Below, piece after piece: positions 1 through 64,000 of a DNA stretch of 64,000 bases (position 1 is its first letter; the number at the start of each line of letters is the position of its first letter). The stretch is from Desulfomonile tiedjei DSM 6799 (GTDB lineage: Bacteria > Desulfobacterota > Desulfomonilia > Desulfomonilales > Desulfomonilaceae): positions 5,522,001-5,586,000 of the forward strand of contig NC_018025.1 of assembly GCF_000266945.1 (NCBI RefSeq), read 5' to 3'. The translations under genes were made by a program, and so were the position numbers. The notes below the pieces were generated by a model. That model was given only the letters and a program-made list of their open reading frames with translations, was not told the origin of the DNA and did not search any database.

Positions 1-690
1 CGCAGGGATGAGGAGAAGGGCCTCGACGAGGACCGCTCCGATGATCTTCACCGACGCCACGGTAATTATCGTTATCATGAAGATGAACACGTAATCGAGG
101 AACACTGGATGAACATTCCGCACTCTGGCGAGGCTCGGGTTGAAACTCACCAGAAGCATTCGGTTGTAACTCCGGAATCCGAGGAGTACACACAGAACTG
201 AGATGACTACCAGGATTGCCATATCCACATTATCAACGGTCAGGATTGACCCGAACAGGACTTGATCGAGCACGTGCATGTTGACCTTGCCGGTCACGAA
301 GAGCAAGAGACAGGCGCCCACTGCTATCGATATGGAGAGATAGACCCCGATCAACGTGTCACTGGCTATCTTCGTTCGATTACGTGTGAAGTTCATGACC
401 AGTCCGAAGAGTATGCAAAACCCGAAGAGAGATACGTATGGCGACGTGTACGGTTCACCAAGCAAGATTCCGAGTGCAACACCGGTAAGCGCTGCCTGTC
501 CCACGGCTTGCGAGAAGAAAGCTAATCGTTTGATGACGACAATGGTTCCAATGCCCCCTAGCAGCGGACCGATCAACATTGCACAAAGAAGAGCGTTCAC
601 CACGAACGCGTATTTAAGCGATTCGGGAAGCCATCCCGCCTCTGCCGCTTGGGCACAGGCCGCTCGCAATATCTCCAGCCATTCGATCAT
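1..690 (-). CDS. Metal ABC transporter permease (ZnuB/MntB type), 3' part cut by window edge
   Basis: Integral membrane permease of a zinc/manganese importer; it would form the channel through the inner membrane. The visible 230 residues begin MIEWLEILRA and contain several hydrophobic segments (for example around GPLLGGIGTIVVIKR, ISIAVGACLLLF and IIGAVLVEALLLIP). The last is typical of the ABC-3 permease family (ZnuB, MntB, SitC). The start ATG (688-690) overlaps the stop of the upstream ATPase gene in an ATGA arrangement, so the two are translationally coupled. The reading frame is open to base 1, so the C-terminus lies outside the window. Family assignment is firm; the metal (Zn, Mn or Fe) cannot be told from the permease. 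Confidence 0.9.
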   Translation of the reverse strand, partial: MIEWLEILRAACAQAAEAGWLPESLKYAFVVNALLCAMLIGPLLGGIGTIVVIKRLAFFSQAVGQAALTGVALGILLGEPYTSPYVSLFGFCILFGLVMNFTRNRTKIASDTLIGVYLSISIAVGACLLLFVTGKVNMHVLDQVLFGSILTVDNVDMAILVVISVLCVLLGFRSYNRMLLVSFNPSLARVRNVHPVFLDYVFIFMITIITVASVKIIGAVLVEALLLIPA

Positions 691-1403
691 ACCGGGGTCT
701 CCGTTGCAGAGTGAGCCGAGAAAACGTCGAGTATGCGTTCCTCGGTCAGCACTTCCGCAGGCTTACCGGAGAATATGGAGCGACGATTTACACACGTGAC
801 CCAGTCGGCTGTTTCTCGCACTTCTCTGAGATTGTGGTGCACCCACACAATGGTAACGCCCTGTTCTTTCAGCTCGCGCACAATGCGTTGAAATATCTCC
901 GCACCGGTCTTGTCCATTCCCGAAGTCGGCTCATCAAGTATGAGAAGATTCGGGGCAGGCAGAAGAGCCTGCGCCAGTATTACCCGTTGGCGTTCACCAC
1001 CGGAGAGTTCCCCCATGAGGCGATTGCGTTTCTCACCCATTCCCACTCGGTCAAGCAATGGTGCAAATGCATTGCGCATGGCTCTTCCCGCTCCGAGAAA
1101 CGCTGGTCGATCCTGGCACAGGATAGCCATCAGATCGTTTACCGTAATGGGCAAGTTCTGGTCGAAATCTAACATTTGGGGGACGTACCCGATGGTTCTT
1201 CCTTCTCCCCAATGAATCTCTATGCAGCCTGTGTGCGTAGTTTCACCCAGGAGCGATTTGATCGTGGAAGTCTTGCCTCCGCCATTGGGGCCGATCAAAG
1301 CATGGAGAGTCCCCGGTGCAACTGTGAAGTTCAGATCCGAAAGCACTTCAGTGTTGCCGTACCGCAAGGAGACATTATGAAAGACGATTGACGGACCGCT
1401 CAT
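687..1403 (-). CDS. Metal ABC transporter ATP-binding protein (ZnuC type)
   Basis: Cytoplasmic ATPase that powers the importer encoded with it. The 238 residues show Walker A (GPNGGGKTS, about 38-46), the ABC signature (LSGGERQR, about 131), Walker B (LLILDEPTSG) and the switch His in WVHHN. Length and order match ZnuC/MntA-type ATPases of metal importers. It lies six bases downstream of the binding-protein gene and overlaps the permease gene by four bases, so one polycistronic transcript is expected. Start is an ATG directly after the binding-protein stop. Confidence 0.93.
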   Translation of the reverse strand: MSGPSIVFHNVSLRYGNTEVLSDLNFTVAPGTLHALIGPNGGGKTSTIKSLLGETTHTGCIEIHWGEGRTIGYVPQMLDFDQNLPITVNDLMAILCQDRPAFLGAGRAMRNAFAPLLDRVGMGEKRNRLMGELSGGERQRVILAQALLPAPNLLILDEPTSGMDKTGAEIFQRIVRELKEQGVTIVWVHHNLREVRETADWVTCVNRRSIFSGKPAEVLTEERILDVFSAHSATETPV

Positions 1404-1409
1404 GTGCTC

Positions 1410-2366
1410 TCACCGTTGGTCAATGATGTGCTCCTTGCCGTGCGCCTCGAGTAAGGCGTTTGTCAGGTTTTCCAGGTTTCGGCGCATTCCCTTTTCGAAT
1501 GCATCCGGTTCATATTCCCCTGCGGTGAGGTGGGAAAGGTAACGTACGCGGATCCCTGTTTCCTTCTGGATGGTCTCGATCACCTTGTCAGGAAAATCCA
1601 TCTCCGTGAAAACGACATTGATGTGATGCTCTTTGATCTCGGCAATAGTCTCCGCAAGTTCGATGGCGGTGGGTTTGAGACCGTGCTTTGGTTCTATTAC
1701 TGCCGCGACCTGGAGTCCAAAATCCTGGAGCAGATAATCGTAACCTCCGTGCAGAGTTGCGCAACGGAATTCCAGGTCGGGCAGATTTGCCAGTCTCTTC
1801 ATGTAATCTGCTTTCATCTTTCTCAAGCGATGTGCATAAGCACGGGCATTATTTCGATAGAATGCTGCATTTGCGGGATCGATATTGCCCAGTTCTTTTG
1901 CGATATTGTAGACTTGCTCGATGGATGCAGTTATGCTCACGAAGGTATGGGGATTGACAATCTTTTCGCGTTCGTTTGAACCCGCGATGGGGATCATTGC
2001 CACCCCCTTGTTCGCATAGATGAGCGGCAGCTTCCCATCCAGTCCCGCAGCCTTGAGAATTTCGAAAGCAAATTCGTCATGGCCGACACCGTTGACCACA
2101 AGCGCATCCAGTTTGGTTTCAGGATTGACAAGGCGCTTTATGTCTTCCGGCTGAGGCCGATAATTGTGCGGATTGAAGCCCGGCTGAATGAGGGGTACCA
2201 CTTCCGCTTTGTCCCCGACAATATTTGCTACGTAGCTGTAATAGGGGTGGAGCGTCACGCCAATACGGAGGAGTCGCATGCTTGGCTCACCGGTCGCGAC
2301 GTTCTCTTCGGCAGTGGACAGAACAGGCGCAAGTATCAGGACAGCAATCAACAAGAGGCGCTTCAC
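1410..2366 (-). CDS. Periplasmic metal-binding protein of ABC importer (ZnuA/TroA family)
   Basis: Cluster A-I solute-binding protein that captures a divalent metal in the periplasm and delivers it to the permease. It begins with a signal peptide (MKRLLLIAVLILAPVLSTA, cleavage about residue 19). The expected ligands are visible: H67 in NPHNYRP, H140 in NPHTFVS, H206 in LHGGYD and an acidic residue near E255. The long His/Asp-rich loop seen in many zinc-specific ZnuA proteins is missing, so Mn or Fe remains possible. The gene overlaps the upstream small membrane-protein gene by four bases (ATGA) and is followed after six bases by the ATPase. Confidence 0.9.
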   Translation of the reverse strand: MKRLLLIAVLILAPVLSTAEENVATGEPSMRLLRIGVTLHPYYSYVANIVGDKAEVVPLIQPGFNPHNYRPQPEDIKRLVNPETKLDALVVNGVGHDEFAFEILKAAGLDGKLPLIYANKGVAMIPIAGSNEREKIVNPHTFVSITASIEQVYNIAKELGNIDPANAAFYRNNARAYAHRLRKMKADYMKRLANLPDLEFRCATLHGGYDYLLQDFGLQVAAVIEPKHGLKPTAIELAETIAEIKEHHINVVFTEMDFPDKVIETIQKETGIRVRYLSHLTAGEYEPDAFEKGMRRNLENLTNALLEAHGKEHIIDQR

Positions 2367-2983
2367 TGCTTGATTCCTTTCAATCGACGTACCTCATCCT
2401 CTCCCTGGTACGCGACAATTTCCTTCCAGCCAGTCTGCACAAGCGAATTCCAGTTGACATCTGTGGGCGATTCAGGCCGGCCGGGATGATGCCAGACCCG
2501 GTAAGGTGGACCGTCCTGGTCGACTTGCCTGTGGTGATGGATCTCCAGAAGAAACGATCCGGTCGTTCCCGAATCGGATCGCAAACCCAAATAGATAATC
2601 CTGTCCAGGCCACGTTCATCCTCCAAACGATCGCTCCACTCGATCTTGCCCCGGTTGCGCCAGGCTTTGTCCTGCGTAAAAGGAGCGATACCTTCCGCCT
2701 GCAAGGTGTCAACTCGGGGCCAAGTACCATTTTGATCGAGGTAGGCCTGATGAACTTCTTCTGCAGCGACCCGCAAATCTCCAAAGAGTCCCTGCTCGGC
2801 AGTATTGAGATCTCGAAATGCGCCTACTTGCCATGCCTCCAAGCCGACTCTTTCTTCATGATGCGATCGACAGTGAATAAGACCTGCCCATGCAACAACA
2901 ATCACCAGCAGAGCTATCAGAAGGCCGTATTTTTCGCCTCTGGCGTTGGCAGGACGAACTATTTCGATGTTCGGCTTTTTCAT
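2363..2983 (-). CDS. Single-span membrane protein leading the metal importer operon (DUF6162-like)
   Basis: A 206-residue protein with a short cytoplasmic tail, one membrane helix at about 19-38 (YGLLIALLVIVVAWAGLIHC) and a mostly hydrophilic, probably periplasmic, remainder. His-rich spots (RSHHEE just after the helix, EIHHHRQVDQ further on, RVWHHPG) could bind metal. It is the first gene of the importer operon and overlaps the binding-protein gene. I recall a family named DUF6162 sitting beside znuABC-like genes, and this resembles it in size and context; that link is from memory, not a search. A role as a metal chaperone or accessory is inference from position and His content. Confidence 0.7.
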   Translation of the reverse strand: MKKPNIEIVRPANARGEKYGLLIALLVIVVAWAGLIHCRSHHEERVGLEAWQVGAFRDLNTAEQGLFGDLRVAAEEVHQAYLDQNGTWPRVDTLQAEGIAPFTQDKAWRNRGKIEWSDRLEDERGLDRIIYLGLRSDSGTTGSFLLEIHHHRQVDQDGPPYRVWHHPGRPESPTDVNWNSLVQTGWKEIVAYQGEDEVRRLKGIKQ

Positions 2984-3042
2984 GTTGGATCTTTGGTCGA
3001 ATTTTTTGTGTCGTCGCTATATATCCACAAAGCGATCCAGCG

Positions 3043-3060
3043 ATCTATTAAACAATAGAT
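3043..3060. promoter_or_regulatory. Perfect 7-4-7 inverted repeat upstream of the metal importer operon (candidate operator)
   Basis: ATCTATT (3043-3049) and AATAGAT (3054-3060) are perfect inverted copies around AAAC, about 60 bases upstream of the first codon at 2983. The position and symmetry suit a metal-responsive repressor site (MntR, Zur or another DtxR/Fur-type protein), but it does not match a consensus I can name. Confidence 0.4.
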
Positions 3061-3384
3061 GACTCGCAATTTATTAGTCATGTCTACTTCTACTCGACGG
3101 GCTGAATTTCTGTCAAGTTATTTTTTGCGGGGGAACCATTAATATTCCCGGGCGAGATGCAGAGAAGCCGAACTTAACCAGCCGGTATTATGGAATAACG
3201 ATAATTGTCAACGAACAGAAGTTTTGCTCGGGACGAACAACTCAGATATGAGCTATACCATTTCACTAATAAATGAGTTGAACCGGGAGGTTCGGCGCCC
3301 CATGGTGAGCCGGTAGTGGGCGGCTTCCGTGCCGCCGAGATTAATTTTATAAGAGCGATTTCTTATTCCTCGGTTCGAAGTGAA
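3061..3384. other. Gene-free stretch with fragments of dispersed repeat
   Basis: No credible reading frame. Around 3290-3345 it holds a short GC-rich palindromic piece (CCGTGCCGCC) resembling the dispersed repeats found elsewhere in the window. The rest is AT-rich. It probably includes the left boundary of the tRNA-Ala island, but no recognisable attachment-site copy was found. Confidence 0.4.
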
Positions 3385-3419
3385 AAACCGCCGAGAGTAA
3401 TGAACTCAATCGGCGGTTT
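3385..3419. terminator. Bidirectional rho-independent terminator-like hairpin
   Basis: AAACCGCCGA (3385-3394) pairs with TCGGCGGTTT (3410-3419); GAGT/ACTC extends the stem inward. T-rich runs flank it on both strands: GTTTTGG on plus, TTTTTCACTT when read on minus. It lies downstream of the minus-strand Ntn-hydrolase and small-gene pair, which it would terminate. Confidence 0.65.
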
Positions 3420-3570
3420 GTTTTGGCTTGATACGCTTATCAGGTCAGTATTCAATGTCTGCCCGTTCTAAATTCGGTTGATGGTCGCCTGAGAGGAGAA
3501 ACTGATTGACAGTCAAATTGATGAATAGTCCTCATTGATCTTTTTGCCATGATCCTCGATTAACTGTGAG

Positions 3571-3759
3571 TTATGGTTTGCAGACAATCTTGCTATCTGT
3601 CAGTAGCTCCTTTAGTAGTTCAAGCGATTCGTGAGCCATACGGGCTCCAACTGATTTGAACCCCCCAGTGTCCAGAGGATGTATTTCTTTCTTGGGATAG
3701 ATTTTCTTCATGTAATCGTCAAACGAGGTATATTCCTCAATCGTATTTTGTTCTTTCAT
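3571..3759 (-). CDS. Small hypothetical protein paired with the Ntn hydrolase
   Basis: A 62-residue soluble, charged protein (starts MKEQNTIEEYTS, ends DSKIVCKP) of unknown family. It overlaps the 3' end of the Ntn-hydrolase gene by 23 bases and ends about 150 bases before a terminator-like hairpin, so it is the last gene of a two-gene unit. The middle, DTGGFKSVGARMAHESLELL, is predicted helical. It may be a small partner of the larger protein, but nothing in the sequence shows a function. Confidence 0.5.
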   Translation of the reverse strand: MKEQNTIEEYTSFDDYMKKIYPKKEIHPLDTGGFKSVGARMAHESLELLKELLTDSKIVCKP

Positions 3760-5056
3760 TTTGGTTACTCCATTTGGTTAGAATGTCACTGAAATAGGTG
3801 CTATAGTGCCGAAGATTTAAGTGAGGTTCAAAATAAGACTTCCGTTTGACCCAAACGAACCCGTCTCCTTTTGATATTACAGCCACATCTACAGGCCCTC
3901 CAACTGTCTCAGCATCAAGGGTGAATTTTCTTTTGATAGAGGTTAAGTTCACCAAGGATTCTGCCATAGAAGCCAATTCGTCCTTCGGCAATACTGCTGT
4001 AGCTTGAATTACCGGATTGATGTATCGCTCGCGCAAAACTTGTCCGACTCTCTGGATAAATCGTGTCGATACTTCAGCGCCAGCCTTTCTTAACTCAGTC
4101 AGAATGTCTGACTTTGCACTATCTGGTAAACCATCGATTTTGGAAACAACAATTTCTGGGTATTCTTCAAACACCTCAGTCACGTAATCATAAATGTCTT
4201 CTCTTAATGTTGGTTCGATTCCTTCCATAAAAGTTCCAACCATTTCTCCTTGGGCAAAAGGAACTAAGGTAACACGATTCTGAGGGGAGATTTGTGAGCA
4301 CTGAGTAATTCGCAGTTTAAGTTTGTGATCAATGAGTCCCTCTATCATGCATGAGCACAGCGAAGGAAAGGTCTCTTTCTCTCCGAAACCAGCTATTACA
4401 ACCCCTGTGTAGGCCGATCCAAAATAATTCTTGGCAAATAGCATGCCCGCTATTTCTTTGAGTTGACTGAGAGTTTTGAGCGATAGAGAATGATTACCAA
4501 GAACCTCTTTTAAAAGGGCGTCAAGATTATCCTCCTGTTGCCAGATGAAATCCTCAAGATGAAAGGGACTCCAATCAGGCACAAAATCAAACGATTTCCA
4601 CTCTTGATGATGTTCGGCAACAATTTGTTCAACAAGTTTGTTTATCTCTGTTTGACTGATTTTATTCTGTGTATCGAAGACTTTCTTTACTTCTTCATTA
4701 ATATCTCCCTTGATTAGCTCAAAGTAGCTTCGAACAGCACTATCAACATAATCCTGTTGTTGCTGTCTATTGAACAAATCTTCCGCATTACGCAAATATA
4801 GAAGAAAATGATCAAAATATTCTTTAAGGGTTGCAAAGCTTTCATTAATAGCAATATCTCTGTAAATTTTAATGATAGATTCCCACGGAACCCCGAGAAA
4901 ATCGGCATAATTATAAAACATTACTCCAACAGGTTGAGTCTTTGATAATGCGAAGAGCTTGTTAACAGAACTGTAAATTTTGCTTCCGCTCGTTACGGCG
5001 CTATCAGCAGCAAGGGCTACAGCACTCTTATTCATGATGACGATTTCAGCGGTCAT
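3737..5056 (-). CDS. Proteasome-beta/HslV-like N-terminal nucleophile hydrolase, long form
   Basis: A 439-residue protein whose first 35 residues look like a proteasome beta subunit. After removal of Met the sequence starts with Thr (TAEIVIMNKSAVALAADSAV), with Asp at mature position 17 and Lys at position 32 in VNKLFAL. These match the Thr1/Asp17/Lys33 catalytic set of proteasome beta and HslV. I chose the ATG at 5054-5056 because it exposes this Thr and because the longer frame, from a TTG at 5134, would begin upstream of the -10 box (5121-5126). The protein is about twice the usual beta-subunit length; its C-terminal 240 residues are not recognised. It lies in an AT-rich island between tRNA-Ala and the metal importer. 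Peptidase activity is inferred; it could be an inactive relative. Confidence 0.7.
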   Translation of the reverse strand: MTAEIVIMNKSAVALAADSAVTSGSKIYSSVNKLFALSKTQPVGVMFYNYADFLGVPWESIIKIYRDIAINESFATLKEYFDHFLLYLRNAEDLFNRQQQQDYVDSAVRSYFELIKGDINEEVKKVFDTQNKISQTEINKLVEQIVAEHHQEWKSFDFVPDWSPFHLEDFIWQQEDNLDALLKEVLGNHSLSLKTLSQLKEIAGMLFAKNYFGSAYTGVVIAGFGEKETFPSLCSCMIEGLIDHKLKLRITQCSQISPQNRVTLVPFAQGEMVGTFMEGIEPTLREDIYDYVTEVFEEYPEIVVSKIDGLPDSAKSDILTELRKAGAEVSTRFIQRVGQVLRERYINPVIQATAVLPKDELASMAESLVNLTSIKRKFTLDAETVGGPVDVAVISKGDGFVWVKRKSYFEPHLNLRHYSTYFSDILTKWSNQNERTKYD

Positions 5057-5120
5057 TGATTCTGCCGACTTCCAGAGTGAGATTGAAGGGACAATTCTTC
5101 CAGGATACAAAAAGATAACT

Positions 5121-5150
5121 ATATTATCGTGCAATTAGCGGGATTGTCAA
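5121..5150 (-). promoter_or_regulatory. Sigma70-like promoter of the Ntn hydrolase
   Basis: On the minus strand TTGACA (5145-5150) and TAATAT (5121-5126) are separated by 18 bases. Transcription would begin near 5114 and give a leader of about 58 bases before the ATG at 5056. The match to consensus is close (TTGACA exact; TAATAT one off). Confidence 0.7.
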
Positions 5151-5410
5151 GCAGTCGTTCACAAACCCAGATATAAATCTGTGAGCCTCTTTAACACATC
5201 GCGCGCTTTTGTCAATGGTGTGGCACGATGTTTGAAAATCGTGTTCGGTTCACGTGTGATGTGAAGTGCATATTTTTGCTTGCAGAATTCTGTACGGCAG
5301 GCCCATGTTCCGGAACCGGAATCTGGATTCAAAACAGCATGGTGTTGAACCCAAATTCACATGGGTGCGAGCAGACAGGGTGAAAACCGGACCGTAAACC
5401 TGCCGTGTCA
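5151..5410. other. Gene-free stretch between Ntn hydrolase and integrase remnant
   Basis: No convincing gene on either strand. It probably once held the N-terminal (arm and core-binding) part of the integrase, but no recognisable codons remain upstream of about 5411. Confidence 0.4.
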
Positions 5411-6121
5411 GACGTCCGACATATCTCGAACCTCGCCTCAGGTGAGTAGATCGATGAAAGCCGGCAAACGTGGATACAGGCGCCCCCACATGTCAAGTTT
5501 CTTCCGGAAAAGGATAAACGAAAGCCTTACCCATTATCATGAAAAGAACAAGACAGTCTGTTTGGGAAATTGCCACTATTTCTCTCACAAATGTCAAATA
5601 TTCAAATCAATGGCGGTTGCCGCGAAAGTGAGGTGTGCGCTTTACGATGGAAATGGGAAATCCCGTATCCGGGACTCAACACATCAGTCTTCGTCATCCC
5701 TGGTGAGTTTGTAAAAAACCGAGATGACAGGGTTGTGGTTTTAAACAGAGTCGCTCTATCTGTAATAGAAGAGGTGAGAGGGGATCATCCTGAGTTCGTA
5801 TTCTCGTACAAGGGAAGACAGGTGAAGAAAATGTATGGTCGCGCGTGGCGTAAAGCGAGACAAAAAGTTGGACTATCTGAGTGTCGCGTTCACGACCTGA
5901 AACACACTTTCGGCCGTCGTCTCCGGGGGGCCGATGTTCCAGAGGAAGATCGCAAGGATTTGATGGGACATAAGCACGGTCGTAGCATCACAACTCATTA
6001 TTCAATGGCAGAGATTACGAAGCTCATAGCTTATGCCAACAGGGTTTGCGACGATGAGCGTCACAAATCTGACACAATAGTTTTCTTAGAAAAAAGAAAA
6101 CGCCAAGCTAATGGAGCTTAA
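5411..6121 (+). pseudogene. Tyrosine recombinase/integrase, 5'-truncated and with two in-frame stops
   Basis: The C-terminal catalytic domain of a phage-type integrase can be read in one frame from about 5411 to 6121. TAG at 5447-5449 and TGA at 5540-5542 interrupt it. Both fall where relatives commonly have Trp (GE*IDES and KPYPLS*KEQD). Downstream, the active-site regions are intact: GCRESEVCALRW (first Arg), HDLKHTFGRRLR (HxxR box with Lys) and LMGHKHGRSITTHYS (second His and nucleophile Tyr). The only open stretch, from a TTG at 5570, lacks the DNA-binding domains. The gene points at the 3' end of tRNA-Ala 25 bases away, the usual layout of an element integrated at a tRNA. It is judged inactive unless both stops are read through. 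Confidence 0.8.
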
Positions 6122-6128
6122 CTTGGCG
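6101..6128. terminator. Hairpin at the end of the integrase remnant
   Basis: CGCCAAG (6101-6107) pairs with CTTGGCG (6122-6128) with further imperfect pairing inside. The downstream run TGTTTTT follows after about a dozen bases. It overlaps the integrase stop codon. It may terminate integrase transcription before the oppositely oriented tRNA. Confidence 0.4.
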
Positions 6129-6146
6129 AATCCATTATGTTTTTCC

Positions 6147-6222
<76 letters not shown>

Positions 6223-6232
6223 AGAGCTTTTT

Positions 6233-6262
6233 AGTTTACCAATAGGACATCGGCCTTGTCAA
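6233..6262 (-). promoter_or_regulatory. Promoter of tRNA-Ala
   Basis: On the minus strand TTGACA (6257-6262) and TAAACT (6233-6238) are separated by 18 bases. This places the transcription start just before the mature tRNA 5' end at 6222. Confidence 0.7.
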
Positions 6263-6312
6263 TTCCTTTTACGCTTTTCCTTTTCAATCTTCTCTCACGC
6301 TCGAAACAGCCG

Positions 6313-7224
6313 CTATCCGTTGAGATTGAGCGTGAATCCCAGGATTTCCAATGGATCCGAAACCCTGATCACTGTATTCGGCGGTTCGGACACAACGTCT
6401 TCCTGCTTCACGCGATGCATCACGGCCTGGAGCTCCTGCACAGTAATGGTTTTCTTTTCCTTCAAATCATCAAGATCGGAAATTCGCCTCATCGAGAAGA
6501 AGACGAATATCATGTCGCCACGATTCGCAGAATCGAAAACGAACCCTTTTTTCTGGGCTATGGGAATCTCTATTGCTTCATGAGCCGCAACTTTTCCGCC
6601 TGTATCGCTCACTGAAGGCGGTTCCTCCGGTTTTGCCTGTCTTGCGCGTCTGCCTGCCGGCGGCTTTGGTTTGGCAGGTTTGGCCGGATACAGGAGAGTG
6701 ACAGCCTTGAGTCCCTGGCGAAACACATACAGGTATCCGTCCGCATTCGTTTCGAATCTCATTTTGTATTCGTCGCCCTTATTCAGCTCCGTGTTGAAGG
6801 GGGCCGGCGGGCCGAATTCTTTCGTTCCCTTACTCTTGATCAGAAGCTTACTGCTCACACCGATGATGGGATATGGAATGACAATCTTTTCGCCGGGCAC
6901 AACAGCACCGCGGATTTCGTTATATTCGCCGAGCGGACCTGCAAGCGCTTTGTCTCCCATTTTGGCTTCAGCAATAGATTCCAGAGTGTCTCCTTCTTTC
7001 ACCGTGTACACTTCGGTGTTGAGTTCCGGTTCATCCTTGCGTACGGGTGAAAGCTCATTCCAGGGAAACTTTGCAAAGTGCTCCGCTTTGACTTTGAATG
7101 GCGGCTTGATCTTTGTTTCAACAGGCGGGAGCGGCGGGGGCACATCCGGTTTCTGTAAATAGGCACAGCTCGTGATCAGCCCCAGAGTAAGTATGAGGCA
7201 GCAGGCAATAAAGCTTCGTTTCAT
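6313..7224 (-). CDS. LysM-domain lipoprotein with DUF4384-like C-terminal domain
   Basis: A 303-residue envelope protein. The N-terminus is a lipoprotein signal ending in a lipobox (LITSC, Cys about 20), followed by a Pro-rich linker. A LysM domain spans about 70-116 (VYTVKEGDTLESIAE through GEKIVIPYP) and should bind peptidoglycan glycan. The rest resembles DUF4384 (GDEYKMRFETNADGYLYVF, then TLLYPA), here interrupted by a Pro/Lys/Ala-rich insert (about 190-215). It follows cvpA by 33 bases in a three-gene minus-strand run and ends 90 bases before the tRNA. Function is likely a structural or sensory link between outer membrane and wall; the exact role is unknown. Confidence 0.8.
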   Translation of the reverse strand: MKRSFIACCLILTLGLITSCAYLQKPDVPPPLPPVETKIKPPFKVKAEHFAKFPWNELSPVRKDEPELNTEVYTVKEGDTLESIAEAKMGDKALAGPLGEYNEIRGAVVPGEKIVIPYPIIGVSSKLLIKSKGTKEFGPPAPFNTELNKGDEYKMRFETNADGYLYVFRQGLKAVTLLYPAKPAKPKPPAGRRARQAKPEEPPSVSDTGGKVAAHEAIEIPIAQKKGFVFDSANRGDMIFVFFSMRRISDLDDLKEKKTITVQELQAVMHRVKQEDVVSEPPNTVIRVSDPLEILGFTLNLNG

Positions 7225-7257
7225 AAAATCCTCCTGAGTAGGCTATACCGCCCGAAC

Positions 7258-7869
7258 TCACTTGGCGATCGCGGGGGGAGCACTCGGTGCCTTCTGTGAA
7301 GGAGCAGTTTCTCGCTGAGGCAGCACAGAACCGGGCTCCTGGGTGCCCTTCCATTTGGTTATGAGTGATTGCATCCGATCTTTTGCCTGCTTCGGGGCAT
7401 AATCCATGCCCCTCACGGCAAGCTGATCAACCGGCCCAATAAGTTTCGACGTCTTAACGAGCGGCCAATCCGGGATTCCAATAAGAATGGCCTGGACCAC
7501 AGCCGCTGAAATAAGCAAACCGCCGGCAAGCCCCATTGCAGCGCCACATACCCGGTCTAACCAGGTCAGCCTGGTGAGATCGAGCAGCGCGTCCAAAATC
7601 CAGCGGAGTATCACAAATACGATCTGAACAAGCACGAAAATGATAACCATGGAGAGAATCATGGAAATATGAGGGTCCAGCGACGAGACCTTACTGAGAT
7701 ATGGCTGAATGACCGTATGATATCTCATTGCCCCCAGCACTCCGATTGCTAGACTGGCAAGAGCTGTAAGTGACCGTATAAACCCTTTCCACAAACCAAG
7801 GGCAACGGTGACCAGGAGCGTGCAGAGTATGCAGATATCTATAATATTGTAGGATTCCAAAGCATTCAT
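7258..7869 (-). CDS. CvpA family membrane protein
   Basis: A 203-residue inner-membrane protein with four hydrophobic helices within the first 130 residues. The family pattern is visible: YNIIDICILCTLLVTVALG then WKGFIRSLTALASLAIGVLGA, and TWLDRVCGAAMGLAGGLLIS. CvpA homologues are linked to colicin V export, cell-envelope homeostasis and biofilm traits. The hydrophilic tail (about 165-203, Pro/Ala-rich) is probably cytoplasmic. The gene starts only four bases after the uroporphyrinogen-decarboxylase-like gene ends, indicating a shared transcript. Confidence 0.85.
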   Translation of the reverse strand: MNALESYNIIDICILCTLLVTVALGLWKGFIRSLTALASLAIGVLGAMRYHTVIQPYLSKVSSLDPHISMILSMVIIFVLVQIVFVILRWILDALLDLTRLTWLDRVCGAAMGLAGGLLISAAVVQAILIGIPDWPLVKTSKLIGPVDQLAVRGMDYAPKQAKDRMQSLITKWKGTQEPGSVLPQRETAPSQKAPSAPPAIAK

Positions 7870-7873
7870 TGTC

Positions 7874-9007
7874 TTACCTTATCCAGGACACAAAGCCTCG
7901 ATGCTTTCCGGGCTCTGTAAACCTGAATCCGGAGCTTTCTTCTGCTCCATTCCGAGCGAGCCACCCGTCATTCATTTGGGCGAGGATTAATCTTGATGCC
8001 AACGACTTTTCAAGAAATATTTGGCCAAATATGGGCAGCGTCGTCAAGCCCGCAAGGATCAGAGTGTCGTTCATGCTCTTTTTTGCGGCAATGAGATCGT
8101 CCAAATCCCGAAATCGTAGAGGTCCTATGCCGTTGAATCCCCAGTGCGCAGGATAATCCGTTTCGATCATCTCATCGGCATCGCAATCAAGGAATAACAT
8201 GCCGCCTCTCTGTATTACTATTCGAGCCAACTCCTGGCAATATTCCCGCAAGAAAGGATCAAGTATCCGGGACATTCCCCATGATTCGGGAAAACCTGCC
8301 GGATGCTCTCTCAGGACAATCATCTTAAGTCCTGCATCTAACATGGCTCCGGCTGCAGCCGCGTGGAAAGAGCACCAGTATCGGAAGATCATACGAGCAG
8401 CTTCAGGGTCCATAGACAACATTCTAACTGCAGTGGGGAAATCGAAGCTCATCCACAGAGCATCCCACAACCCGAATCCCACGGTTCCCGCCAGTGCGAT
8501 TCTCTCCTGAGTTGCAGCGCGCAGGCTGTTGAAGAACGATCTGATATTGTCAGTATCATCCGGGATCTTGGCAACTTTGGACCGCCAGTCCTGAATCGTG
8601 CGACACGTCCCGCCCTGGTACAGGAGTTGAACCGGGCCTTCATCAGCGTGCAGGAGCGAGAACGTTCGACCCGCTCCATCTGACAGAACACCTTGTCCCA
8701 AAAATCGAAATCCATATGGATAGAGCGCAACGGATATATCGTAACCGGCATCAGCCTCCACTTTGATTTCCACTGCCCTCTCAAGAATCTTCTGGATGGA
8801 ATCTCGTGAAAAGAAACGGTTCGCGGGCGATCGCAGGAAACGGCGTTTGAACGATCGGCGCAATGCATCGGCTCTCGAAAAGCTTACTACATCCGGCATG
8901 ATCGGATTGTAGAAAGGCGAAAGGAGTCTGGGCCGAATTTTTTCAGAGTCCTGTACAAATGAGTACATCTGCACCGCCATTTCTTTCCCGTACGCATGGA
9001 GATCCAC
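7874..9007 (-). CDS. Uroporphyrinogen decarboxylase (URO-D) superfamily protein
   Basis: A 377-residue cytoplasmic protein with the TIM-barrel pattern of URO-D-like enzymes. This superfamily includes HemE and corrinoid-dependent methyltransferases such as MtaA and CmuA. Recognisable parts are the central ALAGTVGFGLWDALWMSFDF segment, a HEHPAG-like stretch (VLREHPAGFPESWG), LFLDCDADEM and a C-terminal NGIGPLRFRDL strand. The N-terminal Arg pairs expected of true HemE are not evident, so a methyltransferase-like role is more likely than heme synthesis. Start is GTG at 9007. It heads the run with cvpA and the LysM lipoprotein; why these are together is unclear. Confidence 0.65.
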   Translation of the reverse strand: MDLHAYGKEMAVQMYSFVQDSEKIRPRLLSPFYNPIMPDVVSFSRADALRRSFKRRFLRSPANRFFSRDSIQKILERAVEIKVEADAGYDISVALYPYGFRFLGQGVLSDGAGRTFSLLHADEGPVQLLYQGGTCRTIQDWRSKVAKIPDDTDNIRSFFNSLRAATQERIALAGTVGFGLWDALWMSFDFPTAVRMLSMDPEAARMIFRYWCSFHAAAAGAMLDAGLKMIVLREHPAGFPESWGMSRILDPFLREYCQELARIVIQRGGMLFLDCDADEMIETDYPAHWGFNGIGPLRFRDLDDLIAAKKSMNDTLILAGLTTLPIFGQIFLEKSLASRLILAQMNDGWLARNGAEESSGFRFTEPGKHRGFVSWIR

Positions 9008-9307
9008 TCACGCTTCTTCTAGTATTCATAATCCAATTTGTCAATAGAAATCAAATTGTTCTTCTATTTTCTTAAAGAAATACTCAATGGATGCGTTGTC
9101 AGGTCAGCTTACGGACTACTTCTGAGGCGATTCTCTATATAACCAGATATGTCAAATCGCGGAATACGGTTTGGAGAACCCGCGAGAAAACCGCTTTGGC
9201 AAAACGATTTATCAGCTCTCGCTGGTTTTGTTCATTCAATCTATGGATGAGAGAAGTTCGTTGCTTCTCGATGGCACGTCATGCTGCCAGTCGGCTGTTT
9301 AAGGTAG
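9008..9307. other. Gene-free stretch
   Basis: AT-rich near 9020-9090, then mixed composition. A 77-codon plus-strand frame is present but is Arg/Ser-rich with no family signal and no ribosome site. Nothing supported. Confidence 0.4.
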
Positions 9308-9706
9308 TCATTTTGATACTGTAACCGTAATTTTGTACAATGCTAGTCCAGTTACATAATCTGCTACAACAATGAGGATGAAAGGGAATGGCGATTCGAG
9401 GAGCCATGCTATCGGATCCTGGTAAAAGCTCACCTTAATCCATCCCTCCAGGGCGGAGACTATTGCAAGATCCGACATCATAATAATACCGAGAAATCCG
9501 ATAAAACTATTGAGGAGTAAACCCCACACCGCAGTCCTTCTGGAGAGGAACAGCACGGTTACCACTATCGCGTCAGTGCCGGAGAACAAACTGGCCCACA
9601 AATGGCTAAGAAATTGTTCCGGTGGATGCATTTTGAAATGCAGCATCAAGGAAGCAACAGAAAGCGCGACCAACCCCACCAACAACTGAACTCGCTGCGA
9701 TTCCAT
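9308..9706 (-). CDS. Hypothetical small polytopic membrane protein
   Basis: About 132 residues with four hydrophobic stretches: LLVGLVALSVASLML, GTDAIVVTVLFL, GLLLNSFIGFLGIIMM and FPFILIVVADYVTGLALY. This gives a four-helix inner-membrane protein of no family I recognise. The ATG at 9706 is preferred over the GTG at 9712 because GAGG lies five bases before it. That ribosome site overlaps the TGA of the preceding small frame, suggesting coupled translation. Confidence 0.6.
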   Translation of the reverse strand: MESQRVQLLVGLVALSVASLMLHFKMHPPEQFLSHLWASLFSGTDAIVVTVLFLSRRTAVWGLLLNSFIGFLGIIMMSDLAIVSALEGWIKVSFYQDPIAWLLESPFPFILIVVADYVTGLALYKITVTVSK

Positions 9707-9713
9707 AAGCACC

Positions 9714-9917
9714 TCAGGTGAATCGTACCGACCAGCCCAACAGAAAAACGAGAATTACGGCTATCGTATGAAGAATGAACCAACCCCGTTTGGGAAACAT
9801 TATTGCTGCGAGCATGCTTACACTCCGAAATAATGAGCGGCCAGTCTGCCGGCCGTATAAACTGCACCAAATCCGACAAAGTGCACCAACCACCACCTGA
9901 CTGTCAGAAAACGCCAT
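9714..9917 (-). CDS. Possible small single-span membrane protein
   Basis: A 67-codon frame ending in one clear membrane helix (WFILHTIAVILVFLLGW, about 46-62). Its stop codon lies inside the ribosome site of the next gene, which favours a real coupled pair, but the first half has no distinguishing features. It may be a short membrane peptide or a chance frame. Confidence 0.35.
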   Translation of the reverse strand: MAFSDSQVVVGALCRIWCSLYGRQTGRSLFRSVSMLAAIMFPKRGWFILHTIAVILVFLLGWSVRFT

Positions 9918-9988
9918 TTCTTATTCACGATGGGCACTCCCACATAATTCCGGGTAAGTTATTGTAAACATAAGACAGCCATCATACC

Positions 9989-10034
9989 AAACGGTTCATA
10001 CAAGACCGTTTTGTTTGTACATGAAACTGTACAT
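9989..10034. promoter_or_regulatory. Candidate operator region upstream of the MmgE/PrpD gene
   Basis: AAACGGT (9989-9995) and ACCGTTT (10005-10011) form a perfect inverted repeat around nine bases. Two direct copies of TGTACAT follow at 10016-10022 and 10028-10034, each containing the palindrome TGTACA. All lie 70-115 bases before the ATG at 10104. They look like binding sites for a dimeric repressor or activator; the protein is unknown. Confidence 0.4.
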
Positions 10035-10103
10035 AGAAACAGGATACTGATAACAGAAGAGATGTTTGTTCTTCTTGCGCCGAACGTTGAAAAGAGGACT
10101 GCA

Positions 10104-11471
10104 ATGTTGATGGCACATGAATTGGCTTCTTTCGTAGTAAACACTTCGTACAAAGACATGTCCGATCAAGTCGTAAATGCGCTGAAGATCAGAGTTATGG
10201 ACTCCATCGGGTGCGCAATCGGAGCTATCGGTTCACCGCCGATAAAAATGATTCTGAGTCAAATCGATGATTTTGAGAGTACCGGACATTGCACTCTTAT
10301 CGCCGCCGGTAAAGCCTCTCCCGATCGGGCTGCATTCTATAATAGCGCTCTGGTCCGTTTCCTGGATTTCAATGACAGCTTTCTGGCCTCGAACGAAACG
10401 TGTCATCCCAGCGACAATTTGGGCGCAGTTCTGGCCGCCACAGAATATGCAGATGGAGACGGAGCTGATTTTCTCCTGGCTCTTGCGGTCGCCTACCAGG
10501 TGCAATGCCGGTTGAGCGAAGTCGCGCCCGTAAGAAACAGAGGCTTCGACCATGTCACCCAGGGCGCTTTTGCTTTGGCTGCAGGGATTTCAAAAGCTTT
10601 GGGGTTGGATGAGGCGCGTACCACAAATGCCATTGGAATCTGCGGGACAGCTTTCAATGCCTTACGTGTGACGAGAACCGGAGCCTTGTCCAACTGGAAA
10701 GGGCTGGCGTACCCTAATGCTGCATTTTGTGCGACTCACGGCACTTTTCTCGCGATGCGCGGCATTACCGGACCCATGGAAGTGTTCGAAGGCAATAAAG
10801 GCTTCATGGATTCCATAAGTGGGAGATTCGAAATCGAATGGAAACACGAACAGTTGGATAGAGTCCTGAAAACCATTCTGAAAAGGTACAATGCGGAAAT
10901 CCATTCACAATCGACTCTGGAGGGAATCCTTGAACTGAAGTCCGAGAATGGCTTCACTGCAGAAGACGTAGACAGAATTGAAATAGAAACCTTCGATGTT
11001 GCCTACAATATTATCGGCGGTGGCGAAGAGGGGGTTAAAACCGTGGTCAGGACAAAAGAGCAAGCTGACCACAGCCTCCATTATATGATTGCTGTTGCCA
11101 TTCTGGACGATCAGGTGTTGCCGCCTCAGTACGCAGACGAACGAATCTTACGCGACGATGTCCAGGGACTGCTCACCAAGATTGACGTGTTGCCTTCGGA
11201 AGCATTCAGCCGACGTTTTCCCGAGGAAATGCCCTGCAGGATGAGAATCGTGCTTAAAAACGGCGTAGTGCTGATCAAGGAGAAAAAGGATTACGAAGGA
11301 TTCACCTCAAGACCCATGACGTGGGAAGCGGCAGCAACGAAATTTCATGGCTTAAGTGAAGGCAGGGCTAATCTCGCGCTCAGGACGGAGATCCTACAGG
11401 CTATCAATCAACTGGAGTCGATACGAATCCGTGATTTTATGAGACTGCTATCGGAGGTTCGGAGCGGCTAG
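10104..11471 (+). CDS. MmgE/PrpD family dehydratase-type protein
   Basis: A 455-residue member of the 2-methylcitrate dehydratase/MmgE family. The family also includes cis-aconitate decarboxylase and iminodisuccinate epimerase. Hallmarks are the N-terminal MDSIGCAIGAI segment, ARFLDFND-like ALVRFLDFND, HPSDNLGAVLA, ALGLDEARTTNAIGI with CGTAFNALR, and a C-terminal MPCRMRIVLKNG segment. The ATG at 10104 is chosen because GAGG sits six bases upstream; earlier frame-open codons are only weak starts. A phosphosulfolactate-synthase-like gene follows after 29 bases, suggesting one pathway. No methylcitrate synthase or PrpB lies nearby, so a propionate role is unlikely. The actual substrate is unknown. 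Confidence 0.85.
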   Translation: MLMAHELASFVVNTSYKDMSDQVVNALKIRVMDSIGCAIGAIGSPPIKMILSQIDDFESTGHCTLIAAGKASPDRAAFYNSALVRFLDFNDSFLASNETCHPSDNLGAVLAATEYADGDGADFLLALAVAYQVQCRLSEVAPVRNRGFDHVTQGAFALAAGISKALGLDEARTTNAIGICGTAFNALRVTRTGALSNWKGLAYPNAAFCATHGTFLAMRGITGPMEVFEGNKGFMDSISGRFEIEWKHEQLDRVLKTILKRYNAEIHSQSTLEGILELKSENGFTAEDVDRIEIETFDVAYNIIGGGEEGVKTVVRTKEQADHSLHYMIAVAILDDQVLPPQYADERILRDDVQGLLTKIDVLPSEAFSRRFPEEMPCRMRIVLKNGVVLIKEKKDYEGFTSRPMTWEAAATKFHGLSEGRANLALRTEILQAINQLESIRIRDFMRLLSEVRSG

Positions 11472-11500
11472 CTCAACCTTCCCTGAGGAAAGGACTGCAT

Positions 11501-12346
11501 ATGAACGATCGGGAAATGAATGGCGGAAGAGCTTTTCCTTTTATCAGCCTCAATGAACGACAGCCCAAGCCGCGTTCTGTGGGAATAACCGAAATCAGGG
11601 GGCCGTATTATACGCCAATGGGCAAGCGTTATCTTCAAGACATATTCGAGACCGTAGGCGCTTGGGTCGATTCCCTAAAATTTGCCGGAGGCTCTTTTAC
11701 GCTTATGCCGCGCAAAGCGTTAAAGGAACTAATTGAACTGTGTCATTCCCATCAAGTAATGGTGTCAACCGGAGGCTTTATCGAACGAGTCCTCACATTC
11801 GGCAGAGATGCCGTGGATCGATACATCAAAGAATGCAAGGACGTAGGATTCGATATCGTTGAAATTTCCAGTGGGTTCATAACTGTTCCCACCGACGATT
11901 TGTTGCGCCTCGTCGAAAAAGTCCAAAAGGCAGGGATGAAGCCCAAGCCTGAAGTGGGAATACAGTTCGGTGCGGGCGGAGCTTCTGCAGCAGAGGAACT
12001 GGCAGCCGAAGGAGTGCAGGATCCTGCATGGATGATCGCCAAGGCTAAGAGATTCATCGATGCAGGAGCGTACATGATTATGATCGAATCAGAAGGAATA
12101 ACAGAGAACGTCGCAACATGGCGTACCGGGGTAGCAGCACAGGTGATCAATGCTCTCGGTCTCGAGAAACCCATGTTCGAAGCCGCTGACCCGGAAGTCT
12201 TCGGATGGTACATAAAGAATTACGGACCTGAAGTTAACCTTTTCGTAGACCACAGCCAAATCGTACAGCTTGAATGCCTCAGATCCGGCCTGTGGGGCAC
12301 CAAAGACGTCTGGGGACGAGTCCTTACCTATAAAGAAACCGAATGA
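11501..12346 (+). CDS. Phosphosulfolactate synthase (ComA) family protein
   Basis: A 281-residue TIM-barrel enzyme of the ComA/HSA32 family. ComA adds sulfite to phosphoenolpyruvate to make phosphosulfolactate, the first step of coenzyme M synthesis in methanogens. Visible pieces include GAWVDSLKFAGGSFTLMP, VMVSTGGFIERVL, VEISSGFI, KPKPEVGIQFGAGGAS, YMIMIESEGITENV and the C-terminal FVDHSQIVQLECLRSGLWG. All follow the family order. It lies 29 bases after the MmgE/PrpD gene with a ribosome site (GAGGAAAGG). Whether it truly makes phosphosulfolactate here is not shown; plant and bacterial relatives of unknown function also exist. Confidence 0.85.
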   Translation: MNDREMNGGRAFPFISLNERQPKPRSVGITEIRGPYYTPMGKRYLQDIFETVGAWVDSLKFAGGSFTLMPRKALKELIELCHSHQVMVSTGGFIERVLTFGRDAVDRYIKECKDVGFDIVEISSGFITVPTDDLLRLVEKVQKAGMKPKPEVGIQFGAGGASAAEELAAEGVQDPAWMIAKAKRFIDAGAYMIMIESEGITENVATWRTGVAAQVINALGLEKPMFEAADPEVFGWYIKNYGPEVNLFVDHSQIVQLECLRSGLWGTKDVWGRVLTYKETE

Positions 12347-12457
12347 CCCCGAGACTCTCCACGTCCGATGCCCATTCGCTTCAAGCAGTAAATACAATCG
12401 ATTCTTGATTTCAGTCTGCCACACAATCGAATAATTGCTATTCCACTGCGGCTTACG

Positions 12458-12486
12458 TTGACAGTGCGGCTAAAATCGTGTAAGCA
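12458..12486 (+). promoter_or_regulatory. Weak sigma70-like promoter for the M23 peptidase gene
   Basis: TTGACA at 12458-12463 and TAAGCA at 12481-12486 with 17-base spacing, 39 bases before the ATG. The -35 is perfect, the -10 poor. Confidence 0.35.
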
Positions 12487-12524
12487 GACTGCATTGTGTA
12501 CTGTTGTCGATGTGAAGGAAGGTA

Positions 12525-13274
12525 ATGGATAAAGGGCTCCAGATCGTTGTGGTTCTTTGCGCCCTTTTCACAATATCATGTTCCGGGACCTCCGGGCTCG
12601 TGAAGAAAGACTCTTGCCTTGACGGCAAGAATCTGAAAGCACAGGCTGTGGAATCCCGATGCGTTGCTCTGGGCGCTCTTCCCCCGGAAGCGGAGCTTTG
12701 TACAGGGACTCCAGTTCGCAAAGACCGGAACTTGACTTCGCGCCTCAAAGATCTGGGATCTGACCTTGCCAATCTTCTCAACGGAAAAAAACATCCCCGT
12801 ATTCCCGAGCTTCAGTTTCCGATAGAGTCGGGAGTTCTTTCTTCACCATTCGGTTATCGCAGAGGCATCTTCCATAGCGGCGTAGACATCTGCGCGAAAA
12901 AAGGTGAACCGATTCATGCGTGCGCAGATGGAACCGTGACCTTCTGCGGAACCAGGAAAGGCTACCGCAGTTACGGCCAGACGGTGCTCCTGGATCACGG
13001 AAAGGACGTGTTTACCCATTACGCTCATATGAGCGCAATTCACGTGCGAAAAGGGCAAAGCGTCAAAGCCGGCCAGGTTATCGGATTGGTCGGCAGCACC
13101 GGGCGATCCACAAGTCCTCATCTCCATCTGGAAGTAAAGGTCGCGAACCAGCTTTATAATCCTATGGCGCACTTCGCCAAATCGGAACTCAGAAATGTGG
13201 AAGTAGCAAAGAGTTTTTCCGATACCCCCATGGGCCCGGTCCCGTCCCGCCGACGATTACATTCTCGAGACTGA
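12525..13274 (+). CDS. M23 family peptidoglycan endopeptidase lipoprotein
   Basis: A 249-residue lipoprotein (signal ending FTISC, Cys about 19) with a C-terminal LytM/M23 domain. The zinc ligands and catalytic residues are visible: H in FHSGVDI with Asp two residues on, and HLHLE near residue 205. GVLSSPFGYRRG before them is the usual domain start, and GLVGSTGRSTSPHLHLEV the usual end. With its active-site motif intact it should cleave peptide cross-links, or act as an amidase activator, at the outer-membrane/wall interface. GGAAGG lies just upstream of the ATG. It is a single gene. Confidence 0.9.
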   Translation: MDKGLQIVVVLCALFTISCSGTSGLVKKDSCLDGKNLKAQAVESRCVALGALPPEAELCTGTPVRKDRNLTSRLKDLGSDLANLLNGKKHPRIPELQFPIESGVLSSPFGYRRGIFHSGVDICAKKGEPIHACADGTVTFCGTRKGYRSYGQTVLLDHGKDVFTHYAHMSAIHVRKGQSVKAGQVIGLVGSTGRSTSPHLHLEVKVANQLYNPMAHFAKSELRNVEVAKSFSDTPMGPVPSRRRLHSRD

Positions 13275-13685
13275 TATTTTTTCTCACACTATCTATACAT
13301 GAGAGTTGTGTCCGGCAGTGACGCCAGTCGCTACCAATACTTCTTCATATAGGTGTGGACTACTTTATACCGTTTCTCTTACAGGCATGTACTGTCGAAA
13401 AAGAAGAAGCACTGACTTGAGAACCAAGTTATAGCAAACGACATAATTTCTGACCTTTTGAACACATTGTCCTTTAATAGTACGGTAGGGGCAGGCGTCC
13501 CTGCCGGCCCGAACCGGTTGATCTTTATTTGAAAAATGTGCCGGCATGGAGGCACGGCACCTACCAAATTGCCGAGAAGTGCTTTTCGCAATTGGACACT
13601 GTTTCATACACTTGCTATAGTGTGGAGCACCCAACTAATGTAAGATTTTGAGAAACACTTTTGTGTCAGAGGTTCAATGACTTAG
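13275..13685. other. Gene-free stretch containing repeat family B copy 1
   Basis: Apart from the dispersed repeat at 13440-13596 there is no supported feature. Frames on the minus strand here lie inside the repeat and have no independent support. Confidence 0.5.
13440..13596 (+). repeat. Dispersed palindromic repeat, family B copy 1
   Basis: Matches 20576-20722 over about 150 bases: GACATAAT..CTGACCTTTTGAAC start, a GGCAGGCGTCCCTGCCGGCC-type block, then GTGCCGGCATGGAGGCACGG and a common TTTCGCAAT..GGACA end. The internal blocks are themselves palindromic. Other copies are at 39390-39702 (split), 52461-52570 and 63820-63945. Confidence 0.8.
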
Positions 13686-16600
13686 CTATTTGTGCCGGTA
13701 GTCCAATGCTGCGCGTACGGCGGCAAGAATCTGTTTGAAATTGTATGGCTTGGAGACGAATCCGACCGCACCGAGTTCCAGAATCTCCCTTCCTTGATTG
13801 GCCGGGGAATATCCGCTCGCGATGAGCACCTTCACATCCGGATTCACCTTCAAGAGCTCTTCCAGACACTCCAAGCCACTCATATCAGGCATCACGAGAT
13901 CGAGAATCACGAGTGAGACGCCTTCCCATATTTCCCGATATATCCGGAGTGCTTCCTGTCCGGAACCTGCTGTCAATACATTGTACCCTGCCTCATTGAG
14001 AAGCTCTTTTCCCAGGTTCCTGATCGATTCCTCATCGTCAATCATGAGGAGCGTTTCTGAACCGAATGCCGGCATCTGTTGAGTAGTCTCGGCGAAAGAC
14101 TCGAATTGCTCTTTGAGTAACGGAAAATAAAGTTTGAAAACTGTGCCCACTTCGGGCTCGCTGGAGCACGTAATATGTCCGAGATGGCTTTTCACAATAC
14201 CGAATACGATGGACAATCCTAATCCCGTTCCTTCGCCGGGCTGTTTTGTCGTGAAAAACGGCTCGAAAACACGGTCGAGAACGTCCTTGTCCATCCCTTT
14301 ACCCGTGTCGGAGACCATGAGCATCACGTACTTGCCGGGTTTCGTCTCCGGGCGAGTGCGGCAGTAGTCGCGATCGAGGTCTACTGTACGGGTTTCCAGT
14401 ACGAAATTTCCCCCCTTAGGCATTGCTTGTTTTGCATTGACCGCAAGATTGAGCACAATCTGTTCTATCTGAGTAGGGTCTGCCTGGATCATGACTGGAT
14501 TTTCGGCCAACTGCAGCTTTACCGCAATATTCTTCGGCATCGTACTGCGCAGAAGGTCTTCCATGAAGCGCAATTCCTGGTTCAGGTTTACCGGACGAAG
14601 CTTTGTCTCGACTTTTCGACTGAAGGTGAGAATGCGCTGAACGACATCACTTCCTCTTTTGGCTGCAGTCCTGATTGCCAGTATTCGTTGATAATCCGAC
14701 TCTGCTTTATTCTTTCCGAGCAAAAGCAAGTCTGCGTATCCGAGCACTATCTGCAGGAGATTGTTGAAATCGTGCGCCAAACCTCCTGCAAGCGTTCCGA
14801 TTGCCTCCATTTTCGAAGCCTGCCGGAGTTGCTCTTCCAGATGTCGACGTTCCGTCACGTCCCGGAGATGTACGATGACTCCTTCAATTTCACCACTCGA
14901 CTCCACTACTAAAGGAAAGGTGCACACATCGAGCCAACCGGTAATACTATTTGCCGGCCCCCCTTTGGGAATGACAAAGGAAGTGGCTTGACCTGTTTTC
15001 AAGGTCTGCAGAGCCGGGCAGGATGGGCATACCTCATCAATACCCTGATATGCTTCGTGGCATTTTTTTCCAATCAAAGGCTCATCATGTTTGTACCATT
15101 TCTGCATGGTAGCGTTTGTACGAATGATTCGCAGATCTTTGTCCATGATACTGAGCCCGTCCTGAATGCAGGAGAATACGCTTGCAAGAAACCGTTCACG
15201 TTCCTGAAGAGCCTTTTCGCCTTGGATACGGTAGGTAATGTCCTCACAGCTTACAATCTGATCTCCCGTAGAGAGCTGCACAGGAATGAAGTGGATCAGC
15301 TTGTCAGTTCCATCCTTGCAGCGTACCTTGAAGGTTCTCGGGCGCTGTTCTCCTGTCGCACCCTTCCTCATATCCTGCATCCATGACGCAATCACCTGCT
15401 TGCGATAAGCTGACTCCGGAAACGCTTTCCGCAGCCACTCTCGGCCGTTTGGCACTTCCTGCAGGTCGTACCCGAAGAGCTCTTTGAATTTGGGATTCAC
15501 ATAGGCGAGGTCGTTGGATTGAGATAGCATCATAAGCGCGAAGGGAGCATTATCGACAAGAATCTGGAATTTCTTGCGCTCGAGATCAAGTGCAGTTTCC
15601 ACGTGTTTTCGACCGCTAATATCTTTCATGATACCGAGCACGCGAAATACGGAGCCGCTCTCGTCTTTTTGGCAAAGACCTTTATCTTCTATCCAAATAT
15701 AGGTGCCATCCTTACGTTTGAATCGATAATCGATCTGGAAACTGACACCTCTCGCCACGGCTCTCTCAAATGCGGCAACGGCTTCGAAGCGGTCTTCGGG
15801 ATGTATCAGCTTTCTCCACCCGCGAGTATCCGAGACCAATTCTTGGATCGTGTAGCCTGTTGTGGCTTCGATTGCTCCTGACCATTTGACTTTTCCCGTT
15901 GCAGGATCGTATTCGTAAATGAGTTGCCCGGTTTGTTCGGTAACAATGCTATACAGTTCCTGGCTTTCATTCAGTCTGTCCTGAACAAGTCTGCGGTCTG
16001 TCACATCTCTGGCTATTCCGTGTATTCCAATCGGTTTGCCCTCCTTCAACATCAAACGGCTGGTAATTTCCATCCACACGGGTTTACCTGATTTCGATCG
16101 GACGAGAATTTCGTAGGGCCCGGTACATTGGATTCCCTGCTCAACTTTGAGACGAAGATTCTCCCGAACAAGCGGCAGAGATGAAGGTGCAATGAAATCT
16201 TGATATCTGGATTTGAGGAACTCCTCCCGTTCATAACCGAGAATGCGGGTTATCGCGTCATTTACCGATAAATAGTTGCCTTTAAGATCGTGAGTGTAGA
16301 TGACGTCATTTGCATTTTCAAACAGGTCTTTGTAGCGCCTTTGACTTTTCTTCAGCTCATCTTCAGCAAGTCTACGATCCGTAATATTCCTGGATATCGC
16401 TTTGAATCCTATGATTCGATCCGTCTCGAACAACAATTGGACGTTTTGCCCCAGCCACATGATTTTACCGCTTCGATCGATCACGGGCACTTCATAATAA
16501 GTCGTGGCCTTTCTCTTCGCGAACTGAGTTGAATAGAATTTTTCGGCTCTCTTCCGGTAAGCAGGATGGACCAGATCGAAAAATCGTGTCCCCAACAACT

Positions 16601-17195
16601 CTTCAGCGGTACATCCTATTAATTTGAGACCGGGAGGATTTACGAATGTGAAGCATCCTTTTATGTCCGTCGTTACAATGATGTCGCTAACGTGAGCTAC
16701 AAATTGTTCAAATCTGGTTTGGCTTTCAGCGAGAGCCCGTTCCGCTTTCTCCCGTTCTTCAATTGCTTTCTTGACTACTTTTCGGGCATGTTCTTTTTCC
16801 GATGCAAGACTATCGATTACCAACAGAACGAAATTTCGCTTCTTTTGAGAAAATCGTCTGCCAGTTAAATCCACCCGCATTTCACGATCGGCGATTCTGA
16901 GATGTGCTTTGCATGTACGTATCTTGCCGTCGCTTATTATGTGTTCGAGCATATTTTGCACGAGGGAAGATTCTGAAGGATCTGGAAAAAGGTTTGAGAA
17001 GGGAAGCCCCCGCAATTTCGCAAGTTGCGATCCGAGCGATTTACAGGCTGGATTGACTGTGTTTACGGTGAAATTTGCATTGAGCAGAATGGTAGGAACA
17101 GGTAATATTCGGGCCCATTCACGAAAAGTGAAGGGTTCTTCGTCCTGCAGCGCGGTTCCGAGGTCCCCCTCAAAAGGCATGTTGTTTCCGGTCAA
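13686..17195 (-). CDS. Multi-PAS hybrid sensor histidine kinase
   Basis: A 1169-residue, apparently cytoplasmic signalling kinase without membrane segments. About six PAS/PAC modules occupy residues 20-790; repeated cues include FTFVNPPGLKLIGCTAEELL, YLSVNDAITRILGYEREEF and YIWIEDKGLCQKD. A HisKA domain follows, with H-box LAGGLAHDFNN (about 800-810). The ATPase domain shows the N box (LNLAVNAKQAM), G1 (VSDTGKGMD), F box (VFEPFFTTK) and G2 (GTGLGLSIV). The C-terminal receiver has the acidic pair IDDE and phosphoacceptor in VILDLVMPD. The CPSCPALQT stretch in the last PAS could bind a cofactor. Start is TTG at 17195 or ATG at 17180, the latter with GGAA six bases before it. No partner regulator is adjacent; the divergent neighbour is the cNMP/AAA+/ferredoxin fusion. 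Confidence 0.92.
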   Translation of the reverse strand: MTGNNMPFEGDLGTALQDEEPFTFREWARILPVPTILLNANFTVNTVNPACKSLGSQLAKLRGLPFSNLFPDPSESSLVQNMLEHIISDGKIRTCKAHLRIADREMRVDLTGRRFSQKKRNFVLLVIDSLASEKEHARKVVKKAIEEREKAERALAESQTRFEQFVAHVSDIIVTTDIKGCFTFVNPPGLKLIGCTAEELLGTRFFDLVHPAYRKRAEKFYSTQFAKRKATTYYEVPVIDRSGKIMWLGQNVQLLFETDRIIGFKAISRNITDRRLAEDELKKSQRRYKDLFENANDVIYTHDLKGNYLSVNDAITRILGYEREEFLKSRYQDFIAPSSLPLVRENLRLKVEQGIQCTGPYEILVRSKSGKPVWMEITSRLMLKEGKPIGIHGIARDVTDRRLVQDRLNESQELYSIVTEQTGQLIYEYDPATGKVKWSGAIEATTGYTIQELVSDTRGWRKLIHPEDRFEAVAAFERAVARGVSFQIDYRFKRKDGTYIWIEDKGLCQKDESGSVFRVLGIMKDISGRKHVETALDLERKKFQILVDNAPFALMMLSQSNDLAYVNPKFKELFGYDLQEVPNGREWLRKAFPESAYRKQVIASWMQDMRKGATGEQRPRTFKVRCKDGTDKLIHFIPVQLSTGDQIVSCEDITYRIQGEKALQERERFLASVFSCIQDGLSIMDKDLRIIRTNATMQKWYKHDEPLIGKKCHEAYQGIDEVCPSCPALQTLKTGQATSFVIPKGGPANSITGWLDVCTFPLVVESSGEIEGVIVHLRDVTERRHLEEQLRQASKMEAIGTLAGGLAHDFNNLLQIVLGYADLLLLGKNKAESDYQRILAIRTAAKRGSDVVQRILTFSRKVETKLRPVNLNQELRFMEDLLRSTMPKNIAVKLQLAENPVMIQADPTQIEQIVLNLAVNAKQAMPKGGNFVLETRTVDLDRDYCRTRPETKPGKYVMLMVSDTGKGMDKDVLDRVFEPFFTTKQPGEGTGLGLSIVFGIVKSHLGHITCSSEPEVGTVFKLYFPLLKEQFESFAETTQQMPAFGSETLLMIDDEESIRNLGKELLNEAGYNVLTAGSGQEALRIYREIWEGVSLVILDLVMPDMSGLECLEELLKVNPDVKVLIASGYSPANQGREILELGAVGFVSKPYNFKQILAAVRAALDYRHK

Positions 17196-17761
17196 ATCTT
17201 CCAGATCAGCCTCTGTTGAATTATAAAGTATGGATTCTGATAAAGCTGTTGATTCGGAAAAATCGATTACTATGATGCTGAGAACTTAATTCCTCTGTTT
17301 TGTACCGAAATGTCAAGGATAAAGTGACGCACAATGTAACCGTTCAGTCACGCGGGGTAGACAAGATCTTCTCCTGTAACCATGATATCACTGACTTCCA
17401 AAATCCCCCTAACCCCCATATGCTAACTTATCGTGTTTTTGGTCGTTTGTTCCGGAGGAACAGTCTGACAATAGGCCGGCGATTCATCGCCGGTTAAGGA
17501 AAAACCTAATGATTTTCGAGTCCCGGAGGGACGGCTGATACACAAATTCCCGGCAATGAATTACCGGGCTATTTTCTTTAGTCCCTACGGGTCAAAGAAT
17601 TACGACAAAGTTAGCGCCTATAAGGGAAGGGGGGATTTTTCCCACGCATAACTAAATGGAGACGATCGTCACGTTTATCGTCTTCAGGTTCGCGAGATAT
17701 TTTGGTATTATTCCATGGACGACTGATCCTGTGACCCTCTCTAGGACGGAGCCCTCAAATT
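17196..17761. other. Divergent intergenic region with short palindromic repeats
   Basis: Between the kinase and the fusion gene. It must hold both promoters, but none stands out. About 17450-17600 carries REP-like hairpins: CCGGCGA/TCGCCGG (17476-17493), then CCCGGCAA..TTACCGGG near 17550, and GTCCCGGAGGGAC. Confidence 0.45.
17450..17600. repeat. REP-like palindrome cluster
   Basis: Three short hairpins within 150 bases: CCGGCGA-TTCA-TCGCCGG at 17476-17493, GTCCC-GGA-GGGAC at about 17520 and CCCGGCAA-TGAA-TTACCGGG at about 17549-17568. They share loop style (TTCA/TGAA) and probably belong to one family of extragenic palindromes. Confidence 0.55.
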
Positions 17762-20395
17762 ATGACGAAGGCATCCGGAAACGACCAAATTCCTGCAGAA
17801 ATTTTGCGAATAATCCCTCCGGCATTCCGGCTGTTGGTCCAGGAAAAGAACGGCCTACGGGATTTTCCGGCTGGCGAGACCATTCTTGGCCCTGGGAAGC
17901 ACAATCACGAAATTCTCTTGTTGCTTTCAGGGGAGGCGAGTGTCGTCTTACGCGATGACGATGGTCAGCGCATCTCTGTAGACACATTGGGACCCGGAGA
18001 TGTATTCGGGGAGATTCACTTCTTCACCGGTATTCCCTGGAACTCGGATTCGGAGCTCGTTGCGGATGAATTCTGCCGTGCTCTGGTGATAAGTGAGCAG
18101 GATTTCGAGCAGACAATGCGAACAGATCCGGATTTTTCGGTATCGCTTGTTAAGAATCTGGTTCGCAAGGTCATGCGGCTCGACCGTTCTATTTTGAAGA
18201 TGAAATTGAGAAGGCGCGCTTTACAGAATCTTATTAGTCAAAGAGATCATATATTTCAGGATTTTGTGACGGGCAATTACATTCAGAAGCGACTGGCATC
18301 TCGTGCAGAGGAATTTGCGCATTCAGACGGTCCTGTAATAATTATCGGCGAGACAGGCGTAGGAAAAGAGGTGCTCGCGTACAACATTTTCAGCTTAAGC
18401 CATCACTGTAAGGAGGTTTTTCTCAAAGTCGACTTGCTCTCGACCCTGGACAGTCGATCCGCGGACGTAACAAACGAATCGAATAAATCCGAACAAGAGA
18501 TGACTGAAGCACAAATCAGACTCTTTTTCGGATACGAAGAACCTAGCGGAGATGGGGGCACGAAGGAGATCCCCGGATATTTTGAGCTTTCCGAAGATGG
18601 CACCCTGCTGGTACGGGGAATCGAACGGCTTACCGCGGTGACGCAGATGAAACTGTTGGAATCCGTCGCCACAGAGACTTTCCGTCGTCACGGAAGCATG
18701 CGCCTGCAAAAAGCAAAGGTCAGGTTGATCGCGACAACGAGGCTCGATCCGTCTCAGATCACCCTTGAAAGGCATCCGCTTATTTACGCGTTATTGGATC
18801 GCGCACTTACCATTTCTCCACTGCGCACCAGGCGCAAAGAGATCCCGGAGCTGGTAAATCATTACATCAAAAAATACAGCCTGGAAATTGGTAAAGAGCG
18901 TCCGAAGCTTCCAAAAGAGACTCTGAAAGCCCTGGTGAATTACTCCTGGCCCGGAAACCATCTGGAACTGGCCACGACTTTGAAACGGGCAATCCTGGTC
19001 GCCGCGGGCGGTATCATTCATCCTCATGACATCTATTTCCATCTGAAGAAGATTGAGGGGAGTGGGCGGTTCAATCTTCTGAGATTCCCCCGAATTCGCC
19101 AGACGCTTACCAGTCCTTTGTTTCCTGCTGTTTTACAGAGTGCTGCAACCCCGCTGTTCTGCATTCTGCTGATAATGCTTTTTCTCGGCCCCAGCGATCC
19201 GCTCAAAAATCCTGCTGCACTGTTCAGTTGGGCTCTGGGATGGCCCATTCTCATGATCGCGGCCTTTCTCTTCGCGCGCTTCTGGTGCTCGGTTTGTCCC
19301 ATAGGTACCGTAGGCGAACTTGCCAAGAAGGTGTTCTCCCTGGAAAAACCGTTTCCTGTTTTCCTGAAACATCACAGTGATTTCTTAATGGCAGGGGCTG
19401 CTCTTGCAGTAATTTGGTTCGAGGCTGTGACGGACATCAGGAATTCTCCACTAATTCTTGCACTCCTTCTCGTTACCATGTTGGCCTCTGCAGTAGTAAT
19501 CTCGATGATTTTCGAACGACAGTCGTGGTGTCTCTATTTGTGCGGACTGGGTGGAATGGCCGGAATTTTTGCCAAAATATCTATGGTGGAGCTGAGAGCC
19601 GATCGAAACGTCTGTATTTCGCAATGCGTGACGAACGAATGTTTTGTAGGGACCAGCACTTCGGAAGGGTGCCCATTTGGACAAGCCGGCCCGAGATTGC
19701 ATTCAAACAGATTGTGCAAACTCTGTGCTTCATGCCTCAAGAATTGCCCTCATGGTGGAATAAATTTGAATCTGCGGATACCGGGTCAGGAACTCTGGGA
19801 AGAACGAAATTCAAATACCGGCACGTCGTTTCTGGTAGTAGGACTCATTGGCGGCCTCTTTAGTGAGATGGGTCGTAGAATGCCGTTATACGACTGGTTT
19901 GCAGGCTTCGTTCCGGGTCCCGATATTCTTCATTTCACTATCTTCTTTATAGCAAGCCTGATTTTTGTAAACCTCGTGGTAATCGCTGCATCTCTGGCCT
20001 CGAGCCGGGTATACCGAGAGACTCTGACGGAGAATTACACTCGCTTCGGACTTGCATTGTTGCCACTGGCATTTGCATGCTTCTTGGCATTCCATATCTA
20101 CTATTTGCTGAATTTGGGAGTTCAACTCCCCATCCTGGTGAGCACCTATCTGGACTTTTCGGTTTTCAGGCAATTGGTCATTAAAGTTGTTCCAGAGACT
20201 ACGTTTCTCATTCAGCAGATTCTCATCTGGTGTGGTTTCGCAGGGACCCTCGTTGTTGCATTCAAGTTGGGGAACGGAATGCCACAGGAAAACACAAAGA
20301 AGATGTTTGGATCGGTTCCTCACATGCTGGCGGCATTGATCTTTGCGTTACTCCAGATCCAGGCCATATGGTTTTACTTCTTTGGGACCCAATAG
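17762..20395 (+). CDS. Fusion: cNMP-binding domain, degenerate sigma54-type AAA+ domain and membrane polyferredoxin
   Basis: An 877-residue protein with an unusual order. Residues about 20-135 form a cyclic-nucleotide-binding (CRP-type) beta barrel (ILLLLSGEASVVL, LGPGDVFGEIHFF). Residues about 175-420 follow the sigma54-activator AAA+ fold with Walker A GETGVGKE. However, the GAFTGA loop is absent (EEPSGDGGTKE in its place) and the Walker B acids are lost (LLVRGIERL for the usual FLDEIGDM). Residues 440-877 are a membrane module of about nine helices. It carries NapH/NosR-type motifs: WCSVCPIG at about 508, a Cys cluster near 620-640 (CISQCVTNEC) and a 4Fe-4S motif CKLCASCLKNCP at about 653. 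No helix-turn-helix is present. It should anchor in the inner membrane and pass electrons or sense redox; it cannot be a classical sigma54 activator. Start ATG with GGAG about ten bases upstream. Confidence 0.88.
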   Translation: MTKASGNDQIPAEILRIIPPAFRLLVQEKNGLRDFPAGETILGPGKHNHEILLLLSGEASVVLRDDDGQRISVDTLGPGDVFGEIHFFTGIPWNSDSELVADEFCRALVISEQDFEQTMRTDPDFSVSLVKNLVRKVMRLDRSILKMKLRRRALQNLISQRDHIFQDFVTGNYIQKRLASRAEEFAHSDGPVIIIGETGVGKEVLAYNIFSLSHHCKEVFLKVDLLSTLDSRSADVTNESNKSEQEMTEAQIRLFFGYEEPSGDGGTKEIPGYFELSEDGTLLVRGIERLTAVTQMKLLESVATETFRRHGSMRLQKAKVRLIATTRLDPSQITLERHPLIYALLDRALTISPLRTRRKEIPELVNHYIKKYSLEIGKERPKLPKETLKALVNYSWPGNHLELATTLKRAILVAAGGIIHPHDIYFHLKKIEGSGRFNLLRFPRIRQTLTSPLFPAVLQSAATPLFCILLIMLFLGPSDPLKNPAALFSWALGWPILMIAAFLFARFWCSVCPIGTVGELAKKVFSLEKPFPVFLKHHSDFLMAGAALAVIWFEAVTDIRNSPLILALLLVTMLASAVVISMIFERQSWCLYLCGLGGMAGIFAKISMVELRADRNVCISQCVTNECFVGTSTSEGCPFGQAGPRLHSNRLCKLCASCLKNCPHGGINLNLRIPGQELWEERNSNTGTSFLVVGLIGGLFSEMGRRMPLYDWFAGFVPGPDILHFTIFFIASLIFVNLVVIAASLASSRVYRETLTENYTRFGLALLPLAFACFLAFHIYYLLNLGVQLPILVSTYLDFSVFRQLVIKVVPETTFLIQQILIWCGFAGTLVVAFKLGNGMPQENTKKMFGSVPHMLAALIFALLQIQAIWFYFFGTQ

Positions 20396-20442
20396 CCGGC
20401 ATGCGCAGAAAGTATGGGTTGGAATACCGATTCGTCTTTCTT

Positions 20443-20552
20443 CTCATAATCTGAGGGCTGGAGGTATCCTTCGCTCCGGAAGCAAAGCCGTCTAATCACT
20501 CCGCTCAGGACACCCCAGCCTTTGCTATCTTGCGTGCACAACTGCGAAATGG
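20443..20552 (-). repeat. Dispersed repeat family E, copy 1
   Basis: Inverted relative to 37472-37586. Shared blocks are CATAATCTGAG, CCGTCT..TCACTCCGCTCA, CACCCCAGCCT and CTATCTT followed by CTGCGAAATGG. It lies directly behind the stop codon of the fusion gene and could also act in transcript ending. Confidence 0.75.
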
Positions 20553-20575
20553 CATTACAGCAGTTGACATAATCT

Positions 20576-20722
20576 CTGACCTTTTGAACACGCTTCTTTT
20601 AAAAAGGAACGGTAGGGTCCGGCGTCTCTGCCGGACCGAACTGGTGGATTTATCATGAAAAATGTGCCGGCACGGAGGCACGGCACCCACCGATCTTCGA
20701 GAAGCGCCTTTCGCAATCGGAC
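20576..20722 (+). repeat. Dispersed palindromic repeat, family B copy 2
   Basis: Same direction and layout as the copy at 13440-13596. The block GTGCCGGCACGGAGGCACGG is a near-perfect palindrome, and CCGGCGTCTCTGCCGG forms a second hairpin. Confidence 0.8.
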
Positions 20723-20819
20723 AAAAGTTCTGACATTTACCATTAAACGAGCGGAAGGTATCCATTCAGTTACGTATGGGAGAGGTTTCTTCAGCCCCGA
20801 AGAGGCTATCCAACAGTAG

Positions 20820-20935
20820 CCGTGGGTGCAAACCCACGGAAGCGATACGACAAATCCTTTTGTCTTCAGGACCCTGGAAGGGTCCACCAATGACATTTGG
20901 GAATCATTGCCTGTTGGTCGACCCTTTCAGGGTCG
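20820..20935. repeat. Dispersed repeat family C, copy 1, with empty hairpin target CCGTGGGT-GCAA-ACCCACGG
   Basis: The hairpin at 20820-20839 has 8-base arms and loop GCAA. The following block (CAGGACCCTGGAAGGGTC, then CAATCATTGCCTGTTGGTCG, then CCCTTTCAGGGTC) recurs inverted at 52755-52860. There the equivalent hairpin is split by a MITE. Confidence 0.75.
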
Positions 20936-20981
20936 TTGGACCATGCTTATGGACATGGCGCTGTCCACGGGTTGACGAAAC

Positions 20982-22650
20982 TGTCTCAAAACTCCATTTT
21001 GGGCTCGCGATTTGCCAAGAGATGTACTAGAAAGGAGAGGAATTCAACAACCACGAGGCTGTCATGGGCAAACAGATCCGGGCCGATTACGAACAGATCT
21101 TGATGTTTCCGCCGTCAGTGGAAGACTGGGTGGCTAAGGATCACCCGGCGCGCTTTATCCGAGATTTCGTGGATTCCTTGGATCTGTCCGAGTTGGGAAT
21201 CGAGGTTCCCGACAGCGATACAGGACGTCCTCCGTATGCGCCAGATCTTCTGTTGAAGGTGTGGCTTTTCGGATACTTCAATCGGATCAGGAGTACCCGT
21301 AAGCTTGAGAAGGGTTGCCTTGAGAATATGGGGCTGATTTGGCTGACGGGGATGAATGCTCCGGATCATAATTCCTTATGGCGATTCTTCAAGGCGAACA
21401 GGAAATCATTGAGGCATCTGTTCAGACAGTCGATTCGTGTTGCTCTGAAGGCCGATCTGATCGGTCTAGCTCTTCATGCCGTGGACGGGACCAAGATCCA
21501 AGCCGTCTCATCCAACGACAAGGCTCGGGGTCGTGAGCACCTGGAGAGGTTCTGGAAAGTGTTTCGGAGAGATTGGACCGCACGATTGCCGATGCGATGA
21601 CTGAGATAGAGAGAGCCGAGCGGGAAGAGACCGGTGAGTATCGCCTTCCGCAGTCCATGCAAGACGGATTGAAACGGAAACAGCGGATACAAGAGGCTCT
21701 GAAGGAGTTGGATGAATCGGACAAGAAGTCAGTTCACCCTTCGGAACCGGAAGCTCGCTTTATGAAGAATCGCCGGACCAAAGACTTGTCGTACAACGCT
21801 CAGGCGGTTGCCGACCAAAAGAGCGGCCTTATCGTGGCCGCAGATGTGGTCACGGATGGGGCCGACAACGGGCAATTGGTCCCCATGCTCGACAAGGTGA
21901 AAGAGAATCTGGGCGCTGTGGCAGAGGAAAATGTGGCGGACGGGGGATATTTTTCCTCAGGGCAGATAGGTCTGGCCCATGAGCGAGAATACGGCATTCT
22001 TATCGGGAAATCGTCAGGGGAAATTGTTTCCGAGAGAGGTGCGGATGAGGATCTCTATCACCGATCCCGGTTCGTCTTTGATCAGGAGCGTGATTGCTTC
22101 ATATGCCCTGAAGGGCGCTTGTTGCCTTTTCATCAGCGGAAAATTAACGGCAAGAACCACAATGAGGTTCGCAGGTATCACTGCAAGGATTTTCTAACGT
22201 GTCCCAATCGCTGGAAATGCTCCAAGAGCAAGAACGGACGCCTCATAGACCTCAGCGTTTACGAGGCGGCCCTAGAACGACACCGCAGCAAGAGGGAAAA
22301 CCAGAGAACAAAGAGCGCCTGAAGACTCGAAAGAAGATTATCGAGCCACCGTTTGCCTGGATCAAGAGCGCATTAAGCTTTCGGCGATGGACCGTGGCCG
22401 GAATCGACAACGTAAAGGCCCAGTGGGACCTTATTTGCACGACCATAAATCTCAGGAAGCTCTACCACCATTGGGTATCCGGCGAGGTGGCATTCACGTA
22501 AGCAGCCGGAGGGAGACCATGACCTTATAACGGACAGTACACTCGGATCGAACCTCGCCTGATCTTCACTTGACGGGACTGCTTTTTTCCCAGAAGCAGG
22601 TCCTCCCGTCCGGCTTGCGTGATTCGCCGCAGTGCGCAGGTTTTGAGACG
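20982..22650 (+). mobile_element. IS1182-family insertion sequence, about 1.67 kb, probably inactive
   Basis: Bounded by inverted ends TGTCTCAAAAC (from 20982) and GTTTTGAGACG (to 22650). Flanks are the arms CCACGGGT (20965-20972) and ACCCATGG (22660-22667), each nine bases away. The element encodes one transposase split over three frames. Its right flank (CTTTCTGACACCCATGGC) matches the right flank of the MITE at 52868-53070, so both sit at the same type of site. Confidence 0.8.
21064..22501 (+). pseudogene. IS1182-type transposase with two frameshifts
   Basis: The N-terminal part (21064-21600) has the typical start (MGKQIRADYEQILMFPPSVE) and first catalytic Asp region (HAVDGTKIQAV). The frame must then shift by -1 near 21540-21565 to continue as VLESVSERLDRTIADAMTEI. 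This second part (to about 22322) holds the central DDE region (VVTDGADNGQLVPML, ENVADGGYFSS) and a Cys-bearing CPNRWKC zinc-like segment. A second -1 shift near 22285-22310 is needed to reach the C-terminal block IEPPFAWIKSALSFRRW with the catalytic Glu region. No poly-A slippery run stands at either point, so decay is more likely than programmed frameshifting. Confidence 0.85.
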
Positions 22651-22761
22651 CTTTCTGACACCCATGGCTACTATTGGGCCGCCCTTTCAGGGCGCAGAAT
22701 CCTTACTGCCCGCTCGTAACTGAACGGTTGCAGCGGAAGGCTTCAGAAGTGCCTTTACGTC

Positions 22762-23496
22762 TCATGAAGTCCCGAAGGTGCCTTCCATAAATCTTTGTAT
22801 CGGATGATCGGGATCTTTTCTAATTTCCGAAGGCTTACCATGAGCAACAATCTGTCCCCCGTAAAGCATCATAACTTCCTGAGAAAACTCCAGTGCCCTC
22901 TGTACGTCATGGCTCACGAGAACATAGGTAACCGGTCGTTCAGAATGCGTCTTGAGAATAAGATTGAATATTACCGTGCTGGTGACCGGATCGAGACCTG
23001 TAGTGGGTTCGTCGAAGAATACTATGTCAGGATCGAGCGCTAGAGCCCGGGCCAATGCAACACGTTTTCGCATGCCTCCCGAGAGTTGTTCCGGGGTTTT
23101 GTCCTCTTCTCCCGAAAGGCCGACTCCGGCGAGCTTATCCTGTACTATGTTCTGAATCTCTTGTTCGGAGAGTTTCAGATGTTCTCGAACCGGAAAAGCT
23201 ACATTCTCTCCCACGGTAAGAAAATCGAAGAGAGCTGAATCCTGAAAAAGCACTCCGAAGCGTCTGCGAATTCTGTTCAACTCGGATTCCCGCATGCCGA
23301 CGATGTTATCGCCGTCAATGAGAATTTCTCCGGAATCGGGTGGTTCCAAGCCGATCATTAATCTGAGGAGAACGCTCTTGCCCTCTCCGGATCCGCCGAT
23401 TATGGTGCTGACCGAATTCTTCTTGATCTCCAAGTTGACCCTGTCCAGGACAACTTCTTCACCATATTGTTTTCGTACATCCTTTATGCTGATCAT
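22762..23496 (-). CDS. mlaF: MlaF-type ABC transporter ATPase
   Basis: A 244-residue ATPase of the Mla phospholipid transport system, which moves lipids between inner and outer membrane. Walker A GGSGEGKS, signature LSGGMRKR, Walker B IVFFDEPTTGLDP and H-loop VSHD are present. FQDSALFDFLTVGENVAFP is characteristic of MlaF/Ttg2A proteins. ATG at 23494-23496 begins ISIKDVRKQYG, the usual family start; a longer frame adds an unlikely basic extension overlapping mlaE. It directly follows mlaE. No mlaD, B or C gene follows; dispersed repeat and the IS come next. Confidence 0.92.
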   Translation of the reverse strand: MISIKDVRKQYGEEVVLDRVNLEIKKNSVSTIIGGSGEGKSVLLRLMIGLEPPDSGEILIDGDNIVGMRESELNRIRRRFGVLFQDSALFDFLTVGENVAFPVREHLKLSEQEIQNIVQDKLAGVGLSGEEDKTPEQLSGGMRKRVALARALALDPDIVFFDEPTTGLDPVTSTVIFNLILKTHSERPVTYVLVSHDVQRALEFSQEVMMLYGGQIVAHGKPSEIRKDPDHPIQRFMEGTFGTS

Positions 23497-23512
23497 GAGT
23501 GCCAACCATCCT

Positions 23513-24313
23513 TTACGTGCTTGGCGCAAACATGAGCGCAGTCATAAAGTAATCGATAATCAGAACCATGACGGACGATGTCACAACGGATGTAGTGGTC
23601 GCGCGAGCCACTCCCCGTGCTCCAAGGGGAGAATAATAGCCCTCACTGCACCCTATAAGCGAAATAACCAGACCGAACACGAGAGATTTGAAGAGTCCGT
23701 GGGTAATGTCCTCGAGGGAGAGATAGGCCTTTATTCCGGTCATAAATGTGCTTTCATCGATTCCCAGGGAGTGCATGCTCATGAAATAGGCGCCCACCAT
23801 ACCGGAAAAAGAGAAGAAAATCGATAAAACCGGCAGCACGAGAATCATGGCTATAACCCGAGGTACGATCAAGTAATGCACAGGGTTGATGGCCATGCTC
23901 CGGAGAGCGTCAATCTGCTGAGTGGTGCGCATGGTGCCGATTTCTGCCGCCATTGACGAGACCGTACGCCCGATGATCATAAGACTGCTCAATACCGGAC
24001 CCAGCTCACGGGTAAGTCCCAGGGCAACGGTAGCTCCTACCATGGAATGCGCACCGAATCTGCTCACGCCGTTGTACGTCTGAAGAGCGCTTACCATTCC
24101 TGTGAAAGCTCCCGTAAATACAATGAGCGCGACCGATTGTACCCCCAGAAAGTCCAACTGCCGCATTAGTTCACCAAAGCGGAAAGGGGGCCTGAAAGCA
24201 AGAGTAACCACTTGCCAAAACAGGATAAGCACTCTTCCCAGATCCGCGGCTATTGATAAGGCGCTGGAAAGAATTTCCGAAAACGTGGCTTTAACTATCT
24301 GCGAAGGTTTCAA
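23513..24313 (-). CDS. mlaE: MlaE-type phospholipid ABC permease
   Basis: A 266-residue inner-membrane permease. Family marks are FTGAFTGMVSALQ, ALGLTRELGPVLSSLMIIGR, EIGTMRTTQQIDAL and a polytopic C-terminus (LVFGLVISLIGCSEGYY). The start codon is TTG at 24313 with GAGG about ten bases upstream. It pairs with mlaF 17 bases downstream. The MCE-domain partner MlaD, normally next, is not in the window. Confidence 0.92.
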   Translation of the reverse strand: MKPSQIVKATFSEILSSALSIAADLGRVLILFWQVVTLAFRPPFRFGELMRQLDFLGVQSVALIVFTGAFTGMVSALQTYNGVSRFGAHSMVGATVALGLTRELGPVLSSLMIIGRTVSSMAAEIGTMRTTQQIDALRSMAINPVHYLIVPRVIAMILVLPVLSIFFSFSGMVGAYFMSMHSLGIDESTFMTGIKAYLSLEDITHGLFKSLVFGLVISLIGCSEGYYSPLGARGVARATTTSVVTSSVMVLIIDYFMTALMFAPST

Positions 24314-24709
24314 TGCGACTCATCCTCTGCAATTCTCAGAGATTATGGGAAAGCAGCGAAAATGGTGCGACCGAAAGTCGTTTGCTCGGACCGTCTTACA
24401 CCGGCTCAACGTCTGCTCTTCCGTTGCGCTTCAAAGAGCAGCTTAAGAACTGTCGCCCCGATAACAGACTGAAATCTATCGGCGGGCCGGACAAAAGTCA
24501 ACCTAAGAACCCGGGGCCAAAGAGGTGTGAAGGAAATTTGAGTTTCGGCGAATGTTGCGAGCAACCCCGACCGCAACATTCAAGGCAGGAAATTGGGGCG
24601 GTTCATAGGGTTTGGTGAATTCCTTCTTCGGCTTTACGCACGGACTCGTGCGGATCGGAAACATTTTGAGTTTCTCTTTCGAAGTGATCTGGTTCTCCTG
24701 TCCATTGAA
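24314..24709. other. Gene-free stretch
   Basis: No supported gene on either strand. It lies between the convergent-in-series units of mlaE (start) and the unknown 317-residue gene (end), so it probably contains the mla promoter. GCTCTT...AAGAGC near 24414-24440 is a weak hairpin. Confidence 0.35.
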
Positions 24710-25663
24710 TCAGCTACATCCACACGGGGAAGACAATTCCGAGGTAAAATTCGATTCGGGAATGGTCCACCAGAGACAATTCATGTACGGGGAGACCCCT
24801 GACGGTTGGTGATCGTGAGTAGGGCACGAACACTGAGACTCTGAAGGGTAGAGTACTGTCACGCCCGGCGTTGGTGGATCGTTTCTGAAAATCGCCTCGC
24901 TCGTACCCTGTCCGGGGGATTCGCCGAAAAGCACGCTCAAGGACCTGATTTCTCTGTCTGGACTTTCCTGGCAGGACCATTCACCGGAATCCGTGTACAC
25001 GTGCTCGAATCCGAACGATCTCTCAAGAACCACTTTTGAAGGCGATTTCTTCCCGAAATGTGCCCACAGCGATACGATTCTATCAAACAAGAGATAGCTT
25101 ACGTCCCAGGCCTGTATGGACCTGCCCACATCACCCGAGCAGTAAAACCGGCTCAAATCGATGAGAGGGTAGTCTTCCAGGATTTCAGCCTCATATCGCG
25201 CTCGCATCAAATCCTGACTTTCCAGAGTAAATAGAGACCATCGATTTTCCCGATCGAGCACGCATTCTACCGCACCGATCACGAAAAGAGAGGAGGGGAT
25301 TGAAGCTCTGTGTTCAAATTGAGGCGTATTTGTTGCATCGAAAAATTTGCTCGTGACTAGCTCGCGCTCGACAAAGGAAAATCCTGCAAATTCTTCGCGT
25401 CCTGAAAACGGATAGCATTTCAAAGAAAACAGGCCGTGAAGAGTGGAGGCATTCTCCGTTTTCTCAAATGCTTCTTCCAGAACCAGGGCGTAAACTCCCG
25501 GAGCTCCGTCGATCCAGAAGTACCATGCGGGCACATCGTCCCACACAGGGCTCACTCCTGTTATCCCAAGCAGTTGTTTGAGTTCCTCGGTCCACGATGC
25601 CGTGGTGAGCAGGCTGTCGATCTTGTTCCTGAAGACAGATTGTATATCTATGTCAAAAACCAC
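24710..25663 (-). CDS. Unknown soluble protein, last gene of the cytochrome/Tat-MBL locus
   Basis: A 317-residue protein, no signal peptide or membrane helix, acidic and aromatic-rich. No family recognised. The C-terminal 60 residues are rich in Cys, Pro and Ser (CSCPTHDH, SSPCGCS), with spacing that could bind a metal. Start is GTG at 25663, overlapping the upstream 88-residue gene by 11 bases. The overlap and same orientation tie it to the upstream genes. It is probably cytoplasmic. Confidence 0.6.
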   Translation of the reverse strand: MVFDIDIQSVFRNKIDSLLTTASWTEELKQLLGITGVSPVWDDVPAWYFWIDGAPGVYALVLEEAFEKTENASTLHGLFSLKCYPFSGREEFAGFSFVERELVTSKFFDATNTPQFEHRASIPSSLFVIGAVECVLDRENRWSLFTLESQDLMRARYEAEILEDYPLIDLSRFYCSGDVGRSIQAWDVSYLLFDRIVSLWAHFGKKSPSKVVLERSFGFEHVYTDSGEWSCQESPDREIRSLSVLFGESPGQGTSEAIFRNDPPTPGVTVLYPSESQCSCPTHDHQPSGVSPYMNCLWWTIPESNFTSELSSPCGCS

Positions 25664-25919
25664 CTTTCTTCTGAAATAACTCCTTTACAATATCGATTTT
25701 CTCACGACCTTCGCAAGCAATACCTTCGAGTCTGGCTGTTTCAAGCAGGATATCATCCGGATAACAGAGAGTTAAAGCATAACTGGATTCATACGATTCA
25801 AAGAATCGGTCCACGTCTTCAGCGGGTTTGGCTTCCTCAGCTTTGAACGCTGTGGTTGCATTTTGCACCACTTCACGGAAGAGACTCTTGAAGAAACCTC
25901 GTTTGGCTTCATCTACCAT
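25653..25919 (-). CDS. Unknown 88-residue soluble protein
   Basis: Acidic helical protein, starting MVDEAKRGFFKSLFREVV. It contains a DVDRFFESYESSYALTLCY segment and a GIACEGREKIDIVKELF end. No known family. GAGGT lies six bases before the ATG. The first 20 residues are amphipathic and could touch the membrane. It sits between the polytopic membrane protein (78 bases upstream) and the 317-residue gene (overlapping). Confidence 0.65.
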   Translation of the reverse strand: MVDEAKRGFFKSLFREVVQNATTAFKAEEAKPAEDVDRFFESYESSYALTLCYPDDILLETARLEGIACEGREKIDIVKELFQKKGGF

Positions 25920-25997
25920 GTGTCACCTCTGACACTTCGAATGTTAAGACCAGGAGGAGTCTTCTGTGTGTGCAGAAGTCTCCTCTCGGTATCCTCC

Positions 25998-27275
25998 CTA
26001 TAAACCTGAGGCACCTGCAACTCTCATCTTGGCTTTCGGAATTTCATTCGTCCGAGCAGTTTTTCTCGGCAGCGGCCAATATTGGAAGAAGTCCGCCTGA
26101 ATCATTATGACGGTCAGGTAGAGCAGTGTCCACACCAGGGGAGTGTCATCGGGCTGTGCAATTCCGGGCACTTTTCCCAGCAGGAATGTTGTCGCGGACG
26201 AATAATAGAAAAGGTAGATGCAAAGTCCGCCGGCAATCGCTATCAAGGTCCTCAACAAAGCTCTTACGAACAAGCTCCCGAGATTGGGGAAGTTGTTGAA
26301 ATAGACCGCCAGGATAAATGCTGCAAGGACGACGAATCCACCGATCTCCCCTGTATGCAGATAACGAAAATATGGAGCATCCGTGTACTGGCCGCCTTCA
26401 AACGGTTCCATCCAGTAGACGCTCATAACCTTTAGCAGGATTACGAACGTAATTGCTCCCAGGATCAGGGTCCCGACAATGGCTGCAATGCCTCTCCCCA
26501 AAGAGCCTTCTCCATCCCGGTCGAGAGACTTCCAGGGGTAGCCTTCCCACAGTAGATCCGAAATGATGATCCAGGCTACCGTACACAATATCAACCCGAG
26601 GCTGAAATAAGCGCTTGCGGTCCCCGCAAAAGAAGACCACCACGGTTCCACTCCTGCCTTATTCTGCGGAGGATAGAACAGATAGCAGACATGAGGATGG
26701 AACAGCACTGCAAAGGTGACAGTTGTAAGAACAATTACTGCGAGCATTCTGGACCATGATACGACTGACGCTGTATCACGATTCCAGGGCCATCGACCGA
26801 AGCCGACATTCCATGCCAACGCCCACCAGAGGAATGCCGTGAAGAAATAGATGAGCGCTGTGGATGCGTTTTCTCTGGCATTGAAAGGTTCAGCACCGGT
26901 GCCTCCGGAGGCGACTATTGAATCGGGACTGAAGTACGCAATTCCGAATGTTCCCAGGAATCCTCGGAATATGACAAACACCGTGATCAGCATCAATAGT
27001 ACTGCAACCACAGTGAGGATTATTCCTCTGGTGAGACGAGAGGAATCTTCCGGAGGAGGCGCAGCATTGATATCCCAGACTTTGGTCAACATGACAACAC
27101 TGGAGAGAAAAGCGACCACAAGCGAAAAACCGTACATGGGCGTGTAAAGCTTCATTACTCCGTTTGGATGCATGAACACGTACCATAGCAGCCAAACGAC
27201 GAAGAAAATAACAATGAAGTTTATTAGCCCGAGAACATAGCTGAAGTGTTCACCCGGTCGAGAAGGCTCCGCCAT
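25998..27275 (-). CDS. Polytopic membrane protein of unknown family
   Basis: A 425-residue protein with about ten membrane helices (for example GLINFIVIFFVVWLLWYVF, GIILTVVAVLLMLITVFVIF, LFVRALLRTLIAIAGGLCIYLF). Aromatic-rich loops between helices (VGFGRWPWN, LLWEGYPWK, VYWMEPFEGG) and HPHVCYLFYPPQ could face the periplasm. No transporter motif is recognised. A ribosome site (GGAGG, eight bases) precedes the ATG. It is the third gene of the locus, 68 bases after the Tat-exported MBL protein. It may be the membrane partner of that protein and of the cytochrome; this is inference from order. Confidence 0.7.
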   Translation of the reverse strand: MAEPSRPGEHFSYVLGLINFIVIFFVVWLLWYVFMHPNGVMKLYTPMYGFSLVVAFLSSVVMLTKVWDINAAPPPEDSSRLTRGIILTVVAVLLMLITVFVIFRGFLGTFGIAYFSPDSIVASGGTGAEPFNARENASTALIYFFTAFLWWALAWNVGFGRWPWNRDTASVVSWSRMLAVIVLTTVTFAVLFHPHVCYLFYPPQNKAGVEPWWSSFAGTASAYFSLGLILCTVAWIIISDLLWEGYPWKSLDRDGEGSLGRGIAAIVGTLILGAITFVILLKVMSVYWMEPFEGGQYTDAPYFRYLHTGEIGGFVVLAAFILAVYFNNFPNLGSLFVRALLRTLIAIAGGLCIYLFYYSSATTFLLGKVPGIAQPDDTPLVWTLLYLTVIMIQADFFQYWPLPRKTARTNEIPKAKMRVAGASGL

Positions 27276-27343
27276 TGTCCTGACCTCCGGAAGCAGAAGA
27301 TTCGAACCAGTTTCATGAAGTACGAATAGTGTCTCGAGAGAAA

Positions 27344-28441
27344 TCAGAACGTGACACTATCCCCGTTCGTCAGAAACACGTTGCTGGCCTTTGCAACTGA
27401 AGAAAACTTCTTGTACTCCTTGTATTTGTTGGTGCCTTTCACTACGGGGACACCGGCTTCGGCAGCTTTTTCCGCCCATATCCAGCCCGTGCAGTGGTTG
27501 CAGCCCACTTTCTGGAGCTGGAATGACTTCACCCCTTTGATGATGTCGTCGAATTTGGGCTCCCAGTTCTCGAATAGCGTGATATGGAGCCCGCCGTAGC
27601 ATCCGTACGGCTTGTATCCCTCGAAATTCGATCGCGCGTAAGAGAACAGGGAAAGAATACCTGGATGACAACATCCTGTTACCGTCACGATTCCCTTATC
27701 TTTTACATTGAAATACAGAACGTTCTCCCCGCGGACCCTCAGCAGAATGGGCACATCAAACATTCTTATGGCAACACCCGGCATGACGCGGTAAATACCG
27801 TCCCCTTTATCCCCGCTGGGGGTGCATTCAACGAGTTTTCCGGTATGCGGAACGTCGTTTTTACAGATGGGGATTTCCTTGCCGCTTTTGTCTTTGGCTT
27901 TGTGATGGGCCTTTTCTCGCAGCAATGCGATATCTTCGGGATAATGCGTCTGGGGAGCATAAATGGTGATGTCGGGCTTGTTCTTGAGGGTGGATTCAAT
28001 GCCCCAGAGATGATCGAGATGCCAGTGAGAAAGCATCATAAATTCGATTTCACCGCTTTTCAGCATTGATGCCACGTTGCTTTTTTCGTTGAAGATATAA
28101 TCCATCCATTCCGTATTCCATCCCGTATCCATGAGGAATTTTCGTTCCTTATCGTCCAGCCCGGTGACGGTAATCAGAGCGGAATAACCTCCGGCGTTAT
28201 CCCATTCCCAAGGAATAGTGTACTGATTTGTCATGGCCCCGCCGTAGTCCATGAGCGTCTTCTTAAAGATGTCATTGTCAAACCAGCTCGTCTCCGTCAG
28301 CACGTCCACCTTTACGCTTTTCACTTGTCCAAAATCGACTTTGCCTGCAGCATGGGCCGGTTTCGGAATTACTCCGGTTCCAGCCACAGATGCAGCCGCT
28401 CCCGCCGCTGCCATGGATTTGAGAAACGATCTCCTGTCCAT
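27344..28441 (-). CDS. Tat-exported metallo-beta-lactamase-fold hydrolase (COG1237-like)
   Basis: A 365-residue protein with a twin-arginine signal (MDRRSFLKSMAAAGAAASV, cleavage near AHA about 31). The mature part is an MBL-fold protein: LMDTGWN, the metal motif SHWHLDH (about 137-143), then VTGCCHPG and a late His in GLHITLFE. The layout is like the COG1237 group, which includes dihydropteridine-ring synthases of archaea, but export to the periplasm is unusual for that role. AGGAGG six bases before the ATG. Second gene of the locus after the cytochrome. Metal cofactor loading in the cytoplasm would explain Tat use. The substrate is unknown. Confidence 0.85.
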   Translation of the reverse strand: MDRRSFLKSMAAAGAAASVAGTGVIPKPAHAAGKVDFGQVKSVKVDVLTETSWFDNDIFKKTLMDYGGAMTNQYTIPWEWDNAGGYSALITVTGLDDKERKFLMDTGWNTEWMDYIFNEKSNVASMLKSGEIEFMMLSHWHLDHLWGIESTLKNKPDITIYAPQTHYPEDIALLREKAHHKAKDKSGKEIPICKNDVPHTGKLVECTPSGDKGDGIYRVMPGVAIRMFDVPILLRVRGENVLYFNVKDKGIVTVTGCCHPGILSLFSYARSNFEGYKPYGCYGGLHITLFENWEPKFDDIIKGVKSFQLQKVGCNHCTGWIWAEKAAEAGVPVVKGTNKYKEYKKFSSVAKASNVFLTNGDSVTF

Positions 28442-28579
28442 TGCTTCCTCCTGTGATGTATTCGCGATGGGCCTGTCGTAGCCGTAGTATGGACTGTGCT
28501 GCTACCGAGATGAGGGGATTCTCGGGGCCACACGCTTGAGGGAATGGATCGGGATATGACGGTCAGAGCACCACGGCAA

Positions 28580-28921
28580 TTATCCCGGATCTTTTTCCAT
28601 GCCTCTTCGCAGATTATAGAGAAGACCGCCTACGAGTTCGGTTTCTTTGGGAGTGAGTCCTAACCCGTAGCCATGCATTGTCTCGATGACAAGGAGCCAT
28701 TCGTCCCGAGTACGACCGGGCTTCTCGGGATCTGCAACCGAATCGTGACATTGCAGGCACTTTTGTTTGTAAATCGCGTACGCCTTCTTGTGATCGATTT
28801 TCTTTTTGTCGTCGGCAGAAGGTTTTTTCGTCTCGGCGAGAGCGAATATGCCGCCGAATGCGAGGAACAGGACGCAAAGCATCACGAAACAAATCTTCCG
28901 AACAAATAGGGATTTGTCCAT
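28580..28921 (-). CDS. Small monoheme c-type cytochrome
   Basis: A 113-residue exported protein. The signal region (FVMLCVLFLAFGGIFALAE) ends before a Lys-rich linker. One heme-attachment motif CLQCH (about 59-63 counted from the upstream GTG) is followed by a likely Met ligand in ETMHGYGLGLTP, giving a His/Met class I cytochrome. The ATG at 28921 is preferred over GTG at 28933, since the latter lies inside the GGAGGAGG ribosome site. It is the first gene of the five-gene locus and should move electrons in the periplasm. Confidence 0.85.
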   Translation of the reverse strand: MDKSLFVRKICFVMLCVLFLAFGGIFALAETKKPSADDKKKIDHKKAYAIYKQKCLQCHDSVADPEKPGRTRDEWLLVIETMHGYGLGLTPKETELVGGLLYNLRRGMEKDPG

Positions 28922-28933
28922 GATTTTGTGCAC

Positions 28934-29841
28934 CTCCTCCCAGGCAAAGCATGAGGTCGGTTGAAAACTAAGAGGTTTGCACCGCTTTAAGCAATTTTCG
29001 TGCTAACGCAGTGCTACGCCGTCGCTTCTTATAACGGAGAGGGATGATTGATCTTTTAGGATAGCTTTGCACTACAGAAACTCAGTTGCTCTCTGGTAAG
29101 AGCTGCAAAATGCAATATCGAGAAGTGCGCAAATATGCAAAATGCAACTACAGGAGCCCGGGTTATGTCAACTCTTATCGTAAAGCCGCCAGGAAGAATC
29201 CGCAGTGACGGCCGGTCCAGACAAAGACCCGAGAGAATGAGTCCGATTTATGGAAGAAATGTGTTGACTCCTTACTTTTCAACATACCTTACCGCATGCT
29301 CCGCGGTCAAGCTTGATCTCGAAGATTGAGGAGCCTCCATCGATTAGAAAAAGTTTAATCGCCGGAATCAATGGGAGGAGCAGAACGAAAAACAATATTC
29401 ATGAACGGTGCCCCGCCTTCCAGGTTAAAGACAGGTAAGAAGAATCCCTTGTATCATGATTCACCGATGATCTGCCCGTGAAAGCATCGGCAGAGATTTT
29501 CTAGGCAGTCATTGGACGGTGAAGCAAAATAATGGGGGGTCGTGACGGGAATGATCGGAAGGCTTCCATCTATACCGTCGAGTCCTATTTCGCCTTGCCG
29601 AATCGAGGTGTTCATGGTATTTCCACCTCGTGCCGAAAGGCTATCCTCATCGTCACTGCGATGAATTCTCTTTTCGATGGAACTTTTGGAATGTGAACGG
29701 CGCCGAAAGGCGCTGTCATTGCGATAAAAACATCAGTAGGGAAAGAGGCTATCATAGAAGCCGGCTACATCGGTTTACCGCCAGTGGGTTGTCATTGAAT
29801 GTTGCTTAACATTATGTTTCGAACAAGAATTGGAGGTCGCC
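28934..29841. other. Long intergenic region between two divergent loci
   Basis: About 900 bases without a supported gene. It holds a pair of direct repeats (29104-29147) that may control the cytochrome locus, and a GCGCC-GAAA-GGCGC hairpin near 29700-29713. A 64-codon frame at 29135 has no supporting feature. Confidence 0.5.
29104..29147. promoter_or_regulatory. Direct repeats TGCAAAATGCAA, candidate activator/repressor site
   Basis: Identical 12-mers at 29104-29115 and 29136-29147. Start-to-start distance is 32 bases, about three helical turns, so both lie on one face of the DNA. They are 180-225 bases upstream of the cytochrome start and about 700 from the HD gene. Confidence 0.4.
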
Positions 29842-31179
29842 ATGCCTTCTTATGGGCCTAAGATAATTCGAGACCCAGTCCACGACATCATACCATTCGC
29901 GAATGACGAGACCGACCAGCTTCTCTTGCGTGTGATTAACACCAAGGAGTTTCAGCGGCTGCGCCGAATTAAACAGCTAGGGATGTGTGATATAGTCTTT
30001 CCTGGAGCTAGTCATAGCCGTCTAGCTCACTCGCTAGGAGTTATGCATCTTGCGAGAAGAGTCCTCGACCAGATTAAGCGTGTTTACCAAAAAATGGATG
30101 AAATACAGCGACGTGTGGTTCTTTTGGCAGCACTTCTACACGATATTGGACATGGACCCTTCTCTCATGCATTTGAGAGAGTGTCAGACTCAAGCCACGA
30201 ATCTTGGACGGGACGGATTATTTTAGACGAAACGACAGAGGTCCACCAGAAACTTAAAGAGCTAGATCCGACACTACCTAAACAAGTTGCTGACTTTCTT
30301 CAAAGCAAACCTGTTGACGGAGTGCCGACAGTTTTCTCACATATCGTCAGCAGCCAGCTTGATGTAGATCGATTCGATTATCTGTTGAGAGACAGTCATG
30401 CGACCGGAACCAATTATGGTGCTTTCGATTTGAACTGGTTAATTCAACATCTTTTTTTGACGGACACGGGTGATCGTTTCTACCTCGATCGGAAAGCTTA
30501 TTGGGTTGCAAAGGCTTACATATTTGCTCGTCACAATATGTATCAAACAGTATATTTTCACAAGGCAGTGCGGGCCACTGAAGTCATGTTTGTTGAACTC
30601 TGCAGTCTATACAGGAACCTTGTCAAAGAAGCGGCTGATCTTAAGCAGAAGAAAGCTATTGCGCCGAACGTTTCCCCGGTGATTGTGTCTATCTTTTCCG
30701 AAGACGCCATTTCATTAGACGATTATCTGACTCTGGATGATAGTACATTGATAGAGTTTTTTAAGTGTTGCGCCCATTCAAGCCATCTTGCTCTTGCAGC
30801 GCTTGGATTGGGGCTGATTAACCGTAAGCTATATAAATGCATTGACATTACTATGGAAGACAAGGGCCGCGATCGGAACTTCGTAGCTGACGTCTCATCC
30901 TGGTTGACAGAGAATCACATGGATTGGAGACATGAGTTCATCTCCGATTCTCCAGCGAACACACCCTATCAGCGCTATATGCCTGAGAAGGAAAAGCCAG
31001 CTCAAGCAATCTATATAGAAAGACCTGATGGCAATCAGGTCGAGATTACTGAATATAGGCTTCAGAGCCCTATAGCAGCTCTTGCAAAAGAAAACATTTT
31101 AGCACGTTACTATTTTAAAGAAGCAATCCGTGATAAGGTGGACGAACTGGCAAAAGCCCATGGATTGAGGAGGGCATAA
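29842..31179 (+). CDS. HD-domain phosphohydrolase (dGTPase/SAMHD1/YwfO-like)
   Basis: A 445-residue cytoplasmic HD protein of the COG1078 group, whose members cleave dNTPs or other phosphates. The metal site is intact: HSRLAHSLGV (H), LLHDIGHGPFSH (HD) and the downstream Asp in QLDVDRFDYLLRDS. EFQRLRRIKQLGM near the N-terminus is typical. The ATG at 29842 is used because GGAGG stands five bases before it. The next gene overlaps by TAATG. The region is AT-richer than its flanks, in keeping with an acquired cassette. Substrate is unproven; tRNA or nucleotide hydrolysis are both possible. Confidence 0.85.
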   Translation: MPSYGPKIIRDPVHDIIPFANDETDQLLLRVINTKEFQRLRRIKQLGMCDIVFPGASHSRLAHSLGVMHLARRVLDQIKRVYQKMDEIQRRVVLLAALLHDIGHGPFSHAFERVSDSSHESWTGRIILDETTEVHQKLKELDPTLPKQVADFLQSKPVDGVPTVFSHIVSSQLDVDRFDYLLRDSHATGTNYGAFDLNWLIQHLFLTDTGDRFYLDRKAYWVAKAYIFARHNMYQTVYFHKAVRATEVMFVELCSLYRNLVKEAADLKQKKAIAPNVSPVIVSIFSEDAISLDDYLTLDDSTLIEFFKCCAHSSHLALAALGLGLINRKLYKCIDITMEDKGRDRNFVADVSSWLTENHMDWRHEFISDSPANTPYQRYMPEKEKPAQAIYIERPDGNQVEITEYRLQSPIAALAKENILARYYFKEAIRDKVDELAKAHGLRRA

Positions 31180-31688
31180 TGAGCTATGAGACAGATCAAG
31201 TTATGAATTATCAATGGCTAGCGAGTGTGATTGCAGAACATCCTGACGCAACGGTTCGAGGCAGCGTTCGTCTGCAAAACACAATATGGTTGCTTCAGCA
31301 TGTCGGATTTCCTTCTCGCTATAATTATAGGAAGTTTTTCGACGGGCCCTACAGTGAAGCAGTTCGAGCAGACATCGAATTACTGTCGAGCTTGGGCCTG
31401 ATAGAAGTGGAAAGCAGTCCTGAAGGAATGGAACCAGGCTATACTTTCCGTGCTATCGAGAAATTGCAGATCAAAGAACTCGAAAAGTTTATTGAGCAGA
31501 TACGAATCATCAGTGAAATGGAAACTTTTGTTCTCGACTGTGCAGCTACATATGAAGCATTTAGGGACCTCGGGTTACCTGATGAAGAAGCCTGGGTTTC
31601 CGTTTGCCTTAAAAAGGGGAATCTCTGCGATGAGATTACTACAGAGCACGCCAAGAAATTCTTGGAAAAGCTTGGGCTACTCCCGTGA
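31179..31688 (+). CDS. YwgA-like protein coupled to the HD phosphohydrolase
   Basis: A 169-residue soluble protein. The N-terminal half (VRLQNTIWLLQHVGF, then KFFDGPYSEAVRADIELL and SLGLIEV) follows the YwgA pattern and the wider DUF4065-like fold. The C-terminal half is helical (CAATYEAFRDLGLPDEE). It overlaps the HD gene by one base (TAATG), so translation is coupled. From memory, Bacillus subtilis ywgA lies beside the HD gene ywfO, so the pair appears conserved across phyla. Function is unknown; a regulator or antitoxin of the HD enzyme is an inference. Confidence 0.7.
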   Translation: MSYETDQVMNYQWLASVIAEHPDATVRGSVRLQNTIWLLQHVGFPSRYNYRKFFDGPYSEAVRADIELLSSLGLIEVESSPEGMEPGYTFRAIEKLQIKELEKFIEQIRIISEMETFVLDCAATYEAFRDLGLPDEEAWVSVCLKKGNLCDEITTEHAKKFLEKLGLLP

Positions 31689-32046
31689 TCTGTTAGGAAG
31701 GCAGTATGAAAAAAAAAAAGGTACCAGCACTGACTTCGACCAATCTCGCTCCACGGACACAAACTTGAGCATATGATCCGAGCATTCATGTAGGTCGATT
31801 TCAACGGATCAAGGAAATCGAGGAGCGAGAGCATTGTCAAATAGAACGTGTGGGAAAAAACAACGAAGACTGAGCCCACATGAGAGAAGGCTAGAAAAAA
31901 TCGATGAACATCTCCTTGTCAAGAATCACTCCAGACTGTGATATAGGATTGATCCTTAATCGAGATTCGCTCAGTTTGTTGAAAAACAGTCCTTAATTCC
32001 TTTTGCCATAACAAACCGAAATACGAAAATACCATTAACTCAACGC
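31689..32046. other. Gene-free stretch
   Basis: AT-rich with an A11 run near 31709. No supported gene and no clear promoter for the downstream molybdenum hydroxylase. Confidence 0.4.
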
Positions 32047-34353
32047 ATGAAGAACCAGCCTCTGCAAATCGGCGCATCCATCCCACGTCAAGACGCTTAT
32101 TCCAAGGTTACCGGGCAGGAGAAATTTGCAGCAGATTATTACGGAGAAAACCTCGTCTGGGCCGGAGTGAAAAGAGCGGGAATAGCTCACGGGATTCTCA
32201 GGAAAATTGATTGCGAAAAAGCACTCCATGTTCCTGGTGTCGTTTGCGTGCTCACCCATGAGCACGTTTCAGGCACAAATCGGCAAGGGGTAGTCAGAAA
32301 AGACCAGCCTGTGCTCGTCAATGACAAAGTTCGCCACTGTGGCGATGCTGTAGCCCTGGTTCTGGCCGATTCCGAAGAAGCTCTTAAGAATAGTCTAGCC
32401 CTTATCCAATGCACCTTTGATGAATTGCCGGGCGTCTTCGATCCTGAAGAAGCAATGAAATCTGGCGCACCTCTCATTCATGACGATATTGCTCAGAACG
32501 TGCTACTCCACGGTGAAATCAAGACCGGCTCTGGAGTTGATGCAGAAAAAGAGTGCGACATCATTCTGGAAGCTTGCTTCGCTACTCCTCATCAGGAACA
32601 CGCGTACTTGGAAACAGAGGTTGGATGGGCTTGCGTTGAAGCGGACGGTAAGCTGAAAATCGTATGCTCGACGCAAACGCCGTTTCGTGACCGCATGGAA
32701 GTTGCGGAAGCTCTCGGATTGGAATTCTCCGGTATCCGCATTGTTGCGCCCTATGCAGGCGGCGCTTTCGGAGGAAAAGACGGAGTCACTGTTCAGACGC
32801 TTTTGGGATTGGCGGCACTCAATGCCGGCGGTCGGCCTGTGAAGATGCACTGGAATAGAGAGGAATCCTTCATTTCGGGCACAAAGCGCCATTCTGCTCG
32901 AATGTATTACAGGCTCGGGGCCAAAGCTGACGGAACACTGCACTGTCTTTCCGTCAGGCTTTACTACGATACCGGTCCTTACGATCATCTGGGCGGGGTG
33001 GTTCTCACGCTGGGGCTCGAACACTCGGGTGGAGCGTACCGCATTCCGCACGTTTATCTTCGCGGCTGGGCGGTTTACACGAATAATCCCATTGGAGGCG
33101 CTTTTCGGGGGTTCGGAGTTCCCCAGGTAAACGCTGCAATGGAACAGATGATGGATACGCTTGCAGCGAAGCTGAATGTAGATCCGCTCGCTCTACGAAT
33201 AAAAAACGCTTTGCGAAGGGGCGACAAGACCTCTGTTGGGAAAACGCTGGTGTGTTCGACCGGCCTTATCGACTGCCTGCAAACCGTGTCCGGCCATCCT
33301 CTCTGGAAGAATCGGAATGCATGGAAATCCGAAGCTCCCCATTTCAAGCGTCGTGGGATAGGCATAGCCGCCGTAATGCAGGGTTCGGGTTATGGCCCGG
33401 TGGTGCCCGATTACGCGAATGCAAAGGTGGAGTTGACCGTTGAAGGTACCTTCCGTGTGTATTGCGGCGTAGTTGACATGGGGCAGGGCAACGCCTCCAC
33501 GAATGCTCAGATTGCGGGAAGCATCCTGGGGCAAAATGCAACATCGATTGAGCCGGTGCTTCCCGACACGGATCGAACTTTGCCCAGTGGTTCGGCTTCT
33601 GCGAGCAGGTGCACGTATACCTTTGGAAACGCTCTCATTGGAGCTGCAGAAGCGTTGCGCAAGCGAATTCTCCAGCGAGCAGCGGATCTCCTCATGATTC
33701 CGGGAATTGAAGAAATGGTGCTTGTGAACGGGGCTGTCAAGCATCTGACCACAGGTCGGGAAATTAAACTGTCACAGATTGCGCAGTTCCTGAACGACTC
33801 GGAGCGCATCTCAGTTCATCATTTCAGAGCACCGGTAGCACAAGAGGATCTAGGCATCGCCGCAAATTTGAGGCTTCACGGCATGCCGCACACTCTTTTC
33901 TCCTTTGGCGCACACCTTGCGGCAGTAGAAATCGACGAGTTGACAGGAATTCTTCGGATTGAGCGCTACATGTGTGCAAGCGATTGCGGTAAGGTGATAA
34001 ACCCTCAGATCTATGCACAGCAGATCCACGGCGGAGTGGGGCAGGGAATCGGGTACGCAATTTCCGAGGAACTCAACCTGAAAAACGGTACAATTCTGAA
34101 CCCGGACCTGTCTACGTACCTCATTCCCACAACCGAGGACATTCCTGACATTGAATCTCATGCTGTCGAGTTATACGAGCCCACCGGACCCTTCGGGTTG
34201 AAAGGAGTCGGTGAAGTCGCAGTGAACGGTCCTTTACCTGCAATTGCCAATGCTGTGGCGGATGCGTGCGGGGTACGTATTCACGAATCACCTCTCACGG
34301 CTGAACGTATTCTGAAGGCTCTTCACAGCAAGAATCGAGAGAACACCGAGTGA
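32047..34353 (+). CDS. Molybdenum hydroxylase large (Mo-cofactor) subunit, xanthine dehydrogenase family
   Basis: A 768-residue subunit carrying the molybdopterin cofactor. It matches the XdhA/CoxL/HcrA family in length and motifs: GGAFGGKDG (about 239), GGAFRGFGVPQ (about 351), MGQGNASTNAQ (about 479) and the catalytic Glu in GLKGVGEVAVNG (about 720). The catalytic loop lacks the AYRCSFR motif typical of aerobic CO dehydrogenase. The enzyme would hydroxylate a heterocycle or reduce a thioester substrate. It is the first gene of a three-gene operon; the stop overlaps the next start (GTGA). No ribosome site is obvious before the ATG. Confidence 0.93.
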   Translation: MKNQPLQIGASIPRQDAYSKVTGQEKFAADYYGENLVWAGVKRAGIAHGILRKIDCEKALHVPGVVCVLTHEHVSGTNRQGVVRKDQPVLVNDKVRHCGDAVALVLADSEEALKNSLALIQCTFDELPGVFDPEEAMKSGAPLIHDDIAQNVLLHGEIKTGSGVDAEKECDIILEACFATPHQEHAYLETEVGWACVEADGKLKIVCSTQTPFRDRMEVAEALGLEFSGIRIVAPYAGGAFGGKDGVTVQTLLGLAALNAGGRPVKMHWNREESFISGTKRHSARMYYRLGAKADGTLHCLSVRLYYDTGPYDHLGGVVLTLGLEHSGGAYRIPHVYLRGWAVYTNNPIGGAFRGFGVPQVNAAMEQMMDTLAAKLNVDPLALRIKNALRRGDKTSVGKTLVCSTGLIDCLQTVSGHPLWKNRNAWKSEAPHFKRRGIGIAAVMQGSGYGPVVPDYANAKVELTVEGTFRVYCGVVDMGQGNASTNAQIAGSILGQNATSIEPVLPDTDRTLPSGSASASRCTYTFGNALIGAAEALRKRILQRAADLLMIPGIEEMVLVNGAVKHLTTGREIKLSQIAQFLNDSERISVHHFRAPVAQEDLGIAANLRLHGMPHTLFSFGAHLAAVEIDELTGILRIERYMCASDCGKVINPQIYAQQIHGGVGQGIGYAISEELNLKNGTILNPDLSTYLIPTTEDIPDIESHAVELYEPTGPFGLKGVGEVAVNGPLPAIANAVADACGVRIHESPLTAERILKALHSKNRENTE

Positions 34354-34826
34354 ACATACAATTCACGCTGAATGGAAAGACTGTGGAAATCGAAGCTCCT
34401 CCCGACCGCCGGGTTGTAGATGTGCTCCGGAAAGATCTTGGACTCACTGGCACCAAAGAATCATGTTCAGCCGGAGATTGCGGAGCATGTACCATACTGG
34501 TGAACGGTGAGACTCGTCTCTCGTGCCTCATGCTGGCAGCTCAGTTGCAAGATCGGGATATTACGACTGTCGAGGGGCTCTCCGATCCGGATTCTCTTCA
34601 TCCGGTGCAAGTTGCTTTCGTCGAAAACGGTGCAGTTCAATGCGGTTTCTGCACTTCGGGAATGGTCCTCGCTACAGTCGATCTATTAAAGAGGAATCCC
34701 CATCCGACCAGGTCGGAGATTCGTGCGGGACTTGCTGGAAACTTGTGCCGATGTACAGGATATCACATGATTGTCGATGCTGTTGAAAAAGCCGTGGAAA
34801 CTCTGGCATCCGGAGAGGAATCGTGA
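34350..34826 (+). CDS. Molybdenum hydroxylase small subunit, two [2Fe-2S] clusters
   Basis: A 158-residue ferredoxin-like subunit. The plant-type cluster ligands are visible in ESCSAGDCGACT and ETRLSC; the second cluster in VQCGFCTSGMV and GNLCRCTGY. All eight Cys are present. It passes electrons from the Mo site to FAD. GTG start overlaps the preceding stop, and its own stop overlaps the next GTG, so the three genes are tightly coupled. Confidence 0.95.
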   Translation: MNIQFTLNGKTVEIEAPPDRRVVDVLRKDLGLTGTKESCSAGDCGACTILVNGETRLSCLMLAAQLQDRDITTVEGLSDPDSLHPVQVAFVENGAVQCGFCTSGMVLATVDLLKRNPHPTRSEIRAGLAGNLCRCTGYHMIVDAVEKAVETLASGEES

Positions 34827-35668
34827 GGCAGGTCTTCCTTCCCCGAAGCCTGGAGCATCTCTGGGAGCTGCTGGATCGAGAGCCTGAATCGGCATTGTAT
34901 GCAGGTGGAACCGATTTTCTCGTTCACATGAGATCCGGGAAAGTGAACCCATCACACCTTATTTGTCTGGAGCGAATTCAGGAACTCCAGGGTATACGGA
35001 ATGACGGTTCTGAAATTTTTATAGCAGCCGCAACAACTCACGCGACAATCCTGGACAATCTTTTCATCAAGACACACTTTCCCGTCTTGAACCGGGCGAT
35101 TGCCGTGCTTGGCTCTCCTCCGATTCGGCATATGGGAACTATCGGCGGGAATATCGTGACCGCATCGCCTGCGGGAGATTCATTGCCTGCTCTGTATGCT
35201 CTTTCTGCAGAGGTTGAAGTTCGCTCATGCTCTGGTCCGAGACGTATCGCTCTTTCGGATTTTATCCGGGGACCGGGCAAAGTTGCCCTCTCTCATGGAG
35301 AAATAGTCTCGGGAATATGGTTGCAGAAAGACGCTGATTGGACTGTCCAGCATTACGAAAAAGTCGGAAAACGGCAGGCTCAGGCATGCTCTGTCGCAAG
35401 TCTCGCAGCGCTGCTTCGTGTGGAAGCAGGTATCGTGAAACGTGCAAGACTGGCTTGGGGCAGTGTGGGACCGACTGTCGTGAGATCGGACAAGGTGGAT
35501 GACTATCTTGCAGGAAAGCCTCTGAACCTGGAAGTGCTGCAATCCATGGGAGAGATCATCGAAGAAATCGTTTCTCCAATCAGTGACATACGTGCATCCG
35601 CGGATTATCGCCGTATGGTCTCCAAATCGCTTGTACTGAGACTCTCTCTTTACAACCAAACCAAATAA
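34823..35668 (+). CDS. Molybdenum hydroxylase medium (FAD-binding) subunit
   Basis: A 281-residue subunit with the FAD-binding motifs of the family: YAGGTDFLVHM near the N-terminus and MGTIGGNIVTASPAGDSLPAL (two parts around 110-128). It lacks the 4Fe-4S insertion found in 4-hydroxybenzoyl-CoA reductase beta subunits and is shorter (281 versus about 320). This argues against that enzyme and for a purine, nicotinate or aldehyde-type hydroxylase. No XdhC-type maturation gene follows. Confidence 0.93.
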   Translation: MRQVFLPRSLEHLWELLDREPESALYAGGTDFLVHMRSGKVNPSHLICLERIQELQGIRNDGSEIFIAAATTHATILDNLFIKTHFPVLNRAIAVLGSPPIRHMGTIGGNIVTASPAGDSLPALYALSAEVEVRSCSGPRRIALSDFIRGPGKVALSHGEIVSGIWLQKDADWTVQHYEKVGKRQAQACSVASLAALLRVEAGIVKRARLAWGSVGPTVVRSDKVDDYLAGKPLNLEVLQSMGEIIEEIVSPISDIRASADYRRMVSKSLVLRLSLYNQTK

Positions 35669-36218
35669 CATGGCTCATGCCGATGCGTTTTCAAAGCAGT
35701 AAGACTCGGGGAACCATTTTCTGTAAATGGATTATGCACTTAGCTCAGGTCCGAATTGAAAGCATTGCCTTCATCAACTGACAAATATGGTCTGGGTATT
35801 GCGAGCGCAGCCGCTGTAGGGGTCCCGCGAACACGCGGGATGCCTGCCTTTCTCGGAATGACCGGCACGGAGGCCGGCCACTACCGGGCACCCACAAGGA
35901 AAGTGTCTCAAAATTCATGAATAGACAAAGAATCGTGGCACGATTCTCCATCCGGGTAGGGGCAGACCAATGTGTCTGCCCTGATTTGGGCGGACGCTCT
36001 GGTCCGCCCCTACAGTCAGGCCGGAACGATGATGAGAATTTCGTGCCACGATCCAGGGTAAATTTTGACTTTTGAGACACTTTCCAAGGGGCGCCCTTAC
36101 TGATCCGCATTGACCGTGATCCGCGGGATAATCCATTTGCGAAAAAGGTTTCCCGAGTCTTCCTTCTTTGATTGCGAATCGTTACAAAATCACATCCGAT
36201 CATAAGAGAGGCAATAGT
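35669..36218. other. Repeat-filled intergenic region with MITE copy 1
   Basis: Contains a CCCGCG-AACA-CGCGGG hairpin (35824-35839), a CCGGCACGGAGGCCGG palindrome and the MITE at 35903-36080. No gene. Confidence 0.55.
35903..36080. mobile_element. MITE-like element, copy 1 (178 bp)
   Basis: Ends GTGTCTCAAAATTC (from 35903) and GACTTTTGAGACAC (to 36080) are inverted copies with one mismatch. Inside, ATCGTGGCACGA (35932-35943) and TCGTGCCACGAT (36041-36052) form a second, perfect inverted pair. Nothing is encoded. The terminal TGTCTCAAAA is shared with the IS at 20982-22650 and MITE copies at 39495-39668 and 52868-53070. Confidence 0.8.
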
Positions 36219-37415
36219 TTGGGTGTCCCAGAAAAAACCAATTTCTTGTTTTCAAGAGAATTTATCACGCTGAATGCAATCACGTTTCTGACCTACTGCA
36301 ACATTGCCGTCTTTTTTCAGTTTCATGAATATCTCGGCACGCTTCCTATCGCCCGGGACCGCTTCGGAATACTCATCTCGTTATTCGCACTTTCCGCGGT
36401 AATAGCACGTCCGCTGGTGAGCCCGTTTCTTAATCCTTCTAATTCCGGCAAATGGATAGGAATAAGCTCTGTACTCGTAATAGGCTCTCTCTGGCTGTAC
36501 TCGTTTGCTGATGATTTCTTCACAATGGCCTGCGTCCGTTTATTACATGGAGCAGTTCATACGATACTTGCCGTTGCGGTGCTCAGTCGTATGGTGGGAT
36601 TTATTCCCAGAGAGCGCAGCGGTCAGGCGTTCGGTTTGCTTTTCGTAGTCGTGCTTCTGCCGTATGCAGTCGTTCCGCCAGTACTGGAACCACTCACGCG
36701 TGGGCTTGGCGGATTTGGGCACGTGCTGGAATTTTCCGCTGCCTGCATGGCTCTCGTATTTCCTTTGCTCTGGTTGGGAAATCGGAAAAGTCCGATTACG
36801 ACTCTTCCTGCCGCGGAGTCAATCAGTCTTCGGGAAACGCTGCACAACCTGAAAGACTTCAGGCTCCTGATGGTATTTTTGATTGCGGTGATTGTATGGA
36901 CCGCATTCACGCCGGTTTTTTATTTTCTCAAAGGCTTTGGAGAGAAACTTGGAATCGATAATCCGGGCTGGTTTTTCACGTTATCGACACTAACGGAAAT
37001 TTTCGTTCGCATTACGGCGGGTTCCGTTTTCGATAAATTTGATAAGGTGAAATTGCTCCTCGGATCGCTTCTCTGGACCGGACTGGGGTATGCCGTTCTA
37101 TCTCAGGTATCGGGAGAATGGGGCTTGTATGCGCTTGGTCTCGCTCTTGGCATTGGCTGGGGAATTTCCATGCCCTTGCTGAGCAGCCTGACGTTCGATT
37201 ATTCGCAACCTCGATTTCGAGCGGTGAATTCTAATCTCACCATGCAAATGTTTCAGCTTGGGTTCTTCTTGGGGCCGGCGCTGGGCGATGCAACCCTTGT
37301 GCACTGGGGATATGAAACGCTTTATCTCGTATGCTCGGGAGTTATGATTATCGGAACGGTGGCGGGCTTGATGCTCATTTGGCATCCGAAAAGGTTCGCA
37401 TTGGAGAACCGATAA
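36219..37415 (+). CDS. Major facilitator superfamily transporter
   Basis: About 398 residues with twelve hydrophobic helices, of the size and pattern of MFS drug/metabolite exporters. FFQFHEYLGTL in the first loop, GRMVGFIPRERSGQAFGLL-like SRMVGFIPRERSGQAFG in the middle, and a long central loop (about 190-215) support this. Start is probably TTG at 36219, with AGAGAGG about seven bases upstream; a longer frame from 36168 adds a basic tail. It is a lone gene. Its position after the molybdenum hydroxylase may be incidental, since repeats and a MITE lie between. Confidence 0.85.
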   Translation: MGVPEKTNFLFSREFITLNAITFLTYCNIAVFFQFHEYLGTLPIARDRFGILISLFALSAVIARPLVSPFLNPSNSGKWIGISSVLVIGSLWLYSFADDFFTMACVRLLHGAVHTILAVAVLSRMVGFIPRERSGQAFGLLFVVVLLPYAVVPPVLEPLTRGLGGFGHVLEFSAACMALVFPLLWLGNRKSPITTLPAAESISLRETLHNLKDFRLLMVFLIAVIVWTAFTPVFYFLKGFGEKLGIDNPGWFFTLSTLTEIFVRITAGSVFDKFDKVKLLLGSLLWTGLGYAVLSQVSGEWGLYALGLALGIGWGISMPLLSSLTFDYSQPRFRAVNSNLTMQMFQLGFFLGPALGDATLVHWGYETLYLVCSGVMIIGTVAGLMLIWHPKRFALENR

Positions 37416-37471
37416 ACAATCGATTTCTTCAAGTGTCGAAAAAGAGAGAAGACTGTATCCGATGATCGATA

Positions 37472-37586
37472 CCATTTCGCAGTTATGCGTATAAGATAGC
37501 GAAGGCTGGGGTGTTTTGAGCGGAGTGATGAGACGGCTTTGCGTCGTCCGGAGCGACGGATACCCCCAGCCTCTCAGATTATGAAA
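37472..37586 (+). repeat. Dispersed repeat family E, copy 2
   Basis: Inverted counterpart of 20443-20552; shares GATAGC-AAGGCTGGGGTG, GAGCGGAGTGAT-AGACGG and CTCAGATTATGA blocks. It follows the MFS gene just as copy 1 follows the fusion gene. Confidence 0.75.
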
Positions 37587-37628
37587 AGAAAAGCGAATCG
37601 GAATGAGATCGGATCTGACGGAGTCGCC

Positions 37629-37940
37629 ATGAAATCAACAACGATTACTCTGGGGATCAGGAAATTCCGGGTGCCTGAGGAGAATGCACGGCTCATCAAT
37701 CTCATTACTTCGCGGTACGAGTCGGCAGGGATAGGTTCATGGTTGATTGTACGTCATTTGATCGGGTTCAGTCTTTCAGATTTGCTTGCGTTCTTGAATT
37801 GGCAGGCAACCGGTCAGAAAGATCGGACCCGACGATTCGAAAGCTCCAAAGACTTTGAACACTGGAACGAAAAATTTCATAGGATAGCAGCGGAAATCAA
37901 GACCGAATCCAAGCTCGGAGTAACCGACATGAACCATTGA
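37629..37940 (+). CDS. Hypothetical 103-residue protein
   Basis: Soluble protein starting MKSTTITLGIRKFRVPEENA; basic, no known domain. ATG at 37629 is preferred because GGAG stands five bases before it, and the upstream in-frame part lies in repeat E. Central stretch SWLIVRHLIGFSLSDLLAFL is hydrophobic enough to be an amphipathic helix. It ends within 170 bases of the LptF/G start. Confidence 0.5.
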   Translation: MKSTTITLGIRKFRVPEENARLINLITSRYESAGIGSWLIVRHLIGFSLSDLLAFLNWQATGQKDRTRRFESSKDFEHWNEKFHRIAAEIKTESKLGVTDMNH

Positions 37941-38107
37941 GCCTTTACGGACGCTTGCTTTGTGCTTTCAGCCGCAAATCCTCATCAATGTGCTATTATT
38001 CCAAAACGAAATCGGCGTTCGTGTCGGCCGGGGTCAAAGTTATTGGCTTCAGGAAAGGACTTTGGTCGACAGCCGCGGTCGCAAATACCAAATTTCAGGA
38101 ATCGTCA

Positions 38108-39313
38108 GTGTTTCTTCAAACCATCCTGGGACGTTATGTATTCCGGGAAATCTCGGTATCGTTCCTGTTCTGTTTTTTGGTCTTTCTCGTTACGGGATTG
38201 ATAGCAGGTTTTCTGCCTCTGCTTCAAAAAGGTTTGGAAGCAGGGATGGAATTGACGCTGATCCTGTTTCAGGTGCTTATTCACGCATTACCCGGAACAC
38301 TCGTGTCGGTCCTCCCTCTCTCGCTTACCGTAGGAATACTTCTGGCGCTCGGAAGGTTGACAGCGGATAACGAAGTAGCCGCGATAAAATCAGCCGGAAT
38401 TTCGGTATCCAAACTTTTTCCACCTGTGCTGTTTCTCGCGTGCATAGGGTTCAGCCTCAGTCTCTTGTGCACGCTCGTGCTTATCCCAAGCGGGATAACT
38501 GCCGGCAAAACACTTATGCAGGAAGCGGCCAAGAAACGACTCGATGCAGGAATAGAAGAACGTATCTTCTTTGATTCACTGAAGAACCTCATCCTTTATG
38601 TTGAGGAAAAGGACGGGGCTACAGGAGTGATGAGTCGGGTGTTCATCAGAGAATCATCCGATCCTGACGACATAAAAACGATTATTGCGCAAAAAGGAAA
38701 AATGGCCCCTGATCCGGAAGGAAAAGCGCTCATCCTTGAGCTGCGCGACGGAACGATCATAAAAGAAAATCAGAACGGAGATTCAACTGGAAGCCTTGCT
38801 TTTGAAAGCTACGTATTCAAGTACAATCTAGACAAGAATCCCGGAAATGAAAGTCACAAGACTTTTGAAGAATTGCCGATTTCCGCTATTCGGAAAGAAG
38901 TGAATCTGGCTGAAGAGCGCAAACCGACTGCAGACCCGGTAACGGCGGGGTATTACAAGAGAGTTATGCTCATGGGCCATATACTCATTACTCAGCGATT
39001 CACTCATCCCCTGGCGTGTCTTGCCCTTGCACTCGTTGCGTTTCCCATAGGGTTGCTCAATCTCGGCAAAAGCAGGTTAAACAACGTGTCTCTCGGGCTG
39101 GTTATCATTTTTGCTTACTACGCTGCAACCCTGGCCACGGAAAGAATGGCCCGGTCCGGAATCGTTCCTCCAGAAATCATTATGCCGCTCCCAGGCGTTT
39201 TTTTTGTAAGTACCGGATTTCTTCTTACGCGTTACGTGCGGTTGGAACGAGTACCAGATCTTTTGCACCTTACTCGGCGATTGGCATTTGGTATTCAACG
39301 AACCAAATCCTGA
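38108..39313 (+). CDS. LptF/LptG family lipopolysaccharide export permease
   Basis: A 401-residue inner-membrane permease (YjgP/YjgQ) that feeds lipopolysaccharide to the Lpt bridge with LptB. The N-terminal helix (YVFREISVSFLFCFLVFLV), SVLPLSLTVGILLALGRL, NEVAAIKSAGIS and a periplasmic domain followed by three C-terminal helices are typical. GTG at 38108 gives the usual short N-terminus and has AGGA eight bases upstream; the frame open from 37937 would add 57 residues that do not fit. Only one such gene is here, though F and G usually pair. Confidence 0.88.
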   Translation: MFLQTILGRYVFREISVSFLFCFLVFLVTGLIAGFLPLLQKGLEAGMELTLILFQVLIHALPGTLVSVLPLSLTVGILLALGRLTADNEVAAIKSAGISVSKLFPPVLFLACIGFSLSLLCTLVLIPSGITAGKTLMQEAAKKRLDAGIEERIFFDSLKNLILYVEEKDGATGVMSRVFIRESSDPDDIKTIIAQKGKMAPDPEGKALILELRDGTIIKENQNGDSTGSLAFESYVFKYNLDKNPGNESHKTFEELPISAIRKEVNLAEERKPTADPVTAGYYKRVMLMGHILITQRFTHPLACLALALVAFPIGLLNLGKSRLNNVSLGLVIIFAYYAATLATERMARSGIVPPEIIMPLPGVFFVSTGFLLTRYVRLERVPDLLHLTRRLAFGIQRTKS

Positions 39314-39389
39314 TTCAATGAGACGCGAACTGATTCGCAGCCCTTTTCTGTCCCGCGATGCTCGCAGATTAGAGGAATTGCTAAAATTA

Positions 39390-39702
39390 GTGTCCGATTG
39401 AGGATGTAGGAGTATTGGTGGGTGCCGGCCTCCGTGCCGGGCACATCTTCAATATTATCAATGATATGTACAAAATGGGCTGGCAGGTAGAGATTGTCTC
39501 AAAAGTCGAAATTTGTCTCAGATCGTGGCACGAAGTTCTCATCGTCCTGATGGGCTGATTGTAGGGGCGGGCCTAGTGTCCGCCCAAATAAAGGGTAGGC
39601 ACTAGGCCTACCCAACAAAGATGGCGAATCGTGGCACGAAGTTTTGTGGATTTATGAATTTTGAAACAGTTTCGGGGCGCCGGTCCCCACTGATATCTTG
39701 TA
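39390..39702 (-). repeat. Dispersed repeat family B copy 4, interrupted by a MITE
   Basis: Left part (39390-39489, TGTCCGATTGAGGATGTAGG.. to CTGGCAGG) and right part (39673-39702, GGCGCCGGTCCCCACTGATATCTTG) align to the uninterrupted copy at 63820-63945. The MITE occupies the gap. Confidence 0.8.
39495..39668 (-). mobile_element. MITE-like element, copy 2 (174 bp), nested in repeat B
   Basis: Ends TGTCTCAAAAGTC (39495) and AATTTTGAAACA (to 39668), one terminal base changed. Subterminal ATCGTGGCACGA is present on both sides. It is inverted relative to copy 1. Confidence 0.8.
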
Positions 39703-40102
39703 TGCGAGCGGAGGATAAACGTTAGAACTTCTTGGCAATGGCTCTTAAGACATTCTGCTCTTTCCGAGTAGCCCTTGTTACCGGGAAAATCCTGGGTCAA
39801 CAACCGATCCCGAGTACTCGTGCTGTAATTGTATTCTGTAATAGAAAAAGAATTCGGAACATTATGAGGAAAATAGCACAATCATAATGAACAACATCGT
39901 TTTGATCTTTGTGAAATGATTCTCAACGAGTCTTAATTATTAGTTAACTCAACTATCCTTAATTGTCGCCAAACGAAATTCCGCTAATTGCTTTTCGCGA
40001 TTTCCTCAAGGCCAAAGATGTTTAGACTGCACAAACCATCGTTCAACGCGCATCAGTAAAGGGAAAAGGTGATTTGAATACCAAAAGTTGTCGCCATTAT
40101 TC

Positions 40103-40132
40103 TTGATTTCAGCCGCTTAGCTATGCTATACT
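40103..40132 (+). promoter_or_regulatory. Sigma70-like promoter of the chemosensory operon
   Basis: TTGATT (40103-40108) and TATACT (40127-40132) with 18-base spacing, followed by a 350-base leader to the first gene. Both boxes differ from consensus by one or two bases. Confidence 0.6.
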
Positions 40133-40169
40133 CCGTAGCGAACACCTTTGAGAATAAAACGGTAGCAGT

Positions 40170-40245
40170 CCTTAATAGAAAGGCCTTTTTATTAAGGAAC
40201 TCTTCATGAATTTGGTCGCCAAATTCATGGTTTTGCATTTTTTGA
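40170..40245 (+). terminator. Leader hairpins followed by T-rich run (possible attenuator)
   Basis: TTAATA...TATTAA encloses AAAGGCCTTT near 40173-40198. Then CATGAATTTGG (40205-40215) pairs perfectly with CCAAATTCATG (40219-40229) around TCG. TTTTGCATTTTTT follows directly. The layout between promoter and first gene suits a conditional terminator; no known riboswitch consensus is seen. Confidence 0.5.
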
Positions 40246-40489
40246 CCATGCAGAAGTGACGTTTGATGGCTGAACAGAACCCCATACAGCCTTCGTGAAA
40301 TTTTGAGAGAGGCGGTCTCCACTCATACAATGTTATGCAATGCGCACGATGATCTCACGGCCAACAATGTGAGAATCCCGGGCGGGACCGAGAGGAAGAA
40401 CACTGAAGACGAAAGATTTCTCAAGTTCTGCAGAAACGCCCGGATCTGATTATTCGGAAAACAATCATCCGGAAGACCTTTCGGAAGTG

Positions 40490-40795
40490 ATGGATTTTTC
40501 CAGTTACGACCTGCGAACAACCATCCGTCTGATCGTGCTCAGCGGTGAATCAAGAAGAATAGACGTGAAGAAAGGTAGCCGAGAAGGCGCCATTTATGTA
40601 CGAGAGGGCGAGATATCCAGGGCCGTTGCCGGAACTCTCCTTGGTGACGAGGCGTTCTTCGAGATTTTATCCTGGAAGAACGAGACTCATACCGATTCTC
40701 TTAATACAGAGGATATGGGCAAAAATGTCCGAATACCGACCACAATCTTGGTCGACCTGCTGAAAGGTCGATCTATAAGCACGGATCGTGATTAG
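40490..40795 (+). CDS. Small DUF4388/PATAN-like protein
   Basis: About 101 residues. The pattern GAIYVREGEISRAVAGTLLGDEAFFEILSW (in parts: GAIYVREGEIS, LLGDEAFFEIL) is the DUF4388/PATAN domain, found in PatA-type regulators of motility and gliding. The ATG at 40490 has a GGAAG nearby. The frame stays open upstream to 40373 with coding-like residues. A CTG at 40403 has AGAGGAAG just before it, so a longer form cannot be excluded. The next gene contains the same domain. It opens the chemosensory operon. Confidence 0.7.
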   Translation: MDFSSYDLRTTIRLIVLSGESRRIDVKKGSREGAIYVREGEISRAVAGTLLGDEAFFEILSWKNETHTDSLNTEDMGKNVRIPTTILVDLLKGRSISTDRD

Positions 40796-40863
40796 AGTGC
40801 CTGTTTCTCCACGTAGTAGAAATATGCCGTACCCGCAATGCCTCTTTGTGAAGGAGTTTCCTG

Positions 40864-42684
40864 TTGACGGAGCGCAGGGTCCTCATAATAGAACCTGAAG
40901 ACACCCTCCTGAAAATATTCCAGGAATATTTTTCACAATTAGGGGGTGGCTACCTGATTCAACAGGTTCATACTGTTTCAGCCGCACTGGATCTGGTTCA
41001 TCAGAATTCGATCGAGGTGGCTGTTCTGGATCATCAGGGGCCTGGGCGGCTTGATTGTATAGAGTTCCTCCGCGTTTTGAGAGACCACAAATGTTACACG
41101 CAAGTTATTGTCATAGCTGACGAACAGTTCAAGCCTCTCATGCTTCCGGTATTGTCACTCGGCGCTACCAATTTCCTTTTGAAGCCCCCCGACGCGAGCC
41201 TGTGTGAATTGGTGTTTCACATGCTTCAACCGCAGCAGGGATTCATCGGCCGAGTTGTGTCGATGAAACTCGAAGATGTGATTCAAATGTTCTGTTATCG
41301 AAAGGAAAGCACACTTCTTTGGGTATTCCATGAACGCGCGAAAGGAATGATATACGTTCACGACGGAGGCATCATTCACGCGGAGTGTGACAGTCTCAGT
41401 GGAGTAGAGGCATTTTATGAGATTCTCGGTTGGGAGGGTGGAGAGTTTCTATCCCAGGTGGCTCTTTCCGTACCCGAGAGAACTCTCTTCATGGATTGGC
41501 AGAGTCTGCTCATGGAGGGCATGCGACAAAAAGATGAGATTCGTCATGCCCTTGGCCCTATTTCGGAGATACCCGGTTCGGCCGCAAAAGGGAACAACTC
41601 CCGCCCGGGTGCTATGGAATCTGTTCAAGAAAGCACCGGACCTGCCAAGCGGGTCATGATCGTCGATGACTCTCGGTTCATTCGGAAAATAGTGCAAGAA
41701 ATACTGCAGTCGGATCCAGGGGTAATCGTGGCTGGATATGCGACGAATGGACAGGAAGCTCTCGCCAAAATTGACGAGTTGAAACCCGATTTGATTCTCC
41801 TGGACTGGGACATGCCGGTCATGAAGGGAAGCACCACATTGATGCACATCATGATCCGCAGCCCTTGTCCCGTCGTTATATTGAGCGGGTTCGTCGGCGG
41901 AGTGGGTGCCAATCCGTTCGACTTATTATGTCTGGGAGGAGTGGATTTCCTGAGAAAACCTCAGAACAACTGGCGAATGGATGGGCGTGCCGACGATCTT
42001 GTACGACGCATAAAAGAGGCAAGCCTGATCAAGTTTGAACGCATACGGCGTGTGAAAATCCCGCCGGCGATCCAGAAAGAGGTGTCTGAAGAAGCCAAAG
42101 GAAATCCCAGCAATTTCTTGACAATTGTATGGGCTTCTACGGGAGGCTCAACCGATTTGATCCGAACCATACCTCTGTTACCGGAAGATCTACCGACATG
42201 TTTAGTGGTTTTGCATGATATGCAGCAAGAGGCAATAGGCGCATTTATCGATTACCTCCAAAGACGGAGCAGAATAAGAGTTCGGCCTCTTGTATCGGGT
42301 TTAAGCCTGCTAGACGGGACCTGTTACATACATCCGTCTACAGTTCCGGTGGAACTTATGAAGAACGGAAATCAATTTGTCTTGAAAGTCGTTCCGGAAC
42401 TCAGGGGCATACCTGTGCTCGATCATTTCATGGTTTCAGCATCCAAAAGTTTGGGTGGTAATCTTGTGTCGGTAATGCTATCAGGCGGCTCGGACAACGG
42501 AATTGAAGGTTTGCGAGCCGTGAAACAGGTACAAGGAATTACCGTGGTCCAGGATCCCATGTCCAGCATGGACCCGAGAATGGCCGAAGCAGTCCTCCAG
42601 GAAGGGCTTGCGGACTACTCGTGCCCGGCGGATTCTCTGGTAGAGACACTGACGAATATAATCCGGCTGGCGGTGACGTCCTGA
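40864..42684 (+). CDS. REC-DUF4388-REC-CheB fusion, catalytically complete methylesterase
   Basis: A 606-residue protein. Residues 1-120 are a receiver-like domain whose acidic pocket is altered (IIEPED; Asp in AVLDHQG kept). About 125-230 is DUF4388 (GMIYVHDGGIIHAECD, GVEAFYEILGWEGGEF). About 258-385 is a full receiver (IVDDSRFIRK, LDWDMPVM). About 415-606 is the CheB methylesterase domain with Ser in ASTGGS, His in VVLHDM and Asp in LSGGSDNG. It would remove receptor methyl esters under phosphorylation control, with DUF4388 as a protein-contact module. Start TTG at 40864 with AAGGAG upstream. Confidence 0.88.
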   Translation: MTERRVLIIEPEDTLLKIFQEYFSQLGGGYLIQQVHTVSAALDLVHQNSIEVAVLDHQGPGRLDCIEFLRVLRDHKCYTQVIVIADEQFKPLMLPVLSLGATNFLLKPPDASLCELVFHMLQPQQGFIGRVVSMKLEDVIQMFCYRKESTLLWVFHERAKGMIYVHDGGIIHAECDSLSGVEAFYEILGWEGGEFLSQVALSVPERTLFMDWQSLLMEGMRQKDEIRHALGPISEIPGSAAKGNNSRPGAMESVQESTGPAKRVMIVDDSRFIRKIVQEILQSDPGVIVAGYATNGQEALAKIDELKPDLILLDWDMPVMKGSTTLMHIMIRSPCPVVILSGFVGGVGANPFDLLCLGGVDFLRKPQNNWRMDGRADDLVRRIKEASLIKFERIRRVKIPPAIQKEVSEEAKGNPSNFLTIVWASTGGSTDLIRTIPLLPEDLPTCLVVLHDMQQEAIGAFIDYLQRRSRIRVRPLVSGLSLLDGTCYIHPSTVPVELMKNGNQFVLKVVPELRGIPVLDHFMVSASKSLGGNLVSVMLSGGSDNGIEGLRAVKQVQGITVVQDPMSSMDPRMAEAVLQEGLADYSCPADSLVETLTNIIRLAVTS

Positions 42685-42712
42685 CGAGGTACTCACGAGG
42701 AGGAAAATTCCC

Positions 42713-43264
42713 ATGAACGGTAGGGACCAGTATAGAAAGACAGCTCCGGAATCAGAGGAAAACGTTCAGATGATCAGTTTTTCCATTGGATCTGAACGTT
42801 TTGGTGTACCCATTCTGGTGGTTCAAGAGATCATCATGATGTCGACAATTACGGAAATTCCCAATTCCCCGGACTTTGTCGAGGGCGTTATCAATCTCCG
42901 GGGAAATATCATCCCGGTAATTGATCTGAGAAAACGACTTCGCCTGAGAGGATATGCTAAAGAAGTTTCAGCCACCCCGAAACCGGGAACCCGTATACTT
43001 GTGGTGGAGATAGAAGGCAATGTCACGGGTTTTATAGTGGACTCGGTTGCCAAAGTGATCACGATTCCCGCTTCCAGGATTGCCCCTCCGCCGGACATAA
43101 TCGTTGCAGGGGTCCAAAGCCTGTACATCAGTGGCGTGGTCCACCTGGATCAAGGGATTCTTGTCATACTCGATTTCAGAAGAATTCTTTCCATGGAGGA
43201 AAGGGATGCGCTGGAAGGTGTAGCGCGAGCCGTTCCTCAAGCAGTGGAAAGCATAACACGATAA
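42713..43264 (+). CDS. cheW: CheW adaptor protein
   Basis: A 183-residue CheW that links receptors to CheA. The family signatures FSIGSERFGVPILVVQEI, EGVINLRGNIIPVIDLRKRL and the closing GILVILDFRRIL are present. The protein is about 20-30 residues longer than many CheW proteins, with extra residues at both ends. GAGGAGG stands nine bases before the ATG. Confidence 0.95.
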   Translation: MNGRDQYRKTAPESEENVQMISFSIGSERFGVPILVVQEIIMMSTITEIPNSPDFVEGVINLRGNIIPVIDLRKRLRLRGYAKEVSATPKPGTRILVVEIEGNVTGFIVDSVAKVITIPASRIAPPPDIIVAGVQSLYISGVVHLDQGILVILDFRRILSMEERDALEGVARAVPQAVESITR

Positions 43265-43331
43265 AGAGACTGCCGTTTGTCATGATAATCGGTTTTCCCG
43301 GTGATCGAGATCACCCCTAGGAGGAAGGGAC

Positions 43332-45746
43332 ATGAAGGTATTAAGATCATTTTCTCTCGGAGGGAGCCTCAGGAACAAACTTCTGATTTGGTTCCTTTTG
43401 ATTGCTATTGTACCTTTTACTGTATCCGGCTTGATTGGTTACTGGACCATTACTACTGAAGCGGAGAATTCGGCCAAACGCGAGCTGAAAGCTATTGCCG
43501 AGTCTGCCGCAACATCACTGAACGTTTTCATGAACGACCGCGTCACGGACGTGTTGGTCTGGGCCGACCAGAGGCTTATGAAAGAGGCGCTCGAGGTTGC
43601 TGAAGTCCGGGAGGACGCCTCGGAAACAATGCGTGAAATGGTCAAGCTCTATGGATCGTATATAGCGCTGTTCCTTGTCGACACACGGGGTAACTGTATC
43701 GCATCGAGTTGGCCGGCTTCCGTCGGATCGGACTTGTCCGGTCTGGAAACCTTCAAGAAAGCTAAGACGGGCAAGCTGGATATTACTGATGCACATTTCG
43801 ACAAACTGGCAGAACAGATAGATCCGAAATCCAAAGGGTGGACACTCGGAATCGCTGCTCCCGTTAAAATCGGTGGCAATGTAACAGGGGTTGTTTTGGC
43901 GTTTCTGAATTGGGCACCGATCGAGCAAATCGTTCTCAGTACAAAAGTGGGAGGCTCCGGTTACATTTGGGTTACCGACAAGAAACCTACCCCTATAGTT
44001 CACCCGTCTCGAGATATTTACGGCTTGCCTGTCGGAGGGCCGAAAATCGGTCTCCCGACACTTGAAAAGGCAATAAAGAGTAAAGAGACTGAGCACACGT
44101 ATTCGTTCACAAACGTCAAAACCGGCAAATTGGACGATAAATTTGTCGGTGTAGCGTATCCGGGAGCATATGGAAACTTTCCCGGCCTGGGGTGGATAAT
44201 CGGAGCCGGCGCTGATAAATCGGAACTTATGTACTATTTGCCGATCATCGTAAGAAATAACACCATCATTGCCGTCATCGTTCTCATCGCGGTCTTCATG
44301 ATGGCCCTTTTCGTTGCGGCTACAATTTCCCGGCCGATCACCAGATTGGCGGGTACTATGGCCCAGGTAGGCGACAATCTCGATTTGACCTTGCGTGCTC
44401 CCGTGGGATCGAAAGATGAAACGGGTAGAGCCGCCGAGACGTTCAACGGACTGCTGGAACGGCTTCAAGGAGCATTTTCCACGGTGCTTGACGGTGTCTC
44501 CAGGGTGCGGCAATCGGCCGGAAACGTGAACCAGATCACGCAAAACATCGTGGTGAACGCAACCGCTCAGGCCGAACGAGCTCGAAACGTTCTCGACAGA
44601 ATCGCGTCCATGGGAGAAACCGCGGCGCAGGTTTCGACGAATGCTCAAGATACCCTGCGTTCTGCAACAGTCACGCATGATTCGCTCCAGAAGATGTCAG
44701 GCGAAATGGAAGGCATGGCACAAAGTGCCGGTGAGCAGGACCTTCAGAGCCGTGAAGGTGAGAACATCGTTGATGCTATGGGCGCAACTGCACGTGAGGT
44801 TGCCGGAAAGGCCGGCGAGCAGTATTCCGCAGCTCAGGAGACAGCCGAAGCCGTCAAGCGTATGGTGCAAACCATCGATGAAATGGCCAAAAGCGCAGTT
44901 GAAGCAGCACGTCAATCTGATATCACTGACCGATATGCCCGTGAAGGAGGTCTGGCCGTCGACAAAGTGGTCGAAGGTATGAAGGCCATTGCAGAGAGCT
45001 CCGAGCAGATCAACGAAATCATGGTCGTTATTTCGTCCATTGCAGAACAGACCAACCTTCTCGCTTTGAACGCTGCAATCGAAGCTGCTCGTGCAGGTGA
45101 ACACGGAAAAGGTTTTGCCGTCGTTGCGGATGAAGTCCGAAAGCTCGCAGAAAGAACGGCTGAATCTACCAACGAAATCGCAGACCTCATTAAAGCCAGT
45201 AATAAGAGAGTCGAGGAAGGAGAGCGGCTGTCCGCCACAAGTCGTGAAGCTCTGAACCAGATTCAGGACGCTGTGGCCAGAACCAATACGCTCATTTCGG
45301 GTATTACAGAAGGTACACTTCGAGAAGCGGACGATGCGGCCGGCGTTCAAAAAGCTATGGAACGACTGACAGGTCTGGCCCAGGACATTCTCGGACTCAC
45401 AGGAGAGCAGGGCAAACGTAGAGAGCGCGCTGCTTCCATTATGGGTGAAATTCGTCAACTCAGCCGAAACGTTCTGGAACGTGCCGGAAGCCAGGTGGAA
45501 GCATCTACTTCAGTTACGCAGGAAATGGAAGGTGTTACGTCCCGAGCTGAAAACATTACCAAGTTGACCGGTCTTCAGACGGAGCGTGCTGCGGTGCTGA
45601 AACAGATCATGGCCGATATGTCAGACGTTGCAACCATGAACGCGAAAGGAGCGGCTGGCGCATCTCAGACAACTGAGGAACTCGCCCGAGTTGCAGAAGA
45701 ACTGGGGCAATTGGTTGAACAGTTCCGAATTAGCAGAGAAATTTAA
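43332..45746 (+). CDS. Methyl-accepting chemotaxis protein with dCache-type sensor
   Basis: An 804-residue transmembrane receptor. A first helix ([20 protein letters not shown], about 18-37) leads to a large periplasmic region of about 265 residues with Cache-like features ([19 protein letters not shown]). The second helix ([19 protein letters not shown], about 315-333) precedes a HAMP domain ([19 protein letters not shown]). The signalling hairpin is fully conserved ([20 protein letters not shown]). AGGAGGAAGG lies before the ATG. The C-terminus lacks a CheR-docking pentapeptide of the NWETF type (it ends QFRISREI). Ligand unknown. Confidence 0.95.
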
Positions 45747-45794
45747 CTGACATCTTTGTTATTTTTGACACGCGGGTGTTTTGAGAGGTGAGGA

Positions 45795-46160
45795 ATGTCT
45801 ATGCGGGTCCTAGTAGTCGATGACTCCGGATTCATGCGAAAGAGAATAATTGAAGAGTTGCGTTCTCACGGTCACGCGATAGTAGGAGAGGCAAAGAGCG
45901 GTGATGAGGCGGTCGAGCTCTACAGGACCCTTAAGCCCGATCTGGTGACGATGGACATCACAATGAGGGAAAAGGACGGGATAACCGCGGCCAAAGAAAT
46001 TCTTGGAGAAGATCCCAAGGCCAATATCCTGTTCTTGACCATTCTGAATGACGACAAGTACAAATCGGAAGCTGAGAGACTGGGTGCCAAAGGGTTCGTC
46101 AACAAGACCGACACGCCTTCTATCACCAAAGCGATCAAGGAAATCGAAGAGAAGCAGTAG
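45795..46160 (+). CDS. cheY: CheY-like single-domain response regulator
   Basis: A 121-residue receiver. It has the acidic pair (VVDDSGFMRK), phosphoacceptor Asp in VTMDITM, Thr in LFLTIL and Lys in FVNKTD. It should be phosphorylated by the CheA encoded two genes later and set motor bias or another output. GAGG just upstream of the ATG. Confidence 0.93.
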   Translation: MSMRVLVVDDSGFMRKRIIEELRSHGHAIVGEAKSGDEAVELYRTLKPDLVTMDITMREKDGITAAKEILGEDPKANILFLTILNDDKYKSEAERLGAKGFVNKTDTPSITKAIKEIEEKQ

Positions 46161-46165
46161 ACTCT

Positions 46166-46879
46166 ATGGCAATCCATCAACTCAGATCCGGGGCATCTTC
46201 CGCGAAAAACGTGGATGAAGCAGGCGTAAAATCGCCCTTTCGTGTAATAAGCCGATATAAGCTACTGGCGTTGTTTTGCCTCTTGGCTTTGTTGGCTATG
46301 GGACTAAATGTGGGGCTTATCGTGGATTTGAACGGAGAAATAGGGAGAATCCAGGAGTTGCTCGGACCCAATGCCGGCGATACTTCGGGAGGAAACCTGC
46401 TTCGGGAGATCGAATCCTTGAGAGCGCACAAAATACGGATGATAGTGCTCCTGGGAGCACTCGTCATATGCTTCGGGACCATCATCTATCTTTTCTATAA
46501 AAGAATAGCCGCTCCGCTGCAAGAGCTCACCGGAGCAGCAAGACGCATATCGCGTGGAGATCTGAGTGCATCCGCTCTGGTACATTCGAAGGACGATTTT
46601 ACCGAAGTGGCACAGGTCATCAATGACATGGCGGCAAACTTCCAGGAAGTCCTTCTGTTGCTGGGCACGACAGTAGGCCATTCGCAAGTCGTTCTCGAGA
46701 ACATGGAATTGCGCTTGGGTCAAGAGCACACGGCAGACAATTTGGACGAACTCCGCAACCATATCCGCATTATTAAGAAGGATCTTGAACTGCTTAGTGG
46801 TGTAGTGCGGGAATTCGAGTACTATCAGACGAGATTTGACGGACGTAAAGTGGTCCCGACAATCCCCCTGACGGACTGA
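46166..46879 (+). CDS. HAMP-domain membrane protein of the chemosensory operon
   Basis: A 237-residue protein with two membrane helices (LLALFCLLALLAMGLNVGLIV, about 32-52, and IRMIVLLGALVICFGTIIYLF, about 91-111). A short periplasmic loop of some 40 residues lies between. A HAMP domain (RIAAPLQELTGAARRISRGD) and a coiled-coil tail without a kinase or methyl-accepting hairpin follow. It may act as a helper receptor or scaffold for the array. It starts six bases after cheY. Confidence 0.85.
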   Translation: MAIHQLRSGASSAKNVDEAGVKSPFRVISRYKLLALFCLLALLAMGLNVGLIVDLNGEIGRIQELLGPNAGDTSGGNLLREIESLRAHKIRMIVLLGALVICFGTIIYLFYKRIAAPLQELTGAARRISRGDLSASALVHSKDDFTEVAQVINDMAANFQEVLLLLGTTVGHSQVVLENMELRLGQEHTADNLDELRNHIRIIKKDLELLSGVVREFEYYQTRFDGRKVVPTIPLTD

Positions 46880-46937
46880 GTGATTTGAGACGTCCTCTCG
46901 TGGCGAGAGCCACTGTGCCGGGTGGAAAGGAAAAAAG

Positions 46938-49900
46938 ATGATCGACACTGAAATTCTTCAGGATTACAGCAGTGAGGCACGCGAGCTTCTGGACGAGATG
47001 GAGAACAGTCTCATGCGTCTCGAGAAAGAAGGAGCCAGTCCCGAGCTGCTGAACAATATCTTTCGCGCCGTGCATTGTATCAAAGGTTCTGCCGAGTATA
47101 TCGGGCTTGAACGGAGCAGCACCCTTACTCATGGTGTGGAAAATTTGCTGGATCGCATGCGGGAAGGCCTTCTCAGTCCGACACCTGAAATCCTGGAATT
47201 CTTGTTCAGGGCAAAAGACCTGATTCTGACTTTGATCGGTGAGGTCTCCGAGACGCAGGAGGAGAAAACCCCTATTTCCTCGGTCATGAGTGAGCTGGAA
47301 TCGTTTCTCGAGGGCAAACCCGCGCCCATTCCTTCAATATCTGAACCTGCTCCGCAAGAGGAAGAAGCCCCCCCTGCAGAGACGACTCTATCTCAAGAAC
47401 CTGAAGAGTTGAGTCCCGTGGCAGCCGCAGAAGAACTCGATTCCGCTCCGGAAGAAGAGTTTATAGAACCGTTCGAAGCTCAGGAAGACCAGACGATTCA
47501 CCAGTTCGAGCCTACGGAAGAACTTGCGCAGAAGATGGCAAGTGAGATAGACGAAGAAGAAGATTGGGAAGTGGCGCCGGACTCATTCCCTGAAAACGTA
47601 TCTGAAATCGTAGATGAAAACGCTGAAGAACGACTCGCTGCAGCTCTCGAAGAGCCGGAGCAGCCCACTGCGGATATTGAAAGCACTGTTCCACATCTCC
47701 TGAACATTTCTTTGTATCTTGACGATCTCCAGGATGGGCTGAGCCCTGATAACGTGGTTTCGTCACTGTTGGAAACGCTTGAAATTCTATCGGAATCTTA
47801 CCGTGCGTTACAGCTATCCGAGGCTGTTGAGACTCTTCAGTCGCTGGAAGCAGCGGTTCTCGCCATCGATCTGGACAAAGACGCATTGAGCCACGAGGAA
47901 ATCGATTCGCTGCGCAACATTCTTTACAGCTTAAGATCCATTTATCCGGAAGATTTGATGGTCCCCATTCGTGAATCTCTGGGACGAACAGAAAAACCCG
48001 AAGCGGATTCAGCTCCTCCTGTCACTGAAAAGCCTGTGACTCCGCCTACTTATCCGCTTGCAGCGGAACTGGAAAACGTTCCGGGAATCACTCATGAAGC
48101 CATCGCGTCCCTCTGCGAGGCAGGATATTCCACTGTAAGTCACTTGTATCAAGCGGATAGGGATAAGCTGCAAAATCTGCCTGCAATGACAGCGGAGTTG
48201 GCAACTTCCATTCTCATTCATATAGGCAGAGAAACCATTATCGCGCAACCCAAAGACATACAGAGGAAGAAAGATTCTCTCCTGGCGGATATTGATGACG
48301 AATTGTTGAGTGAATTCCAAGGATTATTTGCCGATTCAGGGCAGACAATCCTCCAGAGCACGAACAAATTTTATCCATACGGTGGAAAAGCCGCCGATTT
48401 GCTTCAGGAGTTGGATTCCATCGGAGAAGAAGCAGATCGAGAGATTATGGAGATATTTCTCTCTTACGGCTGGGAAATTCTCGATAAGCTGAAACCCTAT
48501 GTAGCGAAGGTGAAGAGCGGGAAAGTCACGGGTGCGGATTTGGATGCCTGTGCCGAGTTGATCAAAGCGATCAAATCTTCATCGACTTACATGGATTACC
48601 AGAGTCTCGCTGGATTCCTGGACGAATGGTACGAATGGACGATCTATAACGTGCAGAAAGTAGACGCGGAACCGCTGGAAGATCTCGATTTCATGGATGA
48701 AAGCCTTTCAAAATTCGAGGATTTCCTTGGCGGCTTGGACATGATCCTCCATCCTCCATCGTCACCGGAGTTGGTTCAGCCAAGAGCCGTACCGGAACCG
48801 ATTCCAGAACCCTGGGCCACGAGAATTCCCGAGGTAGCCACAGAACCTGTAGTCACTCAAACGTCTTTTTCACCTCCGGCAAGAACCGATCAATCCGGGC
48901 AGTTGATGAGCGATCCGGTCGCAGAAGTAGAGACAACAGCACCGGAACCGGTAATTACGGCAGAATTGGAAGGTCCGGTAGACGAAGCCCTGGTGCGAAC
49001 AGGTCAGGATGCTCAGGCAGGTCCGCTCGTCAGGACCATGCGAGTGGATTCAGCTAAGGTAGACGTTCTCCTCAATCAAGTGGGGGAACTGGTCGTCAAC
49101 CGTTCTTACGTAGAGCAACTCGCTACGGAATTGAAAAATTTCCAGCGAGAAATTGCTTCGAGAGGGGATTTCGGTAAAAAAGCGATTCAGCAGATCAAGG
49201 ACCTGACGCTGAAGGTGGGCGAGGCAAGCATCTCGTTAGGACGTGTTGCCACTGAGATTCAAGAAGGGGTCATGAAGCTGAGAATGCTTCCGGTCGGTCA
49301 GTTATTCAACCGAATGCCCAGACTGATTCGCGATCTTTCCCGAAGGGTGGGAAAGACGATTGATCTGGAAGTCCACGGCGGAGATACGGAAGTCGATAAG
49401 CGTGTTATAGAACAGATATACAATCCTCTTGTTCACCTTATCAGAAACGCCGTCGATCACGGCATCGAGGATTCGGATACGCGAAAGAAGTTGGGAAAGA
49501 AAGAGCAGGGCTCTATCGTTCTAAGCGCGTATTCTCAAGGAAACCAGGTCGTGATTGATGTGGAAGATGACGGAAGTGGCATCAATGCCGATTCGGTCCT
49601 GAAAAAAGCCCTGGAGAGCAAATTGATCAATCCTCAGGATGCGGAAAGCGTTTCATCGCAGGAGGTCTACAATTTGCTTTTTGTTCCGGGTTTTTCCACG
49701 AGCACAAAAGTGACGCGGACATCGGGTCGCGGCGTGGGAATGGACGTCGTGAAAAAAGATGTGGAAAAGATCAACGGACATGTGGAGATCGATTCCTGGA
49801 AAAATCGAGGCACTCGCATTTCGCTAAAAATTCCGCTCACACTGGCAATCATTCAGACGCTCTTGATACGTTCCGGAATGCATGTATTTGCAATTCCTTT

Positions 49901-50360
49901 GACGGCTGTTCGCGAAATCATTCAAGTTGCGTCTCACGAAATAACCACCATCGAAGGATTTGAAGTCATCAAATTCAGACACGAGACCATTCCTGTGTTA
50001 CGGGTAGACGAAATCTTTAAACTTAAAGAACCGCAACCTGCCAACAATCCGAAGTTCCTCGTGCTTGCTTCTGCAGGATTGAAGTCGGTAGGATTTCTCG
50101 TTGAAGAGTTGATCGGCGAACAGGATGTTGTGATAAAGCCTCTCGCGGATCACGTCTTCAAGAGCCGCGGGCTTGCTGGGTCCACTATTCTGGGTGACGG
50201 CACTATAGCGCTGGTACTCGACGTCCTGGAAGTAATAGAGGATGTCATTACCAAACAGCGCCAGTTGGCCCAAGCCCATGCAGCAGCCAGAAACGCAAAA
50301 CTCGAACGTCGCGGCACACATTTTACCGTTCGAGATACCGCCATAAGAATGGACGTATAA
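46938..50360 (+). CDS. cheA: CheA histidine kinase with Hpt, helix-hairpin-helix-like and second degenerate Hpt regions
   Basis: An 1140-residue kinase. Residues 1-110 are an Hpt domain with phosphoacceptor His46 in RAVHCIKGSAEYIG. A Glu/Pro-rich linker spans about 125-250. About 376-425 resembles a helix-hairpin-helix pair (NVPGITHEAIASLCEAGYST then LQNLPAMTAELATSILIHIG). About 450-590 has Hpt-like helices but Lys in place of His (IKAIKSSSTYMDY). P3 dimerisation starts about 700 (VDVLLNQVGELVVNRS). The P4 ATPase has HLIRNAVDHGIED, VEDDGSGIN and TSGRGVGMDVV. The C-terminal P5 is CheW-like (AIPLTAVREII). It is much longer than Escherichia coli CheA (654). The gene sits in the operon between the HAMP protein and parA. 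Confidence 0.95.
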   Translation: MIDTEILQDYSSEARELLDEMENSLMRLEKEGASPELLNNIFRAVHCIKGSAEYIGLERSSTLTHGVENLLDRMREGLLSPTPEILEFLFRAKDLILTLIGEVSETQEEKTPISSVMSELESFLEGKPAPIPSISEPAPQEEEAPPAETTLSQEPEELSPVAAAEELDSAPEEEFIEPFEAQEDQTIHQFEPTEELAQKMASEIDEEEDWEVAPDSFPENVSEIVDENAEERLAAALEEPEQPTADIESTVPHLLNISLYLDDLQDGLSPDNVVSSLLETLEILSESYRALQLSEAVETLQSLEAAVLAIDLDKDALSHEEIDSLRNILYSLRSIYPEDLMVPIRESLGRTEKPEADSAPPVTEKPVTPPTYPLAAELENVPGITHEAIASLCEAGYSTVSHLYQADRDKLQNLPAMTAELATSILIHIGRETIIAQPKDIQRKKDSLLADIDDELLSEFQGLFADSGQTILQSTNKFYPYGGKAADLLQELDSIGEEADREIMEIFLSYGWEILDKLKPYVAKVKSGKVTGADLDACAELIKAIKSSSTYMDYQSLAGFLDEWYEWTIYNVQKVDAEPLEDLDFMDESLSKFEDFLGGLDMILHPPSSPELVQPRAVPEPIPEPWATRIPEVATEPVVTQTSFSPPARTDQSGQLMSDPVAEVETTAPEPVITAELEGPVDEALVRTGQDAQAGPLVRTMRVDSAKVDVLLNQVGELVVNRSYVEQLATELKNFQREIASRGDFGKKAIQQIKDLTLKVGEASISLGRVATEIQEGVMKLRMLPVGQLFNRMPRLIRDLSRRVGKTIDLEVHGGDTEVDKRVIEQIYNPLVHLIRNAVDHGIEDSDTRKKLGKKEQGSIVLSAYSQGNQVVIDVEDDGSGINADSVLKKALESKLINPQDAESVSSQEVYNLLFVPGFSTSTKVTRTSGRGVGMDVVKKDVEKINGHVEIDSWKNRGTRISLKIPLTLAIIQTLLIRSGMHVFAIPLTAVREIIQVASHEITTIEGFEVIKFRHETIPVLRVDEIFKLKEPQPANNPKFLVLASAGLKSVGFLVEELIGEQDVVIKPLADHVFKSRGLAGSTILGDGTIALVLDVLEVIEDVITKQRQLAQAHAAARNAKLERRGTHFTVRDTAIRMDV

Positions 50361-50375
50361 AGGGAGTCCAAATTC

Positions 50376-51164
50376 ATGGGCCAGCTCATAGCGATCGTCA
50401 GCCAAAAAGGCGGGGTCGGCAAAACCACTACTGCAGTGAATCTCGGAGCGTGTTTATCGGCTATCAAACGGAAAGTTTTGCTGATCGGCCTTGATCCGCA
50501 ATGCGGGCTGGACAAATGCTTCGGGCTTGACCCTGCAGATACTTCCGTAGGAGTGTTCGAACTACTTCAGAATGGTGCGTCGGCAATTGGAGCCACCTAT
50601 CGCGCCCATCCCCGTTTGCCGCGGCTCGACCTGATGCCGACGAATATTCGCTCCATGGCTGATGAGGCTCTCTATGCTGAACTTCTCCAGAAAAACGTTC
50701 AGTGCCTCAATCAGTTTCTCAGTCATATCAAAGATAAATACGATTATATATTCGTGGATTGCCCCCCAAGACTGGATAATCCAACCTTTGCAGCGCTAAT
50801 AGCATGTGATTCATATCTCGTCCCTATTCAGTGCGAATATGCTTCCATGGCTACTGTAGGCAGAGTGCTCCGAACTGCCTTGGAGGTAAGAAGATTTCAT
50901 AACACCAAGCTGGGTATTTTCGGCTTTCTCCTCACGATGGCCGACAAACGGGCAGGCTTTACAGTGAAAGTTGTCCAAGAGGTGAGGCAATACTTGAAAG
51001 AGCACGTGTTTAGAACCATTATTCCGCGAGACCCGAAACTCGCCGAAGTGCCTTCCCGCCAGCAGCCCGTAATTGCATATGATTTGGAATCACCCGGAGC
51101 CAGAGCTTACATTCAGCTTGCCAGAGAAATTTTGGCGAGAGAGGCAGGCCTCAAGGGCAAATAA
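50376..51164 (+). CDS. ParA/MinD-type ATPase of the chemosensory operon
   Basis: A 262-residue P-loop ATPase: deviant Walker A (SQKGGVGKTTTAVNLG), Walker A' (LLIGLDPQCG) and Walker B (YIFVDCPP). Chemotaxis operons often contain such a ParA (ParC/PpfA type) that positions arrays in the cell. Here the role is inferred from the location between cheA and cheB. No ParB gene is near, which fits an array-positioning ATPase and not a plasmid partition gene. Confidence 0.9.
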   Translation: MGQLIAIVSQKGGVGKTTTAVNLGACLSAIKRKVLLIGLDPQCGLDKCFGLDPADTSVGVFELLQNGASAIGATYRAHPRLPRLDLMPTNIRSMADEALYAELLQKNVQCLNQFLSHIKDKYDYIFVDCPPRLDNPTFAALIACDSYLVPIQCEYASMATVGRVLRTALEVRRFHNTKLGIFGFLLTMADKRAGFTVKVVQEVRQYLKEHVFRTIIPRDPKLAEVPSRQQPVIAYDLESPGARAYIQLAREILAREAGLKGK

Positions 51165-51166
51165 CT

Positions 51167-52246
51167 ATGACTCGCGACGGACAGGACAAAATCCGAGTGC
51201 TTGTGGTGGACGACTCTGCGCTGATGAGTCGTCAGATAGCAAGCATTCTCAGTGAGGATGACAGTCTTCACGTAGTAGGACGTGCCAAGGACGGCCTTGA
51301 AGCGCTCACCATGGTCAAGGAGCTTAGTCCGGATGTAGTTACCATGGACGTTGAGATGCCGAGAATGAACGGAATTACGGCTTTGAAACACATTATGGTC
51401 AAGTATTCCGTTCCGACGGTCATGATCAGCGCACTTACAAAAGAAGGGGCCAGGACTACATTCGACGCCCTGAAATATGGCGCGATCGATGTGATCGCAA
51501 AACCGTCCCGGAGAGAAGACGAAAACCTGGACGCTCAAAAAGCCGACATAATCGGCAAGGTGAAACGCGCGGCAGCTATTCGTTCGGGTCGGTCCAAGTA
51601 CATCAAGATGTCTGCTCCCATACGCCGAGACGAGAAGGTCCCCAAAGGCAGCATTCTCGATTCGACTCGTTTTGTGATCATCGGTGCCGGAACAGGCGGT
51701 TATTACAGCCTTCTGCGCATTATTCCCGGCCTGACTTCGGAATTTTCGGACGTGCTCATAGCCGTAATTCTTGTTTCCGACCGCTATTTGGAACCGTTTG
51801 CAGTGTACCTGGATGCGCACAGTGTTGTCCCGGTACAGGCAATCACCGGGCCTTTCATACCTGAAAGAGGGGCTTGCTATTTGTGCTCGCGAGATCGACT
51901 CTTGGAAATCCAGAGCACTGACGGAACTCTAAGTCTTGCACCCTCTTCCGCGAACGGAGATGAAGGAGCAATCGATCACGTGATGAAATCCGCTGCCCAC
52001 AACCTGGGGGAGCGTGTCATCGGCGTTGTGATGAGTGGAGCCGGAAACGACGGAGCGGAAGGAATCGCGGCAATTCACGAGGCCAAAGGAACGACAATGG
52101 TACAGGATATCAACAGTTGCATGGATCCATCTATGCCGATAGCCGTACTGGAAAAATGTTCCGTACATAGAATTCTTGCGGATTACTGTATCGCAGATTA
52201 CCTGTCGAAACGACCGCCATCGGAACAATCTGAATCTGACACGTGA
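51167..52246 (+). CDS. CheB-like protein with inactivated methylesterase site
   Basis: A 359-residue protein with a normal receiver (VVDDSALMSRQ; Asp61 in VTMDVEMPRMNG; Lys in IAKPSR). The CheB effector domain (about 168-355) has changed catalytic residues. The nucleophile Ser is Gly174 (IIGAGTGGYYS instead of GASTGG) and the His region is VILVSDRYL instead of VxxHM. The Asp in MSGAGNDGAEG is kept. So hydrolysis is unlikely, while phosphorylation may still work. It ends the operon. Together with the complete CheB fusion at 40864 this suggests a split in roles. Confidence 0.88.
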   Translation: MTRDGQDKIRVLVVDDSALMSRQIASILSEDDSLHVVGRAKDGLEALTMVKELSPDVVTMDVEMPRMNGITALKHIMVKYSVPTVMISALTKEGARTTFDALKYGAIDVIAKPSRREDENLDAQKADIIGKVKRAAAIRSGRSKYIKMSAPIRRDEKVPKGSILDSTRFVIIGAGTGGYYSLLRIIPGLTSEFSDVLIAVILVSDRYLEPFAVYLDAHSVVPVQAITGPFIPERGACYLCSRDRLLEIQSTDGTLSLAPSSANGDEGAIDHVMKSAAHNLGERVIGVVMSGAGNDGAEGIAAIHEAKGTTMVQDINSCMDPSMPIAVLEKCSVHRILADYCIADYLSKRPPSEQSESDT

Positions 52247-52460
52247 TAAAGACGTGCTCTGCTCAACCCGACGAATCTCATAACCAAACAAGATCTGGCA
52301 TACTGGTCCAGAGGATTGATCTGCCTTGCGGGAGGGCGAAAATCCCGCATCCGATCGGCTCTCATGCAGAAGCAGTCCGATTTGGCAGGAATTGCTCTCC
52401 TGGAATTATAGCGGTTATCGAAAGTCTTGACGGAATCCAATGCCTGCAATGAGAAGAATC

Positions 52461-52570
52461 AGTAGCGCCGGCGTCCCTGTCGGCGAGAACTTATTGATTT
52501 GTTTGGTGAATTGTTCGCCGGCACGGAGGCCGGCGCTACCAATTGCTGGGAACTGCTCTTCACAATCCGT
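52461..52570 (+). repeat. Dispersed repeat family B copy 3 (diverged)
   Basis: GTAGCGCCGGCGTCCCTGTC block and GCCGGCACGGAGGCCGGCGC block match the arrangement of copies 1 and 2, with the shared CTTCACAAT end. Confidence 0.65.
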
Positions 52571-52754
52571 GATTACTTTCGAGAATCGGTATAAGAGAGG
52601 TCGCTACCGGGCACCACAAGGAATGTCCCTACCTGATCCGCCGGACCAGGAACAGCCATCACCAGAATTTCTGACTATAGCGGTTCTCGAAAATAATCAC
52701 GAGTTGATTGCGGGTGCTACGTAATCGCTTAGTTGCGCCTGGCTCAACAGATTT

Positions 52755-53100
52755 TGCACCCTGAAAGGGTCGACCAACAGGCAATGATTGCCGAATGTTG
52801 TTGGTGAACCCCTTCAGGGTCCTGAAACAGAGGATTTGGTGTGTCTCTTTCCGTGGGTTTACCAAACTGTCTCAAAATTCTCGAATGCACAACACATCGT
52901 GCCACGATTCATCATCCTTGTAGGGGCAGGTCTCGTGCCTGCCCTTCCGCAATGACCGGCACGGAGGCCGGTCACTACCGGGCACCCACGAGGGGCGCCC
53001 CTACAATCAGGCCGTGAAGATGATGAGAATTTCGTGCCACGATTTGGGATGAATTTCGACTTTTGAGACAGCTTCTGACACCCACGGCTACTGTTAGGCC
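52755..53100 (-). repeat. Dispersed repeat family C copy 2, split by a MITE
   Basis: Inverted relative to 20820-20935. Arms CCGTGGGT (52851-52858) and ACCCACGG (53080-53087) flank the MITE, each nine bases from its end. Confidence 0.75.
52868..53070. mobile_element. MITE-like element, copy 3 (203 bp)
   Basis: Ends TGTCTCAAAATTC and ACTTTTGAGACA. Internal ATCGTGCCACGAT and TCGTGCCACGAT form the subterminal pair. It contains an extra family-B-like palindrome (CCGGCACGGAGGCCGG), so it is longer than copies 1 and 2. Confidence 0.8.
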
Positions 53101-53244
53101 GCCCCCTTCGGGGCATAGAGGCCGCGCCGCCGCGTGAGTGAAATTGCAGGGCACTTCCATATTGTCCGATTTCAATCGCAAAACGTCAGAACTTTTGAGA
53201 ACATCTATAACTCTCAGATGAACTAGCATCAAGATGAGATTTTC

Positions 53245-54294
53245 ATGAACACAAAGACAATCTATCCTTTCGCAGCCATTGTCGGTCAACAAAGAATGAA
53301 GCTCGGGCTCATTCTCAATGTTATCAACCCTGCAATCGGTGGTGTGCTCATACGCGGCGAAAAGGGCACAGCCAAATCAACGGCCGTACGAGCTTTGGCA
53401 GATCTGCTGCCACTGATCGAAGTTGTTCGGGAGTGTCCTTTTCAGTTGTCTCCTGAAGCAGCTCACGAAGTATGCCTGGAATGTTGGAAGCACGATTGCC
53501 GCCGCATTCGCCTGGACGGCGGGCGTCCTGATTCAGATCTTCGCAAAACGAGAGTGATCGAACTCCCTGTCGGAGCCACAGAAGACAGGCTTATCGGCAC
53601 TCTGGACCTGGAGCATGCGTTAAAGAAAGGCGAAAAACGTATCGAACCGGGAATTCTGGCGGAAGCTCATCGGGGAATTCTCTATGTGGACGAGGTGAAC
53701 TTACTGGACGATCACCTCGTGGATGTCCTGCTGGATTCCGCAGCAATGGGAATCAACACAGTTGAACGAGAGGGCGTCTCTTTTACCCATCCGGCACAAT
53801 TCACGCTCGTGGGCACAATGAATCCTGAAGAAGGGGAACTCCGGCCGCAACTATTGGACCGCTTCGGCCTGTGCGTTACCATCGAAGGAATTCGCGACAG
53901 CTCGTCCCGCGTGGAAATCATGGAAAGGCGTCTCAGATTTGAGGAAGATCCGACAGGATTCGCACAAGAATGGGACAACGAATCTGCCGCTGTTGTGGAA
54001 AAAATCCGGAATGCTGTGGATCTGTATTCCCGAATAACCGTCGATCGATCCATCCTCATGGAGATTGCACGCTATTGCCTGGATGTAGGAGTTGACGGTC
54101 ATCGTGGCGACATAGTCACTTTGAAAGCCGCTAAAGCACTGGCAGCGTACGACAACCGTACAGACGTTACCGTGGAAGACGTGAATGCGGCAGCAGAGCT
54201 CGCTCTTCCACACCGGGTTCGCAGACAGCCGCTCCAGGATGTTGCTGTCGATGTGAAGGTGCTGAGAGACTCTCTGAGCAAACAACATTCATGA
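53245..54294 (+). CDS. Magnesium-chelatase subunit I type AAA+ ATPase
   Basis: A 349-residue AAA+ motor of the ChlI/BchI group, used to insert Mg or Co into tetrapyrroles. Walker A is present as GEKGTAKST, Walker B as [11 protein letters not shown], with [20 protein letters not shown] (parts) and a C-terminal helical domain ([19 protein letters not shown]). An insert with two CxxC-like Cys pairs ([18 protein letters not shown], about 71-88) may bind metal and is seen in some anaerobe homologues. No D or H subunit lies near, so the partner is elsewhere. Confidence 0.88.
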
Positions 54295-54330
54295 AATTGT
54301 CGCTTCAACTAAGGAATATCGATTATGTAT

Positions 54331-55098
54331 CTATGCACCGGTAGCAAGTGTGCCGCCGTCCACATAGATAGTCTGTCCTGTGATGAAACTCGCTGCATCT
54401 GAGCACAGAAAGAGGACTGCACCCACGATATCCTCGGGTTCCGCAATCCTGCCCTGAGGGATATGACTGACGAGTTGACGCTCCAATTCAGGATTGGTCC
54501 AGATCGGCTGACTGAAATGGGTTCTCGTTATACCGGGGCCGACTGCATTCACAAGAATATTCATGGATGCCCACTCCGTAGCCATGCACATGGTGAGCAT
54601 CTTCACGGCGGCTTTACTGGCAAAATATGCGCCCATCATAGGACCGCCACGTTCAGCGCCGACAGTAGTAACATTCACTATCCGCCCGCCTCCGCGCTGC
54701 ATCATAATCTTTGCTGCCGCCCTGCTGAGCAGAAATGTACCCTTTACATTCGTATCGAAAATCTTATCGAATCCATCTTCCCTGAGGTCGATCAACGGTC
54801 TCAAAAAACTCCTGGCTGCATTGTTGACCAAAATATCCACACCTCCGAAGACGTTGACTGCCTCCTGGACAAGTGCGTCTATCTGATCGCTCTGCGTAAG
54901 ATCCGTCATTTTCGCGTGAGCCGATCCCCCTGTAGACCTGATTTCGTCTGCTACCGCTTCGATTTCCGGGACGGTTCTTGCCGCAATGACCACCTTTGCC
55001 CCGCATTTGGCTAATCCCAGAGCAATTGCCTTGCCGATACCTTTTCCTCCGCCTGTTACGATAGCGATCTTCTCTGTAAGATCAGGTACATACGACAT
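54331..55098 (-). CDS. Short-chain dehydrogenase/reductase
   Basis: A 255-residue classical SDR: nucleotide motif TGGGKGIGKAIA, NNAARS, catalytic Ser region VNVTTVGAE and YFASKAAVK (Tyr-x-x-x-Lys), and a C-terminal SFITGQTIYVDGG. It resembles gluconate/acetoacetyl reductase-type SDRs; the substrate is unknown. The ATG at 55098 with GGGAGG eight bases upstream is chosen; a longer frame overlaps the HD-GYP gene. It ends 36 bases from the convergent ChlI-type gene. Confidence 0.9.
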   Translation of the reverse strand: MSYVPDLTEKIAIVTGGGKGIGKAIALGLAKCGAKVVIAARTVPEIEAVADEIRSTGGSAHAKMTDLTQSDQIDALVQEAVNVFGGVDILVNNAARSFLRPLIDLREDGFDKIFDTNVKGTFLLSRAAAKIMMQRGGGRIVNVTTVGAERGGPMMGAYFASKAAVKMLTMCMATEWASMNILVNAVGPGITRTHFSQPIWTNPELERQLVSHIPQGRIAEPEDIVGAVLFLCSDAASFITGQTIYVDGGTLATGA

Positions 55099-55120
55099 TC
55101 GATACCTCCCTCGAGCGTGG

Positions 55121-56419
55121 TTATATTTCACCTGATTTATTTGCCAGTATGTGCCGGAATTCGTTCTCTGCCTCCAGGAAGATTTCCACCAATTCGGGAT
55201 CGAAACGGATACCTTTATTTTCGATGATAGACTCCACAGCCTCTGCGTGAGAAAGCGGCTTTTTTTCGCCGGAGTTCGAGGTCATATGCTCGTACGCATC
55301 TGCAATCGCAAAAATTCGGGCTGCAAACGGTATTTCACGATCGCGTAATCCAAACGGATACCCGGATCCATCCCAGTGCTCATGGTGGTAGTAGGCGATT
55401 TCCATTCCGACCGAAAGAAAACTGTCCCTGCCGAGCCGGTTTACTGCTTCCTCGAGGGCGCGTCCGCCGAATACCGGATGCTGTTTCAACACTTCACGAT
55501 CCGACCATTCAGTCCCATAAAGTGCCGCATCCGACATGGTCGCCTTTCCCACATCGTGAAGAATGCTCGCGCGTACCAAATCCTCAATGTACTCTGCCGT
55601 CAAAAGATCCCGAAATGATTCCTGTTCTGACGCACATACGCAAAGAACACGACAATAATTGCGAATCCGTTGCAAATGAGACCCCCGGCCTTCCCTGGAT
55701 TCCATCAACTTGGCAAGAGCGAGAATGGCGTTATCCTGTGCTTCTCTTATCTGTTCAAAGGCTCTTACGGTCTTATCATGTGCAGCAATCAGAGCTGCCC
55801 CCGGTTTGGAATGCATGAGCTCGGCATGTGTGAGAGCTCTGCGGACAGCAAAGACAAACAGTCCCGCGTCGACGGGTTTATCGAGTAAATCGAAAATTCC
55901 TTTGGGAATTCCCTGTAATGCACGTTCTCTCGCTGAACTGACCACAGCGAGGACAGGCACAAAACGCCTCAAGCGCCTCAGGCTCGAAAAAATGTCCTGC
56001 AAATCGCTCTGGCCCGGATCCAAATCTGCAACGACGACCTGCGGTTGAGCCCGCTCAAAAAAATCAGAATCGGGATCGATACTTCCGAAAACTTGTATAA
56101 CTTCTATTTCCAGCAACTCCCGTACGTTTATGAGCAAGGAAGGGTCTCTGGAAATAACCATGACAGCCAACTCGCGAGCAAATGTTTCCGATTTTTCGGG
56201 CCTTACAGGAATGGAGAGATCCAGGACGATAGACGTATCGGTCTCCGACATTCTCGTGTCGAGTTCGCGTTGTGTCAGGATGCCCGCTGAGATCAGTTTT
56301 CGAAAAAGACTCTGAAGCCCTCTGGCCGATAGAGCATATTTCTTCATAAGCGCCGCGTCATCGAGACCGGCTCTCACATCATCTGCAGCACTTTGGGCGT
56401 CAATAGCTGCTTTCGCCAT
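55121..56419 (-). CDS. HD-GYP protein with N-terminal helical and receiver-like domains
   Basis: A 432-residue cytoplasmic protein. N-terminal 60 residues have a helix-turn-helix-like pattern (LMKKYALSARGLQSLFRKLI). Residues about 75-200 fold like a receiver, with Asp in VVVADLDPG and Lys in LLDKPVD. The C-terminal HD-GYP phosphodiesterase domain has SILHDVGK and HHEHWDGSGYP, plus IADAYEHMTS. This set usually hydrolyses cyclic di-GMP, and GYP is complete. It is followed by the SDR gene after 22 bases. Confidence 0.88.
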   Translation of the reverse strand: MAKAAIDAQSAADDVRAGLDDAALMKKYALSARGLQSLFRKLISAGILTQRELDTRMSETDTSIVLDLSIPVRPEKSETFARELAVMVISRDPSLLINVRELLEIEVIQVFGSIDPDSDFFERAQPQVVVADLDPGQSDLQDIFSSLRRLRRFVPVLAVVSSARERALQGIPKGIFDLLDKPVDAGLFVFAVRRALTHAELMHSKPGAALIAAHDKTVRAFEQIREAQDNAILALAKLMESREGRGSHLQRIRNYCRVLCVCASEQESFRDLLTAEYIEDLVRASILHDVGKATMSDAALYGTEWSDREVLKQHPVFGGRALEEAVNRLGRDSFLSVGMEIAYYHHEHWDGSGYPFGLRDREIPFAARIFAIADAYEHMTSNSGEKKPLSHAEAVESIIENKGIRFDPELVEIFLEAENEFRHILANKSGEI

Positions 56420-56627
56420 ATGGATTCTCTACCTTCAGGTGTGAATGTACATGAAAAAGAGCCACCTGGAAACTTGTTTGTTGCACGGTTTCCGGGCAAT
56501 ACCGACAATTCGTGTTCCTCTTGTCATTTAACCGGCCCACAGAGTGAAGATCTTCCTGAACATTGCTAAAATGTTTCTGTGTGATACAGATAAGATCTTC
56601 AGTGAACAAGGAGGCACGATTCTCCAT

Positions 56628-57833
56628 ATGACGATACACGCAACCGATTTGATTGAGGATACCCTCGCGGACAGTGGAGGAGTCAGAGAATACACCCTAT
56701 CTGACAGCAGTACACGAATTGTCAGGATCAAGACTTTTTGCCCTGACTTGATCGGTCCCGGCCCGACAAACGTGTACCTTATTAAGAACGAGACCACGGT
56801 CATGGTGGATGCGGGAATCCCGACGAAATTTGCAAAGGCGTTCTTCTATAATTTGCGAAATCAGCCTATGCCCGGTGAAGTCGAGGGCCTGGAACCGAAT
56901 CACAGCGAAAACGAGTTGACTGACGGGCTGGAGGCAGCAGGAATATCGTTCTCGGATATCAAGAGCCTGCTCTTTACTCACGGGCATCCGGATCATTTTC
57001 TCCTTGCGCGGTTCTTGCTCGATCGCACGTCTGCATCCATTTCTGCCCATATTCTCGATACACCGAACATATGTAATCCCTGGAGCATGCTTTACAATTG
57101 GGTTTCTCGTCAGGAGCAAATGGAAGCCACCGGAATGCCAAGAGCGATTTCAGCACAGCCGGGAAACAGGGACCGGATTTTTGCAGGGCTCGACTTGGAA
57201 TCCCACGGATTATCAGTTCCGGTGGATGAACCCATTTTCCGGAATCAGTATCTCGAGGTACAAGGGAAAAAGATTCCCGATATCCGAATACAACACCTGC
57301 CGGGTCACTCTCCCGGAAGCATTGGAGCGATCGTCGGACCTGAGCACGGAAAAAAAGTGCTTCTGTGCGGAGACGTTTTGCTCAATCCCATAACCCCGCA
57401 TCCCGATGACCTGCTCGTTTATCTTCAGACACTGGAAGAGCTTGCGACATACGATGACATTGAACTCGTGCTACCTGCGCACGGGGAAGAAATTACGGAC
57501 CTGAAGTCCCGAGTAGCTTTTCTGCGGGAACACCATAGAGATCGTCTCGCATTCACTTGGGAAGCGTGTTCTACTCCGAAGAGCGTCTGGGATATTGCCA
57601 CTACGCCGGGATATTTCGATACGTATGTAGACCCGGAAAAATTTAACTTCCTTGCCGGAACAGAAGCATTGGTTCATATGCAACTGCTGTTCATGGTCGA
57701 TGGGCTGCAACGCTTCCGTATCGAGGATGGAGTGCATTACTTTATGAGAAATCGGGAAGATTTCGATCGGGTGTACGACAGGATCTGCCAACTTATTGCA
57801 GACAAAAAGAACAAACCCATCATGAAGTATTAG
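56628..57833 (+). CDS. Metallo-beta-lactamase-fold hydrolase
   Basis: About 401 residues, cytoplasmic. Metal motif THGHPDHFLL, then QHLPGHSPGSIG, LLCGDVLL and LVLPAHGEE give a full glyoxalase II/RNase Z-like MBL site. It has an added C-terminal helical domain (about 300-400). ATG at 56628 has AAGGAGG some 13 bases upstream; a GTG at 56544 would add 28 residues and lacks a ribosome site. Substrate unknown. It is divergent from the HD-GYP gene. Confidence 0.85.
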   Translation: MTIHATDLIEDTLADSGGVREYTLSDSSTRIVRIKTFCPDLIGPGPTNVYLIKNETTVMVDAGIPTKFAKAFFYNLRNQPMPGEVEGLEPNHSENELTDGLEAAGISFSDIKSLLFTHGHPDHFLLARFLLDRTSASISAHILDTPNICNPWSMLYNWVSRQEQMEATGMPRAISAQPGNRDRIFAGLDLESHGLSVPVDEPIFRNQYLEVQGKKIPDIRIQHLPGHSPGSIGAIVGPEHGKKVLLCGDVLLNPITPHPDDLLVYLQTLEELATYDDIELVLPAHGEEITDLKSRVAFLREHHRDRLAFTWEACSTPKSVWDIATTPGYFDTYVDPEKFNFLAGTEALVHMQLLFMVDGLQRFRIEDGVHYFMRNREDFDRVYDRICQLIADKKNKPIMKY

Positions 57834-58014
57834 CAGATCCGTTCGCGGGCAGGTCTCAGCAGTATCCGAAAACACTGTGAACTGGGTGCACCGAGAACGA
57901 GCGATCGAATCGTGTCTCTGTGCTCGCTCTAAGTTGCGAGAATTTTCTGGACGTATCTCCAATTTGCGGCTCACTTGACCGTGGATCGGGCATGACAACG
58001 GGGAGGGTTAACGA

Positions 58015-58602
58015 ATGACGGATTTTAAAGAAGTTCTGTGCAAAGTATGTTCTGCCTGCAAAGGAGTAAATCCCGAAATATTGGAGCGTGTTCTGCTGCT
58101 TGCCGTGGAGATTGCTCGGGAAGGTCGCGAAGGCAGACGCATCGGTACTATCTTCGTCGTAGCCGATACTCAAGAAGTTCTGAAGAACTCGAGAAGTCTT
58201 ATTCTGGATCCTCTTTTCGGGCATGATCCCGAATTGAAGCAGATACACGATCCTAACGTGAGAGAGACCATAAAGGAACTCGCTCAACTTGATGGCGCTT
58301 TCGTTATTTCCGACCAGGGCATTGTGGTCTCTGCGTGCAGGTATCTCAACGCTTCCGCTGATGACATCCGGATGCCTTTGGGTTTGGGTGCGCGACATAT
58401 GGCGGCGGCATCCATCAGCCGGGCTACGAAAGCTGTAAGTGTTGTAGTCTCGGAAAGCTCGATTGTGCGGGTTTTTGATAACGGCGAGATGGTTTCAGAA
58501 ATAATTCCTGAGTTGTGGCTGTTCAGCCATTACAGCCGTAATGCACAAATAGCCAATCTGGGCACGCAGATTTCTGACTTTTCTTCTTTGTCGTGCACAT
58601 GA
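58015..58602 (+). CDS. Soluble diadenylate cyclase (DAC/DisA_N domain)
   Basis: A 195-residue protein that is almost only a DAC domain, making cyclic di-AMP from two ATP. The DGA motif lies at 93-95 (QLDGAFVISDQG). The second motif reads RHM at 127-129 (GLGARHMAAAS) where most cyclases have RHR. SVVVSESSIVRVF closes the fold. Two Cys pairs near the N-terminus (CKVCSACKG, 9-16) could bind metal. GGGAGGG lies upstream. No membrane helices or DNA-binding domain, unlike CdaA or DisA. Activity is likely, but the variant motif makes it less sure. Confidence 0.8.
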   Translation: MTDFKEVLCKVCSACKGVNPEILERVLLLAVEIAREGREGRRIGTIFVVADTQEVLKNSRSLILDPLFGHDPELKQIHDPNVRETIKELAQLDGAFVISDQGIVVSACRYLNASADDIRMPLGLGARHMAAASISRATKAVSVVVSESSIVRVFDNGEMVSEIIPELWLFSHYSRNAQIANLGTQISDFSSLSCT

Positions 58603-58622
58603 CTCAGTCGGTATGTATCGGG

Positions 58623-60497
58623 CTATCGATTGATGTTACCGTGAATTCCGCGGAATACTGACTTGCCGATTCGGCGATCGCAAAAAGCCAACGACCATCG
58701 GTTTGCCAATTTGAAACCGAGTCGAACGCCAGACAAACGCAGTGTTGAGATCAAACCGCTCTCCAGAGCATTCCGCACGTACTTTCTGGGGAAATAGCCT
58801 TCGTGCGACCATGTAACAATACGATTTTGATTCGACTTGATTGCCCGCGTGTCTTTCCATAGTATTCCGGTAGGTGAAATTCCGTCGGGCGAGTTGATGC
58901 CGTCCAACAAGGTAAAACTTGAACCCTCTTTCTTCAGAATAACAAGGCTGTCGAGGGAAACGGGCTGGTTGATTTTCATCCCGCGGGTTACGAAGCCCTT
59001 TTGAGTGACGATTGCTTGCTGGAACACCGTGTTAGGCCAGATGCACCTGGTGGGGTACAGAAACCAGGCATTAATCGCTTTTTCTCCGTACAACATTCGA
59101 ACCAGTTCCCGCAGTCCTCCCCAGCCTCGAAAAACAGCAGCACGTCGATGGCTGCTATCCAAATTGAGGAACAGAAGGTTTGTCCCGGGTTTCACTTCGG
59201 GCACTTCACTGATAAGGCTTTTCACGAGATTATTTCTGATCTGGGCAGCTTCCTGCCAATCCTTTCGAAGGCCTGCGTGGAACAATACCGCCAATCCAAC
59301 GAACACTACCACTGCGAGACCGGCGACTCGTTTGAGCAGCAGGTTACGCGGCAAGGTAGCCAATAAGGCGATGAGAATTGCCAGTCCGAAGCTCGCGGAA
59401 GAATAAATCCTGCTGGACCAGTTAAAATTGAACCATGCTGTATTGCCGTTAGGAATGAACCCCCATTTAGCCAATACCGTCTCTTCCAATCGCGGGATAA
59501 CGCTTCCATAGCCCGCGAGTTGGTACGGCATCATTCCCAGCAGCAAAATTACAATTCCCACCAGCGCGATGTAACCGTTTCCATCCACCCAGGAACATGA
59601 ACTTCGAGACACTGAAGCGGACCGGAGTCCAGAATAGACTGCAATGAGAGCCAATCCCATGATAGCCGCAGCCAGGATGAACTCAGTCATGGAAACGGGC
59701 AGACTGGCGAAAGGGGCTGCGAGATAATATGGCAGCAATGCAAGATAGGACCACAGAAGATCCACAGGGGGCAAGAGATGTCTGTGTCCGACAGCGCCAC
59801 CGCTCAAGATGGTGAACCTGATACTAATTGCTATAACCAAGGCCATACAGACTGCAGTGCCGAGTTTAAGGGCAAAATCTCGGTTCGACGATTCCGATGC
59901 AGAGCGAGTATGTACGGGCAAAACCAACAGCGGAATCGCAAAAATCAGGAGAGTCGGAGCTTCATACGTGAGAAATGCCGCAACGTAAATAGCCACTGGA
60001 GGCAGAAGTCGCGGCCAGGACTGCGGGCCTTCGGCCCATTTCTGAAAAGCCAGAACGCATGCCCAGAAAAGCAGCATACTGAGGCGCCCGTTATCTGTGG
60101 CCAATACGTATGTCAGGCAAGACAAGGTGGGAAGGAAAAAGGCTATTAAAACAGCCAGCGTTGAGAAATTCTTACGATTCGGAAATGCTTTCGCAAGTGC
60201 GAACCCCATCAACAGGGAAGCACCCGCCAAAAGCAAAAGTGAAAATAGATGAAACACTATCTTGTTAAAGCCGAACAGCTCAAAAAGTCCGATCCAGTAA
60301 ACGCCCTCAAGTGGTCGAAGCGATTCTCTCGCGTAGATCCAGACCGATTTGGGAAACTCATTCCAATATGGCCAACTGAGTATCCACCAATCGTCTCCTT
60401 CGAATCCTATATCTCCTGTTATCGCCGTAAGAACAAAACAGTAGACGACGAGGCCCGTTCCAGTTATCCACAAGAGATCGTATTTTCGAACATGCAT
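58623..60497 (-). CDS. Polytopic membrane protein, GT-C glycosyltransferase-like
   Basis: A 624-residue protein with about eleven to thirteen helices. An acidic loop right after the first helix (GFEGDDWWILSWP, Asp35-Asp36) is the place where GT-C glycosyltransferases keep their catalytic Asp. A soluble C-terminal domain of about 170 residues follows. It would transfer sugars from a lipid carrier on the outer face of the membrane. Same orientation as the next SGNH-like gene, 260 bases away. Confidence 0.65.
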   Translation of the reverse strand: MHVRKYDLLWITGTGLVVYCFVLTAITGDIGFEGDDWWILSWPYWNEFPKSVWIYARESLRPLEGVYWIGLFELFGFNKIVFHLFSLLLLAGASLLMGFALAKAFPNRKNFSTLAVLIAFFLPTLSCLTYVLATDNGRLSMLLFWACVLAFQKWAEGPQSWPRLLPPVAIYVAAFLTYEAPTLLIFAIPLLVLPVHTRSASESSNRDFALKLGTAVCMALVIAISIRFTILSGGAVGHRHLLPPVDLLWSYLALLPYYLAAPFASLPVSMTEFILAAAIMGLALIAVYSGLRSASVSRSSCSWVDGNGYIALVGIVILLLGMMPYQLAGYGSVIPRLEETVLAKWGFIPNGNTAWFNFNWSSRIYSSASFGLAILIALLATLPRNLLLKRVAGLAVVVFVGLAVLFHAGLRKDWQEAAQIRNNLVKSLISEVPEVKPGTNLLFLNLDSSHRRAAVFRGWGGLRELVRMLYGEKAINAWFLYPTRCIWPNTVFQQAIVTQKGFVTRGMKINQPVSLDSLVILKKEGSSFTLLDGINSPDGISPTGILWKDTRAIKSNQNRIVTWSHEGYFPRKYVRNALESGLISTLRLSGVRLGFKLANRWSLAFCDRRIGKSVFRGIHGNINR

Positions 60498-60758
60498 GTT
60501 CTTCTAACCATACCGAATAGCAGCGGTTAAGCCGATCTTAATCGTATAGAATACCAGAAACCGTTCTTAAAAGAAATAGTAAAAGACAGAAGAACCGAGC
60601 AATCAATCAATTCTAGAGCCGTTTTGTCAATTCCTCATCATTTCTTCGAAGCGACTTTGTTTCCACGCGCGCTCACAATAAGAAGACCCATGGTTTCGAT
60701 CTCTTGAAACGACAGGTCTTAAGCACGACACACCAATTTGCATTCACTCCCTTTCAGC

Positions 60759-62078
60759 CTATGGCCGGTGAGCATCCGTCAACGCACCGATCTGCAGATG
60801 ATGCCCGATCTCCCGATTCAATATTTCAGCAACAATTTTATTCCCTGCCGGAGTCGCATGCCCCCCGTACCATGCTTCGAGTTGCTCCTGATTCGGATTC
60901 ATCTCCCACATGCAGCGAATGGCATCAATGCAATGATAATTTCTTCTATCGAGATACTGTATAAATTGGGCCATTCTACTGATTTTACAGTCTTTCAGTT
61001 CATTCACATAATCCTTGTGCGGCATGAGTACGATTATCGGTTCTTCACCCCGTTCCTTCGCAATCGCTACGAAACGATCGGCTATATAGCACATGATTGA
61101 CAGAGGACCCGCTTGATTGAAGAGATCCCAGACATGCGGTTGATGATACTCGGCAAGCCAGGAAACTCGTGAGCTAAGCTGACTGAATACGGACTCGCTC
61201 CATTCAAAAAATGCAAGGGAATAGGGAAACCTGAACCGAGGCAAGTTTCGATCGAGCTGGTACCAGTAATCCAGTTTTCCGAGAGCCTGGAGAAACGAAT
61301 CCTGGTCCAGCTTGGATAATTCAGCTATGCTGGTTACGGGATTGGGGACCAGGGTTATTCCCTGAGCATCCGCCATGAACCTTGGTTTCGTGAGCTTCAA
61401 AGGATCGTGGTAGGTGTAGAAGGGCCTGTAGATGTTCACTACCCTGTTGATATTTTCAGGGAAGATGCAGAGAAGTACTATCTTCGTTGCGTATTGCCCG
61501 TTGTTTTCATATTTCAGTAAAGCCTGATCCGTACCGTAACCTCCTACACCAAAATTGAGCACGTTTGTGCCGAGCTTCCTGGCGAGATGAGTCTGCCACG
61601 TATCTTCATCGCCCGCCTCGGCACAATAGGTGAAGGAATCGCCATATGTAGCTATCATTGTGGAATCGAAATTGGTGCAGGTCCTGCGTTCGCCCATTTT
61701 TCCATGAGTATAAACAACAGCCTGCGCGTCTGCATGTACCAGCTCCGGGGGATAATCCCAGCCCAAAATCGGATGAAACAGGAGAAGTCCGGACGATTCT
61801 CTTGCAGGGGCCGCAGCTTGAACAAATTTGGGTCGGTTCTGCGAGTAGTCAGGAGTGCCGGGCTGGATCCGCCGGCTTAACTCCGCTCTATAGAGAATTC
61901 GCGTGGGCACACTTTCCTTGACGGATATGTAGGAGGCCAACTCTATTACGCAGAAGACAGGTAATAGTAAGAGAATCCAGAAAAAGAGTCGTTTTGCAAG
62001 ATCGGCACAGCAATGACAGGATGCATGCAGAAGAGAATGGTAATCACTTCCTTGTTGATAGGATTCGCAATGCTGCAA
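60759..62078 (-). CDS. Membrane-anchored SGNH/GDSL-like hydrolase
   Basis: About 430 residues with one N-terminal helix (RLFFWILLLLPVFCVIELA) and a periplasmic domain. SGNH marks: GDSFTY (about 146-151), the Gly/Asn blocks NFGVGGYGTDQAL and a late His in YGGHATPAGN. Such proteins modify acyl groups on sugars or polysaccharides, consistent with the GT-C-like gene downstream. The TTG at 62078 gives an odd Cys/His-rich start (HASCHCCADL); the true start may be later, so the 5' end is uncertain. Confidence 0.7.
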   Translation of the reverse strand: MQHCESYQQGSDYHSLLHASCHCCADLAKRLFFWILLLLPVFCVIELASYISVKESVPTRILYRAELSRRIQPGTPDYSQNRPKFVQAAAPARESSGLLLFHPILGWDYPPELVHADAQAVVYTHGKMGERRTCTNFDSTMIATYGDSFTYCAEAGDEDTWQTHLARKLGTNVLNFGVGGYGTDQALLKYENNGQYATKIVLLCIFPENINRVVNIYRPFYTYHDPLKLTKPRFMADAQGITLVPNPVTSIAELSKLDQDSFLQALGKLDYWYQLDRNLPRFRFPYSLAFFEWSESVFSQLSSRVSWLAEYHQPHVWDLFNQAGPLSIMCYIADRFVAIAKERGEEPIIVLMPHKDYVNELKDCKISRMAQFIQYLDRRNYHCIDAIRCMWEMNPNQEQLEAWYGGHATPAGNKIVAEILNREIGHHLQIGALTDAHRP

Positions 62079-62711
62079 TTCTGCCCCCTTACCCTGAAAG
62101 GCCTGTCACGAGCCCGAACAACAGTTCGCGCTACGGACGTGCAGGGCGATGTATCAATTCTTTTTCGTATGGCAACTATTTTCTACAATAATGCCTTTTA
62201 ATGGCACGATTACCGACTATTATATCCAAAAAATCAGGTATTACCTTTCATCACAACACAATTTACGGTCAACCATTCACGTTATCGCCAAAATTCTTCG
62301 GTTTAGAGGCATACCACTACCACATTATATCGAATATGACATATTTCTAGGGGGGATTGAAACCATTTTTTTTGCCGGAATGTAGGGCTTCAGTCTCGGG
62401 CGGTGGTTTGAGAGTATTTTGTTTGAGTACGTAGGATGCCGGTGAGCGAAGCGAACCGCATCATTGATGCCAGAGCGTTCGAATGCCTGTCATTGCGAGC
62501 GTAGCGAAGCAATCCCCTGAAGGTGCAGGCAAGTATCAGGAGATTGCCACGTCGCTCCGCTCCTCGCAATGACATGGCCTCCAGCTTCTCACCTCCGTGG
62601 GTAACTGAAGGAACACGCCGGATGAAACTTCATGTGATTGCAATCAGAAAAAATACCAGAAAAGAATCCCGCGCCATCTAACCGGCAGCGAGGGAGATTC
62701 TCCGAATACGA
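62079..62711. other. Intergenic region, AT-rich then repeat
   Basis: 62190-62390 is AT-rich with a T8 run. 62489-62574 is a long palindromic repeat. No gene is supported. Confidence 0.45.
62489..62574. repeat. Large palindromic repeat (TGTCATTGCGAG ... CTCGCAATGACA)
   Basis: An 86-base unit whose ends, TGTCATTGCGAG and CTCGCAATGACA, are perfect inverted copies. The interior also pairs (GTAGCGAAGCAATC with GATTGCCACGTCGCTCCG). This resembles a widespread intergenic repeat I recall from Desulfobacterota and related genomes. Confidence 0.75.
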
Positions 62712-63713
62712 TCAGCTTCCAAGATTCACGACAGTGCGGCCGATCTGCTTTCCCTGGAGAATCATGTCTATGCGTTCCCCCAGATTCTCGAGAGAAACCT
62801 CTGTGGCAATCTTTTCCAGTTGGGGCAGCTTCCATTCACCGGCAAATCTGTTCCAGATTTCCAGCCGCAGGCCCTTGGGACAATTTACCGAATCAATCCC
62901 GAGAAGGCTCACCCCTCTGAGAATGAAAGGATACACCGTCAATGAGAGTACAGGAGAAGCAGCATTGCCGCAGGAGGTCACGGTTCCTCCGTAGTGGGTC
63001 GAGCGCAGGGCCGTGGACAAGATCGGCCCTCCCACCGTGTCGATGACTCCTGCCCAGCGCGCCTTAAGCAACGGCTTTTCAGAGGTATCTGTTGCATCCT
63101 CGATGCTGAGGACCTCTTTCGCTCCCAGCTCCATGAGGTATTCGCGGGCATCCTGCTTTCCATTCACTGCAGCTACCTGGAAACCCGTTTTGGCCAGGAT
63201 GCTGAGAGCAATACTTCCTACACCTCCAGGCGCTCCGGTTACGAGAACCGTTCCTTGATCGGCCGAAACTCCATTTCCCAGGAGTTTGAACACGGACAGG
63301 CCCGCAGCAAATCCGGCAGTTCCATAGATCATGCTTTCTCTGAGGGAAAGGTTCGGAGATTTTCTCACCACCCACTCTGCCGGGACGCGAACGTATTGTC
63401 CGAAACCGCCGGAGGTGTTCATTCCCAGATCGAATCCCGTTACGATAACTTCGTCACCGGCGCTGAATTCCTTCACTGCGCTCGTTTCGACAATTCCGGC
63501 TGCATCCACGCCAGGCGTGTGGGGATACTGCCTGGTCACTCCTCGATTCCCGATAGAGGAAAGCGCGTCTTTGTAATTGAGGGATGAATAACGCACTCTT
63601 ATCAGAACATCGCCTGCCGGCAATTCAGAGACGGAACGATCCACAATTTCTCGCGTGAACAAGTTTTCGGAAGATTCAGTGACCAACAGTGCGCGAAACG
63701 TTTCTTGGTTCAT
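62712..63713 (-). CDS. YhdH/AcuI-type NADPH-dependent oxidoreductase (acryloyl-CoA reductase-like)
   Basis: A 333-residue medium-chain dehydrogenase without zinc ligands. YSSLNYKDALSSIGNRG, PGVDAAGIVE, VTGFDLGMNTSGGFGQYV and VTGAPGGVGSIAL are YhdH/AcuI signatures. AcuI reduces acryloyl-CoA to propionyl-CoA with NADPH and detoxifies acrylate. GGGAA lies before the ATG. It is a single gene with an intergenic repeat on its upstream side. Confidence 0.9.
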   Translation of the reverse strand: MNQETFRALLVTESSENLFTREIVDRSVSELPAGDVLIRVRYSSLNYKDALSSIGNRGVTRQYPHTPGVDAAGIVETSAVKEFSAGDEVIVTGFDLGMNTSGGFGQYVRVPAEWVVRKSPNLSLRESMIYGTAGFAAGLSVFKLLGNGVSADQGTVLVTGAPGGVGSIALSILAKTGFQVAAVNGKQDAREYLMELGAKEVLSIEDATDTSEKPLLKARWAGVIDTVGGPILSTALRSTHYGGTVTSCGNAASPVLSLTVYPFILRGVSLLGIDSVNCPKGLRLEIWNRFAGEWKLPQLEKIATEVSLENLGERIDMILQGKQIGRTVVNLGS

Positions 63714-63819
63714 ACCATTCCCTTTTATGAAATGAGATGCTGCTCTCCATAATATGACAGCTCAGATGCAAAAAACGTGACCGGCGGAAGACCAATAGTA
63801 TAAGAATGGGCAAGATTAG

Positions 63820-63945
63820 TGTCCGATAGAAGATTAGGAGTATTGGTGGGTGCCGTGCCTCCGTGCCGGCACATCTTTAATATGATCAATGATATCGATA
63901 GAATGGACTGGCAGGGACGCCGGTCCCCACTAATATCTTGTATTC
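63820..63945 (-). repeat. Dispersed repeat family B copy 5 (uninterrupted)
   Basis: GGTGGGTGCCGTGCCTCCGT, GCCGGCACATCTTTAATATG and GGCAGGGACGCCGGTCCCC blocks in order; the intact counterpart of the MITE-split copy at 39390-39702. Confidence 0.8.
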
Positions 63946-64000
63946 GATTGTGGGATGAACTTCAGAATTCTGCTCTCATTTGCTTTTATCAATCTAATTC

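Follow-up and report, generated by a model that had tools for sequence, protein, structure and literature searches.

Positions 17762-20395 of the window (the whole 64,000-nucleotide stretch of Desulfomonile tiedjei DSM 6799 DNA that was analysed) contain a gene whose product combines parts of a transcription activator with a membrane redox protein. Two questions are raised by this locus, namely whether the gene is a genuine fusion and what an AAA+ domain of the sigma54-activator type does next to a membrane Fe-S module. The original prediction described a single frame encoding a cyclic nucleotide sensor, a degenerate AAA+ domain reused for nucleotide binding or oligomerisation, and a membrane 4Fe-4S module. 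The sequence observation on the fusion is confirmed, and there is good support for the predicted reuse of its AAA domain. No description of a sensor-AAA-Fe/S architecture was found in the open-access papers searched.

Structure of the fusion gene and its product

The frame at 17762-20395 (+) is open from end to end (0 internal stops) and encodes a protein of 877 aa. A probable ribosome binding site, the Shine-Dalgarno-like sequence AGGACGG at 17743-17749 (+), was recognized by eye 12 bp upstream. Pfam assigns a cNMP_binding domain to aa 33-122 (7.6e-17; 17858-18127, +), Sigma54_activat to aa 176-335 (6e-21), AAA_lid_14 to aa 355-431 (1e-15) and Fer4_5 (PF12801) to two stretches (31.9 bits against a cut-off of 22), which bears out the three predicted parts. 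The pseudo-AAA+ domain with its lid thus covers aa 176-431 (18287-19054, +), and the NapH-like module with about 8-9 transmembrane helices covers aa 436-872 (19067-20377, +; model pTM 0.83). A long helix or linker (aa 123-165; 18128-18256, +) lies where CRP has its dimerisation helix and may have a similar function; the model shows a helix at aa 123-158, partly at low confidence. The motifs GETGVGKE (aa 196-203), WCSVCPIG (aa 508-515) and CKLCASCLKNCP (aa 652-663), named from the letters alone, were all found where they had been placed.

The protein ends in the membrane module and, as had been noticed, no HTH or other DNA-binding domain was detected in it by Pfam. Pfam likewise detected no FMN-binding domain, the N-terminus being formed by the sensor and AAA parts, and the domain scan revealed no recognizable output domain besides the redox module in the fusion or its relatives. 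The structure predicted for the full-length fusion has a pTM of 0.55, and the packing of the domains is therefore not fixed by the model.

The fusion order is present at full or nearly full length in 16 of the 18 genomes of the family, MAGs among them, often in several copies. The genome studied here (6,527,027 bp in two contigs, the main one of 6,500,104 bp) carries four. A join of two genes by a frameshift or misassembly, named beforehand as the finding that would overturn the fusion, is excluded by this recurrence: the same frame appears in dozens of assemblies and in two complete cyanobacterial plasmids, nothing favouring an artefact was found, and the chance of one is negligible. One fusion copy of another genome (L070:7208-10064, genome G017) is split by a TGA and represents a pseudogene or an assembly error.

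The membrane Fe-S module

The best family match of the C-terminal half is NapH (TIGR02163, 3e-7). The module is considered a relative of NapH and not NapH itself because its score of 30 bits is far below the curated family cut-off of 213. It contains a CX2CP motif (C509-P513; 19286-19300, +), a CX3C motif (C590-C594; 19529-19543, +) and eight cysteines (C618-C662; 19613-19750, +) predicted to bind two [4Fe-4S] clusters. Both paired motifs and all eight cysteines are invariant in the 40 AAA-fused members, in which the first motif is CX2CP. Of the twelve cysteines, eleven are unchanged throughout the 65 aligned modules; the remaining one, C618, is found in all 40 AAA-fused forms. The transmembrane and Fe-S region (aa 436-700) is the most conserved part of the protein within the family: its mean pairwise identity is 62.5%, while the sensor reaches 41% and the AAA core 44%. 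Hydropathy places the sensor, the AAA domain and all of the cysteines on the predicted cytoplasmic side. The transmembrane histidines H778 and H854 were considered as haem ligands and rejected, since their alignment positions vary beyond the close family.

NapH/MauN (PF12801, TIGR02163) and NosR share with the fusion several transmembrane helices, two paired-cysteine motifs on the predicted cytoplasmic side and eight cysteines for two [4Fe-4S] clusters. The NapH family differs in its first motif (CX3CP instead of CX2CP), and the fusion has extra C-terminal transmembrane helices. RdhC/PceC proteins also have several transmembrane helices with similar paired-cysteine motifs, whereas the eight further cysteines are missing in RdhC. 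The N-terminal addition of NosR and RdhC is an extracytoplasmic FMN-binding domain, whereas that of the fusion is a cytoplasmic sensor with a pseudo-AAA domain. No convincing match to a solved structure was found for the membrane module in the PDB by sequence or fold; NapH and NosR are missing among the PDB matches, which does not count against a relationship with them. In the literature, NapH-like proteins are seen as Fe-S electron carriers that are linked to quinol and take electrons from it, and that have modular N-terminal additions (PMC8238504, PMC5928378). NosR and RdhC were initially called regulators and were later reconsidered as electron-transfer proteins (PMC5928378), a history that, by analogy, would advise caution in both directions when a regulator is weighed against an electron carrier.

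Decay and retention in the AAA+ domain

The 67 intact sigma54 AAA domains of this genome score 199-255 bits against PF00158. Of the four fusions, three reach only 77, 62 and 50 bits and one is under the detection limit, so that the term degenerate was apt. Motifs were compared across an alignment of 36 proteins, and again with 13 sequences from more distant relatives. The Walker B Asp-Glu pair and the GAFTGA loop, whose loss had been noted, and also the R-finger segment (FRxDLYYRL) are lost in every relative aligned. In the window protein, Walker A (GETGVGKE; 18347-18370, +) is kept, and the Walker B site GTLLVRGIE (aa 280-288; 18599-18625, +) has Arg285 in place of Asp and Gly286 in place of Glu; the stretch reads TLLVRG, compared with TVFLDE in a neighbouring true regulator. 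Within a representative family set of 24, Lys202 of the P-loop is kept in 23 and sensor II Arg355 and Arg357 in 24, and 23 have Arg or Lys at the position of the Walker B Asp. Two copies of the family are without the P-loop lysine. The AAA part of the predicted structure matches NtrC1 (1ny5; Z 24.1, 242 residues, rmsd 2.6).

The fusion therefore resembles bEBPs (the NtrC/NifA class, PF00158) in the AAA+ and lid fold, the order sensor-AAA-output and the retained P-loop and sensor II. It differs in the absence of Walker B acids, GAFTGA, R-fingers and a DNA-binding domain, with a membrane redox output instead. A few true bEBPs are also without a DNA-binding domain. By the motifs kept and lost, the AAA part is an exapted and presumably hydrolysis-dead bEBP module. 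In all likelihood it binds nucleotides or oligomerises as a transducer between the N-terminal sensors and a membrane electron-transfer output.

A membrane-anchored transcription regulator, either sigma54-dependent or acting with sigma70 in the manner of DhaR/TyrR, is implied by database annotations such as "nitrogen assimilation regulatory protein". One of the two annotated copies inspected bears this label and the other is called "cyclic nucleotide-binding domain-containing protein", both in a phylum without sigma54. The sequence and fold of the AAA part are indeed of the bEBP type, and there are bEBP-like regulators that lack GAFTGA and function with sigma70 (PMC3162934). Nevertheless, the window protein has no DNA-binding domain, every copy lacks GAFTGA, the Walker B acids and the R-fingers, and the fusion occurs in cyanobacteria, a phylum without sigma54; this explanation is disfavoured and very improbable.

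Sigma54 and its true activators were absent from all 29 cyanobacteria examined by Francke et al. 2011 (PMC3162934). The control genome of Synechococcus elongatus was matched by PF00158 and not by the sigma54 DNA-binding domain; this PF00158 match is not tied to the fusion, and the plasmid hosts are linked to the absence of sigma54 by belonging to the same phylum. The AAA domain of the cyanobacterial fusions would thus not serve sigma54, unless the Aulosira and Pseudanabaena hosts are exceptions. As the fusion occurs in cyanobacteria without sigma54, selection on it acts on a function different from sigma54 activation. This persistence, together with the retained fold and motifs and the specific losses, upholds the predicted reuse of a sigma54-activator domain. 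No sigma54 promoter was found upstream of the fusion gene; the window contains four one-mismatch sites (1.8 expected), none of them near the gene. The 67 intact activator domains of this genome, with one sigma54 gene found, constitute a large bEBP repertoire.

Phylogenetic analysis separates the fused AAA domains from 29 canonical domains and the neighbouring regulators (SH-aLRT 99). When the cyanobacterial copies and an LpxC fusion were added, a single clade was not rejected (p-AU 0.77). The fused domains are compatible with one clade separate from the canonical ones, and the evidence for a single origin is weak because of long branches in the tree. Derivation of the fused AAA from the neighbouring response regulator is not supported, since these regulators group among the canonical bEBPs.

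The LpxC fusion is a 715-aa protein of the same genome (L241:4813-6960, -; about 4707812-4709959 of contig G000:C1) composed of a receiver domain, a degenerate bEBP AAA domain and LpxC. It is a second enzyme-fused pseudo-AAA protein of this class. Like the window protein, it keeps the P-loop, has Arg for the Walker B Asp (LLLVRVDRL), has lost GAFTGA and ends in a non-DNA-binding output. It differs in having a receiver domain as the sensor and the LpxC deacetylase as the output, and it is placed with little certainty among the AAA domains of the tree.

The N-terminal sensor

The N-terminal part resembles CRP/FNR family sensors in that a long helix follows its cNMP_binding domain, and differs from them in lacking the phosphate-binding arginine and the DNA-binding winged helix. 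The cassette arginine that contacts the cyclic phosphate is absent from the window protein and from all 22 family members examined, so that the gating by a cyclic nucleotide that was originally proposed is not supported for this protein. A Pro-Arg at the cassette place is kept only in four distant relatives (L052, L188, L193 and L195), and the window fusion does not show the Glu with Arg-Ser/Thr typical of the CRP-class cassette. The signal sensed by the window copy is probably, to judge from these residues, not a cyclic nucleotide.

The N-terminal sensors vary among relatives (cNMP alone, cNMP with GAF domains, FHA with cNMP), while the AAA and redox modules are constant. This variation bears on the possibility that the sensor and AAA domains are only an inert oligomerisation cap keeping the Fe-S module together, with no signalling or nucleotide dependence. 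Such a scaffold would account for the erosion of catalytic and ligand-binding motifs in both soluble domains and for the two family copies without even the P-loop lysine. The swapping and addition of sensors would be unexpected for a mere scaffold, though, and the P-loop and sensor II are nearly invariant among fusion copies that are mostly only 40-60% identical to the window protein; a pure scaffold is accordingly unlikely.

Distribution and architectures

A search of genome contigs with the single protein as the query gave no matches, whereas an alignment used as the query found relatives. As a profile, the membrane module was detected in 65 of 395 Desulfobacterota genomes, and among the loci fetched it is joined to an AAA domain in 20 of these 65, from 11 families. 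The domain order sought as a check was thus present well beyond the home family: the fusion core occurs in 10 Desulfobacterota families besides that of Desulfomonile, in some cases with extra GAF or FHA sensors. The architectures include cNMP-AAA-Fe/S, cNMP-GAF(-GAF)-AAA-Fe/S, FHA-cNMP-AAA-Fe/S, cytochrome c-Fe/S and the module alone. Proteins of the cNMP-AAA-Fe/S type (904 and 897 aa) are also encoded on plasmids of the cyanobacteria Aulosira laxa and Pseudanabaena galeata.

The module was detected in 18 of 189 genomes in the phylum of a Myxococcales MAG (G420) and in 28 of 299 in the phylum of Rahnella (G421); the 14 loci fetched from these phyla contain no AAA-fused form. In three of nine proteins scanned from them, c-type cytochromes precede the module. 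Proteins of 880-990 aa from the phylum of Rahnella (L266, L267 and L269) carry the module after several c-type cytochrome domains, without AAA. No relative of the fusion was found on viral contigs.

Gene neighbours

The window copy is divergent from a gene (13686-17195, -) that encodes, according to the domain scan, a hybrid histidine kinase of 1169 aa with several PAS, HisKA, HATPase_c and REC domains. The same divergent pair occurs in a genome of the same genus (G001), with 56% kinase identity over 1150 aa. In a second paralogue group, the order histidine kinase, NtrC-type regulator, fusion is kept in seven genomes, an eighth having the regulator and a split fusion gene, and the regulator of this operon has intact GAFTGA and Walker B. 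A third group has the fusion gene before a polyprenyl synthetase gene, a neighbour that is only suggestive of a tie to quinone synthesis. The two cyanobacterial plasmid genes are located 6-18 bp upstream of a cysteine synthase gene. Neighbours thus vary by lineage (kinase with response regulator, polyprenyl synthetase, cysteine synthase), and no partner is common to all.

These neighbours point to the main rival of an electron-transfer role, a membrane redox sensor that signals to the two-component system encoded next to it. The Fe-S/quinone module would then be the input, and its redox state would alter the pseudo-AAA+ head, which would bind a regulatory partner. It might, for instance, assemble with the true sigma54 activator (the response regulator) of the same operon into mixed rings that are inactive, or contact the adjacent histidine kinase. 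The conserved operon order, the intact activator and the divergent pair of the window copy all agree with such a sensor, as does the presence of a kinase within 5 kb of three of the four copies here, to be read against 115 HATPase_c matches in 6.5 Mb. On the other hand, the AAA domain of the neighbouring regulator is not the closest to the fused one, no kinase gene adjoins the fusion in other lineages and paralogue groups, and mixed rings cannot be the general function in cyanobacteria, which have neither sigma54 nor its activators (PMC3162934). A redox sensor is possible, though less likely than an electron-transfer role.

On the cyanobacterial plasmids (L243 and L244), the fusion and cysK genes are situated amid genes for DsrE, rhodanese-like, Rieske, MerR, ArsP permease, Rrf2 and Tll0287-like proteins and katG. 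The gene sets differ between the two plasmids and look like a sulfur/thiol redox island.

Proposed function

There is about an even chance that the fusion transfers electrons at the membrane under the control of a signal. Its cytoplasmic sensor at the N-terminus, CRP-like in the window copy and with added GAF or FHA domains in relatives, would act via the bEBP-derived AAA+ domain, which would no longer hydrolyse ATP or contact sigma54. This domain may bind ATP, form rings or both, and as a transducer would control the NapH-type module. The latter would move electrons between the quinone pool and a carrier in the cytoplasm, through the two predicted cytoplasmic [4Fe-4S] clusters and the CX2-3C motifs. 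The bEBP layout of sensor, AAA and output would be retained, with a redox output in place of the DNA-binding one. The redox relay of the original prediction stands to this extent, as a reading of the domain order, and its cyclic-nucleotide gate is not supported for this copy.

Swappable sensors, the constant AAA and redox modules, the invariant cysteines and the lack of any other output domain support the electron-transfer role at the level of sequence. Against it, no electron-transfer partner consistently adjoins the gene, and the kinase and regulator neighbours fit a signalling role equally well. More tentatively, and with somewhat less than an even chance, the class may extend across Desulfobacterota and Cyanobacteria as a hydrolysis-dead bEBP sensor-AAA+ switch rewired from DNA and sigma54 to a quinone-linked Fe-S module, in which nucleotide charge and other signals would directly set electron flux without transcription. 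If true, a transcription-activator switch would have become a post-translational gate on membrane electron flow, and the bEBP AAA+ fold would be separable from both sigma54 and ATP hydrolysis. The labels given to such proteins in databases would be affected as well. Testable examples are provided by sulfate reducers with several paralogues per genome and by the cyanobacterial plasmid operons with cysteine synthase.

Other features of the window

Transposase-like open reading frames broken into two frames are present at 21064-22322; their N-terminal sequence recurs close to a different paralogue of the fusion (L033:1-1408). The region 40487-52246 contains a chemosensory-looking gene set with MCP-like, CheW-like, CheA-like (1140 aa), receiver and CheB-like products, as judged by their N-terminal sequences only.
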